NCBI GenBank assembly: GCA_903824785.1
Contig: CAIJYD010000052.1
Span: 1-64,000 of the forward strand
Origin: an uncultured Bacteroidota bacterium
GTDB lineage: Bacteria > Bacteroidota > Bacteroidia > Bacteroidales > VadinHA17
Reading direction: 5' to 3'
Length of the DNA stretch: 64,000 bases
The notes below the pieces were generated by a model. The model did no database searches and had not been told where the DNA came from. It saw only the letters and a list, made by a program, of their open reading frames with translations. Below, piece by piece: positions 1 through 64,000 of the stretch. The translations under genes and the position numbers were made by a program. The first letter of the stretch is position 1; each line of letters begins with the position of its first letter.

Positions 1-213
1 ATTCCTCCAAACCTCCGCAAGCTCCGATTTGTCGGAATTCGGGATGACGGGTTATTTTTTGGGACATTGGTACGGAAGCAATAGTTTCAGTTTTTTGTAT
101 ATCATTGTACAAAGGGGTTATGTTGTTGTAACGACTTTAAAATATAGCTGAATAAGTTATAAATAAGGAACAAAAAAAACCTTTTTTATGAATAATTCAG
201 GTTAAGTTTATCT

Positions 214-252
214 AAGGTTGTTTCACTTGTAATGGAAGGAACAACCTTTTTT
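214..252 (+). terminator. Rho-independent terminator-like hairpin
   Basis: A perfect 9-bp stem (AAGGTTGTT at 214-222, AACAACCTT at 240-248) with a 17-nt loop is followed by a run of T to position 252. It probably ends a plus-strand transcript that begins outside the window. It could also be an attenuator in the long metA leader, but I recognise no riboswitch core next to it. The rest of bases 1-375 is AT-rich non-coding DNA with no gene that I can see. Confidence 0.6.
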
Positions 253-375
253 AGATTTAAAATGAAGCTTTACATAGTTCTTTAACCATTTTTTAATAAT
301 ATTGAAAAATAAACGACCAAACCGGTATTTGAACACTATTCCGGTAAAAACAGATTAATTTTTAACCATTAAACT

Positions 376-1293
376 ATGCCATTAAATATTCCGGATAAAC
401 TGCCTGCCATTGAAGTTCTTCAGAAGGAGAATATCTTTGTTATGGATGAGTCGCGTGCCTCAAAGCAGGATATTCGTCCGCTGAGGATTGCCTTGCTGAA
501 CCTGATGCCCGTAAAGATGACTACCGAAACGGATTTAATCAGACTGCTTTCCAATTCTCCGTTACAGGTTGAACTGGATTTTATCAAACTGAGTTCACAC
601 ACTTCGAAGAACACTCCGATAGAACATATGCAGACTTTCTATAAAGACTTTAATCTTGTTATTCACAATAAATATGACGGCCTTATTATTACCGGTGCAC
701 CTGTTGAACAGATGCCATTCGAGGAGGTAATCTACTGGAAAGAGCTGACTGAGATCTTATCCTGGGCAAGAAGCAATGTTACATCTTCACTCTTTATATG
801 CTGGGGGGCGCAGGCTGCTCTTTATCACTACTATGGCATACCTAAATACCCGCTCGGTAAAAAAATGTTCGGGGTTTTTGAACATACTAAGAGTGAGTCA
901 CAAAATCAGATTCTGAGGGGCTTTGATGATGTTTTCTATGTGCCTCACAGTCGTCATACTGAAATAAGAAAAGAGGATATTGTTAAGGTGCCCGGCCTGA
1001 CCATTTTATCTGAATCGAAAGAATCGGGTATTTACATGGTTGCCTCGCTCAGCGGTCGTGAGCTATTTCTTACAGGTCATTCAGAGTATTCCCCTGAGAC
1101 ACTTGATATTGAGTATAAAAGAGACCTTGCAAAAAATCTTCCCATTGAAATACCAAAAAATTATTACAAGGACGATAATCCGGATAACCCTCCTCTGGTT
1201 CGCTGGCGTTCACAGGCAAATATGTTGTTTGTAAACTGGCTTAATTATTTTGTTTATCAGCAAACGCCTTACAATATTGATGCAATAAAGTAG
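376..1293 (+). CDS. metA: Homoserine O-acetyltransferase (MetA family)
   Basis: This enzyme activates homoserine by O-acylation, the first committed step of methionine synthesis. The 305-residue length is normal for the MetA/HTS family. The catalytic Cys142 lies in [10 protein letters not shown], and His235 and Glu237 lie in LTGHSEYSP, matching the Cys-His-Glu set of the family. The acyl-CoA specificity residue at position 111 is Glu ([11 protein letters not shown]). E. coli, which uses succinyl-CoA, has Gly there, and Glu is the residue associated with acetyl-CoA use, so the product is probably O-acetylhomoserine despite the frequent annotation as a succinyltransferase. It ends 2 bp before the convergent ppk1 stop. 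The start is the first ATG of the frame and aligns with the E. coli N-terminus. Confidence 0.95.
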
Positions 1294-1295
1294 GA

Positions 1296-3356
1296 TTATT
1301 TCTCTGATACTTTTTCATTAACCCTTTTGATGTAGTTATGAACTTCAATCTGCGACTGCACAGGTTTCTTTGAGTTTTTAACAAATTCATTTGAAAAAGT
1401 TGAATCGAATCTTCGTGCCTTTATATTATCGCTCCATTGTATTTCGAAAATCTCCTTCATCTCATTCTTAATACCTTTATCAAATACAGGGCAAGTGACT
1501 TCTATGCGGTGTTCGATGTTTCTTGTCATAAGGTCGGCTGAAGAGATGAAACACTCTTCATTTCCTCCGTTACAGAAGATCATGAACCTGGTATGTTCAA
1601 GAAACCGGTCAACAATTCCTATTGCCTTGATATTATCACTGATATCCGGTAAGCCGGGCACAAGTGAGATCATTCCCCTGATAATAAGCCTTATAGTAAC
1701 ACCTGCATTGCTCGCTTCATACAGGTGATTAATGATTTCACTGTCGGTAATGTTATTCAGTTTTATGTAGATGAAGGCTTTTTTTCCTGCTTTGGCATTT
1801 TTTATCTCATTTTCTATCAGTAGTGTAATCTTATTTCTAAGGGAAAATGGAGAGAGGATGAGGTGGTAGAAATTATCTTTCTTGTAATTTACATTGAAGA
1901 AGTTAAATGCCTTGAAGATCTCATTGGTGATTTTTTTATTTGTTGTTAAAAGAAGATGGTCAGTATAGATTTTCGCCGTATCCTCATTAAAGTTACCTGT
2001 GCCAATTGCCGCATAACGTTCTGAGACCTCATTCTTAACACGTGTTATCAGGCATAACTTGGAATGAACTTTAAGTCCCGGTACACCATAGATTACCTTG
2101 ACTCCCTCTTCCATCAGTTTATTACCCCAGAGAATGTTGGCCTCTTCATCAAAACGGGCCTGAAGTTCAACAACGGTTGTTACTTTTTTCCCGTTGCGCG
2201 CTGCATTCAGCAATGCATTTATTACGCTCGAGTTTCTGGCTAACCGGTATAATGTTATCTGGATGGAAGTGACATACGGATCGATAGATGCCTCTCTTAA
2301 CAGATCAATAAAATGGTCGAAAGGGTTGTACGGAAAGAAAAGCATGACATCCTTTTTCTTGATAGCTGTCAGAATACTCTTCCCCGGCAGGATATCCCTG
2401 TGAGGAATAGCGGCAAGTGGCTCGTAATAAAACTTTTTTCGCCCCGGATTAGGAAACTTCATGAAGTCTTTGAAATTGTGATATCTGTCAGCCGGAATTA
2501 CAACGTCATCAGGACCAAAATTGAGTTTTTTTGTGAGAACCTTCAATAGATCCTCAGGCATATTCCTGTCGTAAATAAACCGGACTGGTGTTCCCCATTT
2601 CCGTTGATGAAGACTGCGTGAAAGTTTATCTATATAGCTCTCAGAAATATCATCAACTATTTCAAGTTCAGCATCTTTCGTTAACTTGATAGTATATGCT
2701 GAAAATTCATCAAAATCAAAAATGAAGAAGATATCTTTCAGTCCGAACCTTATTATATCATCAATGAAAATAATATATTTATTATCGTCTTTTTCAGGAA
2801 GAACGATAAAACGTGGAAGTACATCAGTCGGGATTTCAAGAAGTGCGAACCGCTTTTTCTGGGTTTCCTTTTTGAAAAGATAAATTGCAAGATAGATTGC
2901 ATCATCAGTAAGGTTTGGCAATTCTGAATCTTTTTCGATAAGAAACGGCATGAGCCTTGTACGAACCTGGCTATGAAAATATTTCTGTACAAATTCAGTC
3001 TGTTCAGGATTCAGCTCTTTTTCATTAATAATATGGATCTTATGCTTGCCAAGCTCCTGAATCAGTCCGGAGTAAATCTTCTCAAACCGGGCATTCTGCG
3101 ACAGCACTATTTCATGAATGCTTTTAAGAGTGGCTTTGGGGCTGTATCCGAGAATAATCTTTGATCTGGCTCCGAATTGTGAAAGCCTTCTTAAGGTTGC
3201 CACTCTTACCCTGAAGTATTCATCGAGATTATTTGAATAGATACCAAGAAACTTGAACCGTTCAATTAGTGGTACTTCTTTGTTATCGGCCTCCTGCAAA
3301 ACACGTTCATTGAACGACAACCAACTAATCTCTTTTGGAATGTAGCTCTTGCTCAT
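1296..3356 (-). CDS. ppk1: Polyphosphate kinase 1
   Basis: This enzyme reversibly transfers the ATP gamma-phosphate onto inorganic polyphosphate. The 686-residue chain has the usual PPK1 order: N domain, head domain and two phospholipase-D-like catalytic domains. His431 in LKVHSKLCLITR corresponds to the phosphorylated histidine (E. coli His435) and His588 in DRFLEHTRFMIF to the second catalytic histidine (E. coli His592). At the position of E. coli His454 (in YAHIGTGN) this protein has Ala450 (YAAIGTGNFNE). It is the last gene of a minus-strand pfk-sixA-ppk1 operon, starting only 5 bp after sixA ends. Identification is secure; the effect of Ala450 is not known from sequence alone. Confidence 0.97.
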   Translation of the reverse strand: MSKSYIPKEISWLSFNERVLQEADNKEVPLIERFKFLGIYSNNLDEYFRVRVATLRRLSQFGARSKIILGYSPKATLKSIHEIVLSQNARFEKIYSGLIQELGKHKIHIINEKELNPEQTEFVQKYFHSQVRTRLMPFLIEKDSELPNLTDDAIYLAIYLFKKETQKKRFALLEIPTDVLPRFIVLPEKDDNKYIIFIDDIIRFGLKDIFFIFDFDEFSAYTIKLTKDAELEIVDDISESYIDKLSRSLHQRKWGTPVRFIYDRNMPEDLLKVLTKKLNFGPDDVVIPADRYHNFKDFMKFPNPGRKKFYYEPLAAIPHRDILPGKSILTAIKKKDVMLFFPYNPFDHFIDLLREASIDPYVTSIQITLYRLARNSSVINALLNAARNGKKVTTVVELQARFDEEANILWGNKLMEEGVKVIYGVPGLKVHSKLCLITRVKNEVSERYAAIGTGNFNEDTAKIYTDHLLLTTNKKITNEIFKAFNFFNVNYKKDNFYHLILSPFSLRNKITLLIENEIKNAKAGKKAFIYIKLNNITDSEIINHLYEASNAGVTIRLIIRGMISLVPGLPDISDNIKAIGIVDRFLEHTRFMIFCNGGNEECFISSADLMTRNIEHRIEVTCPVFDKGIKNEMKEIFEIQWSDNIKARRFDSTFSNEFVKNSKKPVQSQIEVHNYIKRVNEKVSEK

Positions 3357-3361
3357 AATAG

Positions 3362-3850
3362 TTATTCAGGTTTAAGAAAATATTCAATTTTACCTGTGTT
3401 CTGATCTATTTCCGACCAGCTTTTTATTTTGAATGAGATGCAGATGATACCGCATTTTGGCATAAAATCGCATCCTTCTTTACTCAGGCTATCCACCAGT
3501 TCTGTAAATGAAGGGTTATGCCCGAAGATAGTAATCATGTCGGTCTTGTCGCTTACCTGAGAAAGAATTTCATTCAGCTGCCGGAAATTCATTTTATGAT
3601 AAATGTTGCTTACCATTCTTATATCCTCGGCTTTTACTCCAAATTCCCCGGCAAAAATCAGCGATGTTTCGAGAGCTCTGAATGCCGGGCTGGTTATCAT
3701 TACTCCGGAAATTTCCTCCTCTTCTTTAAGCTTGCGCGCCATCAGTTTGGATATGGCTTTTCCTTTCAGGGTTAACGATCTTTCGAAATCTGATATTTCA
3801 GGTGAAGGGTCTTCAGCTCGTCCGTGACGTATAAATATTATTTTTTTCAT
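3362..3850 (-). CDS. sixA: SixA-type histidine phosphatase
   Basis: This is a small (162-residue) member of the histidine phosphatase superfamily. The RHGRAEDP motif at residues 8-15 holds the nucleophilic His9, and the second histidine lies in TIFGHNPSFTEL. SixA proteins dephosphorylate phosphohistidine, for example on phosphotransfer domains or the nitrogen PTS. The gene sits 49 bp downstream of the phosphofructokinase gene and 5 bp upstream of ppk1 on the same strand. That placement makes a role in phosphate or polyphosphate metabolism plausible, but this is inference. Related small phosphoglycerate-mutase-like phosphatases with other substrates cannot be excluded. Confidence 0.85.
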   Translation of the reverse strand: MKKIIFIRHGRAEDPSPEISDFERSLTLKGKAISKLMARKLKEEEEISGVMITSPAFRALETSLIFAGEFGVKAEDIRMVSNIYHKMNFRQLNEILSQVSDKTDMITIFGHNPSFTELVDSLSKEGCDFMPKCGIICISFKIKSWSEIDQNTGKIEYFLKPE

Positions 3851-3899
3851 TCTTTTCTTATTAATAACTGACGGGTGGATAATGATTGTAAATTGTAGT

Positions 3900-4940
3900 T
3901 CAGATGCCGAAACTTGTTCCCATATTTTGTGCCTGTATTACAAGTGGGTCATTTGGCTCAACAAGTTTCAGCTTTCCTGAAACTTCACCAAGCGACACAG
4001 ATACAATCCTGTTGTCTTTCAATGCTACCATTTTGCCAAAGTCACGCTCAGCTATCATATCAGCTGCAGCAGTACCATACCTTGTTGCAAGAACCCGGTC
4101 CATGGGAGAGGGGGTGCCTCCTCTTTGAATATATCCTAGGACAGTCTCCCTGGTTTCCAGACCTGTCATCTCATTTATTCTTTTGCTTATATACTGTGCG
4201 GCGGATCTGTCTTTTGCAGGGTTTTTGATTCCTTCTGCAAGAACAACTATCGAATACGGTTTATTTTCATTTACACGGTGAAGAAGGTACTCTGCAATTT
4301 TCTCTTCATTATATTCTATCTCAGGAATAAGAATAACATCACCTCCGCCGGCAATTCCGGAATACAGAGCAATCCACCCTGCATTATGGCCCATTAGTTC
4401 AATAATCATTATGCGTTTGTGGGAATTGGCAGTAGAGTGCAGCCGGTCGATAGCTTCAGTTGCTATATTTACTGCCGAATCGAATCCGAATGTAAGGTCG
4501 GTCCCCCAGACATCATTATCAATTGTTTTGGGAATACCAACAACATTAAGCCCCTCCTGCGACAGAAGGTTGGCTGTTTTGAGGGTGCCGTTTCCGCCGA
4601 TACAAACAAGGCAGTCGAGGCCCATCTGTTCATAGTGTTCTTTAATCAGAACGGGTTTGCTTATCTCATTTTTGCCCTTCCCCATGCCTTTGAAAGGTTT
4701 TTCCCTCGAAGTGCCAAGAATTGTCCCTCCAAGTGTAAGTATCCCTGAAAGATCATGTTCAGTAAGTTCCCTGTATTCCTTTGTAATCAGTCCGGTAAAA
4801 CCATCGCTTATTCCGACAAGTCTCATCCCGTATTTTACGATTGCAGTTTTACCTACACCACGAATGGCTGCATTTATTCCGGGACAATCGCCTCCGGCTG
4901 TCAGAATCCCAATCTTCTGGCCCCTTACTATTTTACCCAT
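3900..4940 (-). CDS. pfkA: 6-phosphofructokinase (group III-like, probably ATP-dependent)
   Basis: This glycolytic kinase phosphorylates fructose 6-phosphate. The nucleotide loop is LTAGGDCPGINAAIRG (14-29) and the catalytic aspartate is in PKTIDND (137-143). Two positions predict the phosphoryl donor. The residue equivalent to E. coli Gly104 is Gly118 (ATP-like; PPi enzymes carry Asp), whereas the Gly124 equivalent is Lys138 (as in PPi enzymes). This mixed Gly/Lys state is known from group III PFKs, which are usually ATP-dependent. The residue before Gly118 is Asn117 instead of the common Asp. It is the first gene of the pfk-sixA-ppk1 minus-strand operon and has a -7 promoter box about 30 bp upstream. 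Length (346 residues) is normal for the group. Confidence 0.93.
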   Translation of the reverse strand: MGKIVRGQKIGILTAGGDCPGINAAIRGVGKTAIVKYGMRLVGISDGFTGLITKEYRELTEHDLSGILTLGGTILGTSREKPFKGMGKGKNEISKPVLIKEHYEQMGLDCLVCIGGNGTLKTANLLSQEGLNVVGIPKTIDNDVWGTDLTFGFDSAVNIATEAIDRLHSTANSHKRIMIIELMGHNAGWIALYSGIAGGGDVILIPEIEYNEEKIAEYLLHRVNENKPYSIVVLAEGIKNPAKDRSAAQYISKRINEMTGLETRETVLGYIQRGGTPSPMDRVLATRYGTAAADMIAERDFGKMVALKDNRIVSVSLGEVSGKLKLVEPNDPLVIQAQNMGTSFGI

Positions 4941-4969
4941 TTTTTTATTTTTTTACTCTTTATTGTCAG

Positions 4970-4977
4970 CAAATTTA
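4970..4977 (-). promoter_or_regulatory. Bacteroidetes -7 box upstream of pfkA
   Basis: Read on the minus strand, the bases are TAAATTTG, an exact match to the TAnnTTTG consensus, 30 bp upstream of the pfkA start. No clear -33 element is seen. It would drive pfkA, sixA and ppk1 together. Confidence 0.5.
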
Positions 4978-5063
4978 GCTTTTTCTTTCAGGTTTCGTGC
5001 TGATTGTGCTGATAACAGCATATATAATAGGCTATCAGTATGAATATCTTTTACTTTTTTGTT

Positions 5064-5071
5064 TAACTTTA
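5064..5071 (+). promoter_or_regulatory. Possible -7 box upstream of the CHAD gene
   Basis: TAACTTTA matches TAnnTTTG at all but the last base and lies 32 bp before the chosen ATG at 5104. It is divergent from the pfkA promoter about 90 bp away. The match is imperfect and unsupported by a -33 box. Confidence 0.3.
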
Positions 5072-5103
5072 TAAAATTCATATATCTGTTCAGGAACTTA
5101 AAA

Positions 5104-5985
5104 ATGAAACTTGACGTTGTAAAATTGAAGGAGATAAAACCTGCCCTTACAGGATATGTCAGTGAGTCTCAGGCCTTGCTCAAACTATCGCCCATCCCCG
5201 GAGAGGAAGCAGTTCATGATATCCGTGTTCTGATGAAGAAATCCAGAGCGGTCCTCAAACTGGCTGCCACACAGCTTGATCAGGATTCCTATGAGAGGGA
5301 TATCCGTGCTTTCAGGGAAGTGGGCCGGCTATTGTGTTCCTGGCGCGAATCATCCGTTCACAGAAAAGTTCTTAAGGAGTTAAGAAAAGAAAATCCGGCT
5401 CTTTTTTTGAAGCTTCAGGAAAATGAAAAGCTTACAGATCTTATGAAAAAAGAGCTCCATACGGTTGAGTCTTCTGAAGAGTTAAGTGCCGGATTGGAGC
5501 AGATAACAGATCTTTTAAATAAAGCCGGATACCGGATCCGATTTCAATCGATGGATAGGATCGACCCGCATATTCTGTTAAAAGAGCTTGAGCTTTCTTA
5601 CACCCGTGTATCAGAGAAATATCTGACTTGCAGGAACAAGCCAAAGGCCTGCAATATGCACGAATTCAGAAAGCTGACAAAAGATTTTCTCTATCAGCTC
5701 TGTTTTTTCAGACCGCTGAACCCTTCTGCAGTTAAAACTCTTGAAAAAAAGCTTGAAAATCTGACTCAGGATCTTGGAAGGTTCAATGATTTGTCGCAAC
5801 TGATAAGAGCCCTCGGCTATAAATATTCTGAAGGAACAAACCTTCCGGCATTGGATGAACTCATTGTTAAAATTCGTGAAAAACAGGACCGGCATCTTGC
5901 TAAAGTCTGGCCGGTTGCTTATAAGGTTTTTTGTCCGGGCCAACAGCTGGTAAATATGCTTGGATTTAAATTACTTGTTATCTGA
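5104..5985 (+). CDS. CHAD domain protein (polyphosphate-binding)
   Basis: CHAD domains are helical bundles with conserved basic residues that bind inorganic polyphosphate. The signature appears twice, as expected for the internal repeat: VHDIRVLMKKSRAVLKL near the N-terminus and MHEFRKLTKDFLYQL near residue 200, each with the conserved His and following Arg/Lys. I start it at MKLDVVKL (5104); the frame stays open upstream, but the extra 15 residues are AT-rich and overlap the likely promoter. The gene is divergent from pfk-sixA-ppk1, which supports a polyphosphate role. No CYTH/triphosphatase domain is attached, so this is a stand-alone CHAD protein of about 293 residues. Confidence 0.88.
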   Translation: MKLDVVKLKEIKPALTGYVSESQALLKLSPIPGEEAVHDIRVLMKKSRAVLKLAATQLDQDSYERDIRAFREVGRLLCSWRESSVHRKVLKELRKENPALFLKLQENEKLTDLMKKELHTVESSEELSAGLEQITDLLNKAGYRIRFQSMDRIDPHILLKELELSYTRVSEKYLTCRNKPKACNMHEFRKLTKDFLYQLCFFRPLNPSAVKTLEKKLENLTQDLGRFNDLSQLIRALGYKYSEGTNLPALDELIVKIREKQDRHLAKVWPVAYKVFCPGQQLVNMLGFKLLVI

Positions 5986-6174
5986 ACATCCCGGATTTTT
6001 ACCTGATTATCTTGCCAGGCTTACTGTTTAAGCCATCTTAATGTAATTTATACAGATTATAAATAGCAGACATACATCAGACTGTTAATTTGTTAACAGT
6101 AGAATATTTTTGTCTCAATGTATCCATACATATATTTATGTAAATACTTAAATAAAAGCCCGAATATTTTTTTC

Positions 6175-6182
6175 TAAATTTG
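6175..6182 (+). promoter_or_regulatory. -7 box of the psr-like operon
   Basis: TAAATTTG is an exact match to TAnnTTTG and lies 21 bp before the start of the molybdoenzyme gene. The spacer 5986-6203 holds no gene. I see no convincing -33 element. Confidence 0.5.
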
Positions 6183-6203
6183 AACTGTTATTATACTTCA
6201 TAA

Positions 6204-8441
6204 ATGGCTAGCAGGAGAGATTTTATTAAAATTTCGGCAATAGGAGCAGGTGTTCTGGCAGTCGGAGCAGGGGCATTTAAAGTTATTAAAGTTCTTTCTT
6301 CATCCGAAGAGATAAAAAAACTGGTTGTTGATCTGAAGCGAACACCTACTTATTGTGAGGTCTGCTTCTGGAAATGTGCAGGATGGGTTTATAAGAATTC
6401 GGAAGGAAAAATCTGGAAGATAACAGGGAATGATGAAGATCAGCATTGTAACGGCCGCTTCTGTCCCCGTGGTACCGGAGGGGTTGGAATGTATTACGAT
6501 GAAGATCGTCTTAAGAGTCCGTTAATCAGGGTTGAAGAACGGGGGAAGCAGGTTTTCCGTGAAGCCACATGGGATGAAGCTTTTGAGCTTATTGCAACCA
6601 AAATGAAGGATATTTCATCAAAATATGGTCCTGAAAGCATGGCTCTTTTTACTCATGGTTCAGGTTCGGGTTATTTTACTACTTTATTAAAAGCATACGG
6701 CTCAGGAAATATTGCTGAACCATCGTATGCGCAGTGTCGCGGGCCTCGCGATGAAGCATTTTTCGCCACTTTCGGTGAAGAGGCTTATTCCCCTGAGATA
6801 ACTGATATCCGCGATACCAGATGTCTGGTTCTTATAGGATCGCATATCGGTGAGAACATGCATAACGGACAGGTTCAGGAGATGTCGGACGCAATCGACA
6901 AAGGTGCAGTAATAATAACTGTCGATCCAAGGTTTTCTACTGCTGCAGGTAAGGCCAGATACTGGCTCCCTATAAAACCGGCAACGGATATGGCACTGCT
7001 TTTAGCCTGGATGCATGAGATAATTTATAATGAGTATTACGATAAAAAATATGTTGAAAAATACTGCTCAGGATTTGAACAGCTAAAAGCTCATGTAAAG
7101 GATTTTACTCCGGAGTGGGCTTACGGGATCACTACTATCAAACCTGATCAGATAAGGAAGACAGCTAAGGAGATGGCCGATGCTTCTCCTGCAGTGATTG
7201 TACATCCCGGACGCCACGTAACCTGGTATGGAGATGATACTCAGAGAATAAGAGCAGTAGCAATACTCAATGCACTACTTGGTTCCTGGGGGAGGAGAGG
7301 CGGATTTTACAGACCTGCAAAATTTGCCCTTGCCTCATTTCCCATTCCTGCTTTCAAAGCACCTGCACGGACATGGCAGGATATCTTCCCGGGCAAATAT
7401 CCTATTGCCAGCTCTCCTGTGTCAAATGCACTTATTGATGCTTCCGTTGCAGAAAACAATCCGGTATATCCTGTAAAAGGGTGGTTTGTTAACGGAACAA
7501 ATCTGATATTTACTATTCCCAATCAGGCCAATACACTTAAAGCAATACAAAATCTTGACCTGCTGGTGGCCATCGACACTATGCCAATGGAGATAACAGG
7601 TTGGGCTGATGTGGTGCTTCCTGAATGTACATACCTCGAAAGATATGATATCCTCAGAGTCAGTCCACACCGAAAACCTGCCATTGCATTACGGATGCCT
7701 GCTGCAGAACCCATGAATAATACAAGATCTGCTTACTGGATTGCGCGTGAGCTTTCAAAAAAACTGGGACTATCCGGTTATTTCCCTTTCGAAAAGCAGG
7801 AAGAGCTGCTTGACTGGCAATTGCAAAAAGCCGGATCATCGCTCGAAGAGATGCAGCGGATTGGTGTTAAAACTTTTGAAAGGGATGCTGATGATCTCTA
7901 TTTTGCAGAAGATGAGAATGTTGAATTTTCTACCGATTCCGGTAAGATTGAGCTCTACTCCGCATTTTTTGAAGGTGCAGGTTTTGATCCGCTTCCAAAA
8001 TATGTGGCACATGAGGAGCCTGCAGAAGGTTTCTACAGACTTATTTACGGACGGGCCCCGATGCATACTTTCAGCCGTACTTCCAATAACCCGAACCTTA
8101 CCGATCTCATGGATGAGAATTCTGTCTGGGTAAATCCACTTGTTGCCAAAGAGTGGGGTTTGAAATCGGACCAGTATATCTGGCTTAAGAATCAGGATGG
8201 TATTATTACTGATTTCTCTGTTAAAGTGCGGGTTACAGAACGGATCCGATGGGATTCGGTCTATATAATACATGGTTTTGGTCATGCTCAGAAACAGATG
8301 AAACGCTGTTTTGGAAGAGGTGTCAGCGATACGCAACTGATAACAAATGTGCTTGTTGATCCACTTATGGGAGGAACCGGAATGAGATCGAATTTTGTAA
8401 CATTTGTAACTGAAAAAGCAGAGCAGGAGGTTGTATCATGA
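6204..8441 (+). CDS. Molybdopterin oxidoreductase catalytic subunit, polysulfide/thiosulfate reductase type (PsrA/PhsA)
   Basis: This is a 745-residue Mo-bisMGD enzyme of the DMSO reductase family. A Tat signal (SRRDFIK at 3-9 plus a hydrophobic stretch) directs the folded protein across the inner membrane. The N-terminal 4Fe-4S site has the pattern CEVCFWKC followed by FCPRG. A likely Mo-ligand cysteine is in PSYAQCRGPRDEAF. The C-terminal third is the molydopterin dinucleotide-binding domain. The start of the FeS subunit overlaps its stop (ATGA), and an NrfD-type anchor follows, which is the PsrABC/PhsABC layout. The substrate (polysulfide, thiosulfate, tetrathionate, or even arsenate/selenate) is not fixed by sequence. 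The sulfur transporter genes directly downstream favour a sulfur compound. Confidence 0.9.
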   Translation: MASRRDFIKISAIGAGVLAVGAGAFKVIKVLSSSEEIKKLVVDLKRTPTYCEVCFWKCAGWVYKNSEGKIWKITGNDEDQHCNGRFCPRGTGGVGMYYDEDRLKSPLIRVEERGKQVFREATWDEAFELIATKMKDISSKYGPESMALFTHGSGSGYFTTLLKAYGSGNIAEPSYAQCRGPRDEAFFATFGEEAYSPEITDIRDTRCLVLIGSHIGENMHNGQVQEMSDAIDKGAVIITVDPRFSTAAGKARYWLPIKPATDMALLLAWMHEIIYNEYYDKKYVEKYCSGFEQLKAHVKDFTPEWAYGITTIKPDQIRKTAKEMADASPAVIVHPGRHVTWYGDDTQRIRAVAILNALLGSWGRRGGFYRPAKFALASFPIPAFKAPARTWQDIFPGKYPIASSPVSNALIDASVAENNPVYPVKGWFVNGTNLIFTIPNQANTLKAIQNLDLLVAIDTMPMEITGWADVVLPECTYLERYDILRVSPHRKPAIALRMPAAEPMNNTRSAYWIARELSKKLGLSGYFPFEKQEELLDWQLQKAGSSLEEMQRIGVKTFERDADDLYFAEDENVEFSTDSGKIELYSAFFEGAGFDPLPKYVAHEEPAEGFYRLIYGRAPMHTFSRTSNNPNLTDLMDENSVWVNPLVAKEWGLKSDQYIWLKNQDGIITDFSVKVRVTERIRWDSVYIIHGFGHAQKQMKRCFGRGVSDTQLITNVLVDPLMGGTGMRSNFVTFVTEKAEQEVVS

Positions 8442-8971
8442 GATATGCAATGGCAGTTGATACCCGGAAATGCGTTGGTTGCAGCGATTGTGTTGTTGCC
8501 TGTCAGACCGAAAATAATGTACCTATCGGCTTTTGCCGCGACTGGGTTGTTGAGGTGATGGATGGCACTTATCCCCAGCTTGAAATTGAGATCAGGTCGG
8601 AAAGGTGCAATCATTGCGTTAATGCTCCATGTGTCCGGTGCTGCCCAACCGGCGCAAGTCATATTATTGATGGCGGAATTATTCTGGTTGAACACTCCGA
8701 CTGTATTGGTTGTGGAGCCTGTATGGCTTCCTGTCCTTATGATGCGCGTTATCCCCATCCCGATGGATATGTTGATAAATGTACATTCTGTGTTCACAGG
8801 ATTAAAAACGGGTTGTCACCTGCATGCGTTGCGGTTTGCCCGACAAAATGTCTCTATTTTGGCGACCTTGATGATCCAAACAGCGATGTCTCAACTGTGC
8901 TTAAAAAGAGAAAATTCAAGACTCTTATTCCCGAAGCAGGTACTGCCCCTCAGCTATATTTTCTAATTTAG
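8438..8971 (+). CDS. 4Fe-4S ferredoxin-type electron transfer subunit (PsrB/PhsB-like)
   Basis: This 177-residue protein relays electrons between the membrane quinone subunit and the molybdoenzyme. Four cysteine groups for four 4Fe-4S clusters can be read: CVGCSDCVVAC near residue 12, CNHCVNAPCVRCCP near 64, CIGCGACMASCP near 88, and CTFC with a later ACVAVCPTKC near 115-135. There is no signal peptide, as expected for a subunit carried out with its Tat-exported partner. It overlaps the catalytic gene by 4 bp and lies 20 bp before the anchor gene, so the three genes form one operon. Confidence 0.93.
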   Translation: MRYAMAVDTRKCVGCSDCVVACQTENNVPIGFCRDWVVEVMDGTYPQLEIEIRSERCNHCVNAPCVRCCPTGASHIIDGGIILVEHSDCIGCGACMASCPYDARYPHPDGYVDKCTFCVHRIKNGLSPACVAVCPTKCLYFGDLDDPNSDVSTVLKKRKFKTLIPEAGTAPQLYFLI

Positions 8972-8991
8972 ATTATTAACCTTCAAATAAA

Positions 8992-9933
8992 ATGAAAGAA
9001 GAAATTATTGTAAGTGGAAGGATGAATCAACTCATTGATCCACATTTACATATCTGGCACTGGCAGATCTCTCTTTATCTTTTTCTGGGCGGAATGGCAG
9101 CAGGGATCCTGGCAATAGCTGCCCTATATTTCATCAGAGGCAGAGAAAAAGATTACAGAACAGCAGTCCGCATTACTCCATTTCTGGCACCAATACTCCT
9201 TATCCTTGGATTAATTGCACTATTCATTGATCTTCGCCATAAGCTTTTTTTCTGGCAGCTTTATACAAACATAAAACTTCAGTCACCAATGTCATGGGGT
9301 GCCTGGACACTTCTGGTTATAACACCTGTCTCATTTATCTGGTGCGCTCTGCATATAAAAGAGATTTTTCCGAAATGGGACTGGAAGTTTCAATTTCTTT
9401 ATGATCTGGAAACATTCCTGAACAGATTTAAAAAAGTACTCGCCTGGATTATGCTGATCTATGCAATCATCCTTGGGATTTATACCGGTATTTTGCTTTC
9501 AGCCTTTAATGCTCGTCCGCTGTGGAATACATCAATTCTCGGACCTCTGTTTCTTGCTTCAGGCTTGTCAGCAGGTGCTGCTGCAACTCTTTTATTATCA
9601 AAAGACAAAGAGGAGCGGAAACAGTTTGCCAGGATTGACCTTGTTTTGATCGGGGTGGAATTATTCCTTATCATTCATATGTTTATGGGATTTCTTGCCA
9701 GTACTCAGGTGCAGATTGAAGCAGCAAATATGTTCCTTGGAGGGCCATATACCATGTCGTTCTGGATTTTCGTTGTGATCCTCGGGATGCTGATACCTGC
9801 TCTGCTTGAGATAATGGAACTGGGTAAATTTCATATTCCGGTAATAGTACCTGCAGGCCTTGTAATCTTCGGAAGCCTTATGCTCCGGTTCATCATTGTC
9901 TATGCAGGGCAGGTAAGCAGATGGTTATATTAG
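8992..9933 (+). CDS. NrfD/PsrC-type membrane anchor subunit
   Basis: This integral membrane subunit of 313 residues has about eight to nine predicted helices, matching the NrfD/PsrC family that exchanges electrons with menaquinone. Characteristic features are the N-terminal amphipathic stretch DPHLHIWHWQISLYLFLGG leading into the first helix, and a late RFIIVYAGQVSR segment. No haem-binding cytochrome domain is visible. It completes the catalytic/FeS/anchor trio begun at 6204. Direction of electron flow (quinol oxidation with sulfur reduction, or the reverse) cannot be decided from sequence. Confidence 0.9.
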   Translation: MKEEIIVSGRMNQLIDPHLHIWHWQISLYLFLGGMAAGILAIAALYFIRGREKDYRTAVRITPFLAPILLILGLIALFIDLRHKLFFWQLYTNIKLQSPMSWGAWTLLVITPVSFIWCALHIKEIFPKWDWKFQFLYDLETFLNRFKKVLAWIMLIYAIILGIYTGILLSAFNARPLWNTSILGPLFLASGLSAGAAATLLLSKDKEERKQFARIDLVLIGVELFLIIHMFMGFLASTQVQIEAANMFLGGPYTMSFWIFVVILGMLIPALLEIMELGKFHIPVIVPAGLVIFGSLMLRFIIVYAGQVSRWLY

Positions 9934-10007
9934 GTTTCCGCCAACCCGATGCCGCAAACCGCATACCGTAAAAAGATAAAAACAGATTATTTAAAATAGA
10001 ATTACAA

Positions 10008-10541
10008 ATGACTAAAACGAAGGAAGTAAAACAAAAAAAGTACCTCAACCCATATGTAGGAGGGGTATTGCTTGGTATCGTTCTTCTGGCTGCGAATTTT
10101 GTTTCAGGCCGGGGACTTGGCGCCAGCGGTGCCATAAAAAGTACAGTTGTTACTGCAGTCACAGCTATTGTTCCATCGTCAACAGAGAGCTCCGGATTTG
10201 TAAAAGAATTCAGTGAATCGCATAAAGGCAACCCGATGAAAACCTGGCTGGTATTTGAGATGATGGGAGTTCTGGTTGGGGGTTTTCTTTCCGGAGCGTT
10301 TGCCGGTCGTTTGAAGTTTAAGGTTGAACATTCACCTCAGATCACGTCACGCAAAAGATTGCTTCTTGCCCTCGGAGGGGGAGTCCTTTTTGGCTTCGGT
10401 TCACAACTCGGACGAGGCTGTACCAGCGGCTCTGCTCTCAGCGGAATGGCAGTTCTTTCTCTGGGTGGATTTATTACAATGATGGCAATATTCGGAACCG
10501 CATTTGCACTGGCATATCTCTTCAGAAAAAACTGGATCTAG
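10008..10541 (+). CDS. YeeE/YedE family sulfur transporter, N-terminal-half type
   Basis: This is a half-size (177-residue) YeeE/YedE protein with about four to five transmembrane segments. The family includes TsuA, which imports thiosulfate through a relay of membrane cysteines. Here the characteristic cysteine is in the SQLGRGCTSGSALSGMA motif, and the N-terminus carries FVSGRGLGASGAIKS. Full-length TsuA combines two such halves in one chain; in this genome the second half is the next gene. It begins 74 bp after the NrfD-like gene on the same strand, so it is probably co-transcribed with it. A paralogue is at 61080-61589. Confidence 0.88.
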   Translation: MTKTKEVKQKKYLNPYVGGVLLGIVLLAANFVSGRGLGASGAIKSTVVTAVTAIVPSSTESSGFVKEFSESHKGNPMKTWLVFEMMGVLVGGFLSGAFAGRLKFKVEHSPQITSRKRLLLALGGGVLFGFGSQLGRGCTSGSALSGMAVLSLGGFITMMAIFGTAFALAYLFRKNWI

Positions 10542-10637
10542 TGGCTCACGGAACAGAGCGTGCGGCAAATGGCAAAAAACATAACAGCATAACATTTTAA
10601 CGATATAACAGACTTTAAGACATTAAGACAAAATAAG

Positions 10638-11228
10638 ATGGGACCATTAGCAATCAACGAAATAATATCGGAAAACACCAACCTTTTTCTGGCTTTTATA
10701 ATAGGAATAGGTTTTGGCTTTGTTCTGGAACAGAGCGGTTTTTCTTCAAGCAGGAAGCTTGCAGGCGTTTTTTACGGTTATGATACCGTTGTTCTGAAAG
10801 TATTCTTTACTGCAGCAATAACAGGTATGCTCGGACTTCTCTTTTTCAGTCTCTTTGGCTGGATAGACCTGAATCTGGTTTATGTTAATCCTACTTATCT
10901 GACATCCGCAATTGTTGGCGGCATTATTATGGGCGCCGGATTTATTATGGGCGGCTATTGCCCTGGCACAAGTTTCTGCGGTGCCTCAATAGGCAAAATT
11001 GATGCAATCGTCTTTATTGGCGGATTGTTTATAGGAGTATTTATTTTTGGTATCGGTTATGACCTCTGGGATGGAATGTATCTGGCCAGTAATCTTGGCT
11101 CCCCAAAAATCAGTACCACGCTTGGTATGTCCGACGGGATATTTGCATTTTTACTCATTCTTGCCGCTTTGGCAATGTTCTGGGTAGCTGAATGGGCTGA
11201 GAAAAAATTCCCGAGAGAAGAATATTAA
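10638..11228 (+). CDS. YeeE/YedE family sulfur transporter, C-terminal-half type
   Basis: This second half-transporter (196 residues, about five helices) carries the motifs GFGFVLEQSGFSSSRKLAG near the N-terminus and GGYCPGTSFCGASIGK in the middle, where TsuA-type proteins have their functional cysteines. The two cysteines here are in YCPGTSFC. It presumably assembles with the preceding 177-residue half to form a complete channel. The 96-bp spacer to that gene holds nothing recognisable. The rhodanese-fold gene follows 39 bp downstream. Its paralogue is 60412-61014, which has the same motifs, so the split is ancestral in this organism and not a recent frameshift. Confidence 0.88.
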   Translation: MGPLAINEIISENTNLFLAFIIGIGFGFVLEQSGFSSSRKLAGVFYGYDTVVLKVFFTAAITGMLGLLFFSLFGWIDLNLVYVNPTYLTSAIVGGIIMGAGFIMGGYCPGTSFCGASIGKIDAIVFIGGLFIGVFIFGIGYDLWDGMYLASNLGSPKISTTLGMSDGIFAFLLILAALAMFWVAEWAEKKFPREEY

Positions 11229-11267
11229 TAATTATCATGAAACTGTAAAACTTAAATATTATATAAT

Positions 11268-11891
11268 ATGAAACCACGTAACTTATTAGCATTGTTCATA
11301 ATCCCGATGGGCTTAATTATTGCAGCTGTTCCCCAGAATAAGACTAAACCTTACAAACTTACAGCTGAAGAGCTATTGGGTGAAGTTAACACCCGTACTC
11401 AGTATGTTACTCCGGATGCTGTTGCAGACATGATAATTAAAAAGGATCCATCTCTTCGTCTGATTGATGTCAGAAGTCAGGATGAGTTCGAAAAATTCAG
11501 TCTGCCCGGTGCTATTAATATTCCGGTCACTGATCTTCTTTCTGATCAGTACACCGACATAATCAATCAGGATATTAAAATGAATATCTTTTATTCCAAT
11601 GGAACACTGACCTCAAATGAGGCGTGGATGATAACTCGGCAACTGGGTTTTTCTAACAATTTTGTGCTTGAAGGCGGTCTGAACTATTGGTTTGATGCAA
11701 TCCTTAATCCTCAGAAGCCTGCTTCCACCAGCCCTGATGAGGAGTTTGCCAAATACGACTTTCGTAAAAGTGCAGGAGGTGCTCTTGGCGGAGGCGGTGC
11801 AATACAAACAACCCAGAACCTTGGTGCTTCATCTGCAAAACCGATGCTTAAACCGGGAGGGAAGAAAAAGAAAGCTTCAGGCGGCTGCTAA
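11268..11891 (+). CDS. Exported rhodanese-fold protein with C-terminal Gly-Gly-Cys tail
   Basis: This 207-residue protein has an N-terminal hydrophobic signal or anchor (residues 5-21) and a single rhodanese-like domain (about 50-145; LRLIDVRSQDEFEKFSLPGA, later LEGGLNYWFD). The rhodanese active-site loop, normally C-x4-R/S, reads FYSNGTLTSNEAW, so the persulfide cysteine is missing. The only cysteine in the whole chain is the final residue (SGGC), at the end of a flexible Gly/Ala/Lys-rich tail. It follows two YeeE half-transporters by 39 bp and has a paralogue at 59788-60399 with the same properties. I infer a periplasmic sulfur carrier or delivery protein for the transporter. It is not a classical rhodanese. 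Confidence 0.8.
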   Translation: MKPRNLLALFIIPMGLIIAAVPQNKTKPYKLTAEELLGEVNTRTQYVTPDAVADMIIKKDPSLRLIDVRSQDEFEKFSLPGAINIPVTDLLSDQYTDIINQDIKMNIFYSNGTLTSNEAWMITRQLGFSNNFVLEGGLNYWFDAILNPQKPASTSPDEEFAKYDFRKSAGGALGGGGAIQTTQNLGASSAKPMLKPGGKKKKASGGC

Positions 11892-11938
11892 CCTTGCATA
11901 AATCTTATCTGTAGGATTTCTTTACTAACATTTCTTAT

Positions 11939-11964
11939 AAGCAGGCATCAGGAGAGGCCTGTTT
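11939..11964 (+). terminator. Possible terminator after the psr-YeeE-rhodanese operon
   Basis: An 8-bp stem with one G-T pair (AAGCAGGC at 11939-11946, GCCTGTTT at 11957-11964) encloses a 10-nt loop, 48 bp after the rhodanese-fold stop codon. The T-run after it is weak, so this is a tentative call. Confidence 0.35.
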
Positions 11965-12061
11965 ATCCTTGTTTTACATTATTCTTACCGAATAAGTTGA
12001 AAAATATAAATTTGATTTCTATATTTGATTTCTCCAACCCCTTCAGGTTGTCTGCATCTTT

Positions 12062-12069
12062 TACATTTG
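12062..12069 (+). promoter_or_regulatory. -7 box upstream of the small secreted protein
   Basis: TACATTTG matches TAnnTTTG exactly, 49 bp before the ATG at 12119. No -33 box with correct spacing is seen. Confidence 0.4.
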
Positions 12070-12118
12070 TATTTTGATTTTTGACTTCATTTACTGATTA
12101 TTAACAAACTGGTTAATT

Positions 12119-12523
12119 ATGAAAACAAAATTATTGGCTATTCTGGTTATATCTTTCTTATCCTTAATAACTGTCAGCGGACAAGATAGCACTGTAAAAA
12201 TTAACCCTGTGGGTACATGGAAGTTTGAAGCTCCTTATGCTCCTGAAGGTTATTCTTCAGGTACTCTTGTTTTTAGTCTAGCCGATCAAAAAACCACTGC
12301 ACAGATGAATTTTGCAGGAAATGGAAATAAATTTCCAGCCGAAAAACTTATTATAAGTAACAATTCACTTACTTTTAACGTCTATGTGGAAGGAAATACT
12401 GTTGCTGTTACACTAAAATCTGAAGATCAGACTAAAATGTCAGGAAAAGCTGTTTATTCCGAGGGTGAGGTTCCTCTTACACTCACAAAAGTTATTGAAG
12501 CGGAGCAGCAGAAAAAGAGATAA
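12119..12523 (+). CDS. Small secreted protein of unknown function
   Basis: I do not recognise this 134-residue protein. It starts with a clear signal peptide (a lysine, then a hydrophobic core to about residue 20, cleavage likely after VSG). The mature part is rich in alternating polar and hydrophobic residues and predicted beta strands, beginning with NPVGTWKFEAPYAPEGYSSG. This G-T-W-x-F opening resembles small lipocalin-like or copper-resistance-like beta-barrel proteins of Bacteroidetes, but I cannot assign a family. The tail is charged (EAEQQKKR). The gene stands alone with its own promoter-like box. The 210-bp spacer after it contains an 8-bp perfect hairpin at 12610-12631 without a T-run. 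Confidence 0.7.
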   Translation: MKTKLLAILVISFLSLITVSGQDSTVKINPVGTWKFEAPYAPEGYSSGTLVFSLADQKTTAQMNFAGNGNKFPAEKLIISNNSLTFNVYVEGNTVAVTLKSEDQTKMSGKAVYSEGEVPLTLTKVIEAEQQKKR

Positions 12524-12733
12524 TCTGATTTTTAAAAAGATTTTTCTACTTTTGATGAGCATATCGATTAAAGTAAAGATATTAAGTTGAAGTCTGCATG
12601 ACCGACTGCAATCACAACATTACTTGTGATTACATTTAAGCTATATTGGTACATATAATTCATTTTAAATTAATTGGATTTGTCCGGGCGTGCCATTTTG
12701 GGTTCGTCTTACTGTTAAAATCAAAATTCTGTT

Positions 12734-14719
12734 ATGATGAAAAAAAATCTGATTACTCTTCTGGTCTGCCTTGTAACAGCAGCTTCGGTTAAATCGCAGA
12801 TTGTTCTTAAAGAGCCATTAAGCGACCGTCAGACATATTATAAAATTGACGCAAGGCTCGACCCTGTCTTAAAGACTGTGTCCGGTTCAATGGAGGCATA
12901 TTGGGTAAACAAATCTTCTGATGTTGTTCCTGATATACGGATGCATATGTATATGAACGCTTTCAGGAGCAATAAGTCAACCTTGTACAATGAATCAGGC
13001 GGATCCCCCGGATCAAAAAAATCTGATTTCGGATGGATCGATATAAAGACATTTACTGACCGGAATGGTGCCGATCTTATTGGAAGAATGCAATTTATAA
13101 GTCCTGATGACGGGAATAACCAGGATCAGACAGTTTTGCAAATTCTTCTTCCAAAGCCTGCCTTGCCCGGTGATACAATCTTCTTAAAGTTTAAATTTGA
13201 AACAAAACTTCCATCTACCATACGGAGAACCGGATTTAATGATGATTTCTTTTTTGTCGGTCAGTGGTTTCCAAAATTCGGAGTTTATGAGCCTGCCGGG
13301 ATGCGGTTTGCTGCAATTGGAGGGTGGAACTGTCACCAGTTCCATGTAAACTCTGAATTCTATTCCAATCATAGCGTTTATGATGTAAAAATCACACTCC
13401 CTGTTGAGTATGTTGTTGGTTCAGGAGGGCTTCTTATGAATGAAGCGGTTTCTGATTCTGCGGGAAAAATTAAAACACTCACCTACCGGGCAGAAGATAT
13501 TGTGGATTTTGCATGGACAGCATGGCCCGGATATGCAGTTTTTACTGATCAGTGGAAACATGTGAAATTAACTCTGCTAATTCCTAAAGAGCGTATCAGT
13601 CAGGTTGGACGACAATTTTCTGCAGTGAAAAACGGGCTTGAGTATTTTACTGAAAATGTAGGTCCATACCCATGGCCGCATCTTACTGTTGTTGATCCTC
13701 CGTTAATAGGAGCAGGTGCCGGAGGAATGGAGTATACAACAATTTTTACTTCTGCGTCTGCCCCAAATATACCGGACTATTTTTATCAGCCCGAAATGGT
13801 TACTGTTCATGAATTCGGTCACGCCTATTTTATGGGTATTCTAGCAAGTAATGAGTTCGAGGAGCCATGGCTTGATGAGGGTGTAAATTCCTTTCTTGAG
13901 GAACGGGTAATGGACCATTATTACGGACCGGAGGCGGGAATACTTAATCACCCATGGCTTAAGATCTCTGATAAATCGCTCGGCAGAGCGGCCTATTTAT
14001 TGGCAGGAAGCAGGAATATAGTAAGCAATGCCGAAAATTCGTGGAATTATGTTCATGGTACTTATGGAATGATGTCGTACCAGAAGACAGCAACCTGGCT
14101 TTATACCTTAATGGGTTTAATAGGAGAGGAGACCACAAATGAGGTTTTCAGGGAGTATTACCGGAAGTGGGCTTTTAAACATCCATCAGGAAAAGATTTT
14201 ATAGGTGTTGTAAATGAAGTTGTTACAAAAAAATACGGAAACAGGTTTGGTCCTGACATGAACTGGTTTTTCGATCAGTTTCTTTATGGAACAGGTATTG
14301 TGGATTATAAAGTAGATAGATTTTTCAGCGCGAAGATCTCCGGTTTTACTGGGGTAATTAATGATGCTGATTCAATGGCATTTAAAGCAAGTAAATATAA
14401 GGAAGATACAATTTATAAATCTACCGTTCAGCTTGAAAGACCGGGAGATATTATACTTCCTGTTGATGTTATGATCCATTTCGATAACAATGATACTATC
14501 CTTGAAACATGGGATGGGAAAGCCCGTTTCAAAGATTTTTTTTATACCGGGACCAGAAAGGTTGACTGGGTTAAGATAGATCCTGGTTATAAAATCAGGA
14601 TGGATGTAAATTTTGCCAATAACTCAATGACCAAGGAACCGGATGGAGTGCCGGTGCGGAGGTTTATAGATAAAATTATCATTTTTATGCAATTCTTTAT
14701 TAGTTTTATTACATTGTAA
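12734..14719 (+). CDS. M1 family zinc metallopeptidase, secreted
   Basis: This is an aminopeptidase-N-like enzyme of 661 residues with an N-terminal signal peptide (to about residue 21). The zinc site is HEFGH at 359-363 with the third ligand Glu382 in PWLDEG, giving the HExxH-x18-E spacing typical of M1 peptidases. The substrate-binding motif corresponding to GxMEN is GGMEY at 330-334. The N-terminal beta domain spans about 30-250. The C-terminal region is shorter than in classical aminopeptidase N, as in other secreted bacterial M1 proteins. It probably trims peptides in the periplasm or outside the cell. The next gene starts 11 bp downstream, so co-transcription is possible. Confidence 0.93.
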   Translation: MMKKNLITLLVCLVTAASVKSQIVLKEPLSDRQTYYKIDARLDPVLKTVSGSMEAYWVNKSSDVVPDIRMHMYMNAFRSNKSTLYNESGGSPGSKKSDFGWIDIKTFTDRNGADLIGRMQFISPDDGNNQDQTVLQILLPKPALPGDTIFLKFKFETKLPSTIRRTGFNDDFFFVGQWFPKFGVYEPAGMRFAAIGGWNCHQFHVNSEFYSNHSVYDVKITLPVEYVVGSGGLLMNEAVSDSAGKIKTLTYRAEDIVDFAWTAWPGYAVFTDQWKHVKLTLLIPKERISQVGRQFSAVKNGLEYFTENVGPYPWPHLTVVDPPLIGAGAGGMEYTTIFTSASAPNIPDYFYQPEMVTVHEFGHAYFMGILASNEFEEPWLDEGVNSFLEERVMDHYYGPEAGILNHPWLKISDKSLGRAAYLLAGSRNIVSNAENSWNYVHGTYGMMSYQKTATWLYTLMGLIGEETTNEVFREYYRKWAFKHPSGKDFIGVVNEVVTKKYGNRFGPDMNWFFDQFLYGTGIVDYKVDRFFSAKISGFTGVINDADSMAFKASKYKEDTIYKSTVQLERPGDIILPVDVMIHFDNNDTILETWDGKARFKDFFYTGTRKVDWVKIDPGYKIRMDVNFANNSMTKEPDGVPVRRFIDKIIIFMQFFISFITL

Positions 14720-14730
14720 ATCAATATAAT

Positions 14731-16101
14731 ATGAAAATATTTGAGTCATTGAAAATAGGAGCAATCCGTTCTGTCAAAGCCTGGAAGGGAGTTTTAATAA
14801 TGTATTCACTGACACTTTTTCTTATCGCTTTGATAGCCCTTCCGGTGAAAACAGGAATTAAAAGCGTACTTGGGAGCAGTATGGTTACAGAATTGCTTTC
14901 CAAGGGTATAAGTCTTGATGTTATTTCTGATTTCGGAACTAATCTTAATACAATAATTTCCTCTTTATCTTTCGGATTATTTCTGATTTTATTACTTGGA
15001 GGTTTGATGAATGTTTTTCTGGCTGGAGGGCTCTTTAGTATTCTTAAACAATCAGAGAAAAAACCTTCGGCAGCACTGTTTTTTGAAGGTGGAGCCTCAA
15101 ATTTCCTCTCCTTCCTGATAATAACTGTAGTTAGTTCGCTGATGATTCTGTTTATTGGTTTTATAATTATTGGGGTGCCGGCAATGATAGCAGGCAGCTC
15201 GTCGCAATCTGAAGGGGCAGGATTCAGAACTGCCCGTCTTTTTGCAATGGTCCTGGCGTTAATACTTCCTGTTTTTCTGCTCGTAGCCGATTATGCCCGC
15301 GCCTGGCAGGTAACAAGGGAGAGAAAGAAGGCTTTTAAGGCATTAGGTTTCGGATTCAGTCAGACTTTCCGAACCTTCCTGTCATCCTACCCTGTAATGA
15401 TTATACTCTTCATTATTCAGGTTCTGTTCGGATGGATGGTTTTAAATAAGCTGCTCGGATCATATCCTGTTACCGGCGGGGGAGTATTCCTGATGTTCCT
15501 CATTTCACAGATACTTTTCTTTGTAAAAGTACTACTCAGGGGATGGAGATACGGAAGCGTTACTTCACTGATGGAGATGAATCCTGAAAAACCTTCAGAT
15601 AATTCTAAAGTTATAGTTACTGAAAAATCACTTTATCAGTTTTCTGCAAGAACTCTTCAGGGTATTGAAACATCGATGGAGATCTGCCGTGGGAAGGTAG
15701 TTCTGGTGGTTAACACAGCAAGCAAATGTGGATTTACACCACAGTATGAAGGGCTTGAAAAACTTTACCAGACATATAAAGAGAGAGGATTGGTTATTCT
15801 TGGATTTCCCTGCAATCAGTTTGCAAATCAGGAACCTGGCACTGAAGCAGAGATTGCTGAAGGATGCCTGATAAATTATGGTGTTTCATTTCCAATGTTC
15901 TCAAAAGTTGAGGTTAATGGCAATAATGCAGATCCCATTTTTAAGTATCTAAAAAGCAGGCTTCATGGTTTTACAGGGAAAAGAATCAAATGGAATTTCA
16001 CCAAATTTCTTATTGATGCAAACGGGATTCCTGTTAAAAGATTTTCACCGGCAACAAAACCTGAAAACCTGGTAAAGGATATAGAGAAGTTATTGAGATG
16101 A
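14731..16101 (+). CDS. Membrane protein fused to a glutathione peroxidase-like domain
   Basis: One open frame of 456 residues joins two unrelated parts. Residues 1-275 form a polytopic membrane region with about six hydrophobic segments and no family that I recognise. Residues 295-456 are a complete thiol peroxidase of the glutathione peroxidase family: peroxidatic Cys333 in ASKCGFTPQ, FPCNQFANQEPG at 359-370, Trp421-Asn422 in KRIKWNFTKF, and a likely resolving Cys379, which suggests thioredoxin as reductant. GPx domains of this type normally stand alone at about 160 residues. An internal ATG at residue 281 or 283, preceded by GGAG, could give a separate soluble peroxidase. The active-site part would lie at one membrane face; which one is uncertain. 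Confidence 0.85.
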   Translation: MKIFESLKIGAIRSVKAWKGVLIMYSLTLFLIALIALPVKTGIKSVLGSSMVTELLSKGISLDVISDFGTNLNTIISSLSFGLFLILLLGGLMNVFLAGGLFSILKQSEKKPSAALFFEGGASNFLSFLIITVVSSLMILFIGFIIIGVPAMIAGSSSQSEGAGFRTARLFAMVLALILPVFLLVADYARAWQVTRERKKAFKALGFGFSQTFRTFLSSYPVMIILFIIQVLFGWMVLNKLLGSYPVTGGGVFLMFLISQILFFVKVLLRGWRYGSVTSLMEMNPEKPSDNSKVIVTEKSLYQFSARTLQGIETSMEICRGKVVLVVNTASKCGFTPQYEGLEKLYQTYKERGLVILGFPCNQFANQEPGTEAEIAEGCLINYGVSFPMFSKVEVNGNNADPIFKYLKSRLHGFTGKRIKWNFTKFLIDANGIPVKRFSPATKPENLVKDIEKLLR

Positions 16102-16107
16102 TTTTGC

Positions 16108-16707
16108 ATGGGTAAAAGGCTTGTTTTATTGGCTCTTATTTTTCTGCCGGTTTTTTTACCTGCTCAGAATCCTGATATCCGTATTCTTCGTTCAATAAAT
16201 TCACCACAGACTCTCCGATCAGACAAGTTTTTCGGATTAGTATCAAATTCCGATGCCTGGCTCATTTTTACTATCCCGGCAGGTATAGGTACCGCAGGTT
16301 TGATCAAACATGATGACAGGCTGATAAGAAACGCATGTGTAACCCTTGCTGCTGCAACTCTTGACTTTGGAATTACAACGGCTTTGAAATATTCAATAAA
16401 CCGTGACCGGCCTTTCATTACCTATCCTGATATTAAGAAAAAATCTGACGGAGGCAGTCCCTCTTTTCCTTCAGGACATACTTCGGGTGCTTTTTCGGTG
16501 GCAACTTCCCTGAGCCTGGCTTATCCCAGATGGTACATCGTTGCCCCGGCATATACCTGGGCAGGAACCGTCGGCTATTCCCGCATGCACCTCGGAGTAC
16601 ATTATCCATCAGATGTTTTTATAGGAGCTCTCGTTGGATCGGGAAGCGCTTATCTTACTTACAGAATTAATCAGAAACTCCTGAATTCAAAAAATCAAAA
16701 ACATTAA
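16108..16707 (+). CDS. PAP2 family phosphatase
   Basis: This 199-residue member of the type 2 phosphatidic acid phosphatase family has an N-terminal signal-like helix. The three catalytic motifs are readable: KYSINRDRPF (motif 1, KxxxxxxRP), PSFPSGHTSGAF (motif 2, PSGH) and SRMHLGVHYPSDV (motif 3, SRxxxxxHxxxD). Such enzymes dephosphorylate lipid phosphates or undecaprenyl pyrophosphate at the periplasmic face of the membrane. It begins 6 bp after the membrane-GPx gene, so the two are probably co-transcribed. The exact substrate cannot be deduced. Confidence 0.9.
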   Translation: MGKRLVLLALIFLPVFLPAQNPDIRILRSINSPQTLRSDKFFGLVSNSDAWLIFTIPAGIGTAGLIKHDDRLIRNACVTLAAATLDFGITTALKYSINRDRPFITYPDIKKKSDGGSPSFPSGHTSGAFSVATSLSLAYPRWYIVAPAYTWAGTVGYSRMHLGVHYPSDVFIGALVGSGSAYLTYRINQKLLNSKNQKH

Positions 16708-16776
16708 ACAGGCGGCTGCACCACACTCTTCGTCACTCACACGGTGCTTCGACTTCGCTCAGCAACCGTGCTTCCG

Positions 16777-16818
16777 TCGGTCAGCACCTTCGGCTACCGT
16801 CGGTCAGTGCCTTCGGCT
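16777..16818. repeat. Dispersed short repeat (two tandem copies)
   Basis: TCGGTCAGCACCTTCGGCT at 16777-16795 is followed at 16800-16818 by a copy with two changes, and the first form recurs exactly at 35615-35633. Both places are intergenic. The surrounding 16730-16830 is GC-rich compared with its neighbourhood and has no plausible gene. Confidence 0.6.
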
Positions 16819-16895
16819 CAAAAATGTCGCCTTATAAGTATAAATACCCCCTGTAAATAGGCTTTAAGCTTCTTTCTTCCTTTTTACAATAAACC

Positions 16896-16903
16896 TATTT
16901 TTG
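16896..16903 (+). promoter_or_regulatory. -7 box of the hdr-like operon
   Basis: TATTTTTG is an exact match to TAnnTTTG, 39 bp before the first hdr-like ATG at 16943. No convincing -33 element is visible. Confidence 0.5.
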
Positions 16904-16942
16904 TGTTAATCTTTTAACACATCATATTCCACGGGACGATTA

Positions 16943-17650
16943 ATGGAAAATCTTTACGAATTATTACTAAAAGATATCAGGTTTGAAGAGGGACTAAATG
17001 CCTGTATGAATTGCGGGGTCTGCACTGCTATCTGTCCGGCAGCAGAATTTTATAATTACGATCCCCGAAAAATTGTTGATATCGTTCAGACTCAAGATAA
17101 TAATGATATTAAAGATCTTCTGAAGTCTGAAACAATCTGGTATTGCGGAGAATGCATGTCGTGTAAAACACGTTGTCCGAGGGGAAATGCACCCGGTTTG
17201 ATAATAATGGCCTTAAGAGGTTTATCGCAGGAGCTGGGTTACTTTACCGAATCAGAAAAAGGAAGACAGCAGCTGGCAATAAAGCGGACAGTAGGCGACT
17301 GGATTCTGAGTACAGGATATTGCGTTTATCTCGATGGAATAAGCATGGCAATGCATCCGGAACAGGGACCTGTCTGGGAATGGGTGATGGAAAATAAAGA
17401 AGATCTGTTCAACAGGCTTGGAGGAAACTATAAAGGCGACGGTCCAGGTATTTTACGGAAGATTCCTCAGGATACTCTCGACGAACTGAAAAGGATTTTT
17501 GAAGTGACAGGCGGAATGGATCGTTACGAAAAGATAGAAGCATATTCTAAATTGAAAGCTGAAGAGATGAATCTTGAGCTTGACGAAGGTATTGATAATG
17601 AATATTTCAGGCATATTTATAAAACTGATAACGGTACTCACACACGGTAA
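16943..17650 (+). CDS. Heterodisulfide reductase subunit C-like FeS protein (sHdrC1-like)
   Basis: This 235-residue soluble ferredoxin-like protein has two 4Fe-4S motifs: Cys21, 24, 27 and 31 in CMNCGVCTAICP, and Cys68, 71, 74 and 78 in CGECMSCKTRCP. HdrC relays electrons between the flavin subunit HdrA and the catalytic HdrB. The extended C-terminal region (about 90-235) without cysteine pairs makes it longer than methanogen HdrC and closer in size to HdrC1 of sulfur-oxidising (sHdr) clusters. It is the first gene of a five-gene operon and is followed after 14 bp by the HdrB-like gene. Family identity is clear; placement in the sHdr branch is inferred from size and gene order. Confidence 0.88.
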   Translation: MENLYELLLKDIRFEEGLNACMNCGVCTAICPAAEFYNYDPRKIVDIVQTQDNNDIKDLLKSETIWYCGECMSCKTRCPRGNAPGLIIMALRGLSQELGYFTESEKGRQQLAIKRTVGDWILSTGYCVYLDGISMAMHPEQGPVWEWVMENKEDLFNRLGGNYKGDGPGILRKIPQDTLDELKRIFEVTGGMDRYEKIEAYSKLKAEEMNLELDEGIDNEYFRHIYKTDNGTHTR

Positions 17651-17664
17651 TAGAATCTTAATTT

Positions 17665-18726
17665 ATGAAACAGGAAGGTAAAAGGGCCATTTGGAGTGAA
17701 TACCAGAAAGAGATTGCTGATGACAAATTCTTTTATGTAAGAAGTTGTATCCGGCAGAATTTCTTCCCCGGATCTGAAGTTGCTTTTCTCAGGATAATGA
17801 GGGATGTTCTGAAAAAAGATGTATATGAACATCCATGTCATACAACCTGCTCCGGAATAGGATATCACGGGGATGTTGTTCCCGTAGAGACAGCAATGAC
17901 AGTGGTTGCCAGGCAGTTTGCCCTGATGACAGAAGCCGGATATACCAATTATGTCCCATCATGTATAACCTCTTTCGGGCTCTATACAGAAATTCTTGAT
18001 ACCTGGCACCATTTTCCGGAGGTTGAGGAAAAGGTAAGAAAGCAACTGAAAAAAGCAACCGGCAGGGAGTTCCGGATTCCTGAAAACCTTGCCCATGCAA
18101 GTGATGTAATCTATAAGTTCAGAAAAGAGATTTTTGCTCAGGCAAAATATAAACTCATAAACAAAGAGACAGGCGAACCACTGAAGGTTGTCGACCACAT
18201 CGGATGCCATTATGCCAAGATGTTTCCTTCCAAAGGTGTTGGTGGTGCCGAATATCCTTACGTGCTCAGCGGTATGGTTGAAGAGTGGGGAGGAGAGACT
18301 ATCGATTATCCTGAACGTCGCCATTGTTGCGGGTTCGGATTCAGACAATATCTTGTTCAGGCCAACAGAGGCTTTTCTGTAGCTTGCTCAAAGGAGAAAT
18401 TTGAATCAATGAAACCGTTTAAACCTGATATGATCATTACTAACTGCCCCGGTTGTCCTATGTTCCTCGACAGGTGGCAATATGTGATTAATGAAATGGA
18501 AGGGAAAAGATACGGTAAGAACGGTGAGGGAATACCCGTATTTACCTATGAAGAGGTTGCCGGGCTTGTTCTTGGATTTGATCCCTGGGACCTGGGTCTT
18601 CAGATGCATCAGACCGATTGTGAGCCTGTTCTGAAAAAAATGGGTATAGAATATTCACCTGAGGATAAATATAATACCAAAATATGTGCTTCGGTTTCTG
18701 AAAACCATAATCTTATAAATGTCTGA
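17665..18726 (+). CDS. Heterodisulfide reductase subunit B-like protein (sHdrB1-like)
   Basis: HdrB-type proteins carry CCG (cysteine-rich) domains that hold noncubane iron-sulfur clusters and act on disulfides. In this 353-residue protein the C-terminal CCG motif is complete: HIGCHYAKMF, then RRHCCGFGFRQ, then TNCPGCPMF. The N-terminal half has no CC pair; its cysteines lie instead in RSCIRQNFF, HPCHTTCSGIGYHG and VPSCITSFG, so the first cluster site is altered. Such asymmetry between the two halves fits HdrB1 of sHdr-like systems better than methanogen HdrB, but I could not align it here. It lies 6 bp before the HdrA-like gene. Confidence 0.85.
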   Translation: MKQEGKRAIWSEYQKEIADDKFFYVRSCIRQNFFPGSEVAFLRIMRDVLKKDVYEHPCHTTCSGIGYHGDVVPVETAMTVVARQFALMTEAGYTNYVPSCITSFGLYTEILDTWHHFPEVEEKVRKQLKKATGREFRIPENLAHASDVIYKFRKEIFAQAKYKLINKETGEPLKVVDHIGCHYAKMFPSKGVGGAEYPYVLSGMVEEWGGETIDYPERRHCCGFGFRQYLVQANRGFSVACSKEKFESMKPFKPDMIITNCPGCPMFLDRWQYVINEMEGKRYGKNGEGIPVFTYEEVAGLVLGFDPWDLGLQMHQTDCEPVLKKMGIEYSPEDKYNTKICASVSENHNLINV

Positions 18727-18732
18727 TCATAA

Positions 18733-19758
18733 ATGAGTAAGCATGTCATAGTTATAGGAGGAGGTGTTGCAGGGCTCGAAGCTGCTGGTCAGTTGTCAAA
18801 AGCGGGCATTGAAGTTAGTCTTATTGAGAAAGATAGCTTAACCGGGGGGCATCTGAATAACTGGTATAAACTTTTTCCCGACAGGCGCCACAGTTCAGAA
18901 GTGAAGGCGTACCTCGATGGTATTTCTCTGAATGACAGAATCAGGTTACTTACCGGTACAACTGTTGAGAAATTTCACAGAAACAAAAGCCATTTCTCTA
19001 TTATTACAGATAAAGGTAAGGAGCTTTCAGCTGATGCAGTTGTTGTAGCCACAGGATTTGATCTCTTCAAAAGCGAAAAGAAAGAGGAGTATGGCTATGG
19101 TATTTATGATAATGTAATCTCTTCGTCCGATCTTGAAGTGATGTTCAGGAGCGGGAAGATAGTTTTGCAGAATGGAACTGTTCCAAAGACAATCGGAATA
19201 GTTCATTGTGTCGGATCGCGCGATGAAAAGGCAGGGAATCTTTATTGTTCCAAGCTCTGTTGTGTTACTGCAGTTAAGCAAGCCATTGAGTTAAGGGAGC
19301 ACCTTCCTGCCTCGAAGGTGTTTTGTTTCTATATGGACATGAGAATGGGTGGTGCTTTTTATGAAGAACTTTACAGGGAAGCACAGGAGGAGTGGGCAGT
19401 AAACTTCATTAGAGGTAAGGTGTCTGAAGCCAGCGAAACTATTGATAATAAGCTTGTAATAAAAGTTGAAGATACTCTTGCAGGGAGACCACTTAAAATG
19501 GAACTCGATTTACTTGTTCTAATGGCCGGAATGGAGATGTCGGAAGGCGGTAAAAAAATAGCTACATTAAGTGGCCTTACTACCGGACAAAACAGATTTT
19601 TTTCGGCTGCCGATCCTCATTATGGCAGTAACAGAAGCAATATTAACGGTGTTTTTTATGCAGGCACCTGTACCGCCCCTATGAATATTACAGAAACAAT
19701 ATCACATGCAAGGGCTGCTGTTTCCGATGTAATGGACTACCTGAAAGAAAGCAACTGA
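18733..19758 (+). CDS. Heterodisulfide reductase subunit A-like flavoprotein, short form (sHdrA-like)
   Basis: This FAD-dependent subunit has 341 residues. The dinucleotide fold is at VIVIGGGVAGLEAAGQL (5-21), and a second part, VVVATGFD, lies near residue 103. A 4Fe-4S cluster site typical of HdrA is seen as Cys159 (HCVGSRD) with Cys172, Cys176 and Cys177 (YCSKLCC). Methanogen HdrA is about twice this length, with extra ferredoxin domains; the short form is the size found in sHdr and close to QmoA. The C-terminal GTCTAPMNITETISHARAA helps close the FAD site. It is surrounded by HdrC- and HdrB-like genes at 4-6 bp spacing, so the products surely form one complex. Confidence 0.9.
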   Translation: MSKHVIVIGGGVAGLEAAGQLSKAGIEVSLIEKDSLTGGHLNNWYKLFPDRRHSSEVKAYLDGISLNDRIRLLTGTTVEKFHRNKSHFSIITDKGKELSADAVVVATGFDLFKSEKKEEYGYGIYDNVISSSDLEVMFRSGKIVLQNGTVPKTIGIVHCVGSRDEKAGNLYCSKLCCVTAVKQAIELREHLPASKVFCFYMDMRMGGAFYEELYREAQEEWAVNFIRGKVSEASETIDNKLVIKVEDTLAGRPLKMELDLLVLMAGMEMSEGGKKIATLSGLTTGQNRFFSAADPHYGSNRSNINGVFYAGTCTAPMNITETISHARAAVSDVMDYLKESN

Positions 19759-19762
19759 TAAA

Positions 19763-20107
19763 ATGGAAAAATTCGGATTCTCCATATCAAAAGGACGGCA
19801 GATCGACTATGAAGCGAACGACAGGAGGGTTGCTGATTTTATTTATGAACGGGAGCCAAGTTTCAGATTATGTATTGAATGCGGCGGATGTTCTGCAACC
19901 TGCACTACAGGTAATCTTACAAAGTTCAGCCTGCGGGAGATTCATATTCTTATTAAACGTGGTGAAAATGATAAGGTAAGGGAGGATATAAAAAAGTGTA
20001 TGCTTTGCGGCAAATGTACTCTGGTTTGTCCGCGGGGTGTAAATACAAGGAATATTGTGATGCTTGCAAAACAGGCTTTCATAAAATCAGATGAATATGC
20101 AGTTTGA
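19763..20107 (+). CDS. Small HdrC-like 4Fe-4S protein (second HdrC)
   Basis: This compact 114-residue ferredoxin-like protein has two 4Fe-4S motifs: Cys37, 40, 43 and 47 in CIECGGCSATC, and Cys79, 82, 85 and 89 in CMLCGKCTLVCP. It is half the length of the first HdrC in the operon and lacks the C-terminal extension. Two different HdrC proteins in one operon is also the arrangement of sHdr clusters (C1 and C2). Its last 17 bases overlap the start of the following membrane protein in another frame, which indicates translational coupling and a likely partnership with that protein. Confidence 0.9.
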   Translation: MEKFGFSISKGRQIDYEANDRRVADFIYEREPSFRLCIECGGCSATCTTGNLTKFSLREIHILIKRGENDKVREDIKKCMLCGKCTLVCPRGVNTRNIVMLAKQAFIKSDEYAV

Positions 20108-21995
20108 TCCGTTTGTAATACCATTTAACATTGGCTTATACTTCATATTGATTTATGTTGTGGTAAGAAGTATTATCTGGTTCCGCGACTTGTCTCGTCC
20201 CGATAAACTCAGGCTTCAACGTGGTTTTTTTGGTATTGCTTTCGTACAGAGCCTGAAAGAAATATTCCTTGAGAGCCTGATACACAGGAAAATACTAAAG
20301 ACAAACCTGCGGCTGGGCTATATGCATATGAGCCTTGCCTTTGGCTGGTTCCTTCTTATTCTGTTTGGAACCATTGAAGCTGATATTTTCGGTGCTAAGC
20401 ATCTGAATGCTCCCTACAAAGCAATCTTTTTCAGGTTTTTTAATCCGGAACATGGAAGGATAGGATTTGAAGCAGCCTATGGGTTTCTGATGGATCTTAT
20501 ACTTGCCTTTGTTCTCTCCGGTTTGTTTCTGGCTGTATCAAAGCGATTATGGTCAGGTGTTGTTGGAATGAAAAAAACAACCAGACTTAAAACAACTGAC
20601 AAAATTGCTCTTACTTCATTATGGCTGATTTTTCCGAGCCGTCTGCTTGCCGAGAGTTTTACATGCGGTGCATATAACTCAGGTAGTTTTCTTACAGGTT
20701 CTCTGGGCTCGTGGCTTGCATCATTTCTGCCTGCCCAACAGCTGGCCTATCCGTTCTGGTGTCTTTATTCCCTTTCACTGGGTACATTTTTTGTCCTTCT
20801 TCCTGTTACAAGGTATATGCATATTCCAACTGAACTGTTTCTGATTTTTATGCGAAACTCAGGGATCAGGACAGGCGATAAAACCGGCAGTTTCTCAGAG
20901 GTGGAAACTTATTCATGCTCCTCTTGCGGCATTTGTATTGATGCCTGTCAACTTAATTTTTCTGCCGGGATTACAAATATTCAGTCAGCATACCTGATGA
21001 AAGCTATTCGCAATAACGACGACGTATCCGAAATTGCCCATAACTGTCTTCTGTGTGGCAGGTGCGATCAGAAATGTCCGGTAGGAATTGAATTATCACC
21101 TATAAGAATGATTCAGAGGAGATTAGATGAACCTGGCAATGATTTCAAAAATATATATAAAGGTTATTTTCGCACTCGTCAGACTACTCTGCAGGAAAAA
21201 CCGATAACTTCTGTGAACTATGATTTTCTGCCCGGGACTAATCCGGAAAAAGCTGATGTTCTGTTTTTTGCAGGATGTATGACTCATCTCACCCCGGCGA
21301 TAAAAAACTCAATGGTAAAAATACTGGATGCATCAGGAGTGAATTATAGTTTTATTGATGAACAGGGAGGTGTCTGTTGTGGCCGTCCGCTAATGCTTGC
21401 CGGACAGGATAAAGAGGCCAGGGAGCTTATTAATTATAATTCGCAGATGATCTGGAAATCAGGTGCCCATACCCTTGTTACTTCGTGCCCCATTTGCTAT
21501 AAAGTATTCAAAGAAAGCTATTACCTTGATGTTGAGGTGCTTCATCACACTGAATTCATAAAAAAACTTGTTGATGAAGGCACATTGAAGTTGAATTTCC
21601 TGCGAAAAAGAGTTGTTTATCATGCTCCGTGCGAGCTTGGAAGAGGCTCAGGTGTTTATGACGCTCCAAAAGAGCTCCTGAAGCACGTTTCGAGGCTCGA
21701 AAAAAATAAATTCGAAGATGAAAATTCGCTCTGTTGCGGAGGGAGTCTGGCAAATATGAAAATCAGTTCTCAGAAAAGAAACAAAATTGCACAGGATGCT
21801 GCAGCTGAGCTGACAAAAGATTATCCCGATATTCTTGCAACTGCATGTCCTCTTTGTAAGAAAACATTCTCTTCGGCAACTGATGCCCATGTTGCAGATA
21901 TTTCAGAGATTGTTGCAGAGGCTTTAATTGAACCCGGAATAAAAAAAAATATCATTAAGCAGAACAGCACCATAAAAGAGCTGGTAAAAATCTGA
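20091..21995 (+). CDS. Membrane haem-FeS-CCG fusion protein (HdrE/HdrC/HdrB-like, EMO/DsrMK-like)
   Basis: This 634-residue protein joins three modules. Residues 1-255 form a membrane domain with about five to six helices and candidate haem b ligands His79 (GYMHMSLAF) and His244 (RYMHIPTE). Residues 276-329 hold two 4Fe-4S sites (Cys276, 279, 282, 286 and Cys319, 322, 325, 329). Residues 390-600 hold two complete CCG motifs (Cys396, Cys429-430, Cys466, Cys469; Cys514, Cys548-549, Cys586, Cys589). The layout resembles membrane quinone oxidoreductases that take electrons from ETF (EMO-type) and a DsrM-DsrK fusion. In this operon it is the natural link between the soluble Hdr-like complex and menaquinone. 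An alternative start is the ATG at 20097. Confidence 0.88.
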   Translation: MNMQFDPFVIPFNIGLYFILIYVVVRSIIWFRDLSRPDKLRLQRGFFGIAFVQSLKEIFLESLIHRKILKTNLRLGYMHMSLAFGWFLLILFGTIEADIFGAKHLNAPYKAIFFRFFNPEHGRIGFEAAYGFLMDLILAFVLSGLFLAVSKRLWSGVVGMKKTTRLKTTDKIALTSLWLIFPSRLLAESFTCGAYNSGSFLTGSLGSWLASFLPAQQLAYPFWCLYSLSLGTFFVLLPVTRYMHIPTELFLIFMRNSGIRTGDKTGSFSEVETYSCSSCGICIDACQLNFSAGITNIQSAYLMKAIRNNDDVSEIAHNCLLCGRCDQKCPVGIELSPIRMIQRRLDEPGNDFKNIYKGYFRTRQTTLQEKPITSVNYDFLPGTNPEKADVLFFAGCMTHLTPAIKNSMVKILDASGVNYSFIDEQGGVCCGRPLMLAGQDKEARELINYNSQMIWKSGAHTLVTSCPICYKVFKESYYLDVEVLHHTEFIKKLVDEGTLKLNFLRKRVVYHAPCELGRGSGVYDAPKELLKHVSRLEKNKFEDENSLCCGGSLANMKISSQKRNKIAQDAAAELTKDYPDILATACPLCKKTFSSATDAHVADISEIVAEALIEPGIKKNIIKQNSTIKELVKI

Positions 21996-22177
21996 TTCAG
22001 GCTATATTACTGACATTCTATTCAAATCTTCAAAGGACACTCATTGATTTTGTCATTCCGAACGAATCCGTCAAAAAGCGGAGAAGTGAGGAACCGAGTC
22101 CCTGTTTTTGCTTTATCAATTCTCCATTCGCAGTAGGCGAAATGGTTTTGTAGAAGATGAATCCACAATAGTATATT

Positions 22178-22297
22178 TACCTCGTAGAGGTTTCACATGT
22201 AAATAATCTATAGTCATTCTTACTAAAAATGAGATAGAATTTGACCAACAATATCTATTTTATTTCTGGAATGATTGCCTATAACCTCTACGAGGTA
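22178..22297. repeat. 15-bp inverted repeat in a long spacer
   Basis: TACCTCGTAGAGGTT (22178-22192) and its exact reverse complement (22283-22297) bracket a 90-bp AT-rich stretch. Each arm is itself nearly palindromic. No transposase or gene lies between them. It may be a short non-autonomous mobile element or a REP-like repeat. Confidence 0.5.
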
Positions 22298-22390
22298 TAT
22301 TGCCGGATGTATTCTTGTTTCTACAATACCTAAAGCCCTACTGGCTAACAACTCTTTTTCCTTTATTTACTGTGAGTAATTTGCTCTAAA

Positions 22391-22439
22391 CCTCCCGATA
22401 GCTCCCGATAGCTCCCGATAGCTCCCGATAGCTATCGGG
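22391..22439. repeat. 10-bp tandem repeat ending in a palindrome
   Basis: The unit GCTCCCGATA is repeated about four times and runs into the perfect 16-bp palindrome at 22424-22439, then GACGGGAT. A second copy of the element lies at 56307-56350. The whole spacer 21996-22732 contains no gene that I can support; it is made of repeat-like and AT-rich sequence. Confidence 0.7.
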
Positions 22440-22732
22440 ACGGGATGAGCTATTCGCTTTTTACATTATTGTTGATTTACAATCTGCCTTCTGAATTTTA
22501 ATCATTCCTTTGAACCCTTTAATTAAAAAATGAAATATTCTACGGCACTAATTGTTAGTAGTCGGAAAATGCAAAATGCAAAATGTAAAATGACACCTTG
22601 TTAATTTTCATTTCCGAATTCTCTTTTATTTCTGAAATATTTAAAGTTAATTTGCGCTTATCCAAAAATCATATACTGAAACGGGTTTTGACGCGTTATA
22701 ATTGAGACAATTTTAAAGATATTTTCCAGAAA

Positions 22733-23284
22733 ATGAAAAAATATATTCCAGCATTATTGGTAATAATTGGATTAGTCTTATTCACTTCCTGTAAAAATGA
22801 GGTAAGGACCGATTCAGGTAATACCTCCGATACTGATAACAAAATTTTGCAGCAGGAAGACGGTACTATCTCATTAAAACTTGAAAAGGCGGAATGTTAC
22901 CACGATATGGATAATCCAAAAAGTAACACTGCCGAATGGAGTATATTGGTTTCTAAATCAGGGCGTTTTGATGTATGGTTGTCAAGTGCAACTACCGATA
23001 CAACCAATCTTAAATATGAGAATTCGGTTATGTTGAGTTTTCTTGAAAACAGACTTGAAAAGCGTCCATTATGCGATAAAGTATTTCAAAACTCTACCGA
23101 TGTTACCTTTCCTTATTTCAGGGCAGATTCTTTTATGGGATCCCTCTACATACAGGATACCGGACTATATAACATACAGATAATCAGTGAGAAAATTGTT
23201 CCGACTAATTACAGGGGTAATGATACTGCAACCTTTAATAGTTCGAAATTATTATCAGTTTTTTTAACTCCTGCCATTCACTGA
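22733..23284 (+). CDS. Lipoprotein of unknown function
   Basis: This 183-residue protein has a lipoprotein signal peptide: basic start, hydrophobic core and lipobox LFTSC, so Cys20 is the likely lipidated residue. The mature protein shows alternating strands with segments such as WSILVSKSGRFDVWLSSATT and LYIQDTGLYNIQIIS. These resemble the small beta-sandwich modules attached to glycoside hydrolases and sulfatases, but no such enzyme is linked here and I do not assign a family. The gene is convergent with purL and their ends overlap by 21 bp. A weak -7-like box (TTAATTTG) is at 22647-22654. Confidence 0.75.
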   Translation: MKKYIPALLVIIGLVLFTSCKNEVRTDSGNTSDTDNKILQQEDGTISLKLEKAECYHDMDNPKSNTAEWSILVSKSGRFDVWLSSATTDTTNLKYENSVMLSFLENRLEKRPLCDKVFQNSTDVTFPYFRADSFMGSLYIQDTGLYNIQIISEKIVPTNYRGNDTATFNSSKLLSVFLTPAIH

Positions 23285-26200
23285 TTTTTCAATCCATACC
23301 TTCGCATTTACAAATGCCTTTATCCAGGGTGTGACTTCATCATTTCTTTTCTCACTGGGATAGAATCCGCACTGCCATGGAAAAAATGCCCGCTCCAGGT
23401 GAGGCATCATAACCAGATGACGGCCATCTGCAGAACTCAATCCGGCAATATCACTGTCTGATCCGTTTGGATTGGCCGGATAGGTATGCCTGCTGAATTT
23501 TAATGCTACCTGATAATTGCTTTCAGCTGAAGGCAAAATGAATTTTCCCTCGCCATGAGCCACCCAGATCCCAAGTTCCATACCCGACATGTCTCCAAGC
23601 ATCACCGAATTATTATCAGGGATCTTAACCCCAAGGAAACCCGATTCAAATTTATGCGAATCATTTTGAATAAGCCGGGGTTTATCTTTACGATCAGGGT
23701 AAATAAGCCCGAGCTCAACCATAAGCTGACAACCGTTGCATACGCCAAGCGATAATGTATCGGACCTTTTGTAAAACTTCGCCAGGGCGATACGTGCTTT
23801 TTCATTATATCTGAAAGCCCCGGCCCACCCTTTAGCGGAACCGAGAACATCGGAATTTGAAAATCCACCTACAAAAACTATCATGTTAACCTCTTCAAGT
23901 GATTCTCTTCCGGCGATGAGATCTGTCATGTGAACATCTTTAACGTCAAAGCCGGCAAGGTAAAGAGCATAAGCCATTTCCCTGTCGCCGTTGACCCCCT
24001 TTTCCCTTATGATTGCAGCCCTGATACCGCTCTTTTTTCTTCTTTCGGGCGATATTCCCAGCGATTTAAATGTTCCCGGGAAATCCCCGGTGGAAATATT
24101 CAGTTCATGTTTTTTATAGTTCTCGAACCTTTCCAGAGCGAGCTGAGGTCCGCATTGCCGGCGATCGAGAAGATACGAGGTGAGAAACCATTTATCACGG
24201 AGCCGGTCAATGTCAAATGTAAATGCATTTTCATTGTTTTTAACAAAAAGCATTCTGTCATAAACAGGATGACCGATAGAGAAATATGAGATTCCGTTTT
24301 CAAGCAGGAGTTCAGCCACCTCGTCCTCATCCTTAACCTGTATAATAATTCCCGGGTTCTGGCTGAAGAGTAATTTAACAGTATCCGCTTCATTCAATCC
24401 TGACAGGTTAACAGCTATTCCACCGGATGTGTTGGAGAAGCACATTTCGAGCAGTGTAGTGACCATTCCGCCTGCTGAAATATCGTGTCCGGACAGAATC
24501 TTGTTTTTAAGTATCAGATATTGAATAGCATCAAAAACTTCTTTAAAATATTCAGGGTCCTTTACTGTAGGCACATCATCGCCAACCCTGTTAAGAATCT
24601 GAGCGAAGCTGCTGCCACCCGTTTTAAAGTCATCGCGGCTCATATCGATATAAATGAGACTCGTATATGGCTCATTTACAATTACTGGTTCAACTATTTT
24701 TCTTATGTCACTTATCTCTCCTGAAGCTGAAATGATAACAGTACCCGGGGAAAAAACTACCTGATCGCTGTATTTCTGAGTCATTGAGAGGCTGTCTTTT
24801 CCTGTTGGGATATTTATGCCAAGTGCTGTGGCGAAATCAGCTGCGGCCTTAACTGCCGAATAGAGTCTGGCATCCTCACCCGGGTTACGGCAGGGCCACA
24901 TCCAGTTGGCCGATAGCGAAACACTGCTGAGTTTATCGGCAAGAGGTGCCCAGATTATATTTGTAAGGGCCTCTGCAATTGAGAGAACCGATCCGGCTTC
25001 AGGGTCAGCAAGACCCGCTGCAGGAGCATGCCCGATCGATGTAGCCATCCCTTTTTTGCCTCTGTAATCGAGTGCAAAGGCACCAAGGTTATTCAAAGGC
25101 AGCTGAAGCGGACCGGCACACTGTTGCCTGGCGATACGTCCGGTAACCGACCTGTCTGCTTTGTTTGTAAGCCAGTCTTTACAGGCTACCTCTTCAAGCT
25201 GCAGAACCTGTTCTATATATTCGTCTATCTTACTTATTGTGTATTCAGGTCTTTTATATTTGTCACCAGTTTCAGTGTCATTCATAACTGTCTTTGGCGG
25301 GTCGCCGAACAGCGATGCCAGAGCCATGTCGATAGGTTTTTCTCCGGTTAATGGATTTTCGAGAGTAAACTGCTGATCGCCGGTTACCTCACCAATAATA
25401 TAAAACGGGGCTCTTTCCCTTTCAGCAATTTTTCTTAATGCATCAATATTTATTTTTTTCATTACCAGCCCCATCCGCTCCTGCGATTCATTGCCAATAA
25501 TCTCCCTGGCAGATAGGGTAGGGTCGCCAACCGGTAACTTGCTGATATCAATCTTACCTCCCGTAGCTTCAACTAGTTCAGAGAGACAATTGAGGTGACC
25601 ACCGGCTCCGTGGTCGTGTATTGAAACTACCGGGTTATTCTCCGATTCACTTAATGCCCTTATAGCATTGAATACTCTTTTCTGCATCTCCGGATTAGCC
25701 CTTTGTACTGCATTAAGCTCAATCGAACTGTCGAATTTTCCTGTGTCGACCGATGATACAGCACCACCGCCCATCCCAATCCTGTAATTATCTCCGCCGA
25801 GCAACACAATAAGATCTCCCTTTTCGGGAATGTCTTTCTCACTATCCTTCTTTTTACCAATGCCTATCCCTCCGGCCAGCATAATTACTTTATCATATCC
25901 GAACATTTTGAGGTTCTCAAAATGTTCGAAAGTAAATACGGAACCACAGATAAGAGGCTGCCCGAATTTATTGCCGAAGTCGCTGGCTCCGTTCGATGCT
26001 TTAATGAGAATATCTTCCGGAGTCTGATAGAGCCATGGTCGCTCCTCTGTAGCTTTTTCCCAGGGACGGCTGCCATCCGGCCGGGGATATGATGTCATAT
26101 AAACAGCAGTTCCGGCTATCGGCAATGCCCCTTTTCCGCCTGCAATACGATCTCTTATTTCGCCTCCTGTCCCGGTTGCGGCTCCGTTGAAAGGTTCAAC

Positions 26201-26962
26201 GGTTGTTGGAAAATTATGTGTTTCGGCTTTAAGGGAAAGAACCGATTCATAATCATTTATATGAAAAAAATCAGGTTTGTCCTGTGTGGTGGGAGCAAAC
26301 TGTTCCACTATTGGTCCCTGTACAAAGGCGCAGTTATCCTTATAGGCTGAAACAACCTTATTGGGATTGGCTTTTGTAGTATTTTTTATCATCTGAAAAA
26401 GAGTCAACTCCTTTTCTTCTCCTGAGATATTGAAAATGCCATTGAATATTTTATGGCGGCAATGCTCTGAATTAACCTGTGAAAAACCAAAAACCTCACT
26501 GTCGGTCAGTTTCCGGCCCACCGATAGGCTTAATTCTTCAAGATAGGCTATTTCTTTGTCGTTAAGAGCCAGACCTTCTTTAAGATTATATCCTTTAATA
26601 TCGTCAATAAAAACTACAGGAACCGGTTTTTTTTCAGTTGTGAATATATTCTGACTGAGACCATTATAGAAAGCCTGGAGCATCGGGTCAAATTGAGGAT
26701 TGAGAGAAGAAACTGCATGGAACTCCTCAATCCTTATAATTCCGGTAATACCCATATTCTGGGTTATCTCAACAGCGTTTGTGCTCCATGGAGTTATCAT
26801 CTCTTTTCTGGGGCCGACAAAGCTGCCATCGATATGGCCCGTTGCAAGGTGAGCGGCCTCTCCGAAAAGCCATACCAGTTTTTCAATTTCGCTCTCCGGA
26901 AGCACCTCTTTTGTACCAACTGCAAATATATTTTTGTTGCTGAGCTCAAAAAACAGGATCAT
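23264..26962 (-). CDS. purL: Phosphoribosylformylglycinamidine synthase, single-chain form
   Basis: This enzyme catalyses the fourth step of purine synthesis, converting FGAR plus glutamine and ATP to FGAM. It is the large (1232-residue) form with the PurS-like N-terminus, two AIR-synthase-like halves (SEHCRHKIFNG near 170, and the AETHNFPTTVEPFNGAATGTGG-region substrate loop near 245-268), and a C-terminal class I glutamine amidotransferase with the nucleophile in LGVCNGCQLM. This form occurs in Bacteroidetes and Proteobacteria, in contrast to the split PurLQS of Bacilli. It is transcribed alone. Its 3' end overlaps the convergent lipoprotein gene by 21 bp. Confidence 0.97.
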   Translation of the reverse strand: MILFFELSNKNIFAVGTKEVLPESEIEKLVWLFGEAAHLATGHIDGSFVGPRKEMITPWSTNAVEITQNMGITGIIRIEEFHAVSSLNPQFDPMLQAFYNGLSQNIFTTEKKPVPVVFIDDIKGYNLKEGLALNDKEIAYLEELSLSVGRKLTDSEVFGFSQVNSEHCRHKIFNGIFNISGEEKELTLFQMIKNTTKANPNKVVSAYKDNCAFVQGPIVEQFAPTTQDKPDFFHINDYESVLSLKAETHNFPTTVEPFNGAATGTGGEIRDRIAGGKGALPIAGTAVYMTSYPRPDGSRPWEKATEERPWLYQTPEDILIKASNGASDFGNKFGQPLICGSVFTFEHFENLKMFGYDKVIMLAGGIGIGKKKDSEKDIPEKGDLIVLLGGDNYRIGMGGGAVSSVDTGKFDSSIELNAVQRANPEMQKRVFNAIRALSESENNPVVSIHDHGAGGHLNCLSELVEATGGKIDISKLPVGDPTLSAREIIGNESQERMGLVMKKINIDALRKIAERERAPFYIIGEVTGDQQFTLENPLTGEKPIDMALASLFGDPPKTVMNDTETGDKYKRPEYTISKIDEYIEQVLQLEEVACKDWLTNKADRSVTGRIARQQCAGPLQLPLNNLGAFALDYRGKKGMATSIGHAPAAGLADPEAGSVLSIAEALTNIIWAPLADKLSSVSLSANWMWPCRNPGEDARLYSAVKAAADFATALGINIPTGKDSLSMTQKYSDQVVFSPGTVIISASGEISDIRKIVEPVIVNEPYTSLIYIDMSRDDFKTGGSSFAQILNRVGDDVPTVKDPEYFKEVFDAIQYLILKNKILSGHDISAGGMVTTLLEMCFSNTSGGIAVNLSGLNEADTVKLLFSQNPGIIIQVKDEDEVAELLLENGISYFSIGHPVYDRMLFVKNNENAFTFDIDRLRDKWFLTSYLLDRRQCGPQLALERFENYKKHELNISTGDFPGTFKSLGISPERRKKSGIRAAIIREKGVNGDREMAYALYLAGFDVKDVHMTDLIAGRESLEEVNMIVFVGGFSNSDVLGSAKGWAGAFRYNEKARIALAKFYKRSDTLSLGVCNGCQLMVELGLIYPDRKDKPRLIQNDSHKFESGFLGVKIPDNNSVMLGDMSGMELGIWVAHGEGKFILPSAESNYQVALKFSRHTYPANPNGSDSDIAGLSSADGRHLVMMPHLERAFFPWQCGFYPSEKRNDEVTPWIKAFVNAKVWIEKSVNGRS

Positions 26963-27069
26963 AATATTATGGTTAATATGTTGAAAAATAGTGAATTGAT
27001 ATGCCTGAATGTTCTTAATTCATCCTGATAAAGATAATATTTATTTCAAGGTAATTAATCAGTATTTAA

Positions 27070-27082
27070 AGTGAACTAAAGT
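27070..27082. repeat. Copy of the AGTGARCTAAAGT dispersed motif
   Basis: AGTGAACTAAAGT differs by one base from the core of the 20-nt inverted repeat found at 43810-43829 and 56258-56277. It lies in the spacer between purL and the small gene pair, which is otherwise low-complexity (27083-27160) with no gene. Confidence 0.45.
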
Positions 27083-27246
27083 TTCACGTTTCGCATTTCG
27101 CTTACGTATTACCGATCAATGATTACCCTGAGCTCTGTGCCCTGAGCATTTTGACGTGTTCTTACTATTCACTACAAATAGAAAGGATTTACAGCTTCCT
27201 TAAAGTAGTTTAGACTTAATATATTACAGACTTATAACATTTTTTG

Positions 27247-27254
27247 TAACTTTG
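27247..27254 (+). promoter_or_regulatory. -7 box abutting the 27259 gene
   Basis: TAACTTTG is an exact TAnnTTTG match ending only 4 bp before the ATG at 27259. A start of transcription at the usual distance would fall on or next to the ATG, implying a leaderless mRNA, or a start codon further inside the gene. Confidence 0.45.
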
Positions 27255-27258
27255 ATGT

Positions 27259-27783
27259 ATGAAATTTGCTAAAAAAATACCACTTGAATTTGAAATTGAC
27301 AAGCTCACAAATTCCATTGAAAATACTTCTACAGACGAGGTTTTTGATACAGTGATTATACAGCTAACTTTGAAGGATTTAAGTTTTATTCATAAATCAG
27401 ACTGGCAATTTGATTGGATCAAAGAATTTAAAGACAAGACAAAGGCGGTTTACAAATTAACAACTGTAAACAACCCTATAATTATTCAGGGTCTTTTAAG
27501 CCTGGAGGATAAAGAAGACCACATTTTCATGCACCTTATAGAAAGTTCAAAATTCAACAAAGGAAAGAACAAAGTTTATCTTGGAGTTCCAGGGAACCTC
27601 GTTGCTTTTGCTTGCAAAGTTTCAGTTGACAAAGGTTATCAGGGTTTTCTGGCGTTCGATGCAAAGACAGCTTTAATCAAGCATTATCAAGAAACACTTC
27701 ACGCGACCCACTTTCGTGAACGGAGAATGTTTATCGAGACCAATGCTGCACTAAGATTAATTTCACAATATTTTAAATCATAA
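27259..27783 (+). CDS. Unidentified protein, possibly GNAT-fold
   Basis: I do not recognise this 174-residue protein with confidence. It has no signal peptide or membrane segment. The middle shows a strand-turn pattern, YLGVPGNLVAFACKVSVDKGYQGFLAFDAK, and a helix with HYQETLHATHF; the run of an acceptor-like strand, a conserved Gly and an aromatic-rich end is reminiscent of an N-acetyltransferase fold, but the canonical acetyl-CoA loop is not evident. A 54-residue gene begins 4 bp after its stop, so the two form a tight pair in an otherwise gene-poor, repeat-flanked island. A toxin-antitoxin or modifier pair is one possibility, not shown by sequence. Confidence 0.7.
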   Translation: MKFAKKIPLEFEIDKLTNSIENTSTDEVFDTVIIQLTLKDLSFIHKSDWQFDWIKEFKDKTKAVYKLTTVNNPIIIQGLLSLEDKEDHIFMHLIESSKFNKGKNKVYLGVPGNLVAFACKVSVDKGYQGFLAFDAKTALIKHYQETLHATHFRERRMFIETNAALRLISQYFKS

Positions 27784-27787
27784 GTAA

Positions 27788-27952
27788 ATGGGACTAATTA
27801 AAGAACCAAGAAACATTGATTTCACAGTTCAATCAGAACCTTGGACTGAAGAAGAGCTAAGGGACTTCAGAAAGTTAATGAATGAACTGAAATCGAAAAA
27901 TGCTAAAAAGAAGAAACATCCCTCGCCTGCAAAAAAGAAAGTTAATGCTTAG
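27788..27952 (+). CDS. Small basic protein, partner of the 27259 gene
   Basis: This short frame (54 residues) starts 4 bp after the preceding stop. The N-terminal half is acidic/amphipathic (DFTVQSEPWTEEELRDFRKL), and the C-terminal 20 residues are strongly basic with runs of lysine. The spacing, the ATG start and the ordered helix-forming first half support a real gene. Short proteins of this form, with a W-T-x-E-E motif, often sit next to a second small gene in Bacteroidetes; that is from memory and not verified. It could be an antitoxin or a nucleic-acid-binding accessory protein. Confidence 0.6.
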   Translation: MGLIKEPRNIDFTVQSEPWTEEELRDFRKLMNELKSKNAKKKKHPSPAKKKVNA

Positions 27953-28085
27953 TAAAAATGTTTGAATATTATTTTAGATAAGAGACCGGCCCTTTTTGGG
28001 AAGTATTTATAAATTTTATTTCAGGGCAGAACATGGGTAAATTCCACAACTCCATCAAAAATAAATATCCCAATTTTTATTATAG

Positions 28086-28210
28086 TCAGAACATTCACAG
28101 GAACAGCAGGCTGCCATAGAAGCACAGCAAAAACAAATTGATGAGCTGAAGAAGATGGTGGAAGGGCTGGGGAAGAAGCAGGTGAATCAAGACAAAAGTG
28201 AAGAGTGTTT
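28086..28210 (+). pseudogene. Remnant of a coiled-coil tail protein
   Basis: After a stop at 28083-28085, an open stretch without a start codon encodes a Gln/Lys-rich helix ending in QQKQIDELKKMVEGLGKKQ. This resembles the C-terminal tail of Bacteroidetes tail-fibre/S74-type or repeat proteins. There is no upstream domain, so I read it as a decayed 3' fragment. The rest of 27953-28325 is low-complexity sequence with similarity to 27083-27150. Confidence 0.35.
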
Positions 28211-28325
28211 CGGGTTTATCGTTTCGCGTTACCGATTACCCTGTGCCCCGTGTACTGACGAACCTTACGGATGTCAGTCCTGCTCAGACAAACGAAGTTT
28301 CGTCTGAGATCTTCAACTTCAGCCT

Positions 28326-30365
28326 TCAGCCTTCATCCTTCAATCCGCTTCTTATCAGCAGTGCTTCAATAGACGGCTCTTTTCCCCTGAATCTGATATA
28401 CAGATCATGAGGTTTTTCTGATCCTCCTTTTTCGAGGATATTCTCCCGGAATGAAGCGGCTGTTTCCTTATTGAATATTCCTTTTTCAGTAAAATAGCTG
28501 AATGCATCTGCATCAAGTACTTCGGCCCATTTATATCCGTAATATCCTGCTGCATATCCGCCTCCGAAAATATGTCCGAATGAGGTGCTCATATTTGTTC
28601 CTTCAATTTTTGGAAAAAGTTCAGTTTTTTCCATGGCGCTGTTTTCAAACTCCGTGATGTTTGTATCAACTGGCTTTTTTATTATGTGCCATGCCATATC
28701 CAGAAAACCAAAGCCAAGTTGTCTCAGACTTGTATATCCTTCGTTAAAGGCTGCAACCTCTTTTATCTTTCCTATTATTTCAGCAGGAATTTTCTCGCCG
28801 GTCTGCCAATGAGTTGCCCAGGTATCGAGCCACTCTTTTTCAAATGCATAATTCTCCATGAACTGAGATGGCAGTTCAACTAAATCGCGGGCAACATTCG
28901 TACCTGAAAGACTTTCATATGTACATTTCGTGAGCATCCCGTGCAACGAATGACCGAATTCATGCAGAAACGTTGTAAGCTCATTGAACGTCAGCAGTGC
29001 GGGCCTTGTTTCGGATGGTCTGGTAAAATTCGCAACAATTGAAATTATAGGTCTTACTTCATTTCCATTGATAATCTTCTGGTCGCGGTAACTTGTCATC
29101 CATGCTCCTCCGTTTTTTCCGGGACGCGGATGGTAATCGATGTAAAGCATCGACAAAAAAGTGTCGTTCCCATCATAAACTTCATATGTCTTTACGTCAG
29201 GATGATAGAGTGGTATTGACCTGTTCTCTGAGAATCTGATTCCGAAAAGTGTACCAGCAAGGTTAAAGATTGCCTTTTCAACTTTTTCCAGACTGAAATA
29301 TGGTTTGAGTATCTCATCATCAATGTCATACAATTTCTTCTTAAGCTTTTCCGAAAAATATGCCCAGTCCCAGCGATGAAGAGGGCCGGTAAGTCCGTTT
29401 CCGGCAGCAAATTTCCTGACATTATCAAAATCCCTTGCTGCCGCCAGTTTGGCTGCTGTAAAAAGTTCCTCCAGAAAATTTTCAACTTTCATCGGGGTGT
29501 CGGCCATTCGATCGCCGAGGATCATTTCGGCAAAACTGCTGAATCCCAGTATTCCTGCAATCTCCACCCTCAGGTTAACTATTTTAAGAACATTGCCGCT
29601 GTTATCCGATTTATTTCCCCTGAATCCGCGGGAGGAGTATGCTTTAGCCATTTTCTGGCGTAATTCCCTTCTTTCTGAATATTGCATGAATGGCATATAA
29701 CTCGGGAAATGGAGAGTAAAGATCCATCCTGTTTTTTCTCTGCCGGCAGCTTCAACTGCTGCCATTTCAATAAGGCTTTCGGGAAGACCGGCCAGATCAG
29801 CAGGATCGGTGAGATGAAGCTCAAAACTATTTGTCTCATCAAGTACGTTTTCTTCGAATGTGAGAGAGAGTGTTGCCAGCTCTTCCGAAACCTCCCTGAA
29901 CCGTCTCCTCTTATCCTCTTCCAATCCGGCACCACCGAGAATAAAATTCCGGTATTTTCTTTCAGTCAGGATTTTTTGCTCCGTAGTTAAACCGGCTGAT
30001 TCCTTATTATTGTAGACAGCCTTAATACGTCCGAAAAGTTTTTCATTAAGTGTAATGTCGTTTGAGAAGCGTGTCAGAAGGGGTGATACCTCCTGTGCAA
30101 CAGCCTGCAGTTCCTTGCCTGTTTCAGCACTATTCAGGTTAAATAAAACTGATGAGATCCTGCCAAGTAACTCCCCCGACCTGTCGAGTGCTGCTATTGT
30201 GTTTTCAAAATCAGGCTCTTCGGGATTATCGGTAATCGACAAAATCTCTTCAGACGCTGATTCAATAGCTTTTTCAACAGCCGGTTTATAATGCGGTATT
30301 TCAATGAGATTAAATGGAGGAACCCCGAAAGGAGTCTCCCACGGTTTGAGTAGCGGATTATCCAT
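28326..30365 (-). CDS. M3 family oligopeptidase / peptidyl-dipeptidase
   Basis: This 679-residue zinc peptidase of the thimet oligopeptidase family (Dcp/oligopeptidase A group) has its zinc site as HEFGHSLHGM, with His468, Glu469 and His472; the third ligand is a Glu about 25 residues later, in the ELPSQFMENY region. Length and the long helical N-terminal half match Dcp and OpdA. There is no signal peptide, so it is probably cytoplasmic and degrades short peptides. The upstream gene on the same strand (30402) ends 36 bp before this start, so the pair may share a transcript. Dcp and OpdA cannot be distinguished reliably here. Confidence 0.93.
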   Translation of the reverse strand: MDNPLLKPWETPFGVPPFNLIEIPHYKPAVEKAIESASEEILSITDNPEEPDFENTIAALDRSGELLGRISSVLFNLNSAETGKELQAVAQEVSPLLTRFSNDITLNEKLFGRIKAVYNNKESAGLTTEQKILTERKYRNFILGGAGLEEDKRRRFREVSEELATLSLTFEENVLDETNSFELHLTDPADLAGLPESLIEMAAVEAAGREKTGWIFTLHFPSYMPFMQYSERRELRQKMAKAYSSRGFRGNKSDNSGNVLKIVNLRVEIAGILGFSSFAEMILGDRMADTPMKVENFLEELFTAAKLAAARDFDNVRKFAAGNGLTGPLHRWDWAYFSEKLKKKLYDIDDEILKPYFSLEKVEKAIFNLAGTLFGIRFSENRSIPLYHPDVKTYEVYDGNDTFLSMLYIDYHPRPGKNGGAWMTSYRDQKIINGNEVRPIISIVANFTRPSETRPALLTFNELTTFLHEFGHSLHGMLTKCTYESLSGTNVARDLVELPSQFMENYAFEKEWLDTWATHWQTGEKIPAEIIGKIKEVAAFNEGYTSLRQLGFGFLDMAWHIIKKPVDTNITEFENSAMEKTELFPKIEGTNMSTSFGHIFGGGYAAGYYGYKWAEVLDADAFSYFTEKGIFNKETAASFRENILEKGGSEKPHDLYIRFRGKEPSIEALLIRSGLKDEG

Positions 30366-30401
30366 TTTATTTAACTTGTTTCAATCTGTTATAATCTGTT
30401 T

Positions 30402-33038
30402 TTATTCCTCCTCTTCTCCATTCTCTTTACCTGCATACCTTGCGGGATAGGGTGTATTCTCTTTTGCAGCAAACCAGAGAATCCTGTTTAGAAGGTCATC
30501 ATCGCCCGAATCCACTCCATCGAATTCAGGAAGCATACTCTTTTTTGCAAAGTGCAGAGCTTTTCCCGTTAATGATGTCAGCGGCGGATTCATTTCATCG
30601 ATCGGAACAATGTTAGGTACAGCCTTATAGGGAGTTTTATCAGCAGTACCTGCAAAACAGTCAGTCATTGGATTAGCAATTGCATCCTGTATGTTCATCG
30701 GTGGCAGGCCGAGAATCTGTTCAATTGTTCTAACCATTGAAGGCTGTGTATAAAGTGTATGGTTTACACTTCTTAATCTTGAGTAGGGGCTTATTACCAG
30801 GCTTACGGTACGGTAAGCTGAAACATGATCCCATCCGCCCTGTGAGTCATCTTCCACCACAAAGATGACAGTGTTTTCCCAGAAGCGGCTTTTTGAGAAC
30901 GCCTCTACAATCCGGCCAAGTGCAAAATCATTGTCGGCAACCATTGCTCTTGGTGTCGGACTTCCGGGTCTGGTGCCTGCAGTATGATCATTGGGCAATG
31001 CAATAACCATCAGTTCAGGCATCTGGTCTCCTGTCATTCCTTCATAATCTTTTAACTCATTGATAAGCACATCGGCGCGCATTGCGTCAGAAAATTCGTG
31101 ATTCCCGTATGACGGGTATGTCTGGCTGAGTATTTTTCTTACAGGCTCAATGGTGGTGTAATTTGAAAACTCCACCCTTTCACCGTTTTTATATTTACTG
31201 TAAATATCGGACCATTTCATCTTTTTATCAAGAACAGGAACAGAGGCTTCACCATAGATCCTGGCGGATTTGCCATGGCTTGTTGCATTGTCCCATATAA
31301 AGCCGGTAGGAGCATAGACAAGCGCATCGGTCTGAACATGGGCATAACTTCTGAACCATGCTCTCATATTCTTTTCTATATAGTCGGTAACTATCGAGGC
31401 ATCGGTCCACTGGTGACCCTCTGCTGAACATTTTCCCGATACATGAAAGTTATCGAGAAGTATAAATTCTTCGGAGAGTTTATGAATATTAGGAGTAATC
31501 TCTGCGCCATAGATGCAAAGTCCCGGATCCCCATCGCCCTGTTTCATATCACCAAGAATCTGATCGTAGGTCCGGTTCTCCTTAATAATATAGACAACAT
31601 GCTTAAAAAGTGAGGGTTCACCTATTCTGTCGGGAACAGGTTTAGGGGTGGCCGATGCCCGTGGTTTTTCTCTTGCTGTTGTGGCTCTTGAAAGGTTATT
31701 GACTGCTACCACTGTATCGGTATATGCTTTAAGACTTTTTATGTCCGGTATGGGAATAACCGAAACGGAGGCAAGCATATTATGGGAGTTATAGACGAGA
31801 TTGCCTGTGTTCTTATTGGGAAGAGCCAGCCTCACTCCGGCAGCTTCAAGGTTACAGACATAAAGGTATGCTGAATTAAGTATGCTTACCGCTGATGGGT
31901 ATGCCCCGGTAGGTATAAATCCGGTTACGCTGCTGGCGGTTTTTGAAGCCTTTTCGGTTGCGTTTTTTCCAAGTGCAATTACTGCAAGGGCATTGTCCAT
32001 TCCATTGGCAACATAGAGTGTTTTTTCGTTCTGGGAAAGGCACAGTCCGTTAGGTGAATCACCGAAAAATGGATTTATCTCAGGCTGAAGCCTTACGCTA
32101 ATTGTTTCCGAAATCTCATCCTTTCCGGTATTAATAACAGAAACATTATCACTGTTTGAATTAGTAACATAGACAAATTTTCCATTTTTGCAGCTTATTA
32201 TTTCATTTGGATGAAGCCCCACAACCAGCTCTTTGATTATCCGGCCATCAGCTGGATTAATGACAGTTACACTGCCCTCCCGTGTTGAGCCGCCGGCTTT
32301 GTTATCTACTCTTGCCAGCCCCCATGGGACGCCTGCAACATCCTTGTCTCCGGCATCAGGATCTCTTCCTGCCCAGTTGGTAATGTAGAGTTTCCCCGCA
32401 GCTTTTGTCAGGCCGTAGGGGGCAACGCCGGTGTGTGCAATCCATATTGTGTCGCCTGAAATGAGTTCCTGTTTGATAACCATATTATTCCCATTCAGAA
32501 CAACATACAGATATTCTTTAGTGGATTCCGTTGTAATCAGGATTTCGTTTGGAAGTGCCATATCGGTTTTTGGTGCAGCCTTATATTCTAACAGTCTGAT
32601 GAATTCAGCTTTTAATCCATCCCATTTTGCTGAACAAACGAAGGAGCGCCTGCTTTTGCCGATTGTACTCCAGAAGACTTCCGGTCCTGCATTGCCGGTA
32701 TGCCATATAATCCCTGAATAGGTGTTCATTCCTCCCTGTAGTTCTGTTCTGGCATTATTTGCAAGCCTGTACTTTACTGTGTTATCAGAAGTGCTGATAA
32801 AAACAATGCTGTATCTCTCTTCCACTGCCAGCCATTTTCCATCGGGCGACAAGGCAGCATCCATTGAATGATTCTCAAGCGACTCATCTCCGAAAAACAG
32901 CTGCTGACCTGCCGGCTGAATCATCCTGTTATAAGGAAGTTGTATCTGGCGGGAATTTTGCTGACCAGCGGGAGTAATAACCTTAGCAAGACCTGCTGTG
33001 GTTAAGAAGGCAAGGATTACTGAATTGAGATACTTCAT
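30402..33038 (-). CDS. Secreted beta-propeller phosphoesterase
   Basis: This 878-residue exported protein has a signal peptide at residues 1-18. Residues of about 50-440 form a YVTN/YncE-like beta-propeller with repeated strands such as KFVYVTNSNSDNVSVINTG and TLYVANGMDNALAVIALGK. The C-terminal half (about 480-860) is a phosphoesterase of the phospholipase C/acid phosphatase type, recognised by VVYIIKENRTYDQILGD, the metal-binding VVEDDSQGGWDHVS and a further histidine-containing loop. Such two-domain proteins are widespread in Bacteroidetes and Acidobacteria; the substrate is not known. It lies upstream of the M3 peptidase on the same strand. Confidence 0.88.
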   Translation of the reverse strand: MKYLNSVILAFLTTAGLAKVITPAGQQNSRQIQLPYNRMIQPAGQQLFFGDESLENHSMDAALSPDGKWLAVEERYSIVFISTSDNTVKYRLANNARTELQGGMNTYSGIIWHTGNAGPEVFWSTIGKSRRSFVCSAKWDGLKAEFIRLLEYKAAPKTDMALPNEILITTESTKEYLYVVLNGNNMVIKQELISGDTIWIAHTGVAPYGLTKAAGKLYITNWAGRDPDAGDKDVAGVPWGLARVDNKAGGSTREGSVTVINPADGRIIKELVVGLHPNEIISCKNGKFVYVTNSNSDNVSVINTGKDEISETISVRLQPEINPFFGDSPNGLCLSQNEKTLYVANGMDNALAVIALGKNATEKASKTASSVTGFIPTGAYPSAVSILNSAYLYVCNLEAAGVRLALPNKNTGNLVYNSHNMLASVSVIPIPDIKSLKAYTDTVVAVNNLSRATTAREKPRASATPKPVPDRIGEPSLFKHVVYIIKENRTYDQILGDMKQGDGDPGLCIYGAEITPNIHKLSEEFILLDNFHVSGKCSAEGHQWTDASIVTDYIEKNMRAWFRSYAHVQTDALVYAPTGFIWDNATSHGKSARIYGEASVPVLDKKMKWSDIYSKYKNGERVEFSNYTTIEPVRKILSQTYPSYGNHEFSDAMRADVLINELKDYEGMTGDQMPELMVIALPNDHTAGTRPGSPTPRAMVADNDFALGRIVEAFSKSRFWENTVIFVVEDDSQGGWDHVSAYRTVSLVISPYSRLRSVNHTLYTQPSMVRTIEQILGLPPMNIQDAIANPMTDCFAGTADKTPYKAVPNIVPIDEMNPPLTSLTGKALHFAKKSMLPEFDGVDSGDDDLLNRILWFAAKENTPYPARYAGKENGEEEE

Positions 33039-33135
33039 GTTTGCTATTTTTTATTTTGATACATTTTTGGTTTTTATTATCCGGCCTTTTATTCCCTGAA
33101 GCCTTCATATGGTGAAGAAGGGGTATTTACATTTA

Positions 33136-33166
33136 AAAAGGCTGCCCTGATTACAGACAGCCTTTT
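33136..33166 (-). terminator. Rho-independent terminator of the DUF3127-isomerase transcript
   Basis: On the minus strand a 9-bp stem (bases 33158-33166 with 33136-33144) and a 13-nt loop are followed by a short T-run. It lies 13 bp after the stop of the DUF3127 gene. Confidence 0.65.
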
Positions 33167-33178
33167 AAAGATTATTTT

Positions 33179-33559
33179 TTAAAACGGAAGATCGCCTAAA
33201 TCATCAACTTCAGGTGGAATATCTTCAAGAGTTGCACATTGAGGGGCATTTGGTTCACGTCCCGGGGATGAAGCTCTTTCAACTTTCCAGGCATCCAGGT
33301 TGGTAAAATAGTTTATCTTACCGTCGCGTTCCCATTTGTTACCCTTAAGGTTGAACGATATCTTAACATCTTCATTAAGAAACGACTCATTGATAAGATC
33401 ACACTTATCCTGTACCAGCTGAAACTTAATATAGTCAATAAATACTGCTGATCCGCCAGTCTCTTTCTTCTCAATTACAAACTCGCGTTTCTTAAATTTG
33501 TCGCTTACCTGATTAACAGGAGAGATGTCAATAATTTTTCCGGTAATTTCAAATGCCAT
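33179..33559 (-). CDS. DUF3127 domain protein
   Basis: This 126-residue protein matches the DUF3127 family, common in Bacteroidetes. Most of the chain (residues 1-95) is a predicted OB-like beta barrel: an opening FEITGKIIDISPVNQVSDKF, a central VFIDYIKFQLVQDKCDLI, and a WERDGKINYFTNLDAWKVER strand pair. The tail is acidic (EVDDLGDLPF), as in single-stranded DNA-binding proteins, whose acidic tips recruit partners. A nucleic-acid-binding role is a reasonable but unproven inference. It follows the cyclophilin gene by 6 bp, and the transcript ends at the terminator just downstream. Confidence 0.82.
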   Translation of the reverse strand: MAFEITGKIIDISPVNQVSDKFKKREFVIEKKETGGSAVFIDYIKFQLVQDKCDLINESFLNEDVKISFNLKGNKWERDGKINYFTNLDAWKVERASSPGREPNAPQCATLEDIPPEVDDLGDLPF

Positions 33560-33565
33560 TTCAGT

Positions 33566-34024
33566 CTATTCTTCGTGAATAATTATCTTTTCAATTTTGT
33601 CACCCTGACGGATCTGATCTATAACCTCAAGTCCTTCATATACTTTACCGAAGCAGGTATGCTGACGGTCGAGGTGTTTGGTATTGTTGCGGCTATGGCA
33701 GATAAAGAACTGGGAACCACCGGTGTTTCTTCCTGCATGGGCCATTGAGAGAATACCTTTGTCGTGGTACTGGTTTCCTCCGGTCAGTTCGCATTTGATC
33801 TGATATCCGGGGCCACCTGTGCCTACTGACGGGTTGCTCATATCCTTTGAAAGGGGACAGCCGCCCTGAATGACAAAATCAGGAATGACTCTGTGGAACG
33901 CAAGGCCGTCATAATACCCTTTTTTTGCCAGAGTGATAAAGTTCTCCACAGTTACGGGAGCATCCTCTTCAAAAAAACTGACGAGCATTGTACCTTTTGG
34001 AGTTTGTATTTCTGCAGTTGCCAT
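33566..34024 (-). CDS. Cyclophilin-type peptidyl-prolyl isomerase
   Basis: This small cytoplasmic cyclophilin (152 residues from the chosen start) catalyses cis-trans isomerisation of X-Pro bonds. Family motifs include the active-site AFHRVIPDFVIQGG with the catalytic Arg, ILSMAHAGRNTGGSQFFI, and the HLDRQHTCFGKV loop. I start it at MATAEIQTPKG (34024), one base after the stop of the FKBP gene; the frame is open 11 codons further upstream but that part would overlap the FKBP gene. It is the second of three co-transcribed genes (FKBP, cyclophilin, DUF3127). Confidence 0.93.
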   Translation of the reverse strand: MATAEIQTPKGTMLVSFFEEDAPVTVENFITLAKKGYYDGLAFHRVIPDFVIQGGCPLSKDMSNPSVGTGGPGYQIKCELTGGNQYHDKGILSMAHAGRNTGGSQFFICHSRNNTKHLDRQHTCFGKVYEGLEVIDQIRQGDKIEKIIIHEE

Positions 34025-34025
34025 A

Positions 34026-34739
34026 TTATTTAACAATTTCGAGAAGTTCAACTTCAAAAATCAGAGTTGAATAAGGTTTGATAACTTCACCTGCACCGGT
34101 TGATCCATAAGCAATTGACTGAGGAAGGCAAAGTTTGAATTTTGAACCAACAGGCATCAGCTGTAAGGCTTCTGTCCATCCGGGAATAACGCCTGATACC
34201 GGGAATGTTGCCGGTTCGTTTCTCTTGATTGAAGAGTCAAATTCAGTACCGTCAATAAGTGTTCCGGCATAATGAACTTTTACTGTACTTTCAGCTGTAG
34301 GCTTAGGACCTGTTCCCATTTTTATTACTTCATACTGAAGACCGCTTGCAGTAACCGTTACACCCGGTTTTTCTTTGTTTTTGGTAATAAATGCTTCATT
34401 CTGAGCAATATACTCTTTAAATGTTTCTTTATTTGATTCGGCCTGCTTGGCAGTTTTATCAGCTTCGCGTTTGTTGATGAAACCCATGATATATGCTCTT
34501 GCAATATCATCAGCCATTACTGGTTTTCCTTCTTTACCGTCGGCCATTGCTTTTGCTACAATCATCGGATTCAGAAATAGACTGTCGGCTTTAAGAGCGT
34601 TATAATTAACAATTCCGAAAGCGTAAGATAATGAATCTTCTTTGGTTTTCAGGTTTGCATTTTTCAGAGAACTCTGTGCGCATGAGCCAAACATCAGAGC
34701 TAAGACGCCTGTCATTACTAATAATACCTTCATTTTCAT
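34026..34739 (-). CDS. FKBP-type peptidyl-prolyl isomerase lipoprotein
   Basis: This is a Mip/FkpA-like isomerase of about 237 residues. The signal peptide ends in a lipobox (MFGSCAQSS), so the protein is probably anchored to the outer membrane on the periplasmic side. An N-terminal helical dimerisation region (about 30-125) is followed by the FKBP fold, with VKVHYAGTLIDGTEFDSS, VIPGWTEALQLMPVGSKFKL and the final STLIFEVELLEI strand. It assists folding of exported proteins. I place the start at MKMKVLLVM (34739); the frame is open three codons upstream and an ATG two codons downstream is also possible. Confidence 0.92.
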   Translation of the reverse strand: MKMKVLLVMTGVLALMFGSCAQSSLKNANLKTKEDSLSYAFGIVNYNALKADSLFLNPMIVAKAMADGKEGKPVMADDIARAYIMGFINKREADKTAKQAESNKETFKEYIAQNEAFITKNKEKPGVTVTASGLQYEVIKMGTGPKPTAESTVKVHYAGTLIDGTEFDSSIKRNEPATFPVSGVIPGWTEALQLMPVGSKFKLCLPQSIAYGSTGAGEVIKPYSTLIFEVELLEIVK

Positions 34740-34817
34740 ATAATACATTTTTAATTTTTAAATTTCCGCTAAGATAATACTTTAGCGAAAGCAAAAAAGC
34801 CACAGTAAAAATTTATT

Positions 34818-35474
34818 TTATATTTTCACTGCTCTGATCATCTCCCTTTTACCCGGAGGCCCCGGCAGAAGTGATACATTAAAACCGCACGCCTTTAAAT
34901 TTCTTTTCACCTCTCCTTTTGCTGAATAGGTTACGAAGACACCATCTTTTCTGGTAGCCGCAGCTATTCCTGCAAAAATCTCTTTTGTCCATATCTCAGG
35001 TTGTTTATCCGGACCAAAAGCGTCAAAATAGATCAGGTCGTACATGCCTGAGAGCTGTATGGCAGTAATATCTCCTTTGATCTTATGAAGGTTGAAATTA
35101 TTGCAGATATTTACTTTTGAATTCCAGGGTGAAGAGTGGATAAGATGAAAAATATCCTTCCCGTCATTACCGGCAAACTGATGATGATTAAGCTGGCTGG
35201 TTATCTCCTCAGAAAGGGGATACTTTTCTATCGAAGTATAGTTTACCTCTCTTGTTCCTTCCCTGCTTTTGATGGCTGTCAGAAGGGCATTGAGACCAGT
35301 CCCGAACCCTGCTTCAAAGATATTCAGCGGATCGGCTTTGCTGAAACTGAAGCCATTATTAATGTAAATAAATGCTGATTCCTGCACTGCTCCATGAATA
35401 GAATGGTAATGTTCATTCATCTCAGGAACATAAATGGTGTCTGATCCGTCGGATGTCTTTATTATTTGGTTCAA
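34818..35474 (-). CDS. mnmD: tRNA mnm5U-synthesising methyltransferase (MnmD)
   Basis: This SAM-dependent methyltransferase corresponds to the N-terminal domain of MnmC, which methylates aminomethyl-uridine at the tRNA wobble position to give mnm5U/mnm5s2U. The SAM-binding loop is IFEAGFGTGLNALLTA and the family signature is LIYFDAFGPDKQPEIW. At 218 residues it lacks the FAD oxidase domain of E. coli MnmC, so it is the stand-alone MnmD type. It is transcribed alone, about 80 bp upstream of the FKBP gene. Confidence 0.9.
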   Translation of the reverse strand: MNQIIKTSDGSDTIYVPEMNEHYHSIHGAVQESAFIYINNGFSFSKADPLNIFEAGFGTGLNALLTAIKSREGTREVNYTSIEKYPLSEEITSQLNHHQFAGNDGKDIFHLIHSSPWNSKVNICNNFNLHKIKGDITAIQLSGMYDLIYFDAFGPDKQPEIWTKEIFAGIAAATRKDGVFVTYSAKGEVKRNLKACGFNVSLLPGPPGKREMIRAVKI

Positions 35475-35491
35475 ATTAATAAGTGGCTAAA

Positions 35492-35545
35492 GTTGAAAGG
35501 GTTGTAGGGGTTGAAAGAGTTGAAAGGGTTGAAAGAGTTGAAAAG
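35492..35545. repeat. 9-bp tandem repeat, six units
   Basis: Six copies of GTTGAAAGR (one degenerate, GTTGTAGGG) follow one another without spacers. The reading frame through it encodes only repeated Val-Glu-Arg and is not a gene. It is directly after the mnmD start, in the spacer to the 35700 gene. Confidence 0.75.
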
Positions 35546-35614
35546 GTTTTCCAACTCTTGTTCACCCCAAATATTAACATAGAAGCTATCAGCCGCATAC
35601 TACTGACGCTCACA

Positions 35615-35633
35615 TCGGTCAGCACCTTCGGCT
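35615..35633. repeat. Dispersed 19-nt repeat copy
   Basis: TCGGTCAGCACCTTCGGCT is identical to 16777-16795. Both copies are in intergenic, GC-richer patches without genes. Confidence 0.6.
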
Positions 35634-35699
35634 CATACCGCACACCGCAAGCCATTGCTCAAAAAAATGCAAAAGTCAAATGTCAAAAGTTAAAATATC

Positions 35700-36647
35700 C
35701 TATACCAGTATTTTTGTTGTAAGGTTGGTAATGCTGGTCTGGATATCATCGAATGGTTTACCCTCTCTTGATTTGTCCTGTTCCACGATCATATATTTCA
35801 TCCCTGCGATATCTTTTGCTGCCAGGATCTCTTTGAAATTAATTACTCCGGCACCTACAGGGGCAAAATCAGATACTCCCGTTGTGGTAAAAAACGGAGC
35901 TTCATTCGTGAACATATCTTTCATATGGAAAACCTGAAACCTGCCAGGGTATTTATTGATTACTTCAACAGGGTTTTGTCCGGCCTTGGTCAGCCAGAAG
36001 AGATCAAGTTCCATAGTTACAAGATCTTTATCGAGTTCAGCCATAAAAATATCGTAGAAAGGAACTTTTCCTTCAAGGGTAGCGAATTCGAAATTATGAT
36101 TGTGATAACCAAACTGGATGCCGCTTTCTTTCATAATAGCTCCAACCTTGTTCCAGTCGGCAACCATTTTCTGAAAGCTGGCTACAGATTTACGAGCCTC
36201 TTCCACAACCCATGGCTGCATGCAATACTTAACACCTAATTTTGCATGATCTTCTGCCATTATTTTTGCATTCTCAAGTGTAATGCCTTGAGCTTCAACC
36301 TGTGTATGACTGCTAAGAATTTCCATTCCGAGGTCATTCACCATTTTCCGGAAATCGGAAGGTTCGTAACCGTAAAACTTGCCATTGGCATAGCCTGCCA
36401 GTTCAACATATTTATAGCCGCAGTCAGAAACTTTTTTAAGGGAACCAGGAGTATCAGTTCCCATAGCATCGCGGATTGTGTATAGCTGAAGACCGATCCC
36501 GAAAGTTTTAGGATCAGGAACTGTAACCGCAGCTACTGGCGCTGGCTTAACACCCGATTTGCAACTGTATTGAGAAAGCGCTACGGCTCCGAGAACTCCT
36601 GCGGAAGTGACTCTGAGAAATTCCCTTCTTGAATGTTTTGTTTTCAT
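35700..36647 (-). CDS. Tat-exported sugar phosphate isomerase/epimerase-like TIM barrel protein
   Basis: This 315-residue protein of the xylose-isomerase-like TIM barrel family begins with a twin-arginine signal (SRREFLR, residues 6-12) and a hydrophobic stretch that ends near a possible lipobox (LSQYSCK). The barrel runs from IGLQLYTIRDAMG to the end. Metal-site residues are suggested by FGYHNHNFEF, MELDLFWLTKAG, VFHMKD and a late MIVEQD. Related Bacteroidetes proteins act on sugars or inositol derivatives in the periplasm; the substrate here is unknown. It is a single-gene transcript as far as I can see. Confidence 0.88.
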   Translation of the reverse strand: MKTKHSRREFLRVTSAGVLGAVALSQYSCKSGVKPAPVAAVTVPDPKTFGIGLQLYTIRDAMGTDTPGSLKKVSDCGYKYVELAGYANGKFYGYEPSDFRKMVNDLGMEILSSHTQVEAQGITLENAKIMAEDHAKLGVKYCMQPWVVEEARKSVASFQKMVADWNKVGAIMKESGIQFGYHNHNFEFATLEGKVPFYDIFMAELDKDLVTMELDLFWLTKAGQNPVEVINKYPGRFQVFHMKDMFTNEAPFFTTTGVSDFAPVGAGVINFKEILAAKDIAGMKYMIVEQDKSREGKPFDDIQTSITNLTTKILV

Positions 36648-36809
36648 GGTTAGTATTTTAAGTAAATATTCAGGATTTTCATAATAAAAAACTGTGTTAA
36701 AAATACAGTAATAAAATTAATATTGAGTATTAGGGAGCAGTAAAAAGTCTCTTATTATAAATCAATGTGCTATTGCAATTATAATTTTATCGTCTTTTAA
36801 TATATTTAG

Positions 36810-36817
36810 TATATTTG
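36810..36817 (+). promoter_or_regulatory. -7 box of the metal efflux operon
   Basis: TATATTTG is an exact TAnnTTTG match 33 bp before the ATG at 36851. This argues against a TTG start at 36815, which would lie inside the promoter. Confidence 0.5.
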
Positions 36818-36850
36818 CAACTTGAAAAAAGGCATAAGGTTCTTAAAATA

Positions 36851-37243
36851 ATGCGGATACGGTTTAAAAACATACAGAATTTTTTCTTAATGCTTGCATG
36901 GCTGGTTATGATGGCTCATTTGGTTATACCTCACGATCACCATCAGGCTGAATCAATTAACAGTCAGGATAGTACCTGTCCGGTTTCCGATAACAACTCC
37001 GGGCATCATTCAGGGTTACCCATTCACTGCAATGCCTTTAATAATCTGGCGGAAGCTAAATTACCTGCATATAGTTTCATAAATAATATTCATTTAAATG
37101 ATATCCTCTCTCAAGGATATCATGATGCGTCTGATTTTTCAATTCCGGCTATTTCTATCTCTTTTCCTGACCTGCCGGAACCTTTTGCTGATTATCATCT
37201 TCTGGAGTTTTCTCCTTTGAGGGCTCCTCCGGTTCAGTGCTGA
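36851..37243 (+). CDS. His-rich small exported protein upstream of CusA
   Basis: This protein of about 130 residues has an N-terminal membrane helix or signal (NFFLMLAWLVMMAHLVIP), followed directly by a histidine-rich segment (PHDHHQAESI, then NNSGHHSGLPIHCNAF) with two cysteines. I know no experimentally described family. Similar short His-rich proteins precede RND metal pumps in Bacteroidetes, and the histidine cluster suggests periplasmic capture of Cu, Zn or Co. I start it at MRIRFKNIQ because a TTG 12 codons upstream overlaps the -7 box. The CusA-like gene starts 124 bp downstream. Confidence 0.75.
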   Translation: MRIRFKNIQNFFLMLAWLVMMAHLVIPHDHHQAESINSQDSTCPVSDNNSGHHSGLPIHCNAFNNLAEAKLPAYSFINNIHLNDILSQGYHDASDFSIPAISISFPDLPEPFADYHLLEFSPLRAPPVQC

Positions 37244-37367
37244 AACATTAGCAACAAACCCTCTTTACTGACTTTACTCTTTAGATGAAACGAGTGATTC
37301 ATTTTTTTTGTGGGGAAATGTGTGCTGACACGCTGTAAGTTTGTTTTAACCGGAAAATTATTTCATA

Positions 37368-40300
37368 ATGATAAACAGGATAATCTCATTCTCAGTAAAA
37401 AATAAATTTATTGTCGGAATATTTATCGTGGCACTGATAGGGTGGGGAACCTATTCCTTAGCGCGATTGCCGATAGATGCCATTCCGGATATCACCAACA
37501 ACCAGGTACAGATCATATCCCTGGCACCATCGCTTGCTGTTCAGGAGGTGGAGAGCTTTATTACAGCTCCTGTTGAGGTTGCCGTAGCAAGTATTCCGAA
37601 GATTATTGAACTCAGGTCTATTTCCCGTTTGGGATTGTCTGTAATAACTGTTGTTTTTGAAGACAACGCAGATATCTACTGGGCCAGACAACAGTTAGCC
37701 GAACGGCTGAAGGAAGCTGAAGAATCAATTCCTGCTGGTGTGGCTCAGATTTCACTTGCACCTGTATCGACAGGTTTGGGCGAGATATTTCAATATCGCC
37801 TTGCAGTTGAAAAAGGATATGAAAAAAAATATAATCCGATGGAGCTGCGTACTATTCAGGATTGGATTGTACGGCGCGAAATGCTCGGGACGCCAGGTGT
37901 AGCTGATATAAACAGTTATGGTGGATTCGTTAAGCAGTATGAGATTGCTGTAAATCCAGAAAGACTGCGCGGTATGGGCTTGACACTAAGCGATATATTT
38001 TCTGCCCTTGAAAAAAATAACGAAAATACAGGAAGCGCCTATTTTGATAAAAAACCAACTGCCTATTTTATTAGAGGAATCGGCCTGGTGAAAACCATTG
38101 AAGATATTGAAAAGATTGTTGTCAAAACCGGCGCCAATGGGATTCCTCTTCTGATCGGCGATATTGCAACAGTTCAGTTTGGAAGTGCAACGAGATACGG
38201 AGCTTTTGTTGTTGATACAACTGAAGCTGTTGGCGGTGTGGTGATGATGCTCAAAGGGGCTAATGCACATGAAGTGATCTCCGATGTTGAAAAACGTATT
38301 GAGGTAATACAGAAGTCATTGCCGAAAGAGGTAAAGATTGAACCTTTTTTAAATCGCTCCGATCTGGTAGGCAGGGCAATAGGGACAGTATCTGGAAATC
38401 TTATAGAGGGTGCCCTGATTGTAATCTTCATCCTTGTTATCCTGCTTGGAAATATGCGTGCCGGGCTTATTGTAGCTTCAGTCATTCCGCTGGCAATGCT
38501 TTTTGCTGTTTCAATGATGAACCTGTTTGGCGTGTCGGGAAACCTGATGAGCCTTGGTGCCATCGACTTCGGACTGATTGTTGATGGTGCAGTTATTATT
38601 GTCGAAAGCGTTGTGCATCGTCTTGCCCTGAGCAATAATAACAGGGGAGTTGCAAAACTCAGCCAGGAGCAGATGGACGAAAACGTTCTCGATTCGGCAA
38701 AGGAGATGATGAGTTCCTCAACATTCGGACAGGTAATAATATTAATAGTTTACCTTCCGATTATGGCTCTTGTAGGAATTGAAGGGAAAATGTTTCGCCC
38801 TATGGCACAGGTAGTTACGTTTGCGCTTATTGGAGCTGCAATCCTTTCCCTTACCTATGTTCCAATGGCTTCAGCACTGTTCCTTGATAAGAATACCGGA
38901 TATAAGCCAAACTTCTCTGACAGGCTTATCGGGGGAATCAGAAAAGTATTTGATCCGGCCATTGCATTTGCCCTTAAAAGGAAGCTCTTTGTTTCTGTAT
39001 CTGCAGTTGCTTTGTTTATTCTCAGCCTGTGGCTATTCAGTCGTCTGGGCGGAGAGTTTATTCCTCAGCTCGAAGAGGGAGATCTTGCTTCAAGCGTCAT
39101 AACCCTGCAGGGTGGCTCATTGACAAATACAGTTGATAAAGTCATTATGGCCAATAAAATACTGCTCGATAATTTTCCTGAGATAAAACATGCTGTATGC
39201 AAAATTGGTGCAGGTGAGATTCCTACCGATCCTACACCAATGGAGACAGGTGATTATGTTATTACCTTAAAAGATAAAAGTGAATGGGTCTCTGCAAAAA
39301 ACCGTGAGGAACTTGTTGCAAAAATGGAAGAAAAACTGGTGGCTCTTGCAGGGGTGAAATTTGAGTTTCAGCAGCCAATAGCAATGCGTTTTAATGAGCT
39401 GATGACAGGGTCGAAGCAGGATATTGCAATTAAAATATTCGGAGATGACCTGAATACTCTAGCTCAGAAAGCATCGGATGTGGAAAGTGTAATCAGCACT
39501 ATACCAGGTGTTCAGGATATAAATGTTGAAAAAGTTACAGGGCTGGCTCAGGTGCAGGTCGAATATAACCGTGACCGCCTTTCTCAATATGGTCTTTCGG
39601 TAAAGGATGTGAACAGTATTCTCAGGGCTGCTTTTGCCGGTAGTCAGGCAGGGGTGGTTTTTGATGAAGAAAAACGCTTCGGTCTGGTTGTGCGTCTTGA
39701 TAAAGATTACCGCCAGAGCCTCGACGATGTTAAGAACCTCACAGTTGCCCTTCCCGATGGCAATCAGATTCCTTTTGAACAAATAGCTGATATCTCAGTT
39801 AAATCCGGTCCGGCACAGGTATCGAGAGAGAATACCAGACGAAGGATTACTATTGGATTCAATGTGCGTAACCGTGACATTCAGAGTGTAATAAGTGATG
39901 TCAAGGCGCAGGTTGATGAAAAGATTAAACTTCCGGCAGGATATTTTGTAAATTACGGAGGTCAGTTTATGAACCTCGAGGCTGCACGGAAAAGATTATC
40001 AATTGCCGTTCCGGTTGCACTGCTTCTGATATTTGTCTTACTCTATTTTACTTTCCACTCAGTAAAACAATCGCTGCTTATTTTTACCGCTGTACCTATG
40101 TCAGCTATTGGCGGGGTGTTTGCATTATGGATGCGCGACATGAATTTCTCAATATCGGCTGGGGTGGGGTTTATTGCTTTATTCGGGGTGGCTGTCCTGA
40201 ACGGGATTGTGCTGATTTCTGAGTTCAACCGGCTTGAAAAGGAAGGCATCTCCGACATTACTGAGAGAGTTCTGAAAGGACTTAATAACCGTTTACGCCC

Positions 40301-41756
40301 TGTGATAATGACTGCTGCAGTTGCCTCTTTCGGGTTTCTTCCGATGGCTTTGTCAGTTTCTGCCGGGGCCGAAGTTCAGAAGCCGCTGGCAACGGTAGTC
40401 ATTGGTGGCCTGATAACTTCTACTATTCTTACACTGATAATCCTTCCGGTATTCTATATTCTCTTATCATCAGGTAACTTCAGATTCCGAAACAGGGGAA
40501 GAATTTCCGAAAAGATTGTAGCGGTATTACTGTTATCAGGAATAGTGTCAGGTTTCAATACAATATACGGGCAGGAGACAAAGATAATATCTGTTAAGGA
40601 TGCCATAAGCATAGCACTTGACAGCAGCCTTTCAGTTAAATCCGCAGGATACTCTGTTGACGCAGCCAGGGCGCTGAAAGGAGCGGCATTTGATCTTCCA
40701 AAAACAGTTTTTGACGGACAATACGGCCGGTTCAACTCTTTTACTAACGATAACAGCATCTCCGTTTCACAGTCATTTGCATTCCCGTCGGTTTATGTTA
40801 ACAGGAATAAGCTGGCCGGCGCCAATATCAAAAGCAGCGAATTGAAGTATAAGGTTTCGAGGCTCGAAACAGCAACAGAGGTAAAGCAGGTTTACTGGCA
40901 GTTTGTTTATATCATTTCAAAGCAAAAACTGCTCTCATATCAGGATAGCCTCTATTCAGTTCTTCTGAAAGCAACCGAACTATTGGCCAGCTCAGGAGAG
41001 ACAAACCATCTTGAAATGATAACGACCCGTTCGCAAAGTCTGGAGATAAGGAACCAGCTATTCCAGGCCACTGCCGATATTGGAATATACAGCCGGAAGC
41101 TTAAAATTCTCCTTAATATCTCTGCTCTGCCCGTCCCTTCTGATACCGGATTGCACCGGATTGAGTTTCCATTGGTGAAAGATAGCGCAGCGGCCGGGGA
41201 AAACCCTTCACTGGGATATTTTCAGCAGCAGGCTGAGATCTCGAGAATTGAAAATAAGCTGGAGCGCAGTCTGATGATGCCCGATCTGAATGTGGGCTAT
41301 TTCAGTCAGACAATAATAGGGACCCAGGATGTTAACGGGACCCCGCGCAGTTTCGGTAACGATTTCCGGTTTTCCGGAATTCAGGCCGGTATTTCAGTTC
41401 CTCTCTGGTTTGTACCTTTTACCTCACGTGCAAAAGCGGCAAAAATAAATGAGAACATTGCAAGAAGTGATGCAGAAAATTATGCCCGGACAGTTTCCGG
41501 AAATTACCTATCCTTACTCGACGAGTACCGCAAGTTCTCATCTGCAGTTGATTATTATGAGAAGCAGGCCATCCCGGAAACTGACCTGATAATTGACCAG
41601 GCAACACGAAGCTATAAGGCCGGTGCTCTTGATTTCCTCGATTTTGTCCATACTCTTAACAGTACAGTGGCAATGCGGCAGAGCTATCTTGATGCTCTGA
41701 ATAACTGCAATCAGACAATTATTTCAATCGAATATATTACAGGAAAAATATTTTAA
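37368..41756 (+). CDS. CusA/CzcA heavy-metal RND pump fused to an outer-membrane factor
   Basis: This 1462-residue protein combines two transport components. Residues 1 to about 1045 form a heavy-metal RND inner-membrane pump: twelve helices, ITNNQVQIISLAPSLAVQEV near the N-terminus, and the proton-relay region FGLIVDGAVIIVESVVHR in helix 4. After a further hydrophobic segment (about 1046-1065, AVLLLSGIVSGFNTIYGQ), residues 1070-1462 resemble a TolC/CusC-type outer-membrane factor, including KDAISIALDSSLSVKSAGY and the late LDFLDFVHTLNSTVAMRQSYL. This fusion is known in Bacteroidetes. The extra helix would return the chain to the periplasm. The CusB-type adaptor gene follows after 12 bp. Confidence 0.92.
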   Translation: MINRIISFSVKNKFIVGIFIVALIGWGTYSLARLPIDAIPDITNNQVQIISLAPSLAVQEVESFITAPVEVAVASIPKIIELRSISRLGLSVITVVFEDNADIYWARQQLAERLKEAEESIPAGVAQISLAPVSTGLGEIFQYRLAVEKGYEKKYNPMELRTIQDWIVRREMLGTPGVADINSYGGFVKQYEIAVNPERLRGMGLTLSDIFSALEKNNENTGSAYFDKKPTAYFIRGIGLVKTIEDIEKIVVKTGANGIPLLIGDIATVQFGSATRYGAFVVDTTEAVGGVVMMLKGANAHEVISDVEKRIEVIQKSLPKEVKIEPFLNRSDLVGRAIGTVSGNLIEGALIVIFILVILLGNMRAGLIVASVIPLAMLFAVSMMNLFGVSGNLMSLGAIDFGLIVDGAVIIVESVVHRLALSNNNRGVAKLSQEQMDENVLDSAKEMMSSSTFGQVIILIVYLPIMALVGIEGKMFRPMAQVVTFALIGAAILSLTYVPMASALFLDKNTGYKPNFSDRLIGGIRKVFDPAIAFALKRKLFVSVSAVALFILSLWLFSRLGGEFIPQLEEGDLASSVITLQGGSLTNTVDKVIMANKILLDNFPEIKHAVCKIGAGEIPTDPTPMETGDYVITLKDKSEWVSAKNREELVAKMEEKLVALAGVKFEFQQPIAMRFNELMTGSKQDIAIKIFGDDLNTLAQKASDVESVISTIPGVQDINVEKVTGLAQVQVEYNRDRLSQYGLSVKDVNSILRAAFAGSQAGVVFDEEKRFGLVVRLDKDYRQSLDDVKNLTVALPDGNQIPFEQIADISVKSGPAQVSRENTRRRITIGFNVRNRDIQSVISDVKAQVDEKIKLPAGYFVNYGGQFMNLEAARKRLSIAVPVALLLIFVLLYFTFHSVKQSLLIFTAVPMSAIGGVFALWMRDMNFSISAGVGFIALFGVAVLNGIVLISEFNRLEKEGISDITERVLKGLNNRLRPVIMTAAVASFGFLPMALSVSAGAEVQKPLATVVIGGLITSTILTLIILPVFYILLSSGNFRFRNRGRISEKIVAVLLLSGIVSGFNTIYGQETKIISVKDAISIALDSSLSVKSAGYSVDAARALKGAAFDLPKTVFDGQYGRFNSFTNDNSISVSQSFAFPSVYVNRNKLAGANIKSSELKYKVSRLETATEVKQVYWQFVYIISKQKLLSYQDSLYSVLLKATELLASSGETNHLEMITTRSQSLEIRNQLFQATADIGIYSRKLKILLNISALPVPSDTGLHRIEFPLVKDSAAAGENPSLGYFQQQAEISRIENKLERSLMMPDLNVGYFSQTIIGTQDVNGTPRSFGNDFRFSGIQAGISVPLWFVPFTSRAKAAKINENIARSDAENYARTVSGNYLSLLDEYRKFSSAVDYYEKQAIPETDLIIDQATRSYKAGALDFLDFVHTLNSTVAMRQSYLDALNNCNQTIISIEYITGKIF

Positions 41757-41768
41757 CAATATATAATT

Positions 41769-42953
41769 ATGACAAAATTAAGTAATGCATCTATAGCGAT
41801 TTATTCAGTCCTTATTCTCTCAATGGTTTCTTGTAACAGCAAAGGAAAACAGGTTGACGGAATAGTTAAACTTGAAGTACTGCCGGCAGATATTGTGGAA
41901 CTCAGGGCTGACCAGATAAAGCTGGCAAGTATTGAACTCGGATCGGTGGAGATGCATCAGATGAGGAATGTGCTTAAAGTAAACGGAGTTATTTCTGTTT
42001 CCCCTCAGAATTTTGCAACAGTCTGTATGCCAATGGGTGGGTTTATTAAAAGCACAAATCTCCTCCCTGGAAACCCTGTAACCAAAGGGCAGACAATTGC
42101 AGTTATTGAAAATCAGGAGTTTATAGATATTCAGCAGAGCTTTCTTGAAGCTAAAAACAAACTTATTTATGCTGAAGCAGAATTTGTACGCCATACTGAT
42201 TTATATAAGAGCGATGTTTATTCAGAACAGAATCTTCAGAAGGTTACTGTGGAGTACAGGAACCTTAAGGCACTGGTGAAATCGCTTGAGCAGAAACTTC
42301 TGCTGATCGGAATAGATCCGGGTAAGCTGAGTGAAGAAAACATAAGCAGCTCGGTTAATCTGGTTTCGCCTATTAATGGTTTTCTGACAGCAGTTAATGT
42401 TAATATCGGGAAATTTGTTTCATCTGCCGATGTGCTGTTTGAAATTGTTAACAGCAACAAGCTTTTTCTGGAATTGTCTCTGTTTGAAAAAGATGCAGAT
42501 AAAGTCTCTGCCGGTCAGAAATTATCGTTTTATGTTAATAATGAAACCGAAGTGCATGAAGCGGTTCTTACTCAAACCGGAAAGTCAGTGAGCAATGAAA
42601 AAACATTTCGTGTATACGCCTCTGTAACAAGCTCTTGCAAGAATCTTTTTCCCGGTATGTATGTTAATGCATTTATTGAAGAATCGGATAATAAAGTCAC
42701 CGTACTTCCTGCAGATGCCGTCGTAAGTTTCGATGATAAGGATTATATCTTCACGTATGAAAAAGAGAAGGAAGAAGCCGGAATGCCATTCACCGAATAC
42801 CGTATGGTTGAGGTTGAGAAGGGGGTAAGCGGGTCAGGATTTACGGAAATAAAACTACCAGATGGCTTTAATTTCATGGATAAAAAAATTGTAACAAAAG
42901 GAGCCTATAACCTGCTTTCAGCAAAGAAAAACGCAGGTGAAATGGCCTGCTGA
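41769..42953 (+). CDS. CusB/CzcB periplasmic adaptor lipoprotein
   Basis: This is the membrane fusion protein of a metal RND system, 394 residues. The lipobox ILSMVSC puts the lipidated cysteine at about residue 22. The order of domains is that of CusB-type adaptors: a beta-barrel and lipoyl half (GGFIKSTNLLPGNPVTKGQTIAVIENQEF), an alpha-helical hairpin (FLEAKNKLIYAEAEFVRHTDLYK and VEYRNLKALVKSLEQKL), the second lipoyl half (VSPINGFLTAVNVNIGKFV), and C-terminal beta domains. It links the inner-membrane pump with the outer-membrane factor fused to it. It is the last gene of the operon. Confidence 0.92.
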   Translation: MTKLSNASIAIYSVLILSMVSCNSKGKQVDGIVKLEVLPADIVELRADQIKLASIELGSVEMHQMRNVLKVNGVISVSPQNFATVCMPMGGFIKSTNLLPGNPVTKGQTIAVIENQEFIDIQQSFLEAKNKLIYAEAEFVRHTDLYKSDVYSEQNLQKVTVEYRNLKALVKSLEQKLLLIGIDPGKLSEENISSSVNLVSPINGFLTAVNVNIGKFVSSADVLFEIVNSNKLFLELSLFEKDADKVSAGQKLSFYVNNETEVHEAVLTQTGKSVSNEKTFRVYASVTSSCKNLFPGMYVNAFIEESDNKVTVLPADAVVSFDDKDYIFTYEKEKEEAGMPFTEYRMVEVEKGVSGSGFTEIKLPDGFNFMDKKIVTKGAYNLLSAKKNAGEMAC

Positions 42954-42997
42954 GAATATCACATGGAATCAGTTTAATTCAGATATTGCTGTATCTG

Positions 42998-43597
42998 TTA
43001 CCAGTTCGAATCATACCACGACCTTACATCAGTGGCAACCATACCAGCCTTGATGGCTGCTTCAATACCAAGGTCTCCGTCTTCAAATACTTCGATAAAC
43101 TCAGGGTCGACATTCATTTGTTCAGCACATTTAAGGAATGTTTCGGGATGGGGTTTGAAATTATCAACATCATTGGCAGTTACAACTATGTCAAAATATT
43201 TCCGCAGACCGGTTATCTCAAGAGTCCGTTCAACAGCTAACCGGTGACCTCCCGTTCCTACTGACATAGGTAATATTCCATGATATTTTTTTACAATTTC
43301 CACAACAGGCAAAATAGGTTTTACAAGGTGCTGGTCTTTATAAAACTCCTTAAGTTTTTCATTCATAATCTCATCGATAGAAACATTTCCGTTCAGGTTG
43401 CACTCTTTGATTATCTCACTTGCAATTATCCAGCCCGGACTGCCGGTATGTTTCCTCAGGAAAGCCGGTTCTATATCGGCTCCGAATTTCTTACAGGCTA
43501 TTTTCCATCCCCTGAAATGAAAAGGCATTGTATCGGCCAGCGTACCATCCAGATCAAAGATGAGTCCCTTGATACCGGGTTTAATTTCGTATTGCAT
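42998..43597 (-). CDS. HAD-superfamily phosphatase/phosphoglucomutase
   Basis: This 199-residue HAD-family protein of the beta-phosphoglucomutase-like subgroup has the nucleophile motif GLIFDLDGTLADTMPFH (residues 11-27), followed by a cap domain. Later come SVGTGGHRLAVERTLEI with a threonine motif and the acidic metal-binding VFEDGDLGIEAAIKAG. Whether it is a mutase or a sugar phosphatase cannot be read from sequence. It is transcribed alone and convergent with the efflux operon, with 44 bp between the stops. A -7 box with a plausible -33 element precedes it. Confidence 0.9.
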   Translation of the reverse strand: MQYEIKPGIKGLIFDLDGTLADTMPFHFRGWKIACKKFGADIEPAFLRKHTGSPGWIIASEIIKECNLNGNVSIDEIMNEKLKEFYKDQHLVKPILPVVEIVKKYHGILPMSVGTGGHRLAVERTLEITGLRKYFDIVVTANDVDNFKPHPETFLKCAEQMNVDPEFIEVFEDGDLGIEAAIKAGMVATDVRSWYDSNW

Positions 43598-43615
43598 TTT
43601 TTTATTTTATGGCGG

Positions 43616-43644
43616 CAAATGTAGAAAGAAAATGTGGAAACCAA
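43616..43644 (-). promoter_or_regulatory. Promoter of the HAD phosphatase gene
   Basis: On the minus strand, TACATTTG (43616-43623) is an exact -7 box, with TTG (43642-43644) 18 bp upstream as a possible -33 element. The ATG is 19 bp downstream of the box. Confidence 0.5.
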
Positions 43645-43720
43645 TAAAAAGTCCATAAAGTTGAAAATACTGACAACCTGAAAGGTTCGTCAGTGTCTAT
43701 AAAGTCCATAATTTAATCAG

Positions 43721-43778
43721 ACTTGCATGACCTGCATGACTTGCACTACTTGCACGACTTTCAAGACAATATTCTTCA
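43721..43778. repeat. 9-bp tandem repeat with a conserved flank
   Basis: Five units of the type ACTTGCATG/ACTTGCACG (43721-43765) run into ACAATATTCTTCA (43766-43778). The same unit, in two copies, with the same 3' flank occurs at 56414-56444. It sits in the 315-bp spacer before the CheB-CheR gene, which holds no gene. Confidence 0.7.
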
Positions 43779-43809
43779 GATTATCAGGATTTTTAACCTT
43801 TTGTTTTTA

Positions 43810-43829
43810 ACTTTAGCTCACTCCAAACT
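43810..43829. repeat. Left arm of a 20-nt inverted repeat bracketing the signalling cluster
   Basis: ACTTTAGCTCACTCCAAACT is the exact reverse complement of 56258-56277. The pair encloses 12.4 kb. A shorter, imperfect copy of the core is at 27070-27082. Confidence 0.65.
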
Positions 43830-43857
43830 TTTTTTTTCAATTACTTGATATTAAATG

Positions 43858-43865
43858 TATCTTTA
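43858..43865 (+). promoter_or_regulatory. Possible -7 box of the signalling operon
   Basis: TATCTTTA matches TAnnTTTG at all positions except the last, 48 bp before the CheB-CheR ATG. Confidence 0.3.
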
Positions 43866-43912
43866 CAAAAGTTAATTTTTATTTACAGAGTTTAAGCAAA
43901 AATATTATAGGG

Positions 43913-46507
43913 ATGAAGACCAGAAAAACTAAAACAGTTACAGAGAAGATTGTTACTCCAGTTGCCAGGCAGTTTCCGATAGTGGGTATTGGTGCTTCAG
44001 CAGGTGGACTGGAAGCTCTGGAGCAATTCTTTAAAAATATGCCGGTTAATAACGGAATGGCCTTTGTTGTTATTCAGCACCTTGATCCAAACCATGTTGG
44101 CATAATGCCGGAGTTATTACAGCGTATTACCGGGATGAAGGTAGTTCAGGCTTCAGATAAGCTTAAAGTTAAGCCTAACTGCGTTTATGTTATACCACCA
44201 AACAAGAGCATGTCAATTCTTAATGGCTCCCTGTTTCTTTTCGATCCGATTGAATCGCGCGGTCTTCGCCTGCCTGTTGATATTTTCTTCCGTTCCCTTG
44301 CCCTCGATAGACATGAGAAGGCCATCGGCATTATACTTTCAGGTATGGGAAGTGATGGAAGCCTTGGTGTAAAAGCCATTAAGGAGAAAAATGGTATTGT
44401 AATGGTCCAGGACCCATCCTCTGCCAAGTTTGATGGGATGCCTCGTAGCGCATCAGAAGCCGTAATTGCTGATATTGTAGCGTTTGCGGAGGAATTGCCC
44501 GCTAAACTAATAGATTTTCTTAAGTTTATACCTATCGTATCAGCAGATATAGAAATTGACAGTAAGAGCAAAAGCAACCTTGAGAAGATTGTTATTCTTT
44601 TGCGCGAACAGACAGGGCACGACTTTTCACTTTATAAGAAAAACACTCTGTTCCGTCGTATTGAAAGGCGCAAAGGAATTCATCAGATCGACAAAATTCA
44701 AAATTATGTGCGCTTTTTACAGGAAAATCCAAAAGAGGTAGATATCCTTTTTAAAGAGCTTCTTATAGGTGTAACCAGCTTTTTCCGCGACCCTTCTGTA
44801 TGGGAATTGCTAAAAGACAAGATTTTACCTGAATTGTTAAACGGGCTTCCAAACGGGTATATGCTTCGTGCATGGGTGCCTGCATGCTCTACCGGAGAAG
44901 AGGCTTATTCGATTGCAATTGTCTTTAAAGAGGCTGTCGAACGATTGAAACTGCACAAAAACCTTACGCTTCAGATATTCGCAACCGATCTCGATCAGGA
45001 TGCAATTGAACTGGCCCGTAAAGGAGTTTTTCCTTCAAATATTGATGTTGATGTATCGGCGGAACGTATTAACAGGTTTTTTACAGTTGAAGCTGATGGC
45101 TATAGGGTTAATAACTTAATACGCGAAATGGTTGTGTTTGCTACACAGAATGTTATTAAAGATCCCCCATTCACCAAACTCGACTTTCTTTCGTGCCGTA
45201 ACATGCTGATTTACATGGAGCCGGAATTACAAAAAAAGCTGATGCTGCTCTTCAATTACAGTCTTAACCCCGGGGGTGTATTGTTGCTGGGCACGGCCGA
45301 AACACTGGGAACCCAGAATGAAGGTTTTTCCGAACTCGACCTGAGGCTTAAGTTTTACAAACGTACAAAGTCACCTCTTTTACCTGAACTGATTGATTTT
45401 CCAAGCTCTTTTTCCAGGCCAAGAAAGCTATCATCAGGAATGGAAAAAATTGAAGTCTTTGAAAATATACAGAGTGTTGCCGACCGGATCCTTCTTCAGC
45501 GGTTTGCCCCTCCAAGTGTGCTGGTGAATAATGTCGGAGATGTTATCTATATTACAGGGCGTACCGGAAAATATCTTGAGCCGGTTGCAGGCAAGGCTAA
45601 CTGGAACATTCATGTAATGGCCCGCGAGGGATTGCGTCAGGAGTTGCCGGGTGCTTTCAGAAAAGCAAAACAGAACTACTCCCCTGTAACAGTGAGTAAT
45701 ATTAAAATAGGAACCAATGGCGGTACTCAGTTTGTTGATGTAACTGTTCAGCGACTCGACAGCCCCGAACCTATAAAAGGAATGTTTATGATAGTTTTTA
45801 CAGATGTCCCGGCAATTATCAGCGAAAAAATGTATCCGAAATCAGGAAAAATCAACAAGGATGGTACATTCACCGAGCTGGAAATTAAACTACAGAGAAG
45901 CTATGAGGACCTTCAGGGTACCCGCGAAGAGATGCAAACATCACAGGAAGAGCTGAAATCCACAAATGAGGAACTTCAATCAACCAATGAGGAACTTCAG
46001 TCAACCAACGAGGAACTTACAACTTCAAAAGAAGAGATGCAGAGTCTGAATGAGGAGTTGCAAACGTTAAATCTTGAACTTTTGAGCAAGGTAACTGATT
46101 TTGTTCAGGCCAACGATGATATGAAAAACCTTCTTAACAGCACTGAAATTGCCACTCTCTTCCTCGATAAGGATTTGAGTATCCGCCGCTTCACTGAACA
46201 GTTAACAAATATAGTTAAAATACGTACCACTGACATAGGCAGGCCATTTAATGATCTTGTTAATACATTGCAATATCCTGATTTAGGCGTTAATGCCTTA
46301 CAGGTGATTAAAACACTTACGACTATTGAAAAGGCTGTTCCAGCAACCGATGGAAGGTGGTTCAATATAAGAATAATGCCCTACAGGACAATAGACGACC
46401 GCATTGATGGACTTGTTCTGACATTTGCTGATATTACAGGATCAAAAAAAGTAGAAATGGAATTGATTGAAGCTAAAGAGATTCTTAAAAAAGCAAATCT
46501 GAAATAG
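43913..46507 (+). CDS. CheB-CheR-PAS fusion signalling protein
   Basis: This 864-residue multidomain protein starts with a CheB methylesterase domain (catalytic Ser29 in GIGASAGGLEAL, His56 in VIQHLDPNH, Asp148 in SGMGSDGSLG). A CheR SAM-methyltransferase domain follows (VPACSTGEEAYSIA, LSCRNMLIYM). After a PAS-like region (about 510-630) comes a coiled coil (about 660-730) built of repeated Ser-Thr-Asn-Glu-Glu-Leu units, and a final PAS domain. There is no receiver domain on the CheB part and no kinase. Such fusions sense via PAS domains and act without classical chemoreceptors. The next gene, a PAS kinase, is 38 bp downstream and its likely partner. Confidence 0.93.
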   Translation: MKTRKTKTVTEKIVTPVARQFPIVGIGASAGGLEALEQFFKNMPVNNGMAFVVIQHLDPNHVGIMPELLQRITGMKVVQASDKLKVKPNCVYVIPPNKSMSILNGSLFLFDPIESRGLRLPVDIFFRSLALDRHEKAIGIILSGMGSDGSLGVKAIKEKNGIVMVQDPSSAKFDGMPRSASEAVIADIVAFAEELPAKLIDFLKFIPIVSADIEIDSKSKSNLEKIVILLREQTGHDFSLYKKNTLFRRIERRKGIHQIDKIQNYVRFLQENPKEVDILFKELLIGVTSFFRDPSVWELLKDKILPELLNGLPNGYMLRAWVPACSTGEEAYSIAIVFKEAVERLKLHKNLTLQIFATDLDQDAIELARKGVFPSNIDVDVSAERINRFFTVEADGYRVNNLIREMVVFATQNVIKDPPFTKLDFLSCRNMLIYMEPELQKKLMLLFNYSLNPGGVLLLGTAETLGTQNEGFSELDLRLKFYKRTKSPLLPELIDFPSSFSRPRKLSSGMEKIEVFENIQSVADRILLQRFAPPSVLVNNVGDVIYITGRTGKYLEPVAGKANWNIHVMAREGLRQELPGAFRKAKQNYSPVTVSNIKIGTNGGTQFVDVTVQRLDSPEPIKGMFMIVFTDVPAIISEKMYPKSGKINKDGTFTELEIKLQRSYEDLQGTREEMQTSQEELKSTNEELQSTNEELQSTNEELTTSKEEMQSLNEELQTLNLELLSKVTDFVQANDDMKNLLNSTEIATLFLDKDLSIRRFTEQLTNIVKIRTTDIGRPFNDLVNTLQYPDLGVNALQVIKTLTTIEKAVPATDGRWFNIRIMPYRTIDDRIDGLVLTFADITGSKKVEMELIEAKEILKKANLK

Positions 46508-46544
46508 GCAGAAGCTCGCCCTTTTTTAATTTACCTCTGAACTA

Positions 46545-47840
46545 ATGAAAAAAGGAGACAATTCAAATATTTCCCCATTACACCTGAAAGCAGAGGCGCT
46601 TTTGAAAAAACAGGCCGGGAAGCCTGTTTTGGAACTTTCTGAAGCCGAAACAAAAAAACTTATCTACGAGCTAAAGGTACATCAGATTGAGCTGGAAATG
46701 CAGAAGGATGAACTTCTGCGTACGAAAACCAATCTTGAGGAAGTTAGTGATAAATACAATGAGCTCTTCGATTTTGCACCATGTGGATACTTTATTCTTA
46801 ACGAAGATGGAACAATTGAGGATCTTAATCTTGCCGCAGCTAAAATGGCAGGAAAAACCCGATCACAGTTAAAAGGAAGTTCTTTCGGCTTTTTTGTTTC
46901 AGACGATTCCAGACCACTTTTCAATAATTTTCTCGGGAAAGCATTTGAGACCAGATTTGAACAATTCTGTGAGGTAACTTTTGTTACAGACCGAAACAAT
47001 CTGAAATTTATAAGGCTATCCGGTATCGTAAAAGAAAAAAACACAAAATGTTTTGTATTGGCTATTGATCTGACTTTGGAAAAACTGGCAGAAAAAGAGA
47101 TAAAGCTCAAGAATGAACAACTTGTTAAGGTAAATGCTGAAAAAGATAAGTTTCTCTCTATTATCGCACACGATCTGAGAAGCCCTTTCAACAGCTTTTT
47201 AGGCCTTACGCAAATTCTGGCAGAAGAATTGCCCGATCTGACTGCCGATGAGATCCGGAATATCGTTTTTAGTATGAGAACCTCGGCAATCAACTTTTAT
47301 AATTTTCTCGAAAATCTTCTCCACTGGGCAAAAGTGCAGCAGGGATTAGTTGTTTTTAATCCGAAGCTGGCTAAACTGCTTCCTGCTGTTAATGAAAGCA
47401 TAACTCTACTTATTGAGCCGGCAAAAATCAAGAAAATTGACCTTTCATGCAATATCCCTGATAATATTGAGGTTTATACCGATGTAAATATTCTTTATAC
47501 CGTAATCAGGAATCTTGTTTCAAATGCTATTAAATTTACTCCTAAAGGGGGGGACGTAAAAATCTCAGCTAAAGTAGTCAGAGACGAAAAAGTTGAAATT
47601 TGCATTCAGGATAGCGGTATAGGAATGAGCCGGTTAATTACAGATAATCTTTTCCGTATTGGTATTCAGTCAAACAGGCAGGGTACGGAAGGTGAGCCGA
47701 GCACAGGGCTGGGACTGATTATTTGTAAAGACTTTATTGAAAGCCAGGGCGAAAAACTTATCATCGAAAGTGAAGAAGGAATAGGAAGTATTTTTAAATT
47801 TACATTACCGGTATTTAACAAAAATATGAAAATCGGTTAA
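46545..47840 (+). CDS. PAS-domain sensor histidine kinase
   Basis: This soluble 431-residue kinase has an N-terminal helical motif (LKVHQIELEMQKDELLR), one PAS domain (about 70-180, FDFAPCGYFILNEDGTI), a dimerisation domain with phosphorylatable His209 (IIAHDLRSPFNS), and a HATPase domain with N box RNLVSNAIKFTP, G1 DSGIGMS and G2 STGLGLIICK. There is no transmembrane segment, so it senses a cytoplasmic signal or the state of the CheB-CheR-PAS partner. The same helical motif before PAS occurs in the 51447 kinase. The gene lies between the CheB-CheR gene and the large hybrid kinase. Confidence 0.92.
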   Translation: MKKGDNSNISPLHLKAEALLKKQAGKPVLELSEAETKKLIYELKVHQIELEMQKDELLRTKTNLEEVSDKYNELFDFAPCGYFILNEDGTIEDLNLAAAKMAGKTRSQLKGSSFGFFVSDDSRPLFNNFLGKAFETRFEQFCEVTFVTDRNNLKFIRLSGIVKEKNTKCFVLAIDLTLEKLAEKEIKLKNEQLVKVNAEKDKFLSIIAHDLRSPFNSFLGLTQILAEELPDLTADEIRNIVFSMRTSAINFYNFLENLLHWAKVQQGLVVFNPKLAKLLPAVNESITLLIEPAKIKKIDLSCNIPDNIEVYTDVNILYTVIRNLVSNAIKFTPKGGDVKISAKVVRDEKVEICIQDSGIGMSRLITDNLFRIGIQSNRQGTEGEPSTGLGLIICKDFIESQGEKLIIESEEGIGSIFKFTLPVFNKNMKIG

Positions 47841-47934
47841 CCGTATTCCCGATAACAACCGGGGCTTACCGCATTACCTATTATTATCGGAAGCACACCG
47901 CACATTAAATATTTTTATACTCATCCGAACTTTT

Positions 47935-50900
47935 ATGAAACTCTTGCCCAATCTGCTTATTGTAGATGATTCTGTCGAAAACCTGCTTTTTCTTGAGACT
48001 CTTATCAGAAAAGTAAAAGTTAATCTGATCAAGGCGGTTTCCGGTCCGGAGGCATTGGAGAAAACCAGGGGAATTGACCTCGCATTAGCCATTCTGGATG
48101 TAAGAATGCCGGGGATGGACGGCTATGAGCTTGCTATGAGGATGAATGAGGAAAGAGAGGTTGAGAAGGTGCCGATTATTTTTCTTACTGCCGATAATGG
48201 GAGTGGAGTACGTTTGATGAAAGGATATGAATCAGGTGCTGTTGATTATATCTCCAAACCTGTTGATATTCATATTCTGCAATGTAAAATAAATATATTT
48301 CTCGATATTTTCCGGCAGAAACAGACAATTATTCATAAGGCTGAACAGCTGGAAAAATCTACTCAGGAGCTATTAAGGGTTAATACAGCCCTGAAAATGA
48401 GTGAGGAAAAATACCGTGGTTACATTGACAATGCTCCCGATGGAGTTTTTGTCATTGATGAAAACGGGAAATTTGTTGATCTGAATCTGGCAGCTCCCAG
48501 AATATCAGGCTACCTGAAAGATAATTTGTTAAAGATGTCGGTAGCTGATTTGTTTCCCGAGGAATCGGCTGCGGCAGGCCTTATTCTTTTCAGCGATTTG
48601 TATAAAACAGGGTCTTTAAAAGCCGATCTGCCGTTTATTCATAAAAACGGAACCAAGAGATGGTGGGCTGTAGAAGCTGTAAAGATTACCGGATCACGAT
48701 TTCTGGTTTTTGTTAAAGATATTACCCAACGTGTTGAGATTGAGGAGATATTAAGGAACAATCAGATAGAAGTTGAGATGCAGAATGAAGAGCTTCAGAT
48801 AGCCAGGTCATTTGCCATGGATACTGCTGAAAAATATTCTGAATTATACGAATTCGCTCCATCGGCATATTTTACACTTTCTACTGATCAGACAATTAAG
48901 GAATTGAACCACAGAGGAGCCCAGATGCTTGGCAAGGAACGTTTATTCTTGGTAAACAGTCGTTTTGCCGACTTTATCTCCAAAAATACACTTCCGGTGT
49001 TCGATGAATTTTTTGTTAAAGTGCTTAATAAAAAAAGCAAGGAAATATGTGAAGTAATTATTGAGGCAGAGGGAAAAAAACCTAAATATGTTCATGTTGA
49101 AGGTGTTGTCGTCGGAAAAGGGACACAATGCCTGCTAACTTTAGTGGATATAACCGAGAGAAAAAAAGCTGAATCGGATATTTATACAGCAAACAGTTTT
49201 TTAGATTCCATAGTTGATAACATTCCGAATATGGTATTTGTAAAAGATGCAAAATCGTTACGCTTTGTTAGGGTAAACAGATGGGGCACCGAATTGCTGG
49301 GAATTCCAAAGGAAGAACTTATCGGGAAAAATGATTACGATTTTTTCCCAAAGGAGCATGCCGATAGTTTTACTGCGAAAGATCAGGAAGTACTGAAGGG
49401 AAGAGAGATTCTGAATATTACTGAAGAGCCTATAGTTACAAGGAATAGGGGAAAACGTATTCTGAATACTAAAAAGGTTCCGATTCTCAACCCACTTGGC
49501 GAACCGGAATATTTGCTTGGGATCTCCGAAGATATAACCGAGCGTAAAATTCTTGAAGATCTTCTTGAGCAGAACCGCCTTAATTATGAAATATTTTTCA
49601 ATTCAATTAATGATTTTTTGTTTGTGCTTAATCTGGAAGGAAAATTTATTCATGTAAATACAAAGGTTAAGGAGCGGCTTGGATATACAAATGAAGAACT
49701 GCTGGGGCAATCGGTTTTGATGATTCATCCTTCTGAAAGGCAAGATGAAGTTAAACGGATTTTTGCAGAGATGTTAGTTGGAGAAATAGAGTTTTATCCG
49801 GTCCCGGTTATTACAAAAAACGGGATTCAGATTCCGGTAGAAACTAGGGTTACCCATGGCTTCTGGAACGGAAAACCTGCAATTTTCGGAGCCGGCAAGG
49901 ATGTATCACTGATTAAATTATCTGAAGAGAAATTCTCAAAAGTATTTTATATTAACCCATCTGCCTGTAGTTTAACCGATGAACTGACAGGCAATTATGT
50001 TGAAGTAAATGATGCCTTTTCTGCGCTTCTTGGTTTTGAAAAAACTGAAGTAATAGGCAAAACATCTCTTGAACTTGGAATAGTAACTCCTGATATCCTC
50101 AACGACCTGTTAAGTAGGGTAGATCCCAATGAGAAAGTGGTGAACATGGAAACCAGCTTAATAGCAAAGAACGGTAGTGTGAGAAACGTGCTGCTTTCGT
50201 CAGAAAAGTTATTACTGCAGGAAAATAATTACCTCTTTACTGTTGCTCATGACATTACCAGCCTGAAACAAGCAGGTCAGGCACTGAAGGTAAACGAGGA
50301 AAAATACAGGACAATGCTTAATGCCTCCCCGGATGGTATTTTATTGATAAACCTGAAAGGAATAATTACTGAAGTATCAGAAATAGGGCTCGAATTATTC
50401 GGAGCTGATAAGCGGGATGACTTTTTGGGAACAGATATATTCCTTTATATTCCGTCTGAGGAAAAGAACAACCTGATCGGGATCTTTGAAAAGACTATGA
50501 TTGAAGGGCTTGTTCAGAATGCCGGGTTGATAGTCAGAAAGAAAAACAATGCTCTGTTTGCTTCCGAAGCAAGCGTCACTTTAATACAGGGGCCCGAGGG
50601 AGAACCGGTATCATTTATGGTAATTATCCGCGATATTTCCCAGCGGAAAAAAATGGAGGCAAAGCAGATTCATTCCGACCGTATGGCTAATCTGGGCGAA
50701 ATGGCTTCCGGTATTGCACATGAGATAAACCAACCGCTCAATATCATCTCAATGGTGATGGATAAAATTTTATTCGAGTCGGCAAAAACAAAAACTATCG
50801 ATATCGAATTTCTTAAAATGAAATCCGATAAAATATTTGAAAATATTATTCGCATGAGGAATATAATTGATCATATAAGGGCATTTTCGAGAAGCCACGA

Positions 50901-51402
50901 TGATTATGTTCTCTCAGCATTTGACATTAATTCAAGTATCGAAAATGCTGTTTCTATGATTTTGGAACAGTTCAAATACCTTGGCATAACCCTTAATCTT
51001 CATCTTGGGAAAAAAATCCCTCAGATTGTCGGAAATACTTATAAGTTTGAACAGGTTATCCTAAATCTGCTTATTAATGCTAAAGATGCAGTGATTGAAA
51101 GGAAAGGCAAAGACCTCAATTATGTTGAAATGGTGATCGGACTTAAATCGTATATGGATAATCAATCTGTAATAGTTGAAATTACTGATAATGGGATCGG
51201 AATAGGCAACGATGATATAAATAATATTATGCTTCCTTTTTATACTACAAAAGATGAGGGAAAAGGCACCGGACTTGGGTTGTCTATTTGTTATCAGATA
51301 ATTAAGGAGATGAACGGAAGCATTGAAATTACGAGCCAGAACTCAGACGGTACAAAAATTATGATAGTACTTAATATCCTGAAGAGCAAACAAGAACATT
51401 AA
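47935..51402 (+). CDS. Receiver-multiPAS-histidine kinase hybrid
   Basis: This 1155-residue cytoplasmic kinase has, in order: a receiver domain at residues 1-130 (phospho-acceptor Asp in AILDVRMPGMDG, conserved Lys in ISKPVD), six PAS-type domains (about 155-270, 298-410, 425-540, 545-660, 665-775 and 790-905), a dimerisation domain with His929 (GIAHEINQPLNI) and a HATPase (NLLINAKDAV, DNGIGIG, GTGLGLSICYQ). The N-terminal receiver suggests that it is itself the target of another kinase, possibly the 46545 protein. Its last PAS domain and kinase module are closely similar to those of the 51447 kinase. Separation from the preceding gene is 94 bp. Confidence 0.93.
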   Translation: MKLLPNLLIVDDSVENLLFLETLIRKVKVNLIKAVSGPEALEKTRGIDLALAILDVRMPGMDGYELAMRMNEEREVEKVPIIFLTADNGSGVRLMKGYESGAVDYISKPVDIHILQCKINIFLDIFRQKQTIIHKAEQLEKSTQELLRVNTALKMSEEKYRGYIDNAPDGVFVIDENGKFVDLNLAAPRISGYLKDNLLKMSVADLFPEESAAAGLILFSDLYKTGSLKADLPFIHKNGTKRWWAVEAVKITGSRFLVFVKDITQRVEIEEILRNNQIEVEMQNEELQIARSFAMDTAEKYSELYEFAPSAYFTLSTDQTIKELNHRGAQMLGKERLFLVNSRFADFISKNTLPVFDEFFVKVLNKKSKEICEVIIEAEGKKPKYVHVEGVVVGKGTQCLLTLVDITERKKAESDIYTANSFLDSIVDNIPNMVFVKDAKSLRFVRVNRWGTELLGIPKEELIGKNDYDFFPKEHADSFTAKDQEVLKGREILNITEEPIVTRNRGKRILNTKKVPILNPLGEPEYLLGISEDITERKILEDLLEQNRLNYEIFFNSINDFLFVLNLEGKFIHVNTKVKERLGYTNEELLGQSVLMIHPSERQDEVKRIFAEMLVGEIEFYPVPVITKNGIQIPVETRVTHGFWNGKPAIFGAGKDVSLIKLSEEKFSKVFYINPSACSLTDELTGNYVEVNDAFSALLGFEKTEVIGKTSLELGIVTPDILNDLLSRVDPNEKVVNMETSLIAKNGSVRNVLLSSEKLLLQENNYLFTVAHDITSLKQAGQALKVNEEKYRTMLNASPDGILLINLKGIITEVSEIGLELFGADKRDDFLGTDIFLYIPSEEKNNLIGIFEKTMIEGLVQNAGLIVRKKNNALFASEASVTLIQGPEGEPVSFMVIIRDISQRKKMEAKQIHSDRMANLGEMASGIAHEINQPLNIISMVMDKILFESAKTKTIDIEFLKMKSDKIFENIIRMRNIIDHIRAFSRSHDDYVLSAFDINSSIENAVSMILEQFKYLGITLNLHLGKKIPQIVGNTYKFEQVILNLLINAKDAVIERKGKDLNYVEMVIGLKSYMDNQSVIVEITDNGIGIGNDDINNIMLPFYTTKDEGKGTGLGLSICYQIIKEMNGSIEITSQNSDGTKIMIVLNILKSKQEH

Positions 51403-51446
51403 AATTAAAATAATCCTGATTTGAATATTACAACTAATCATTTTGC

Positions 51447-53861
51447 ATGAGTATAGCAGATAATAAATCAGACAAGGATGTTCTGCGTAAAAAGGCAGAA
51501 GAGTTGCTTAAGAAGAGGAAGTTGAAAATTTCTTTGGATCATACCAAAGCCGACTGGCTTAAGGCCATTCACGAGCTTGATGTTTATAAGATTGAGCTGG
51601 AAATGCAGAGCGAAGAACTCAGGTTGCCTGTAATTGCTGCACAGGAAGCCCTCCGGCTGAGTGAGGAAAACTTTCGTTTAATATTTGAAAACAATTCGGC
51701 CGCAATTGCAATTATTGAGCCTGACACAACCATCTCAATGGTTAATGATGCCTACTGTAAGCTGGGTGGTTTCAAAAAGGAAGAGGTGATCGGAACCAGC
51801 TGGACCCGCCAGATTCCACCGGAAGATCTCGGACGGTTAAAGGAATATAACCGTATGAGATTGCTTAACCCAAAGGATGCCCCAAATAAATACGAATTTA
51901 CCTTCTATAATAAGAATGGGGAGATACGAAATGCCCTGATGTCAATTTCTTTGTCGGAACACCGGAAAATAATTGCATCGTTTATTGATATTACCGATCG
52001 TAAGCTGGCTGAAAAGAAGCTTTATGAAAGTGAACTGAATTACCGTCTCCTTATTGAAACTTCAGACCAGGGCATTTTGGTTGAACGCGGTACAAATTTC
52101 CGTTTTGTAAATTCCAAAATGACGGAGATTACCGGATATACCGACACCGAACTTCTTACTTTGCCTATCATGGATATTGTTCATAACGAAGACAGAGAGC
52201 TGGCAAAAGGAAATTATACAAAGCGAATCAATGGGGAGGATGTTGATAAAAAATATTGTTTCAGGATCATTCATAAAGACGGAAGTGTAAAATGGATTGA
52301 AATTTCCGGAGCTAAAAGTGAATGGGAAGGACAACCTGCAGTAATTAACTTTGTAACAGACATTACTGCCAGGAAGCTTTCTGAAGAAGAACTTCAGTTG
52401 CAGAGCGAAATTCTTGAGAATATGGAAGAAGGAGTTCTTCTTATTCGCGCTGCCGATGCAGTTATCCTTTATGCGAATCCTGTAATAGAATCTCTTTTCG
52501 GTTACAAACAGGGTAAACTGATTGGTATGTCTATTACTTCCCTTTATTCATTTACTGAAAAATCGCCGGAAGAAATAATTAAAACTCTGAATGCAGCCAG
52601 AAAATGGAATGGTGAGGTTCAGATGAAAAAAAAAGATGGAACTCTCTGTTGGGGACATGCAAACGTTCTGACTTTTAATCATCCGAAATTCGGACCTGTA
52701 TGGATTTCTATATATACCGATATTACTGAGCTCAGGGAGGCTGAACGCTCCATGGTAATAAGCGAAGAGAAATACAGAACAACACTAAATGCTTCTCCCG
52801 ACGGTATTTTATTAACAGACATGAATGGATTAATTACCGAAGTATCTGAAATAGGACTTGAACTATTCGGGACACATACAAAAAATGACCTTGTTGGCAA
52901 AGCTTTCAGTCAGTTCATCGCACCTGAAGATGAAAAAGCAATGCATGAACTGTTTGAAAAGACAATGAATGAAGGGCTATTTCAGAACGCAGGATTGAAA
53001 ATAAAAAAAATAAGCAAGACATCTTTTTTAAGTGAAACAAGCGCCACTCTGATACAGGGGCCAACCGGCGAACCATTATCATTCATGGTCGTAATACGCG
53101 ATATTTCGCATCGACAGAAAATGGAAACAAATCAGATGCATGCCGATCGTATGGCAAATCTGGGCGAAATGGCCTCAGGAATTGCACATGAGATAAATCA
53201 GCCACTGAATATTATCTCTATGGTTCTTGATAAAATCCTGTTCGAAAGTGATAAAACGGAAACAATAGATAAAGGGTTTCTTAAAAATAAAGCAGATAAG
53301 ATTTTTGAGAATATTACACGGATCAGGAATATTATAGACCATATCAGGGCTTTTTCAATGAGCCAAAATGATTATGTTCTTTCATTATTTAATGTAAATG
53401 CCAGTATCGAAAATGCTGTATCATTGATTGTTGAACAGTTTAAACACCTTGGAATAAGACTGAATCTTCATCTTGATAAAAAAATTCCACAGATAATCGG
53501 AAATACCTTTAAATTTGAGCAGGTTATTGTAAACCTTTTAAACAATGCCAAGGATGCTGTTATCGAAAAGAAAAACAAGCAGGAAGAATACTGCGATCTG
53601 ATAGTTGCTATAAGATCTTTTCGTGAGAATGAAACTCTGATTGTTGAGATTACAGATAATGGAATCGGCATTAGTAATGACGATATAAACAATATTATTC
53701 TCCCTTTTTATACCACTAAAGAGGAAGGAAAGGGAACAGGTCTGGGATTATCTATCTGTTACCAGATAATTAAGGAGATGGGTGGGAACATTGACATTAC
53801 GAGTGATAAGGTTTACGGAACAAAAATTAAGCTGGTTTTGAAAATTCAAAAGAAAAATTAG
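51447..53861 (+). CDS. Multi-PAS histidine kinase (NtrB-like)
   Basis: This 804-residue soluble kinase has an N-terminal helical motif (IHELDVYKIELEMQSEEL), four PAS domains (about 74-190, 197-315, 320-430 and 445-560), a dimerisation domain with His581 (GIAHEINQPLNI) and a HATPase (NLLNNAKDAV, DNGIGIS, GTGLGLSICYQ). The gene for an NtrC-type activator starts 2 bp after its stop, so this kinase is its most likely cognate. From about residue 440 to the end it is a near-copy of the hybrid kinase upstream, which suggests a tandem duplication followed by loss or gain of PAS domains. Confidence 0.93.
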   Translation: MSIADNKSDKDVLRKKAEELLKKRKLKISLDHTKADWLKAIHELDVYKIELEMQSEELRLPVIAAQEALRLSEENFRLIFENNSAAIAIIEPDTTISMVNDAYCKLGGFKKEEVIGTSWTRQIPPEDLGRLKEYNRMRLLNPKDAPNKYEFTFYNKNGEIRNALMSISLSEHRKIIASFIDITDRKLAEKKLYESELNYRLLIETSDQGILVERGTNFRFVNSKMTEITGYTDTELLTLPIMDIVHNEDRELAKGNYTKRINGEDVDKKYCFRIIHKDGSVKWIEISGAKSEWEGQPAVINFVTDITARKLSEEELQLQSEILENMEEGVLLIRAADAVILYANPVIESLFGYKQGKLIGMSITSLYSFTEKSPEEIIKTLNAARKWNGEVQMKKKDGTLCWGHANVLTFNHPKFGPVWISIYTDITELREAERSMVISEEKYRTTLNASPDGILLTDMNGLITEVSEIGLELFGTHTKNDLVGKAFSQFIAPEDEKAMHELFEKTMNEGLFQNAGLKIKKISKTSFLSETSATLIQGPTGEPLSFMVVIRDISHRQKMETNQMHADRMANLGEMASGIAHEINQPLNIISMVLDKILFESDKTETIDKGFLKNKADKIFENITRIRNIIDHIRAFSMSQNDYVLSLFNVNASIENAVSLIVEQFKHLGIRLNLHLDKKIPQIIGNTFKFEQVIVNLLNNAKDAVIEKKNKQEEYCDLIVAIRSFRENETLIVEITDNGIGISNDDINNIILPFYTTKEEGKGTGLGLSICYQIIKEMGGNIDITSDKVYGTKIKLVLKIQKKN

Positions 53862-53863
53862 AG

Positions 53864-55258
53864 ATGGAAAGAAAAGATAAGATAACAATCCTTATCCTTG
53901 ATGATGAAAAACAGTTTACTGAAGAATTGAGCGATTTTTTCCAGGGTTCAGATTATGAGTCGTTTGAAGCCAATACAGCCGAAGTTGCAAGAAAAATTCT
54001 TGTCGAAAACAAGATTGATCTGCTGATACTTGATGTACGTTTGCCGGGTGTTAACGGACTGGATATCCTTAAAGAGGTAAAGGTTTTGTTCCCTGATATG
54101 GAAGTTATCATCATTTCGGCTCATGGCGATATGGATACTGTTATCAAGGCAATGCGGCTCGGGGCTTTTGATTATTTGCGTAAACCATTCAGATTTATCG
54201 ACATCCAGATTGCTATTGAGCGTACCCAGAAATATCTTCAGCTTCAGCGTAAACTGAAGCAGATGGAAGAAAAAAATTCCCTGATCTCAAAAAATCTGGA
54301 GGAGAGGATCGATCGTCAGTTTATTGGTGTCAGCCCTCAGATCCTTGACGTATTTGAACAAGCTGTTACCTCCGCAAATTACCCTGATGCAAACGTGCTT
54401 ATTACCGGTGAGAGCGGAACCGGGAAAGAAAATATTGCCCGAATCATTCACTATTCAAGCGTGAGGAAAGATCATATTTTCTGTGCAGTAAACAGCAGTG
54501 CAATAACCGAAACACTTCTGGAAAGTGAATTCTTTGGTCACAAAAAAGGATCGTTTACAGGAGCCATTAGCGACAAGATGGGATTCTTTGAAGTTTGTAA
54601 TCAGGGAACCTTATTTCTCGATGAAATTGCCGATATGCCTTTTAATCTCCAGGCAAAGATTCTGCGTGCCACCGAAGAGAAGGTAATTACCAGAGTGGGC
54701 GATACAACACAGATTAAAACCGACTTCAGGATTATATCCGCTACAAATCACGATATTGATAAAAGGGTGGAGAAGAAAAAATTCAGGCTCGACCTCCTTC
54801 ACAGGCTCAATACTCTTCATATCCATATTCCTGCTCTGCGCGAAAGACCGGAAGATATTAAACCTCTCCTGACCCATTTTGTTGATAATTATGCCACAAA
54901 ATTCAATAAACCGAATATACATGTTTCAGCAGAGGTCTTTAGTGAGCTGTTGAAATATGATTTTCCCGGAAATGTCAGGGAGCTGAGAAATATGGCAGAA
55001 CGGGCCATTATCCTCTGCAAAGGTACTATCCTCAGGATATCTGATTTTCCTGTCAGGCAGCAAAAAGCACTTGTTCCTGTAGTGCAATCAGTTCATGTGG
55101 ATCTAAAAGCCAATGAAATTAAAATGATCCGTAAAGCGCTTCAGGACAGTAAGTTCAATCAAAAAACAGCCGCAGGATTACTGGGGATAACACGCGATGC
55201 CCTTATGCGGAAAATGAAGAAATTTGGTATTACCGTTAGCAAGGGTGAGGAGGAATAG
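53864..55258 (+). CDS. NtrC-family sigma-54-dependent response regulator
   Basis: This 464-residue transcription activator has a receiver domain with phospho-acceptor Asp57 (LLILDVRLPGVNG), an AAA+ domain with Walker A GESGTGKENIA, the sigma-54 contact loop GSFTGA (in KKGSFTGAISDK), Walker B GTLFLDEIADMP, and a C-terminal Fis-type helix-turn-helix (NQKTAAGLLGITRDALMRKM). It activates RNA polymerase holding RpoN. It lies 2 bp after the 51447 kinase. A terminator follows directly, and a sigma-54-like promoter lies 164 bp downstream of its stop, so that neighbour is a plausible target. Confidence 0.95.
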   Translation: MERKDKITILILDDEKQFTEELSDFFQGSDYESFEANTAEVARKILVENKIDLLILDVRLPGVNGLDILKEVKVLFPDMEVIIISAHGDMDTVIKAMRLGAFDYLRKPFRFIDIQIAIERTQKYLQLQRKLKQMEEKNSLISKNLEERIDRQFIGVSPQILDVFEQAVTSANYPDANVLITGESGTGKENIARIIHYSSVRKDHIFCAVNSSAITETLLESEFFGHKKGSFTGAISDKMGFFEVCNQGTLFLDEIADMPFNLQAKILRATEEKVITRVGDTTQIKTDFRIISATNHDIDKRVEKKKFRLDLLHRLNTLHIHIPALRERPEDIKPLLTHFVDNYATKFNKPNIHVSAEVFSELLKYDFPGNVRELRNMAERAIILCKGTILRISDFPVRQQKALVPVVQSVHVDLKANEIKMIRKALQDSKFNQKTAAGLLGITRDALMRKMKKFGITVSKGEEE

Positions 55259-55266
55259 TTCATTAT

Positions 55267-55285
55267 CGCACAAGTGTGCGTTTTT
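55267..55285 (+). terminator. Terminator of the signalling operon
   Basis: CGCAC (55267-55271) pairs with GTGCG (55276-55280) around a 4-nt loop, followed by five T. It starts 9 bp after the stop codon of the NtrC-like gene. Confidence 0.75.
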
Positions 55286-55327
55286 ATCAGATTAATTCAA
55301 ATAATTCTCAGAAATCTTTTCTGACCG

Positions 55328-55348
55328 AACTTTTTTCATTAAGAAGTT
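55328..55348. promoter_or_regulatory. Candidate activator-binding inverted repeat
   Basis: AACTTTTT (55328-55335) and AAGAAGTT (55341-55348) form an inverted repeat with one mismatch and a 5-nt centre, about 75-95 bp upstream of the sigma-54-like promoter. That is a typical enhancer distance. The sequence is AT-rich, so chance is possible. Confidence 0.3.
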
Positions 55349-55421
55349 TCATTTTTTTTATAGCTATGGCTTAAGCTTTTAACAAGGCTTTTCAGGCTGT
55401 TTCTTCTAATCTTGTATTTTG

Positions 55422-55437
55422 TGGCACGCCCTTTGGT
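55422..55437 (+). promoter_or_regulatory. Sigma-54-like promoter (-24/-12)
   Basis: TGGCACGCCCTTTGGT matches the consensus TGGCACG-N4-TTGCA in the whole -24 half and at TTG of the -12 half; the -12 element reads GG instead of GC. It lies in a 396-bp spacer directly after a sigma-54 activator gene and 218 bp before the next gene on the same strand. Confidence 0.45.
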
Positions 55438-55654
55438 TAATCTTTTCTGTAGAGATTATAATATTTTAAAATTAACAAACCTCCCCTTACGAAAAGGAAA
55501 CCGATAATTTGCTACTACAGTTCTCAAATAAAATAATGAAATACATTTTTAAAATCATTGTTGCCTTCGTTGCACCAGGCGACATGATCTACACCCTGAA
55601 ACCTTTTTAATGATGGTTGTATGTCGTTCTGGTACTAACTTAAAATCAAGACAA

Positions 55655-56215
55655 ATGAATAAGAAAATTGTAATGCTTCCATTCTTTGCTCTGTTTTTTT
55701 CAATCTGCTCTGCACCCGATTTGTCCGATATTGTCTGGAAAACAAATGAGAAATTCGCCCTCTCAGAAATAAAAAGATGGGTTTGGGAAAAAGAGTTTGC
55801 CCGCTGGAAAAATGACCTCGGTTTTAAAGAATCGAGCGGAGACTGGACCATCTATAACAGAAACGGCTGTATCGGTACCTACCAGTTCCGTATTGCTACT
55901 ATTGAACATCTAGGCTATAAAGGAATAACATTTGAAAAATTTAAATCCAATCCTGAGATATTTCCACCGGAATTGCAGGAGGAGGTTTTCAGAGCACTTA
56001 TCAAAAAAAATGCACACGACCTGAAAAAGTTTGAAAAATATATTGGACTAACCGTAAAAGGAGTCTTGATTACCCGTTCCGGACTTCTTGCAGCTGCCCA
56101 TCTCGGAGGTATAATCGGTGTGAAATCATTCCTCCTTTTGGATAAGAATGTTATGGATATGAATGGCACATCAGTCAGAGACTACCTCATCAAATTCCAG
56201 GGTTATGATATTTAA
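55655..56215 (+). CDS. Secreted lysozyme-like protein (putative)
   Basis: This protein of 186 residues from the chosen start has a signal peptide (MNKKIVMLPFFALFFSICSA). The mature part carries LGFKESSGDWTIYNRNGCIGTYQF followed by helices and LLAAAHLGG, a pattern recalling transglycosylase/lysozyme-like domains, where a Glu in a KESSG-type context is catalytic and a Gly-x-Tyr-Gln-Phe strand follows. I would not claim activity without a structure search. I choose the ATG at 55655 because it begins a clean signal peptide; the frame is open 15 codons upstream. It lies alone, downstream of a sigma-54-like promoter. Confidence 0.7.
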   Translation: MNKKIVMLPFFALFFSICSAPDLSDIVWKTNEKFALSEIKRWVWEKEFARWKNDLGFKESSGDWTIYNRNGCIGTYQFRIATIEHLGYKGITFEKFKSNPEIFPPELQEEVFRALIKKNAHDLKKFEKYIGLTVKGVLITRSGLLAAAHLGGIIGVKSFLLLDKNVMDMNGTSVRDYLIKFQGYDI

Positions 56216-56257
56216 CGTGCACCACTTAAGAAATTTTCCTTCCTGCCAGACTCATAT

Positions 56258-56277
56258 AGTTTGGAGTGAGCTAAAGT
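56258..56277. repeat. Right arm of the 20-nt inverted repeat
   Basis: AGTTTGGAGTGAGCTAAAGT — 56258 is A in place of the first AG overlap — reads, as its reverse complement, the same as 43810-43829 over its 20 positions. It lies 43 bp after the stop of the lysozyme-like gene, inside the 381-bp repeat-rich spacer 56216-56596 that has no gene. Confidence 0.6.
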
Positions 56278-56306
56278 GCCTGAAGTTAAAAGGCAACAGG
56301 TTACAG

Positions 56307-56350
56307 GCTCCCGATAGCTCCCGATAGCTCCCGATAGCTCCCGGGACGGG
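56307..56350. repeat. Second copy of the GCTCCCGATA tandem repeat
   Basis: Three full units of GCTCCCGATA are followed by GCTCCCGGGACGGG, so the palindromic junction of the 22391 copy is shortened here. Both copies continue into GGGACGGGATG. Confidence 0.7.
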
Positions 56351-56413
56351 ATGGCTACCAGAAGAAATTATGCTAGGTGCGGCAAAAGTCCATATAGTCA
56401 ATAAAGTAGTCCG

Positions 56414-56444
56414 ACTTGCACGACCTGCACGACAATATTCTTCA
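56414..56444. repeat. Second copy of the ACTTGCACG repeat with its flank
   Basis: Two 9-bp units (56414-56431) are followed by ACAATATTCTTCA (56432-56444), the same flank as at 43766-43778, where five units are present. Confidence 0.65.
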
Positions 56445-56596
56445 CCTCACCCCCATCAAATTTTCCCTCTTTGTTTCCTTTTTGCTTCCTGTAATTATTT
56501 GCTATGTTTTATTTTATTTGTTTATTTTGAAATGAGTAACAATCCAACCGGGTTAAGGATAGACGGGTGGAATTGAAAAAGGTAAAAAATATTATT

Positions 56597-56977
56597 ATGA
56601 ATGGCCTTGCAATTTTAATAGCTGACGACGAACCGATGATTCTTCTCAATACATCTGAAACTCTTGAAAAATTCGGTTACAATATTCTGAAAGCTGTCAA
56701 CGGGAAAGAAGCACTTGATATAGCACTTGAAAAATTGCCTGATCTTATTTTGCTCGACTGGGGAATGCCGGTAATGGATGGGATGGAAGCTTTGATTAAA
56801 ATTAAAGCTGATCCCGCCACTAAACTGATCCCTGTTATTATTGTAACAGGTCAGATGACATCTGCCGAAAACCTCGCTGCTGCGATGAGTGCCGGTGCAG
56901 ACGACCTGATAAAAAAACCGTTCAGACGAAGCGACCTGCTGGATTGTATTTCTTCCGCGTTGAAACTGGTTGGTTAG
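56597..56977 (+). CDS. Single-domain response regulator (receiver)
   Basis: This stand-alone CheY-like receiver has about 126 residues. The acidic pocket is in ILIADDEPMIL, the phospho-acceptor Asp in LILLDWGMPVMDG, the conserved Thr in VIIVTGQMTSAE and the Lys in DLIKKPFRRSDL. It has no output domain, so it works by protein contact or as a phosphate sink. I start at MNGLAILIADDEP; the frame is open ten codons upstream. It is separated from the kinase cluster by about 1.3 kb of mostly repeat sequence and one gene, yet is a possible target of its orphan kinases. Confidence 0.9.
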   Translation: MNGLAILIADDEPMILLNTSETLEKFGYNILKAVNGKEALDIALEKLPDLILLDWGMPVMDGMEALIKIKADPATKLIPVIIVTGQMTSAENLAAAMSAGADDLIKKPFRRSDLLDCISSALKLVG

Positions 56978-57121
56978 CAACGATATACTATTGTCTTTTT
57001 CTACAATTCCTTTTAACACTGGTTTCTCCTGTTGGTTCTGATATCAATTAAACATTTTCTGATATTGTTTGTTAAACATTAGTAAATCAAATTATGATTA
57101 GTAAAATTGAATCATAAATAA

Positions 57122-57129
57122 TAATTTTG
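57122..57129 (+). promoter_or_regulatory. -7 box upstream of the 57162 lipoprotein
   Basis: TAATTTTG matches TAnnTTTG exactly, 32 bp before the ATG. No -33 element at correct spacing is seen. Confidence 0.45.
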
Positions 57130-57161
57130 TCAAATTAATTTAAACCAAAACAGATTAGAAT

Positions 57162-58229
57162 ATGAAATTTAGCAAACTTATCCTTCCGGCGGTACTGGCA
57201 TTAATACTCGGAATTGTTATCGTATCGTGCACAGGTAATACAGCACAAAAGAGTGCTAACACACCTGTAGAATACTTCAGGGCCCTTCAGTTCAGCGAAA
57301 CGCCTTACGATATTGAAAAGGGAACTCATCCCCTGACTGCCGACGAAGCAAAAACGATTAACAGTTACAAATTTACAAGAGATAATACAGGACGGCTTAT
57401 TTCGGTGGAATTTGTAAGGAATAATGTGCTCCTCGGATACTCTTCAATGGGTGGCGGTGCTGCAAAAATCACTTACGACTACACCGGAAATAAGCAGGTA
57501 AAACATTTTTTTGACAAGGATAATCAGCCGGTTGAAAATTCTGGCGTATTTGCATTCGATTATTCTCTGGACGCAAACGGCAATCGGACAGGTCTGATGT
57601 TTCTGGCAAAAAATGGCCAAATGATAGAGAACAGAAATAAAATTCATTCATGGACCTGGAGTATTCTTCCTGATGGTATGGTAAGAGAATTACGATACAA
57701 TCTTGCAGGTGTTGAGACTGTTATGAATCCATTCTGCCCGTTTTTTGAACTCAGGTTTTCCTATAATGAAAAAGGTTATGTAACAAGAATGGCAAATTAC
57801 AAAGCCGATACACTTTATAACTGTACAGCAGAGAATTGTGGTGATATCGGAGTTTCATATTTTACTTTTGTACCAAACGAAAAAGGTGACCTTGAAAGCT
57901 TTTCAGTTTTTAATGTATTCGGACAGATGTCTAACCTGTATGCAGGATGGTCAAAACGTATTAATAAGGTTGATGAGAACGGCTATGTCGTAGAGACTGC
58001 TGTTTATGATCAGGATGATGAATATGTAAGTGGTAAAAATATTCCTGTTACTCAGAATGTTTATGATACTCATGGAGCACTTATTGAGGCTAAAAACATG
58101 GATAAGGATAGAAATCTTATAAACAGTCCGGATAACGGTGTTGCTATAACTGAATATAAATATGACGAACTTGGTAACCGTATTGAGACACTAAGGTTTG
58201 ATAAGGATAAAGTTGTGGTAAAACTTTAA
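57162..58229 (+). CDS. Lipoprotein of unknown function with wedge-type repeats
   Basis: This 355-residue lipoprotein (lipobox VIVSC, Cys near residue 23) has a mature part with several similar short units of the type D-x-N/K-G-x-L/R-x-x-x-x-F, for example RDNTGRLISVEFVRNN, DANGNRTGLMFLAKNGQM, NEKGDLESFSVFN and DELGNRIETLRFDKD. Similar strand repeats occur in MORN-like and YD/RHS-like proteins, and in the wide family of Bacteroidetes surface repeat proteins. I assign no function. It is followed after 18 bp by a tandem rhodanese lipoprotein, so they form an operon and may share a surface or periplasmic role. Confidence 0.75.
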   Translation: MKFSKLILPAVLALILGIVIVSCTGNTAQKSANTPVEYFRALQFSETPYDIEKGTHPLTADEAKTINSYKFTRDNTGRLISVEFVRNNVLLGYSSMGGGAAKITYDYTGNKQVKHFFDKDNQPVENSGVFAFDYSLDANGNRTGLMFLAKNGQMIENRNKIHSWTWSILPDGMVRELRYNLAGVETVMNPFCPFFELRFSYNEKGYVTRMANYKADTLYNCTAENCGDIGVSYFTFVPNEKGDLESFSVFNVFGQMSNLYAGWSKRINKVDENGYVVETAVYDQDDEYVSGKNIPVTQNVYDTHGALIEAKNMDKDRNLINSPDNGVAITEYKYDELGNRIETLRFDKDKVVVKL

Positions 58230-58247
58230 CCGAAACTGGATTTTTAT

Positions 58248-59294
58248 ATGAATAAACAAAACATTCCGGTATTCTTTATTAATCTTCTTTTCCTCCTTTT
58301 GATTGCCGGATGCACAGGGAATAAATCAGAAAAGAAGCAGGAGCAGGCAGCAGAACCAGTGGCTGAAGCTAAAACACCGGTCGTTGTCGGAAATGAGACT
58401 TCCTTACTGCTGAAAGATCTCGCAGATAATGGCGATTATGTTAACAGTCAGTCTTTCCCATCTCTTATTAAATCATCAATTGTTAATGAAAGTCTCGGTA
58501 AAAATATTCTTGTCATTGATCTCAGAACAGCTAAGCAATTTTCAGAGGGTCATATAAGAAGTGCAGTAAGTAAGAAGTTTGAGGAGTTGCCAGTCTATTT
58601 TGAAACCGGGATAAAACCATTCGAGCTTGACAAGATTATTCTTGTTTGTGAAGATGGGCAGGTTTCAAGTTACACCACTTGCCTGCTGCGACTTATGGGT
58701 TATGGTAATGTCTATTCAATGAGATGGGGAATGAGTGCATGGAATAATAAATATGCCCAGGCCGGATGGTTAAGCGGGATCTCCGGAAAATATGAAGGAA
58801 ACCTTGAAACAGGTGCTAACGAAAGACCATCATCCAAAGGGATGGCTGAACTTAATACCGGAATGAAAACCGGAGAAGAGATTGGGGCTGCAAGATTCAG
58901 TAAATTATTTCAGGAGGGTACAGGAAATATCCTGATTACAGCCGATGAAGTCTTCAGCGATCCACGTAAATATTATATTGTTAATCTTGAACGGAAAGAT
59001 AAATATGAAGATGGTCATATACCTGGTGCTATAAGATATAAACCGGAAGCTACTCTTGGATTTATTGATGAAATGGCCTCTGTTCCAACTGATAAGACGG
59101 TAGTTGTGTATTGTGGAACCGGACATAATTCCGGATTTGCAACAGCCTATCTGCGTCTGTTTGGTTATGATGCCCGTACATTGCGATATGGAAATAACGG
59201 CTTTATGCACGACAAGATGCTAAAACAAAAAACAGCATTATCGTGGCTGCCATTTTCTGCCGCAGATGTTAATGATTTTGTAGTTGTAAAATAA
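58248..59294 (+). CDS. Tandem rhodanese lipoprotein
   Basis: This 348-residue lipoprotein (lipobox LLIAGC) has two rhodanese domains. The first (about 80-185) has VIDLRTAKQFSEGHI and a loop VCEDGQVSSYTTC; the second (about 235-330) has IVNLERKDKYEDGHIPGAI and VYCGTGHNSGFATA. Both keep a cysteine at the active-site position, in contrast to the two single-domain proteins at 11268 and 59788. It therefore may bind sulfur as a persulfide and transfer it, at the outer or inner membrane. It is convergent with the second YeeE module, with 15 bp between the stops. Donor and acceptor are unknown. Confidence 0.88.
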   Translation: MNKQNIPVFFINLLFLLLIAGCTGNKSEKKQEQAAEPVAEAKTPVVVGNETSLLLKDLADNGDYVNSQSFPSLIKSSIVNESLGKNILVIDLRTAKQFSEGHIRSAVSKKFEELPVYFETGIKPFELDKIILVCEDGQVSSYTTCLLRLMGYGNVYSMRWGMSAWNNKYAQAGWLSGISGKYEGNLETGANERPSSKGMAELNTGMKTGEEIGAARFSKLFQEGTGNILITADEVFSDPRKYYIVNLERKDKYEDGHIPGAIRYKPEATLGFIDEMASVPTDKTVVVYCGTGHNSGFATAYLRLFGYDARTLRYGNNGFMHDKMLKQKTALSWLPFSAADVNDFVVVK

Positions 59295-59309
59295 TCCTTT
59301 TATATTTCA

Positions 59310-59777
59310 TCATAATTCCGGTCTGACTAATGTGTCGGGCCGGAATTTGTGTTTACCGGTCTCATTATCGGGGAAGCCGGTTAGGATAAAAATGTTTTTC
59401 AATCCCATCTGGCTCAGAACCATCCAGATTCTTGCCGATACAGCAGGATCCTCTGAAAACAGGAGCACAGCTCCATCGTGTTTCCTGATAATTTCAATAT
59501 TCCTTTTATCTAAAATCTCTCCTTCAGGAAGATAAAGGAATTCCGCACCCTGATCTTTAATAATATCCGCTTTGCCATTCAGGCAGACAATAAGTTTTTT
59601 TCCTGAAACAGTGTCTCTCTTGTCAAGTGCAATAATATTTGACCCCGAGAGGGAAGGCCCGGCCCATTTTTTCGCATCATTTTTAAAATAGCCGGTACCA
59701 AACGACCTGAAAAGAACCAGGATCAGAATTGGAATTACTACTGCAAGTACTGCTTTGTATCTCTTTATCAGGTTCAT
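59310..59777 (-). CDS. Membrane-anchored degenerate rhodanese-like protein
   Basis: This 155-residue protein has an N-terminal transmembrane segment (AVLAVVIPILILVLFRSFG) and a domain with the rhodanese pattern: NIIALDKRD at the start and GAVLLFSEDPAVSARIWMVL in place of the active loop, with no cysteine there. The only cysteine is in LIVCLNG. It is the last gene of the minus-strand module YeeE-YeeE-rhodanese-fold, 10 bp after the preceding stop. I start it at MNLIKRYKA (59777); the frame is open upstream but would overlap the previous gene. It could be a structural partner of that protein. Confidence 0.7.
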   Translation of the reverse strand: MNLIKRYKAVLAVVIPILILVLFRSFGTGYFKNDAKKWAGPSLSGSNIIALDKRDTVSGKKLIVCLNGKADIIKDQGAEFLYLPEGEILDKRNIEIIRKHDGAVLLFSEDPAVSARIWMVLSQMGLKNIFILTGFPDNETGKHKFRPDTLVRPEL

Positions 59778-59787
59778 AATATCTTCT

Positions 59788-60399
59788 TTATTCGCATCCT
59801 CCGTCAAGTTTTTTGGAGGCGCTGTGTTTCGATTCAATAAATTTCAGTTTCAGACTGTCAGGAAGGCTGTTTAGTTCAGTAAACATCTTTCCGGCTCTGC
59901 TTCTGGTTTCAAAAAGGGCATTCTCCCTGGCAGAGATTTTTTCACCTGAGAACCGGCTGTTCATTACAGTATTGAACCACTCATTAAGACCACCTTTCAT
60001 GACATAAATATTCTTATAATTCATCCCTTTGGCAATTACCAGGGCATAGTTTGAATCGAAATCACCGTTGGAGTAGAGGATATTCATTGTATTTCCGCCT
60101 TTCAGAAAATTACCCTGATCGGCATTCAGAAATTCGCTGTAAGGAACATTAATTGAACCTGGAATATTAAAAGCCATATATTCCTTAGCCGGTCTGAGAT
60201 CAATTATCTGAACAGTAGTGTCTTCCGATGCAACAAACCTTGCAACCTGATCTGCACTTAAGTATGTTTTTCCATCAAGGATCTCAGGAAGCAATTTATG
60301 AGGTTTAACTGTAAACGATCGGTTAGCAGAGAAAGGCAGAAATGCCAGAATAAACCCAAGACTTAAAAGAATTATTGAAAATTTTTCTCTCATATTCAT
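59788..60399 (-). CDS. Exported rhodanese-fold protein with C-terminal Gly-Gly-Cys tail (paralogue)
   Basis: This 203-residue paralogue of the 11268 protein has an N-terminal signal or anchor (FSIILLSLGFILAFLPFSA) and a rhodanese fold (IIDLRPAKEYMAFNIPGSIN, KGGLNEWFNTV). The active loop reads LYSNGDFDSNYA, so the catalytic cysteine is again missing. The only cysteine in the chain is at residue 202, one before the end, in DGGCE. The tail before it is polar and basic (KHSASKKL). Sharing a single C-terminal Gly-Gly-Cys while the rest has diverged suggests selection on that cysteine. It lies 12 bp after the YeeE half and 10 bp before the membrane-anchored degenerate rhodanese. Confidence 0.8.
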   Translation of the reverse strand: MNMREKFSIILLSLGFILAFLPFSANRSFTVKPHKLLPEILDGKTYLSADQVARFVASEDTTVQIIDLRPAKEYMAFNIPGSINVPYSEFLNADQGNFLKGGNTMNILYSNGDFDSNYALVIAKGMNYKNIYVMKGGLNEWFNTVMNSRFSGEKISARENALFETRSRAGKMFTELNSLPDSLKLKFIESKHSASKKLDGGCE

Positions 60400-60411
60400 A
60401 TTTTCAGGTTA

Positions 60412-61014
60412 TTAGAGTTCATTTGTTATTTCAGGTCGTGCAAATCTTTTTTCTGCAGCTTCGGCGATGGCGAACATTACCACGGCAGCGATGATAAGGA
60501 GAAAAATAAATACTCCGGGAGAAATCCCAAGAATATCATTAATCTTAACAGGTCCTTTATATGAACTGTTAGCCAGCTTTTCTACCATCGGATATGTTTC
60601 GGCAAAAAGGAAAGCACCTGTCAGTCCGCCGGCAAAAAATACCATGGCATCAATCTTCCCTATCGAAAGTGCACAAAGTCCTGTTCCGGGACAAAATCCA
60701 CCCATAATAAAACCGGCCCCCATAATAATGCCTCCTACAATTGAAGAGGTAACATAGAACTCGTTTACAAATACCTGATTCAGATTGAGGAGCCCGAAGA
60801 AGCTCAGGAGCTGCGAACCGATAAGAGCTACAATTGCGGCTGTGAAAAATACTTTTATAACAGTTGTATCATATCCGTAGAACATACCTGCCAGTTTGCG
60901 GCTCGAAGAGAATCCGGCCTGCTCAAGCGCGAAGCCGAAACCAATGCCAATCAGCAGGGCTATAAGAAAATCGAGCCATTCGGGCATTGAAATTAAAGAT
61001 GTCAGAGGTCCCAT
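60412..61014 (-). CDS. YeeE/YedE family sulfur transporter, C-terminal-half type (second copy)
   Basis: This 200-residue half-transporter is paralogous to 10638-11228. The shared motifs are GFGFALEQAGFSSSRKLAG and GGFCPGTGLCALSIGK, with both cysteines kept. There are about five transmembrane segments. It lies 65 bp after the N-terminal half (61080) and 12 bp before the rhodanese-fold gene on the same strand. The same three-gene order as in the first copy shows that this is a conserved functional unit. Substrate (thiosulfate or another sulfur anion) is inferred from TsuA-like relatives. Confidence 0.87.
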   Translation of the reverse strand: MGPLTSLISMPEWLDFLIALLIGIGFGFALEQAGFSSSRKLAGMFYGYDTTVIKVFFTAAIVALIGSQLLSFFGLLNLNQVFVNEFYVTSSIVGGIIMGAGFIMGGFCPGTGLCALSIGKIDAMVFFAGGLTGAFLFAETYPMVEKLANSSYKGPVKINDILGISPGVFIFLLIIAAVVMFAIAEAAEKRFARPEITNEL

Positions 61015-61079
61015 TTTTTTTCTGTTTGATTATTTTTAAACTGTAATGGTTCTATAGTGTTATTTTGTTCTGCTTCCTG

Positions 61080-61589
61080 CTATATCCAGTTCTTTCTGAA
61101 AAACCACGCAAAAGCATATGCAGACCCAAAGATTGCCATCATTGTAACAAAGCCGGCTACAGAGAGAACTGCCATCCCCGAAAGAGCAGCACCGCTGGTG
61201 CAACCTCTGGCAAGCTGAGCTCCATAAACAAAGAATACTCCTCCCAGGAAAGCAAACACCAGCCGTTTTGTTCTTGATATGTCGGGCGATTTTTCAACTT
61301 TTAACTTCAACCTTTTAGATAATGCTCCTGACAGGAATCCACCAATTACTACGCCGAGAATCTCAAAGGTGAGCCAGTTCTTTAAAGGTTTTTTTCCTCC
61401 TTCAAAATATTTGCTGTAATAGGTTGATCCTTCAGCATGAGGAGGGTCAACTGCTCCGACAATTGAGACCACACAGTATTTCAAGCCACCGCTTGCCCCA
61501 AGTCCGCGACCTGAAAGAAACATTGCAAGAAGCAGAACAATCCCAAGCATAGTACCTGCCAGGTAAGGATTCATGTATCTTTTTTTCAT
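61080..61589 (-). CDS. YeeE/YedE family sulfur transporter, N-terminal-half type (second copy)
   Basis: This 169-residue half-transporter is paralogous to 10008-10541. It has the same N-terminal FLSGRGLGASGGLKY and the same GAQLARGCTSGAALSGMA motif with the conserved cysteine. It is the first gene of the minus-strand module and has the best promoter of the window about 40 bp upstream. Unlike the first copy, it is not linked to a molybdoenzyme, so this module can be expressed independently of sulfur reduction. Confidence 0.87.
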   Translation of the reverse strand: MKKRYMNPYLAGTMLGIVLLLAMFLSGRGLGASGGLKYCVVSIVGAVDPPHAEGSTYYSKYFEGGKKPLKNWLTFEILGVVIGGFLSGALSKRLKLKVEKSPDISRTKRLVFAFLGGVFFVYGAQLARGCTSGAALSGMAVLSVAGFVTMMAIFGSAYAFAWFFRKNWI

Positions 61590-61625
61590 TTTTTGAAATT
61601 CTGTTATTTAAAGTTCTGAATAATA

Positions 61626-61655
61626 CAAAAATAGTAAATGTAAGCCAATAGTCAA
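61626..61655 (-). promoter_or_regulatory. Promoter (-33/-7) of the second YeeE module
   Basis: On the minus strand, TATTTTTG (61626-61633) is an exact -7 box and TTG (61653-61655) lies 19 bp upstream, the spacing expected for Bacteroidetes promoters. The ATG of the first YeeE gene is about 37 bp downstream. Confidence 0.6.
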
Positions 61656-61725
61656 TTCCCTTTCACTCTCTTATGTACTGTTCCCGAATTTTATAATACC
61701 TTTATATAATATTAAAACAGTAGAA

Positions 61726-62502
61726 ATGGGCAGATTCAAATTAACAATTGAATACGAAGGAACAAGGTATATTGGCTGGCAGATGCAGAAAGGCGGAAAG
61801 ACAATTCAGGGTGAAATACTGGATGCCTGCAGAAGTCTTTTTAAGGATGAAGAGGTTGATGTTTTCGGTGCAGGCCGCACCGATGGAGGTGTTCATGCGT
61901 CGGGTCAGGTGGCACATCTTGGTGTGGAAACAGATCTTGCACCACTGAAGATTAAATATGGTATCAACGACAGGCTTCCACCGGATATCTGCATATTAAA
62001 TGTTGAAGAGGCTCATCCTAAATTTCATGCCCGTCACGACGCGAACGCCCGAAGCTATATTTACCAGATCAGCCGCCGGCGTACTGCCTTCGGGAAAAAG
62101 TTTGTATGGTGGATAAAAGATGAGCTTAATGTTGACCTCATGAATGAAGCGGCGAAGAATTTCCCCGGACTGAAAGACTACCGGTATTTTACTGATGAGG
62201 ATGCTGAGCAGACTTCAACAAAGGTGGAGATTCTGCATGCTAAAGTGAATGATTTTGGCGATATGCTTGTTTTCCATGTTGTTGGTTCTCATTTTCTCTG
62301 GAAACAGGTCAGACGAATGACAGGTGTTCTGGTAGAGGTCGGCCGTGGAAAACTCACTCCTGCTGATGTTGCATCTTTTTTCCGGCTTAAAACAGATATC
62401 CCGGCAAAACTTACGGCACCTCCGAGCGGATTGTTCCTTGAAAAAGTATATTATAAGAAAGAGGAGATTGTTTATCAGACAAAACCAATAATTACTCTCT
62501 GA
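61726..62502 (+). CDS. truA: tRNA pseudouridine synthase A
   Basis: This enzyme forms pseudouridine at positions 38-40 in the tRNA anticodon arm. The 258-residue length is normal. The catalytic aspartate is in GAGRTDGGVHASGQ; other family elements are FHARHDANARSYIYQI and LWKQVRRMTGVLVEVGRG. It starts about 137 bp from the divergent YeeE gene and ends 16 bp before the convergent FAD oxidoreductase stop. No partner genes are in the same transcript in this window. Confidence 0.95.
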   Translation: MGRFKLTIEYEGTRYIGWQMQKGGKTIQGEILDACRSLFKDEEVDVFGAGRTDGGVHASGQVAHLGVETDLAPLKIKYGINDRLPPDICILNVEEAHPKFHARHDANARSYIYQISRRRTAFGKKFVWWIKDELNVDLMNEAAKNFPGLKDYRYFTDEDAEQTSTKVEILHAKVNDFGDMLVFHVVGSHFLWKQVRRMTGVLVEVGRGKLTPADVASFFRLKTDIPAKLTAPPSGLFLEKVYYKKEEIVYQTKPIITL

Positions 62503-62518
62503 CAGATTCTTAACCTTA

Positions 62519-64000
62519 TTATCTGTAGTTTCCGTCAAAACCGATTGACCTGGTTTCAAACGGACGAACAAGTTCATCAACAAGAGTACTGAGTTCTCTC
62601 TTAGTTATTTGAAGATGCGGGTCATATCGGCGCTGCATCCTTTTATTCCACAAATCTCTGATTTCAGTTGATGCATCTCTGTTTAAAAATGCCGAAAGCT
62701 GGTAGGAGGCTTTTTGAACTGTGATAATTGTCTGATCTTCAGAAATAACAGATTTGCTATCAAAGGCATTTAACCCCTCTGAAAACTCTTTAACAGTCAG
62801 AGTAGTATCAGGATAAAACCATGTACGGTTAGCCCACTGATATGATTCTCCTTTTACTTTAAGGATTCCGGAGGCAGTTACTCTCTGTATAGGCTGAAAC
62901 TCTCTGTCAGTTGATTTAATGTCATATAATGGCATCAGCCAGGCACCGGCATCGAGCAGGGTCTGTTGTAATTTACGAATGTTTATTTCCCTGACATTCT
63001 GATTATTAAGGACACTGATGGCTGCCATTGCTCCTGCAGCCTGCCCGGTAAGCAAAACACATGGCTGAAGCCTTGTTGCTCCGTTAAGAATATTTGAGAC
63101 AGATATCGCCTTATCAGATACAATAAGGCCATCGATCTTTTCAGGAATGAGGGCGCCAACCGGAATATTGAATGAAGGAACTTTAGGAAATTTGATTTTA
63201 GGTGTTTCAGGGTTGCAGGCATGATGATGATCGACCGGATAGTCGCCGACAGAGATCCCTGTCCGATATAATGGTTGTTCCCCGTAAATGTCAATGATGT
63301 GGTTTATCGTAAACCTTTCCATCCCCCGCATGCGGCGCCCCTCCCTGTGATAAGGAACAAGTGCCAGTTTATCAGCAGAAGGAAATTCATCGTCGGCTAA
63401 CCCAATATTTTTAAATCCAAGCTCTGTCTGGATGTAATAAATAAAACAGAGCGTAAGTTCCTTTGCTATCTTTAGTTCCTCCCTTCGTTGTGACCAATTC
63501 ATTTCAACTACATTAATATATATATCGTTACCTTTTTTTGGCCAGTTGATAAGGAATTTATTATTAGGAAGGCGTCCGTAGTCAAGCATCTTCTGGCAAT
63601 CGATAAGAGCTGGATCAGTAGTTAGTGAACATGAACCCCTGAATATTTCCGGGTTATAATTTTTAGGTCTTTTTATTGTTTTATCGGTGCCTGGACCGAA
63701 ATCTTTCAGTGTAGCAACCCAGGTAAGATCCTGAATTATGTCGTTTGCCTCTTCGGGTGCATTGGCTTCACCGGTAACTGAGGAGGATTCCATTCCAAGG
63801 TCATAGGCAGCACCTGCCATTGCTACGCCGTCACCGAGATCTGTTGCATCGATAACTACCGTCGCCAGAATCGTTAACTTATTTTTTTGCTCATCTTCAA
63901 AGATTGCTCCTGTTACTTTGTTTTCATTTTTAATAACCGATGTAAGATGGTATCCGTAAATAACTGAAAGCTGTGCAGTCTCTTTTGCCATTGCTTTCAA
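62519..64000 (-). CDS. FAD-dependent oxidoreductase (5' end beyond the window)
   Basis: This is the last 493 codons of a longer gene; the N-terminal FAD-binding glycine motif must lie outside. The visible part has VVIDATDLGDGVAMAGAAYDLG and VGALIPEKIDGLIVSDKAISVSNILNG, then QPCVLLTGQAAGAMAAISVLN, typical of the FAD-dependent oxidoreductase family PF12831. In Bacteroidetes such proteins are often exported and linked to polysaccharide use. The last 130 residues form a separate charged domain without a recognised family. Because the start is missing, a signal peptide cannot be judged. Confidence 0.82.
   Translation of the reverse strand: MKAMAKETAQLSVIYGYHLTSVIKNENKVTGAIFEDEQKNKLTILATVVIDATDLGDGVAMAGAAYDLGMESSSVTGEANAPEEANDIIQDLTWVATLKDFGPGTDKTIKRPKNYNPEIFRGSCSLTTDPALIDCQKMLDYGRLPNNKFLINWPKKGNDIYINVVEMNWSQRREELKIAKELTLCFIYYIQTELGFKNIGLADDEFPSADKLALVPYHREGRRMRGMERFTINHIIDIYGEQPLYRTGISVGDYPVDHHHACNPETPKIKFPKVPSFNIPVGALIPEKIDGLIVSDKAISVSNILNGATRLQPCVLLTGQAAGAMAAISVLNNQNVREINIRKLQQTLLDAGAWLMPLYDIKSTDREFQPIQRVTASGILKVKGESYQWANRTWFYPDTTLTVKEFSEGLNAFDSKSVISEDQTIITVQKASYQLSAFLNRDASTEIRDLWNKRMQRRYDPHLQITKRELSTLVDELVRPFETRSIGFDGNYR

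Follow-up and report, generated by a model that had tools for sequence, protein, structure and literature searches.

The window analyzed here is a 64,000-nucleotide stretch of contig CAIJYD010000052.1 from an uncultured member of the Bacteroidota (Bacteroidales, VadinHA17; assembly GCA_903824785.1), and it contains, on the forward strand, three reductase genes followed by two YeeE-family genes and by a gene for a rhodanese-fold protein that we call RhdA. The reductase genes encode a PhsA/PsrA-like molybdopterin oxidoreductase (positions 6204 to 8441) with an N-terminal RRDFIK, which we take to be a Tat-type signal, a PsrB/PhsB-like 4Fe-4S subunit (8438 to 8971), and an NrfD/PsrC-like membrane subunit (8992 to 9933); Mo, 4Fe-4S, and NrfD subunits thus stand in a row, which is the Phs/Psr gene arrangement. 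The Mo subunit reached 474 bits, below the 694 bits of the PhsA equivalog, and may be of the Phs or the Psr type. YeeE half 1 (10008 to 10541) matches the C-terminal half of PF04143 (profile positions 169 to 309) and YeeE half 2 (10638 to 11228) its N-terminal half (4 to 157), so that the two halves stand in the reverse of their order in the one-chain profile. Their PF04143 scores are 75.8 and 49.7 bits, against a threshold of 27; on the NCBIfam thiosulfate transporter equivalog they score 37.7 and 19.4 bits against 400, each being a half-model gene. Elsewhere, the window encodes a protein with a long N-terminal region containing hydrophobic stretches and a C-terminal glutathione peroxidase domain (14731 to 16101; PF00255, residues 301 to 408), and a possible polyphosphate neighborhood (1296 to 5985) with ORFs that we take to be polyphosphate kinase-like and phosphohistidine phosphatase-like and a nearby CHAD-domain protein (PF05235).

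RhdA (11268 to 11891, forward strand) is a membrane-anchored protein of 207 residues with a GGC tail, and its rhodanese domain is supported by both profile and fold. The N-terminal anchor (residues 3 to 20; 11274 to 11327) is a helix in the structure model and is also supported by the charge means of the family given below, and the rhodanese loop (11589 to 11606) reads FYSNGT, with Ser110 instead of cysteine at the catalytic position. The C-terminal tail (residues 173 to 207; 11784 to 11888) is predicted to be flexible, with pLDDT below 50 at residues 176 to 191 and 198 to 207 of the model, and it closes with Gly-Gly-Cys (11880 to 11888), where Cys207 is both the last residue and the only cysteine of the chain. 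These features confirm the original prediction of an exported rhodanese fold with a cysteine-free loop and a lone cysteine in a terminal SGGC. SoxY ends in GGCGG, an ending absent from RhdA, and a Pfam scan (E up to 0.001) matched Rhodanese only and no SoxY family. A PHROGs search returned no match, and a search for PF14589 returned none in 7 genomes, nor any in the controls.

A second system lies in the same window at positions 58248 to 61589. Its reverse-strand genes encode YeeE half 1 (61080 to 61589), YeeE half 2 (60412 to 61014), a second RhdA copy with loop LYSNGDF and the ending KKLDGGCE (59788 to 60399), and Rhd3 (59310 to 59837), a small protein whose N-terminus includes a hydrophobic stretch and which has neither a cysteine tail nor a Pfam match; on the opposite, forward strand is dRhd (58248 to 59294), an untailed double rhodanese in which a lipobox-like IAGC lies close to the start and both loops contain cysteine (VCEDG and VYCGTG). 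Rhd3 occurs in several type-2 clusters. The genome of the window (97.8% complete) holds no further PF04143 match. Only two of its five rhodanese proteins are tailed, and the other three, presumably MnmH-like, TST-like, and dRhd proteins, have C-termini without cysteine, so we rejected the idea that such tails are a general rhodanese trait.

A contig scan of genomes found 67 loci, mostly in records of Bacteroidota or Neomarinimicrobiota, with single loci in records titled Chlorobiota, FCB group, and Alphaproteobacteria, and matches were also present in the genomes of 53 of 98 relatives. All 75 close-family sequences end in GGC or GGCS, with a tail that is mostly variable ahead of its Lys-rich end (left out of this set were L067, which is in two pieces, the second copy of L002, and two other ORFs of L066), and the terminal Gly-Gly-Cys supplies three of the 11 invariant columns of a 20-row alignment reaching down to 25% identity to RhdA. 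Profile A1, which was built from this alignment and contains the tail, matched 118 of 295 genomes of the order, 7 of 395 genomes spread evenly over the class, and 72 of 395 genomes of the phylum, with the window's genome included each time and the weakest phylum matches probably being ordinary rhodaneses. We took 20 loci of relatives, 98 around the order and class matches, and 40 around the phylum matches; repeated sequences were removed before counting, L252 and L253 were left out as 100-base placeholders, and the translation of L117 contains unknown residues.

Of 110 first-position proteins, encoded by the rhodanese-fold gene that comes next after YeeE half 2, 109 are complete once L106, whose ORF is open at a contig end, is left out; 105 of them end in GGC, 3 in another GC, and the single exception, L177, encodes KKAVQGGCS in a different frame. 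Fusions to YeeE half 2 carry GGC in 16 of 18 cases, the other two (L111 and L250) having stops inside the match. In the phylum set, with one short L313 match left out, the cysteine is last or next-to-last in 41 of 41 proteins and is the only exported cysteine in 33. The first and later sets share some genomes, and the overall count was made after clustering: 228 family proteins form 196 clusters at 90% identity, 193 of which have a last or next-to-last tail cysteine, while the 3 untailed clusters are broken frames. Every tailed cluster retains GC and 170 retain GGC, so that the first Gly is missing in 23. The catalytic position is Ser in 154 clusters, Ala in 21, Gly in 16, Cys in 3 (all tailed), and Thr in 2. 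The tail cysteine lies 32 to 58 residues beyond the domain end and is the only cysteine after the anchor in 146 clusters; its conservation, at 193 of 196, roughly equals that of the most constant positions in the domain, Asp68 and Arg70 of the model (0.99).

This degree of conservation, in close-family sequences and clusters alike, rules out chance or sequencing error as the origin of the ending. We also rejected the possibility that the tail is common on unrelated genes: in a screen of complete ORFs of at least 40 amino acids from 118 loci and the window, endings of GGC plus zero to two residues occurred outside the matched families only in five short frames of 40 to 87 amino acids. The ending does extend to other rhodanese-fold proteins of these operons. 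Of the 77 complete second-position proteins, 68 carry a cysteine within their final three residues and 9 lack a tail cysteine, and dRhd has a tail cysteine in 34 of 55 complete proteins and none in 21. The loop cysteine is kept in 11 of 77 second-position proteins and in 48 of 55 dRhd proteins, and both cysteines are present in 8 of 77 and 30 of 55, respectively.

Since a profile that includes the tail could bias the search, we restarted the survey from YeeE half 2, which matched 47 of 119 genomes of the order. It gave 57 entries: 50 split-type loci, a second piece belonging to G554, and six YeeE matches that are remote or in one piece and have no rhodanese neighbor. A tailed rhodanese-fold protein, fused or downstream, is present at 47 of the 50 loci, and the remaining three comprise one cut by a contig end and two of the broken frames already counted above; the same outcome was thus reached from YeeE, and search bias was rejected as the cause of the conservation. 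The expectation in the original prediction that the tail cysteine would persist beside split YeeE halves where the loop cysteine is missing therefore held, at 47 of 50 loci and in 193 of 196 clusters. Among these 50 loci, no intact YeeE-adjacent member lacks a C-terminal cysteine, a loop cysteine is retained in only the 3 of 196 clusters noted above, and an error at the 3' end of the gene is ruled out by the conservation.

We classified 171 tailed loci by their neighbors. Split YeeE occurs together with reductase genes at 115, YeeE occurs with no reductase gene in view at 43 (31 of them fused), YeeE is present but the upstream sequence is too short at 7, and no YeeE was seen at 6, namely four with too short an upstream sequence, L248, and L285. 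No PhsA of this kind was found in the 11 fused-type genomes searched (best match, 142.9 bits; the fused frame is split in one of them, G736), and 4 of 4 reductase-type genomes gave PhsA matches of at least 863 bits. The 43 YeeE-only loci and these 11 genomes reject a tail tied to the reductase only. A tail tied to YeeE only is rejected by G978, the genome of L285 (99% complete; a single genome), in which the reductase is present and PF04143 has no match. This genome keeps its reductase operon and has two tailed proteins that share identical last 16 residues. Thus, the presence of the tail is not bound to either the reductase or YeeE alone. The L248 stretch (1 to 4468), with no YeeE in view, encodes two rhodanese proteins ending in GGGCGG and SGGCGG, the latter with loop FYSNSN, placing a SoxY-like GGCGG ending on the rhodanese fold of a relative; it also encodes what we take to be a double rhodanese, a porin-like protein, and a two-domain sulfurtransferase. 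Beside two of five fully listed tailed operons are ORFs (L099, 4708 to 5499; L102, 4638 to 5456) that are presumably TatC-like and perhaps serve export of the Mo subunit.

In the fused form, which occurs in other lineages, YeeE half 2 is followed by a basic loop, a helix, the rhodanese domain, and the tail, which is thus kept. Such domain fusion supports a physical link between the rhodanese domain and the channel. Charges around the anchor predict that the rhodanese domain lies outside, clearly in the fused forms and less so in the separate ones: across 37 fused forms the mean net charge is +2.43 before and -0.22 after the anchor, with the charge before being greater in 33, equal in 4, and reversed in 0, and across 191 separate family members the means are +1.81 and +0.18, with the rule weaker (130 greater, 36 equal, and 25 reversed).

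In many operons the next genes encode another anchored protein of the rhodanese fold (RhdB) and dRhd, and nearly the same tail is often found on two or three of the different rhodanese-fold proteins that an operon encodes. Three proteins end in KKEVEGGCG at L205, in KKQVGGGCE at L221, and in KKKKQAAAGGCE at L099, and both proteins of L218 end in EGC; at L200 and L216, dRhd ends in EVCD and RhdA and RhdB in GGGCD, so that the residue after the cysteine matches without Gly-Gly. Measured over the six residues that precede GGC, mean tail identity inside an operon was 0.603 for RhdA and RhdB (n = 65; shuffled mean, 0.209), 0.609 for RhdA and dRhd (n = 29; shuffled, 0.224), and 0.532 for RhdB and dRhd (n = 26; shuffled, 0.181), and none of 5,000 shuffles reached the observed value in any of the three comparisons. 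Shuffling ignores kinship, and the 65 operon pairs include related genomes, so we also compared the bodies of the proteins. The body of RhdA has a mean identity of 28% to the RhdB of its operon and 56% to its nearest orthologue (below 85%), and it is closer to the orthologue in 65 of 65 cases; the tail of RhdA is closer to the operon mate in 42 of 65 cases and to the nearest orthologue in 10, with a tie in 13. Fused forms stand out among the poorly matched tails, with identity to the mate below 0.5 in 8 of 10 fused-type operons among the 60 of 65 pairs listed. Beyond the [G]GC end the tails are low-complexity sequences rich in Lys, Glu, or Gly, so the matching is partly one of composition. Two systems in one genome have different tails, as in the window (KKKKASGGC versus KKLDGGCE), G609 (L182 and L183), G071, and G519, and matching therefore belongs to the operon and not to the genome.

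Considering the fold, the anchor, the predicted disorder, the near-invariant tail cysteine, the operon and fusion partners, and the matching of tails, we think it probable that RhdA is a membrane-anchored periplasmic carrier whose tail cysteine acts as a swinging arm for sulfane sulfur. We infer from these features that the tail cysteine would carry sulfur, and likewise in which direction it would pass and where the arm would dock. The rhodanese fold, lacking its own catalytic cysteine, would act as a docking body, and the tail-tip cysteine would take up sulfane sulfur as a persulfide, polysulfide, or thiosulfonate. Exported rhodaneses that retain the loop cysteine, such as dRhd, would be likely loaders, and the PhsABC/PsrABC-like reductase and split YeeE channel of the same operon likely receivers, with the stretch of variable sequence, rich in Lys, Glu, or Gly, serving as a flexible spacer that may be tuned to the docking site of the operon. 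Given how often tails match among the different carriers of an operon, these arms probably share one or more operon-specific docking sites. With more doubt than confidence, we extend this to a modular system in which operon-specific cysteine-tipped tails might be interchangeable carrier arms among a catalytic lipoprotein rhodanese, a Phs/Psr-type reductase, and split YeeE, with the arm built into the channel in one branch and matched tails serving as a recognition code that separates parallel sulfur circuits. Two parts of the original prediction need qualification. That the tail stands in for the lost loop cysteine agrees with the near-universal absence of the latter, but the replacement is not strict, given the proteins that have both cysteines. 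Feeding of the adjacent YeeE cannot be the whole function of RhdA, since G978 keeps a reductase operon and two tailed proteins with no PF04143 match.

The matched tails, the conserved cysteine apart, could instead be gene-conversion copies between neighbors that say little about a common partner, an explanation that is compatible with a carrier. Tail codons are almost identical at L099 and L194, where conversion may have occurred, and identical tail residues share codons somewhat more often within operons (172/306) than do body residues (1062/2394) or tails across genomes (3426/7111). At the GGC residues, however, codon agreement (85/193) is no higher than in the body, so recent gene conversion is not a general cause; the general pattern is one of the same amino acids with drifted codons, and we regard copying as an unlikely account of the matching. 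Another possibility is that the terminal cysteines are assembly clasps, forming disulfides between the tails of RhdA, RhdB, and dRhd or between a tail and YeeE or the reductase and carrying no sulfur. Homotypic pairing would suit several proteins with matching tails per operon, and G978 has two tailed proteins without YeeE, but many loci, that of the window included, have a single tailed protein, and the conserved neighbors are sulfur genes, which together make clasps distinctly unlikely.

Identical endings on different proteins would also be expected of a sorting or anchoring signal, with the C-terminal cysteine processed or modified by a dedicated enzyme. These proteins already have a membrane anchor or, in 46 of 55 dRhd proteins, a lipobox-like start; the two systems of one genome differ in their tails, with matching per operon; and the only extra gene shared in the five fully listed loci is the TatC-like ORF, in just two of them. 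We therefore consider sorting very unlikely. It is still less probable that the cysteine binds a metal or that the element carried is selenium instead of sulfur. The YedE selenium model does match both YeeE halves (30.3 and 25.7 bits), for half 2 above the thiosulfate model (19.4 bits), and the genome encodes a TusA-domain protein beside a gene we take to be SelD-like and a presumably MnmH-like rhodanese; half 1, though, scores higher on the thiosulfate transporter model (37.7 versus 30.3 bits), the operon partner is PhsA-like at 474 bits, and the selenium-type genes sit on other contigs. Finally, Gly-Gly-Cys resembles a precursor ending from which cleavage would leave a Gly-Gly thiocarboxylate carrier of the ThiS/MoaD type; the QbsE precursor ends in GGC plus one residue, and in our family GC is nearly invariant, GGC is usual, and one residue may follow the cysteine. 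Loading of ThiS/MoaD-type carriers is ATP-dependent and cytoplasmic, yet the tail is predicted to lie outside, and the first Gly is missing from 23 of the 193 tailed clusters, so that we give a precursor ending hardly any credence. A periplasmic sulfur carrier remains the reading that we prefer.

Several known systems resemble this proposed carrier in part. Sud of Wolinella succinogenes, which is associated with polysulfide respiration, has weak sequence similarity to the RhdA family: structure 1qxn, which we take to be Sud (named sulfide dehydrogenase in the match table), matched profile A2 with an E value of 1.4e-4, as 18th of 19 chains listed and below other rhodaneses. The sulfur site of Sud is its rhodanese-loop cysteine, whereas RhdA has Ser at that position, carries its cysteine at the chain end, is anchored, and is coupled to YeeE. 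Sud has been described as a sulfurtransferase located in the periplasm and able to bind a polysulfide chain (PMC3397948). In SoxY, sulfur is described as being held on the cysteine of a swinging arm, which visits several enzymes (PMC5336275), and RhdA, as proposed, would be analogous, although it differs in its rhodanese fold, membrane anchor, and GGC end and has no SoxY Pfam match. YeeE-family channels are likewise paired with cysteine-bearing proteins: YeeE (TsuA) is reported to take up thiosulfate with a cysteine partner, YeeD, bound on the cytoplasmic side, and YeeE-YeeD also exists as a single chain (PMC11073785), and for SoxT a DsbA-like protein of the periplasm, bearing CXXC at its C-terminus, was considered as a sulfur-delivery helper (PMC11582611). 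In contrast to YeeD, RhdA is predicted to lie outside, has a rhodanese fold and a tail cysteine, and accompanies a channel that is split in two genes with their order swapped. 'Candidatus Thermonerobacter thiotrophicus' is reported to have a cluster of psrABC, a two-domain DUF395 transporter, and a rhodanese-related sulfurtransferase (PMC6338057), the same kinds of genes as in the operon of the window and perhaps the same family; the accessible part of that report mentions neither a lost cysteine nor a tail in the sulfurtransferase. Another Psr operon is described as encoding an exported rhodanese-type sulfurtransferase (PMC12142623). The gene cluster has thus already been reported, and we found no description of the tail in the literature searched, most subscription journals lying outside its reach.

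Sulfur import into the cytoplasm is described as poorly understood (PMC11582611), and RhdA is a widespread, genetically linked, and sometimes fused candidate partner of a YeeE-type channel, with a single residue, the last cysteine, as a target for mutation. Our findings suggest that the carrier site of a rhodanese fold can sit outside the classical loop, in which case it would be misleading to annotate these proteins either as sulfurtransferases or as dead sulfurtransferases. Tails that match by operon also offer a natural experiment on the choice of partners by periplasmic carriers.

A variant of the tail, GGLC plus one residue, occurs in 2 of the 47 tailed loci of the YeeE-first survey (G096 and G551), which adjoin CxxCH-rich ORFs. 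Diverged YeeE-rhodanese fusions that end in AGGLCG (L370, 2631 to 4373) and AGGLCS (L371, 2104 to 3853) are flanked by ORFs resembling multihaem cytochromes and represent another genetic setting for the tail.
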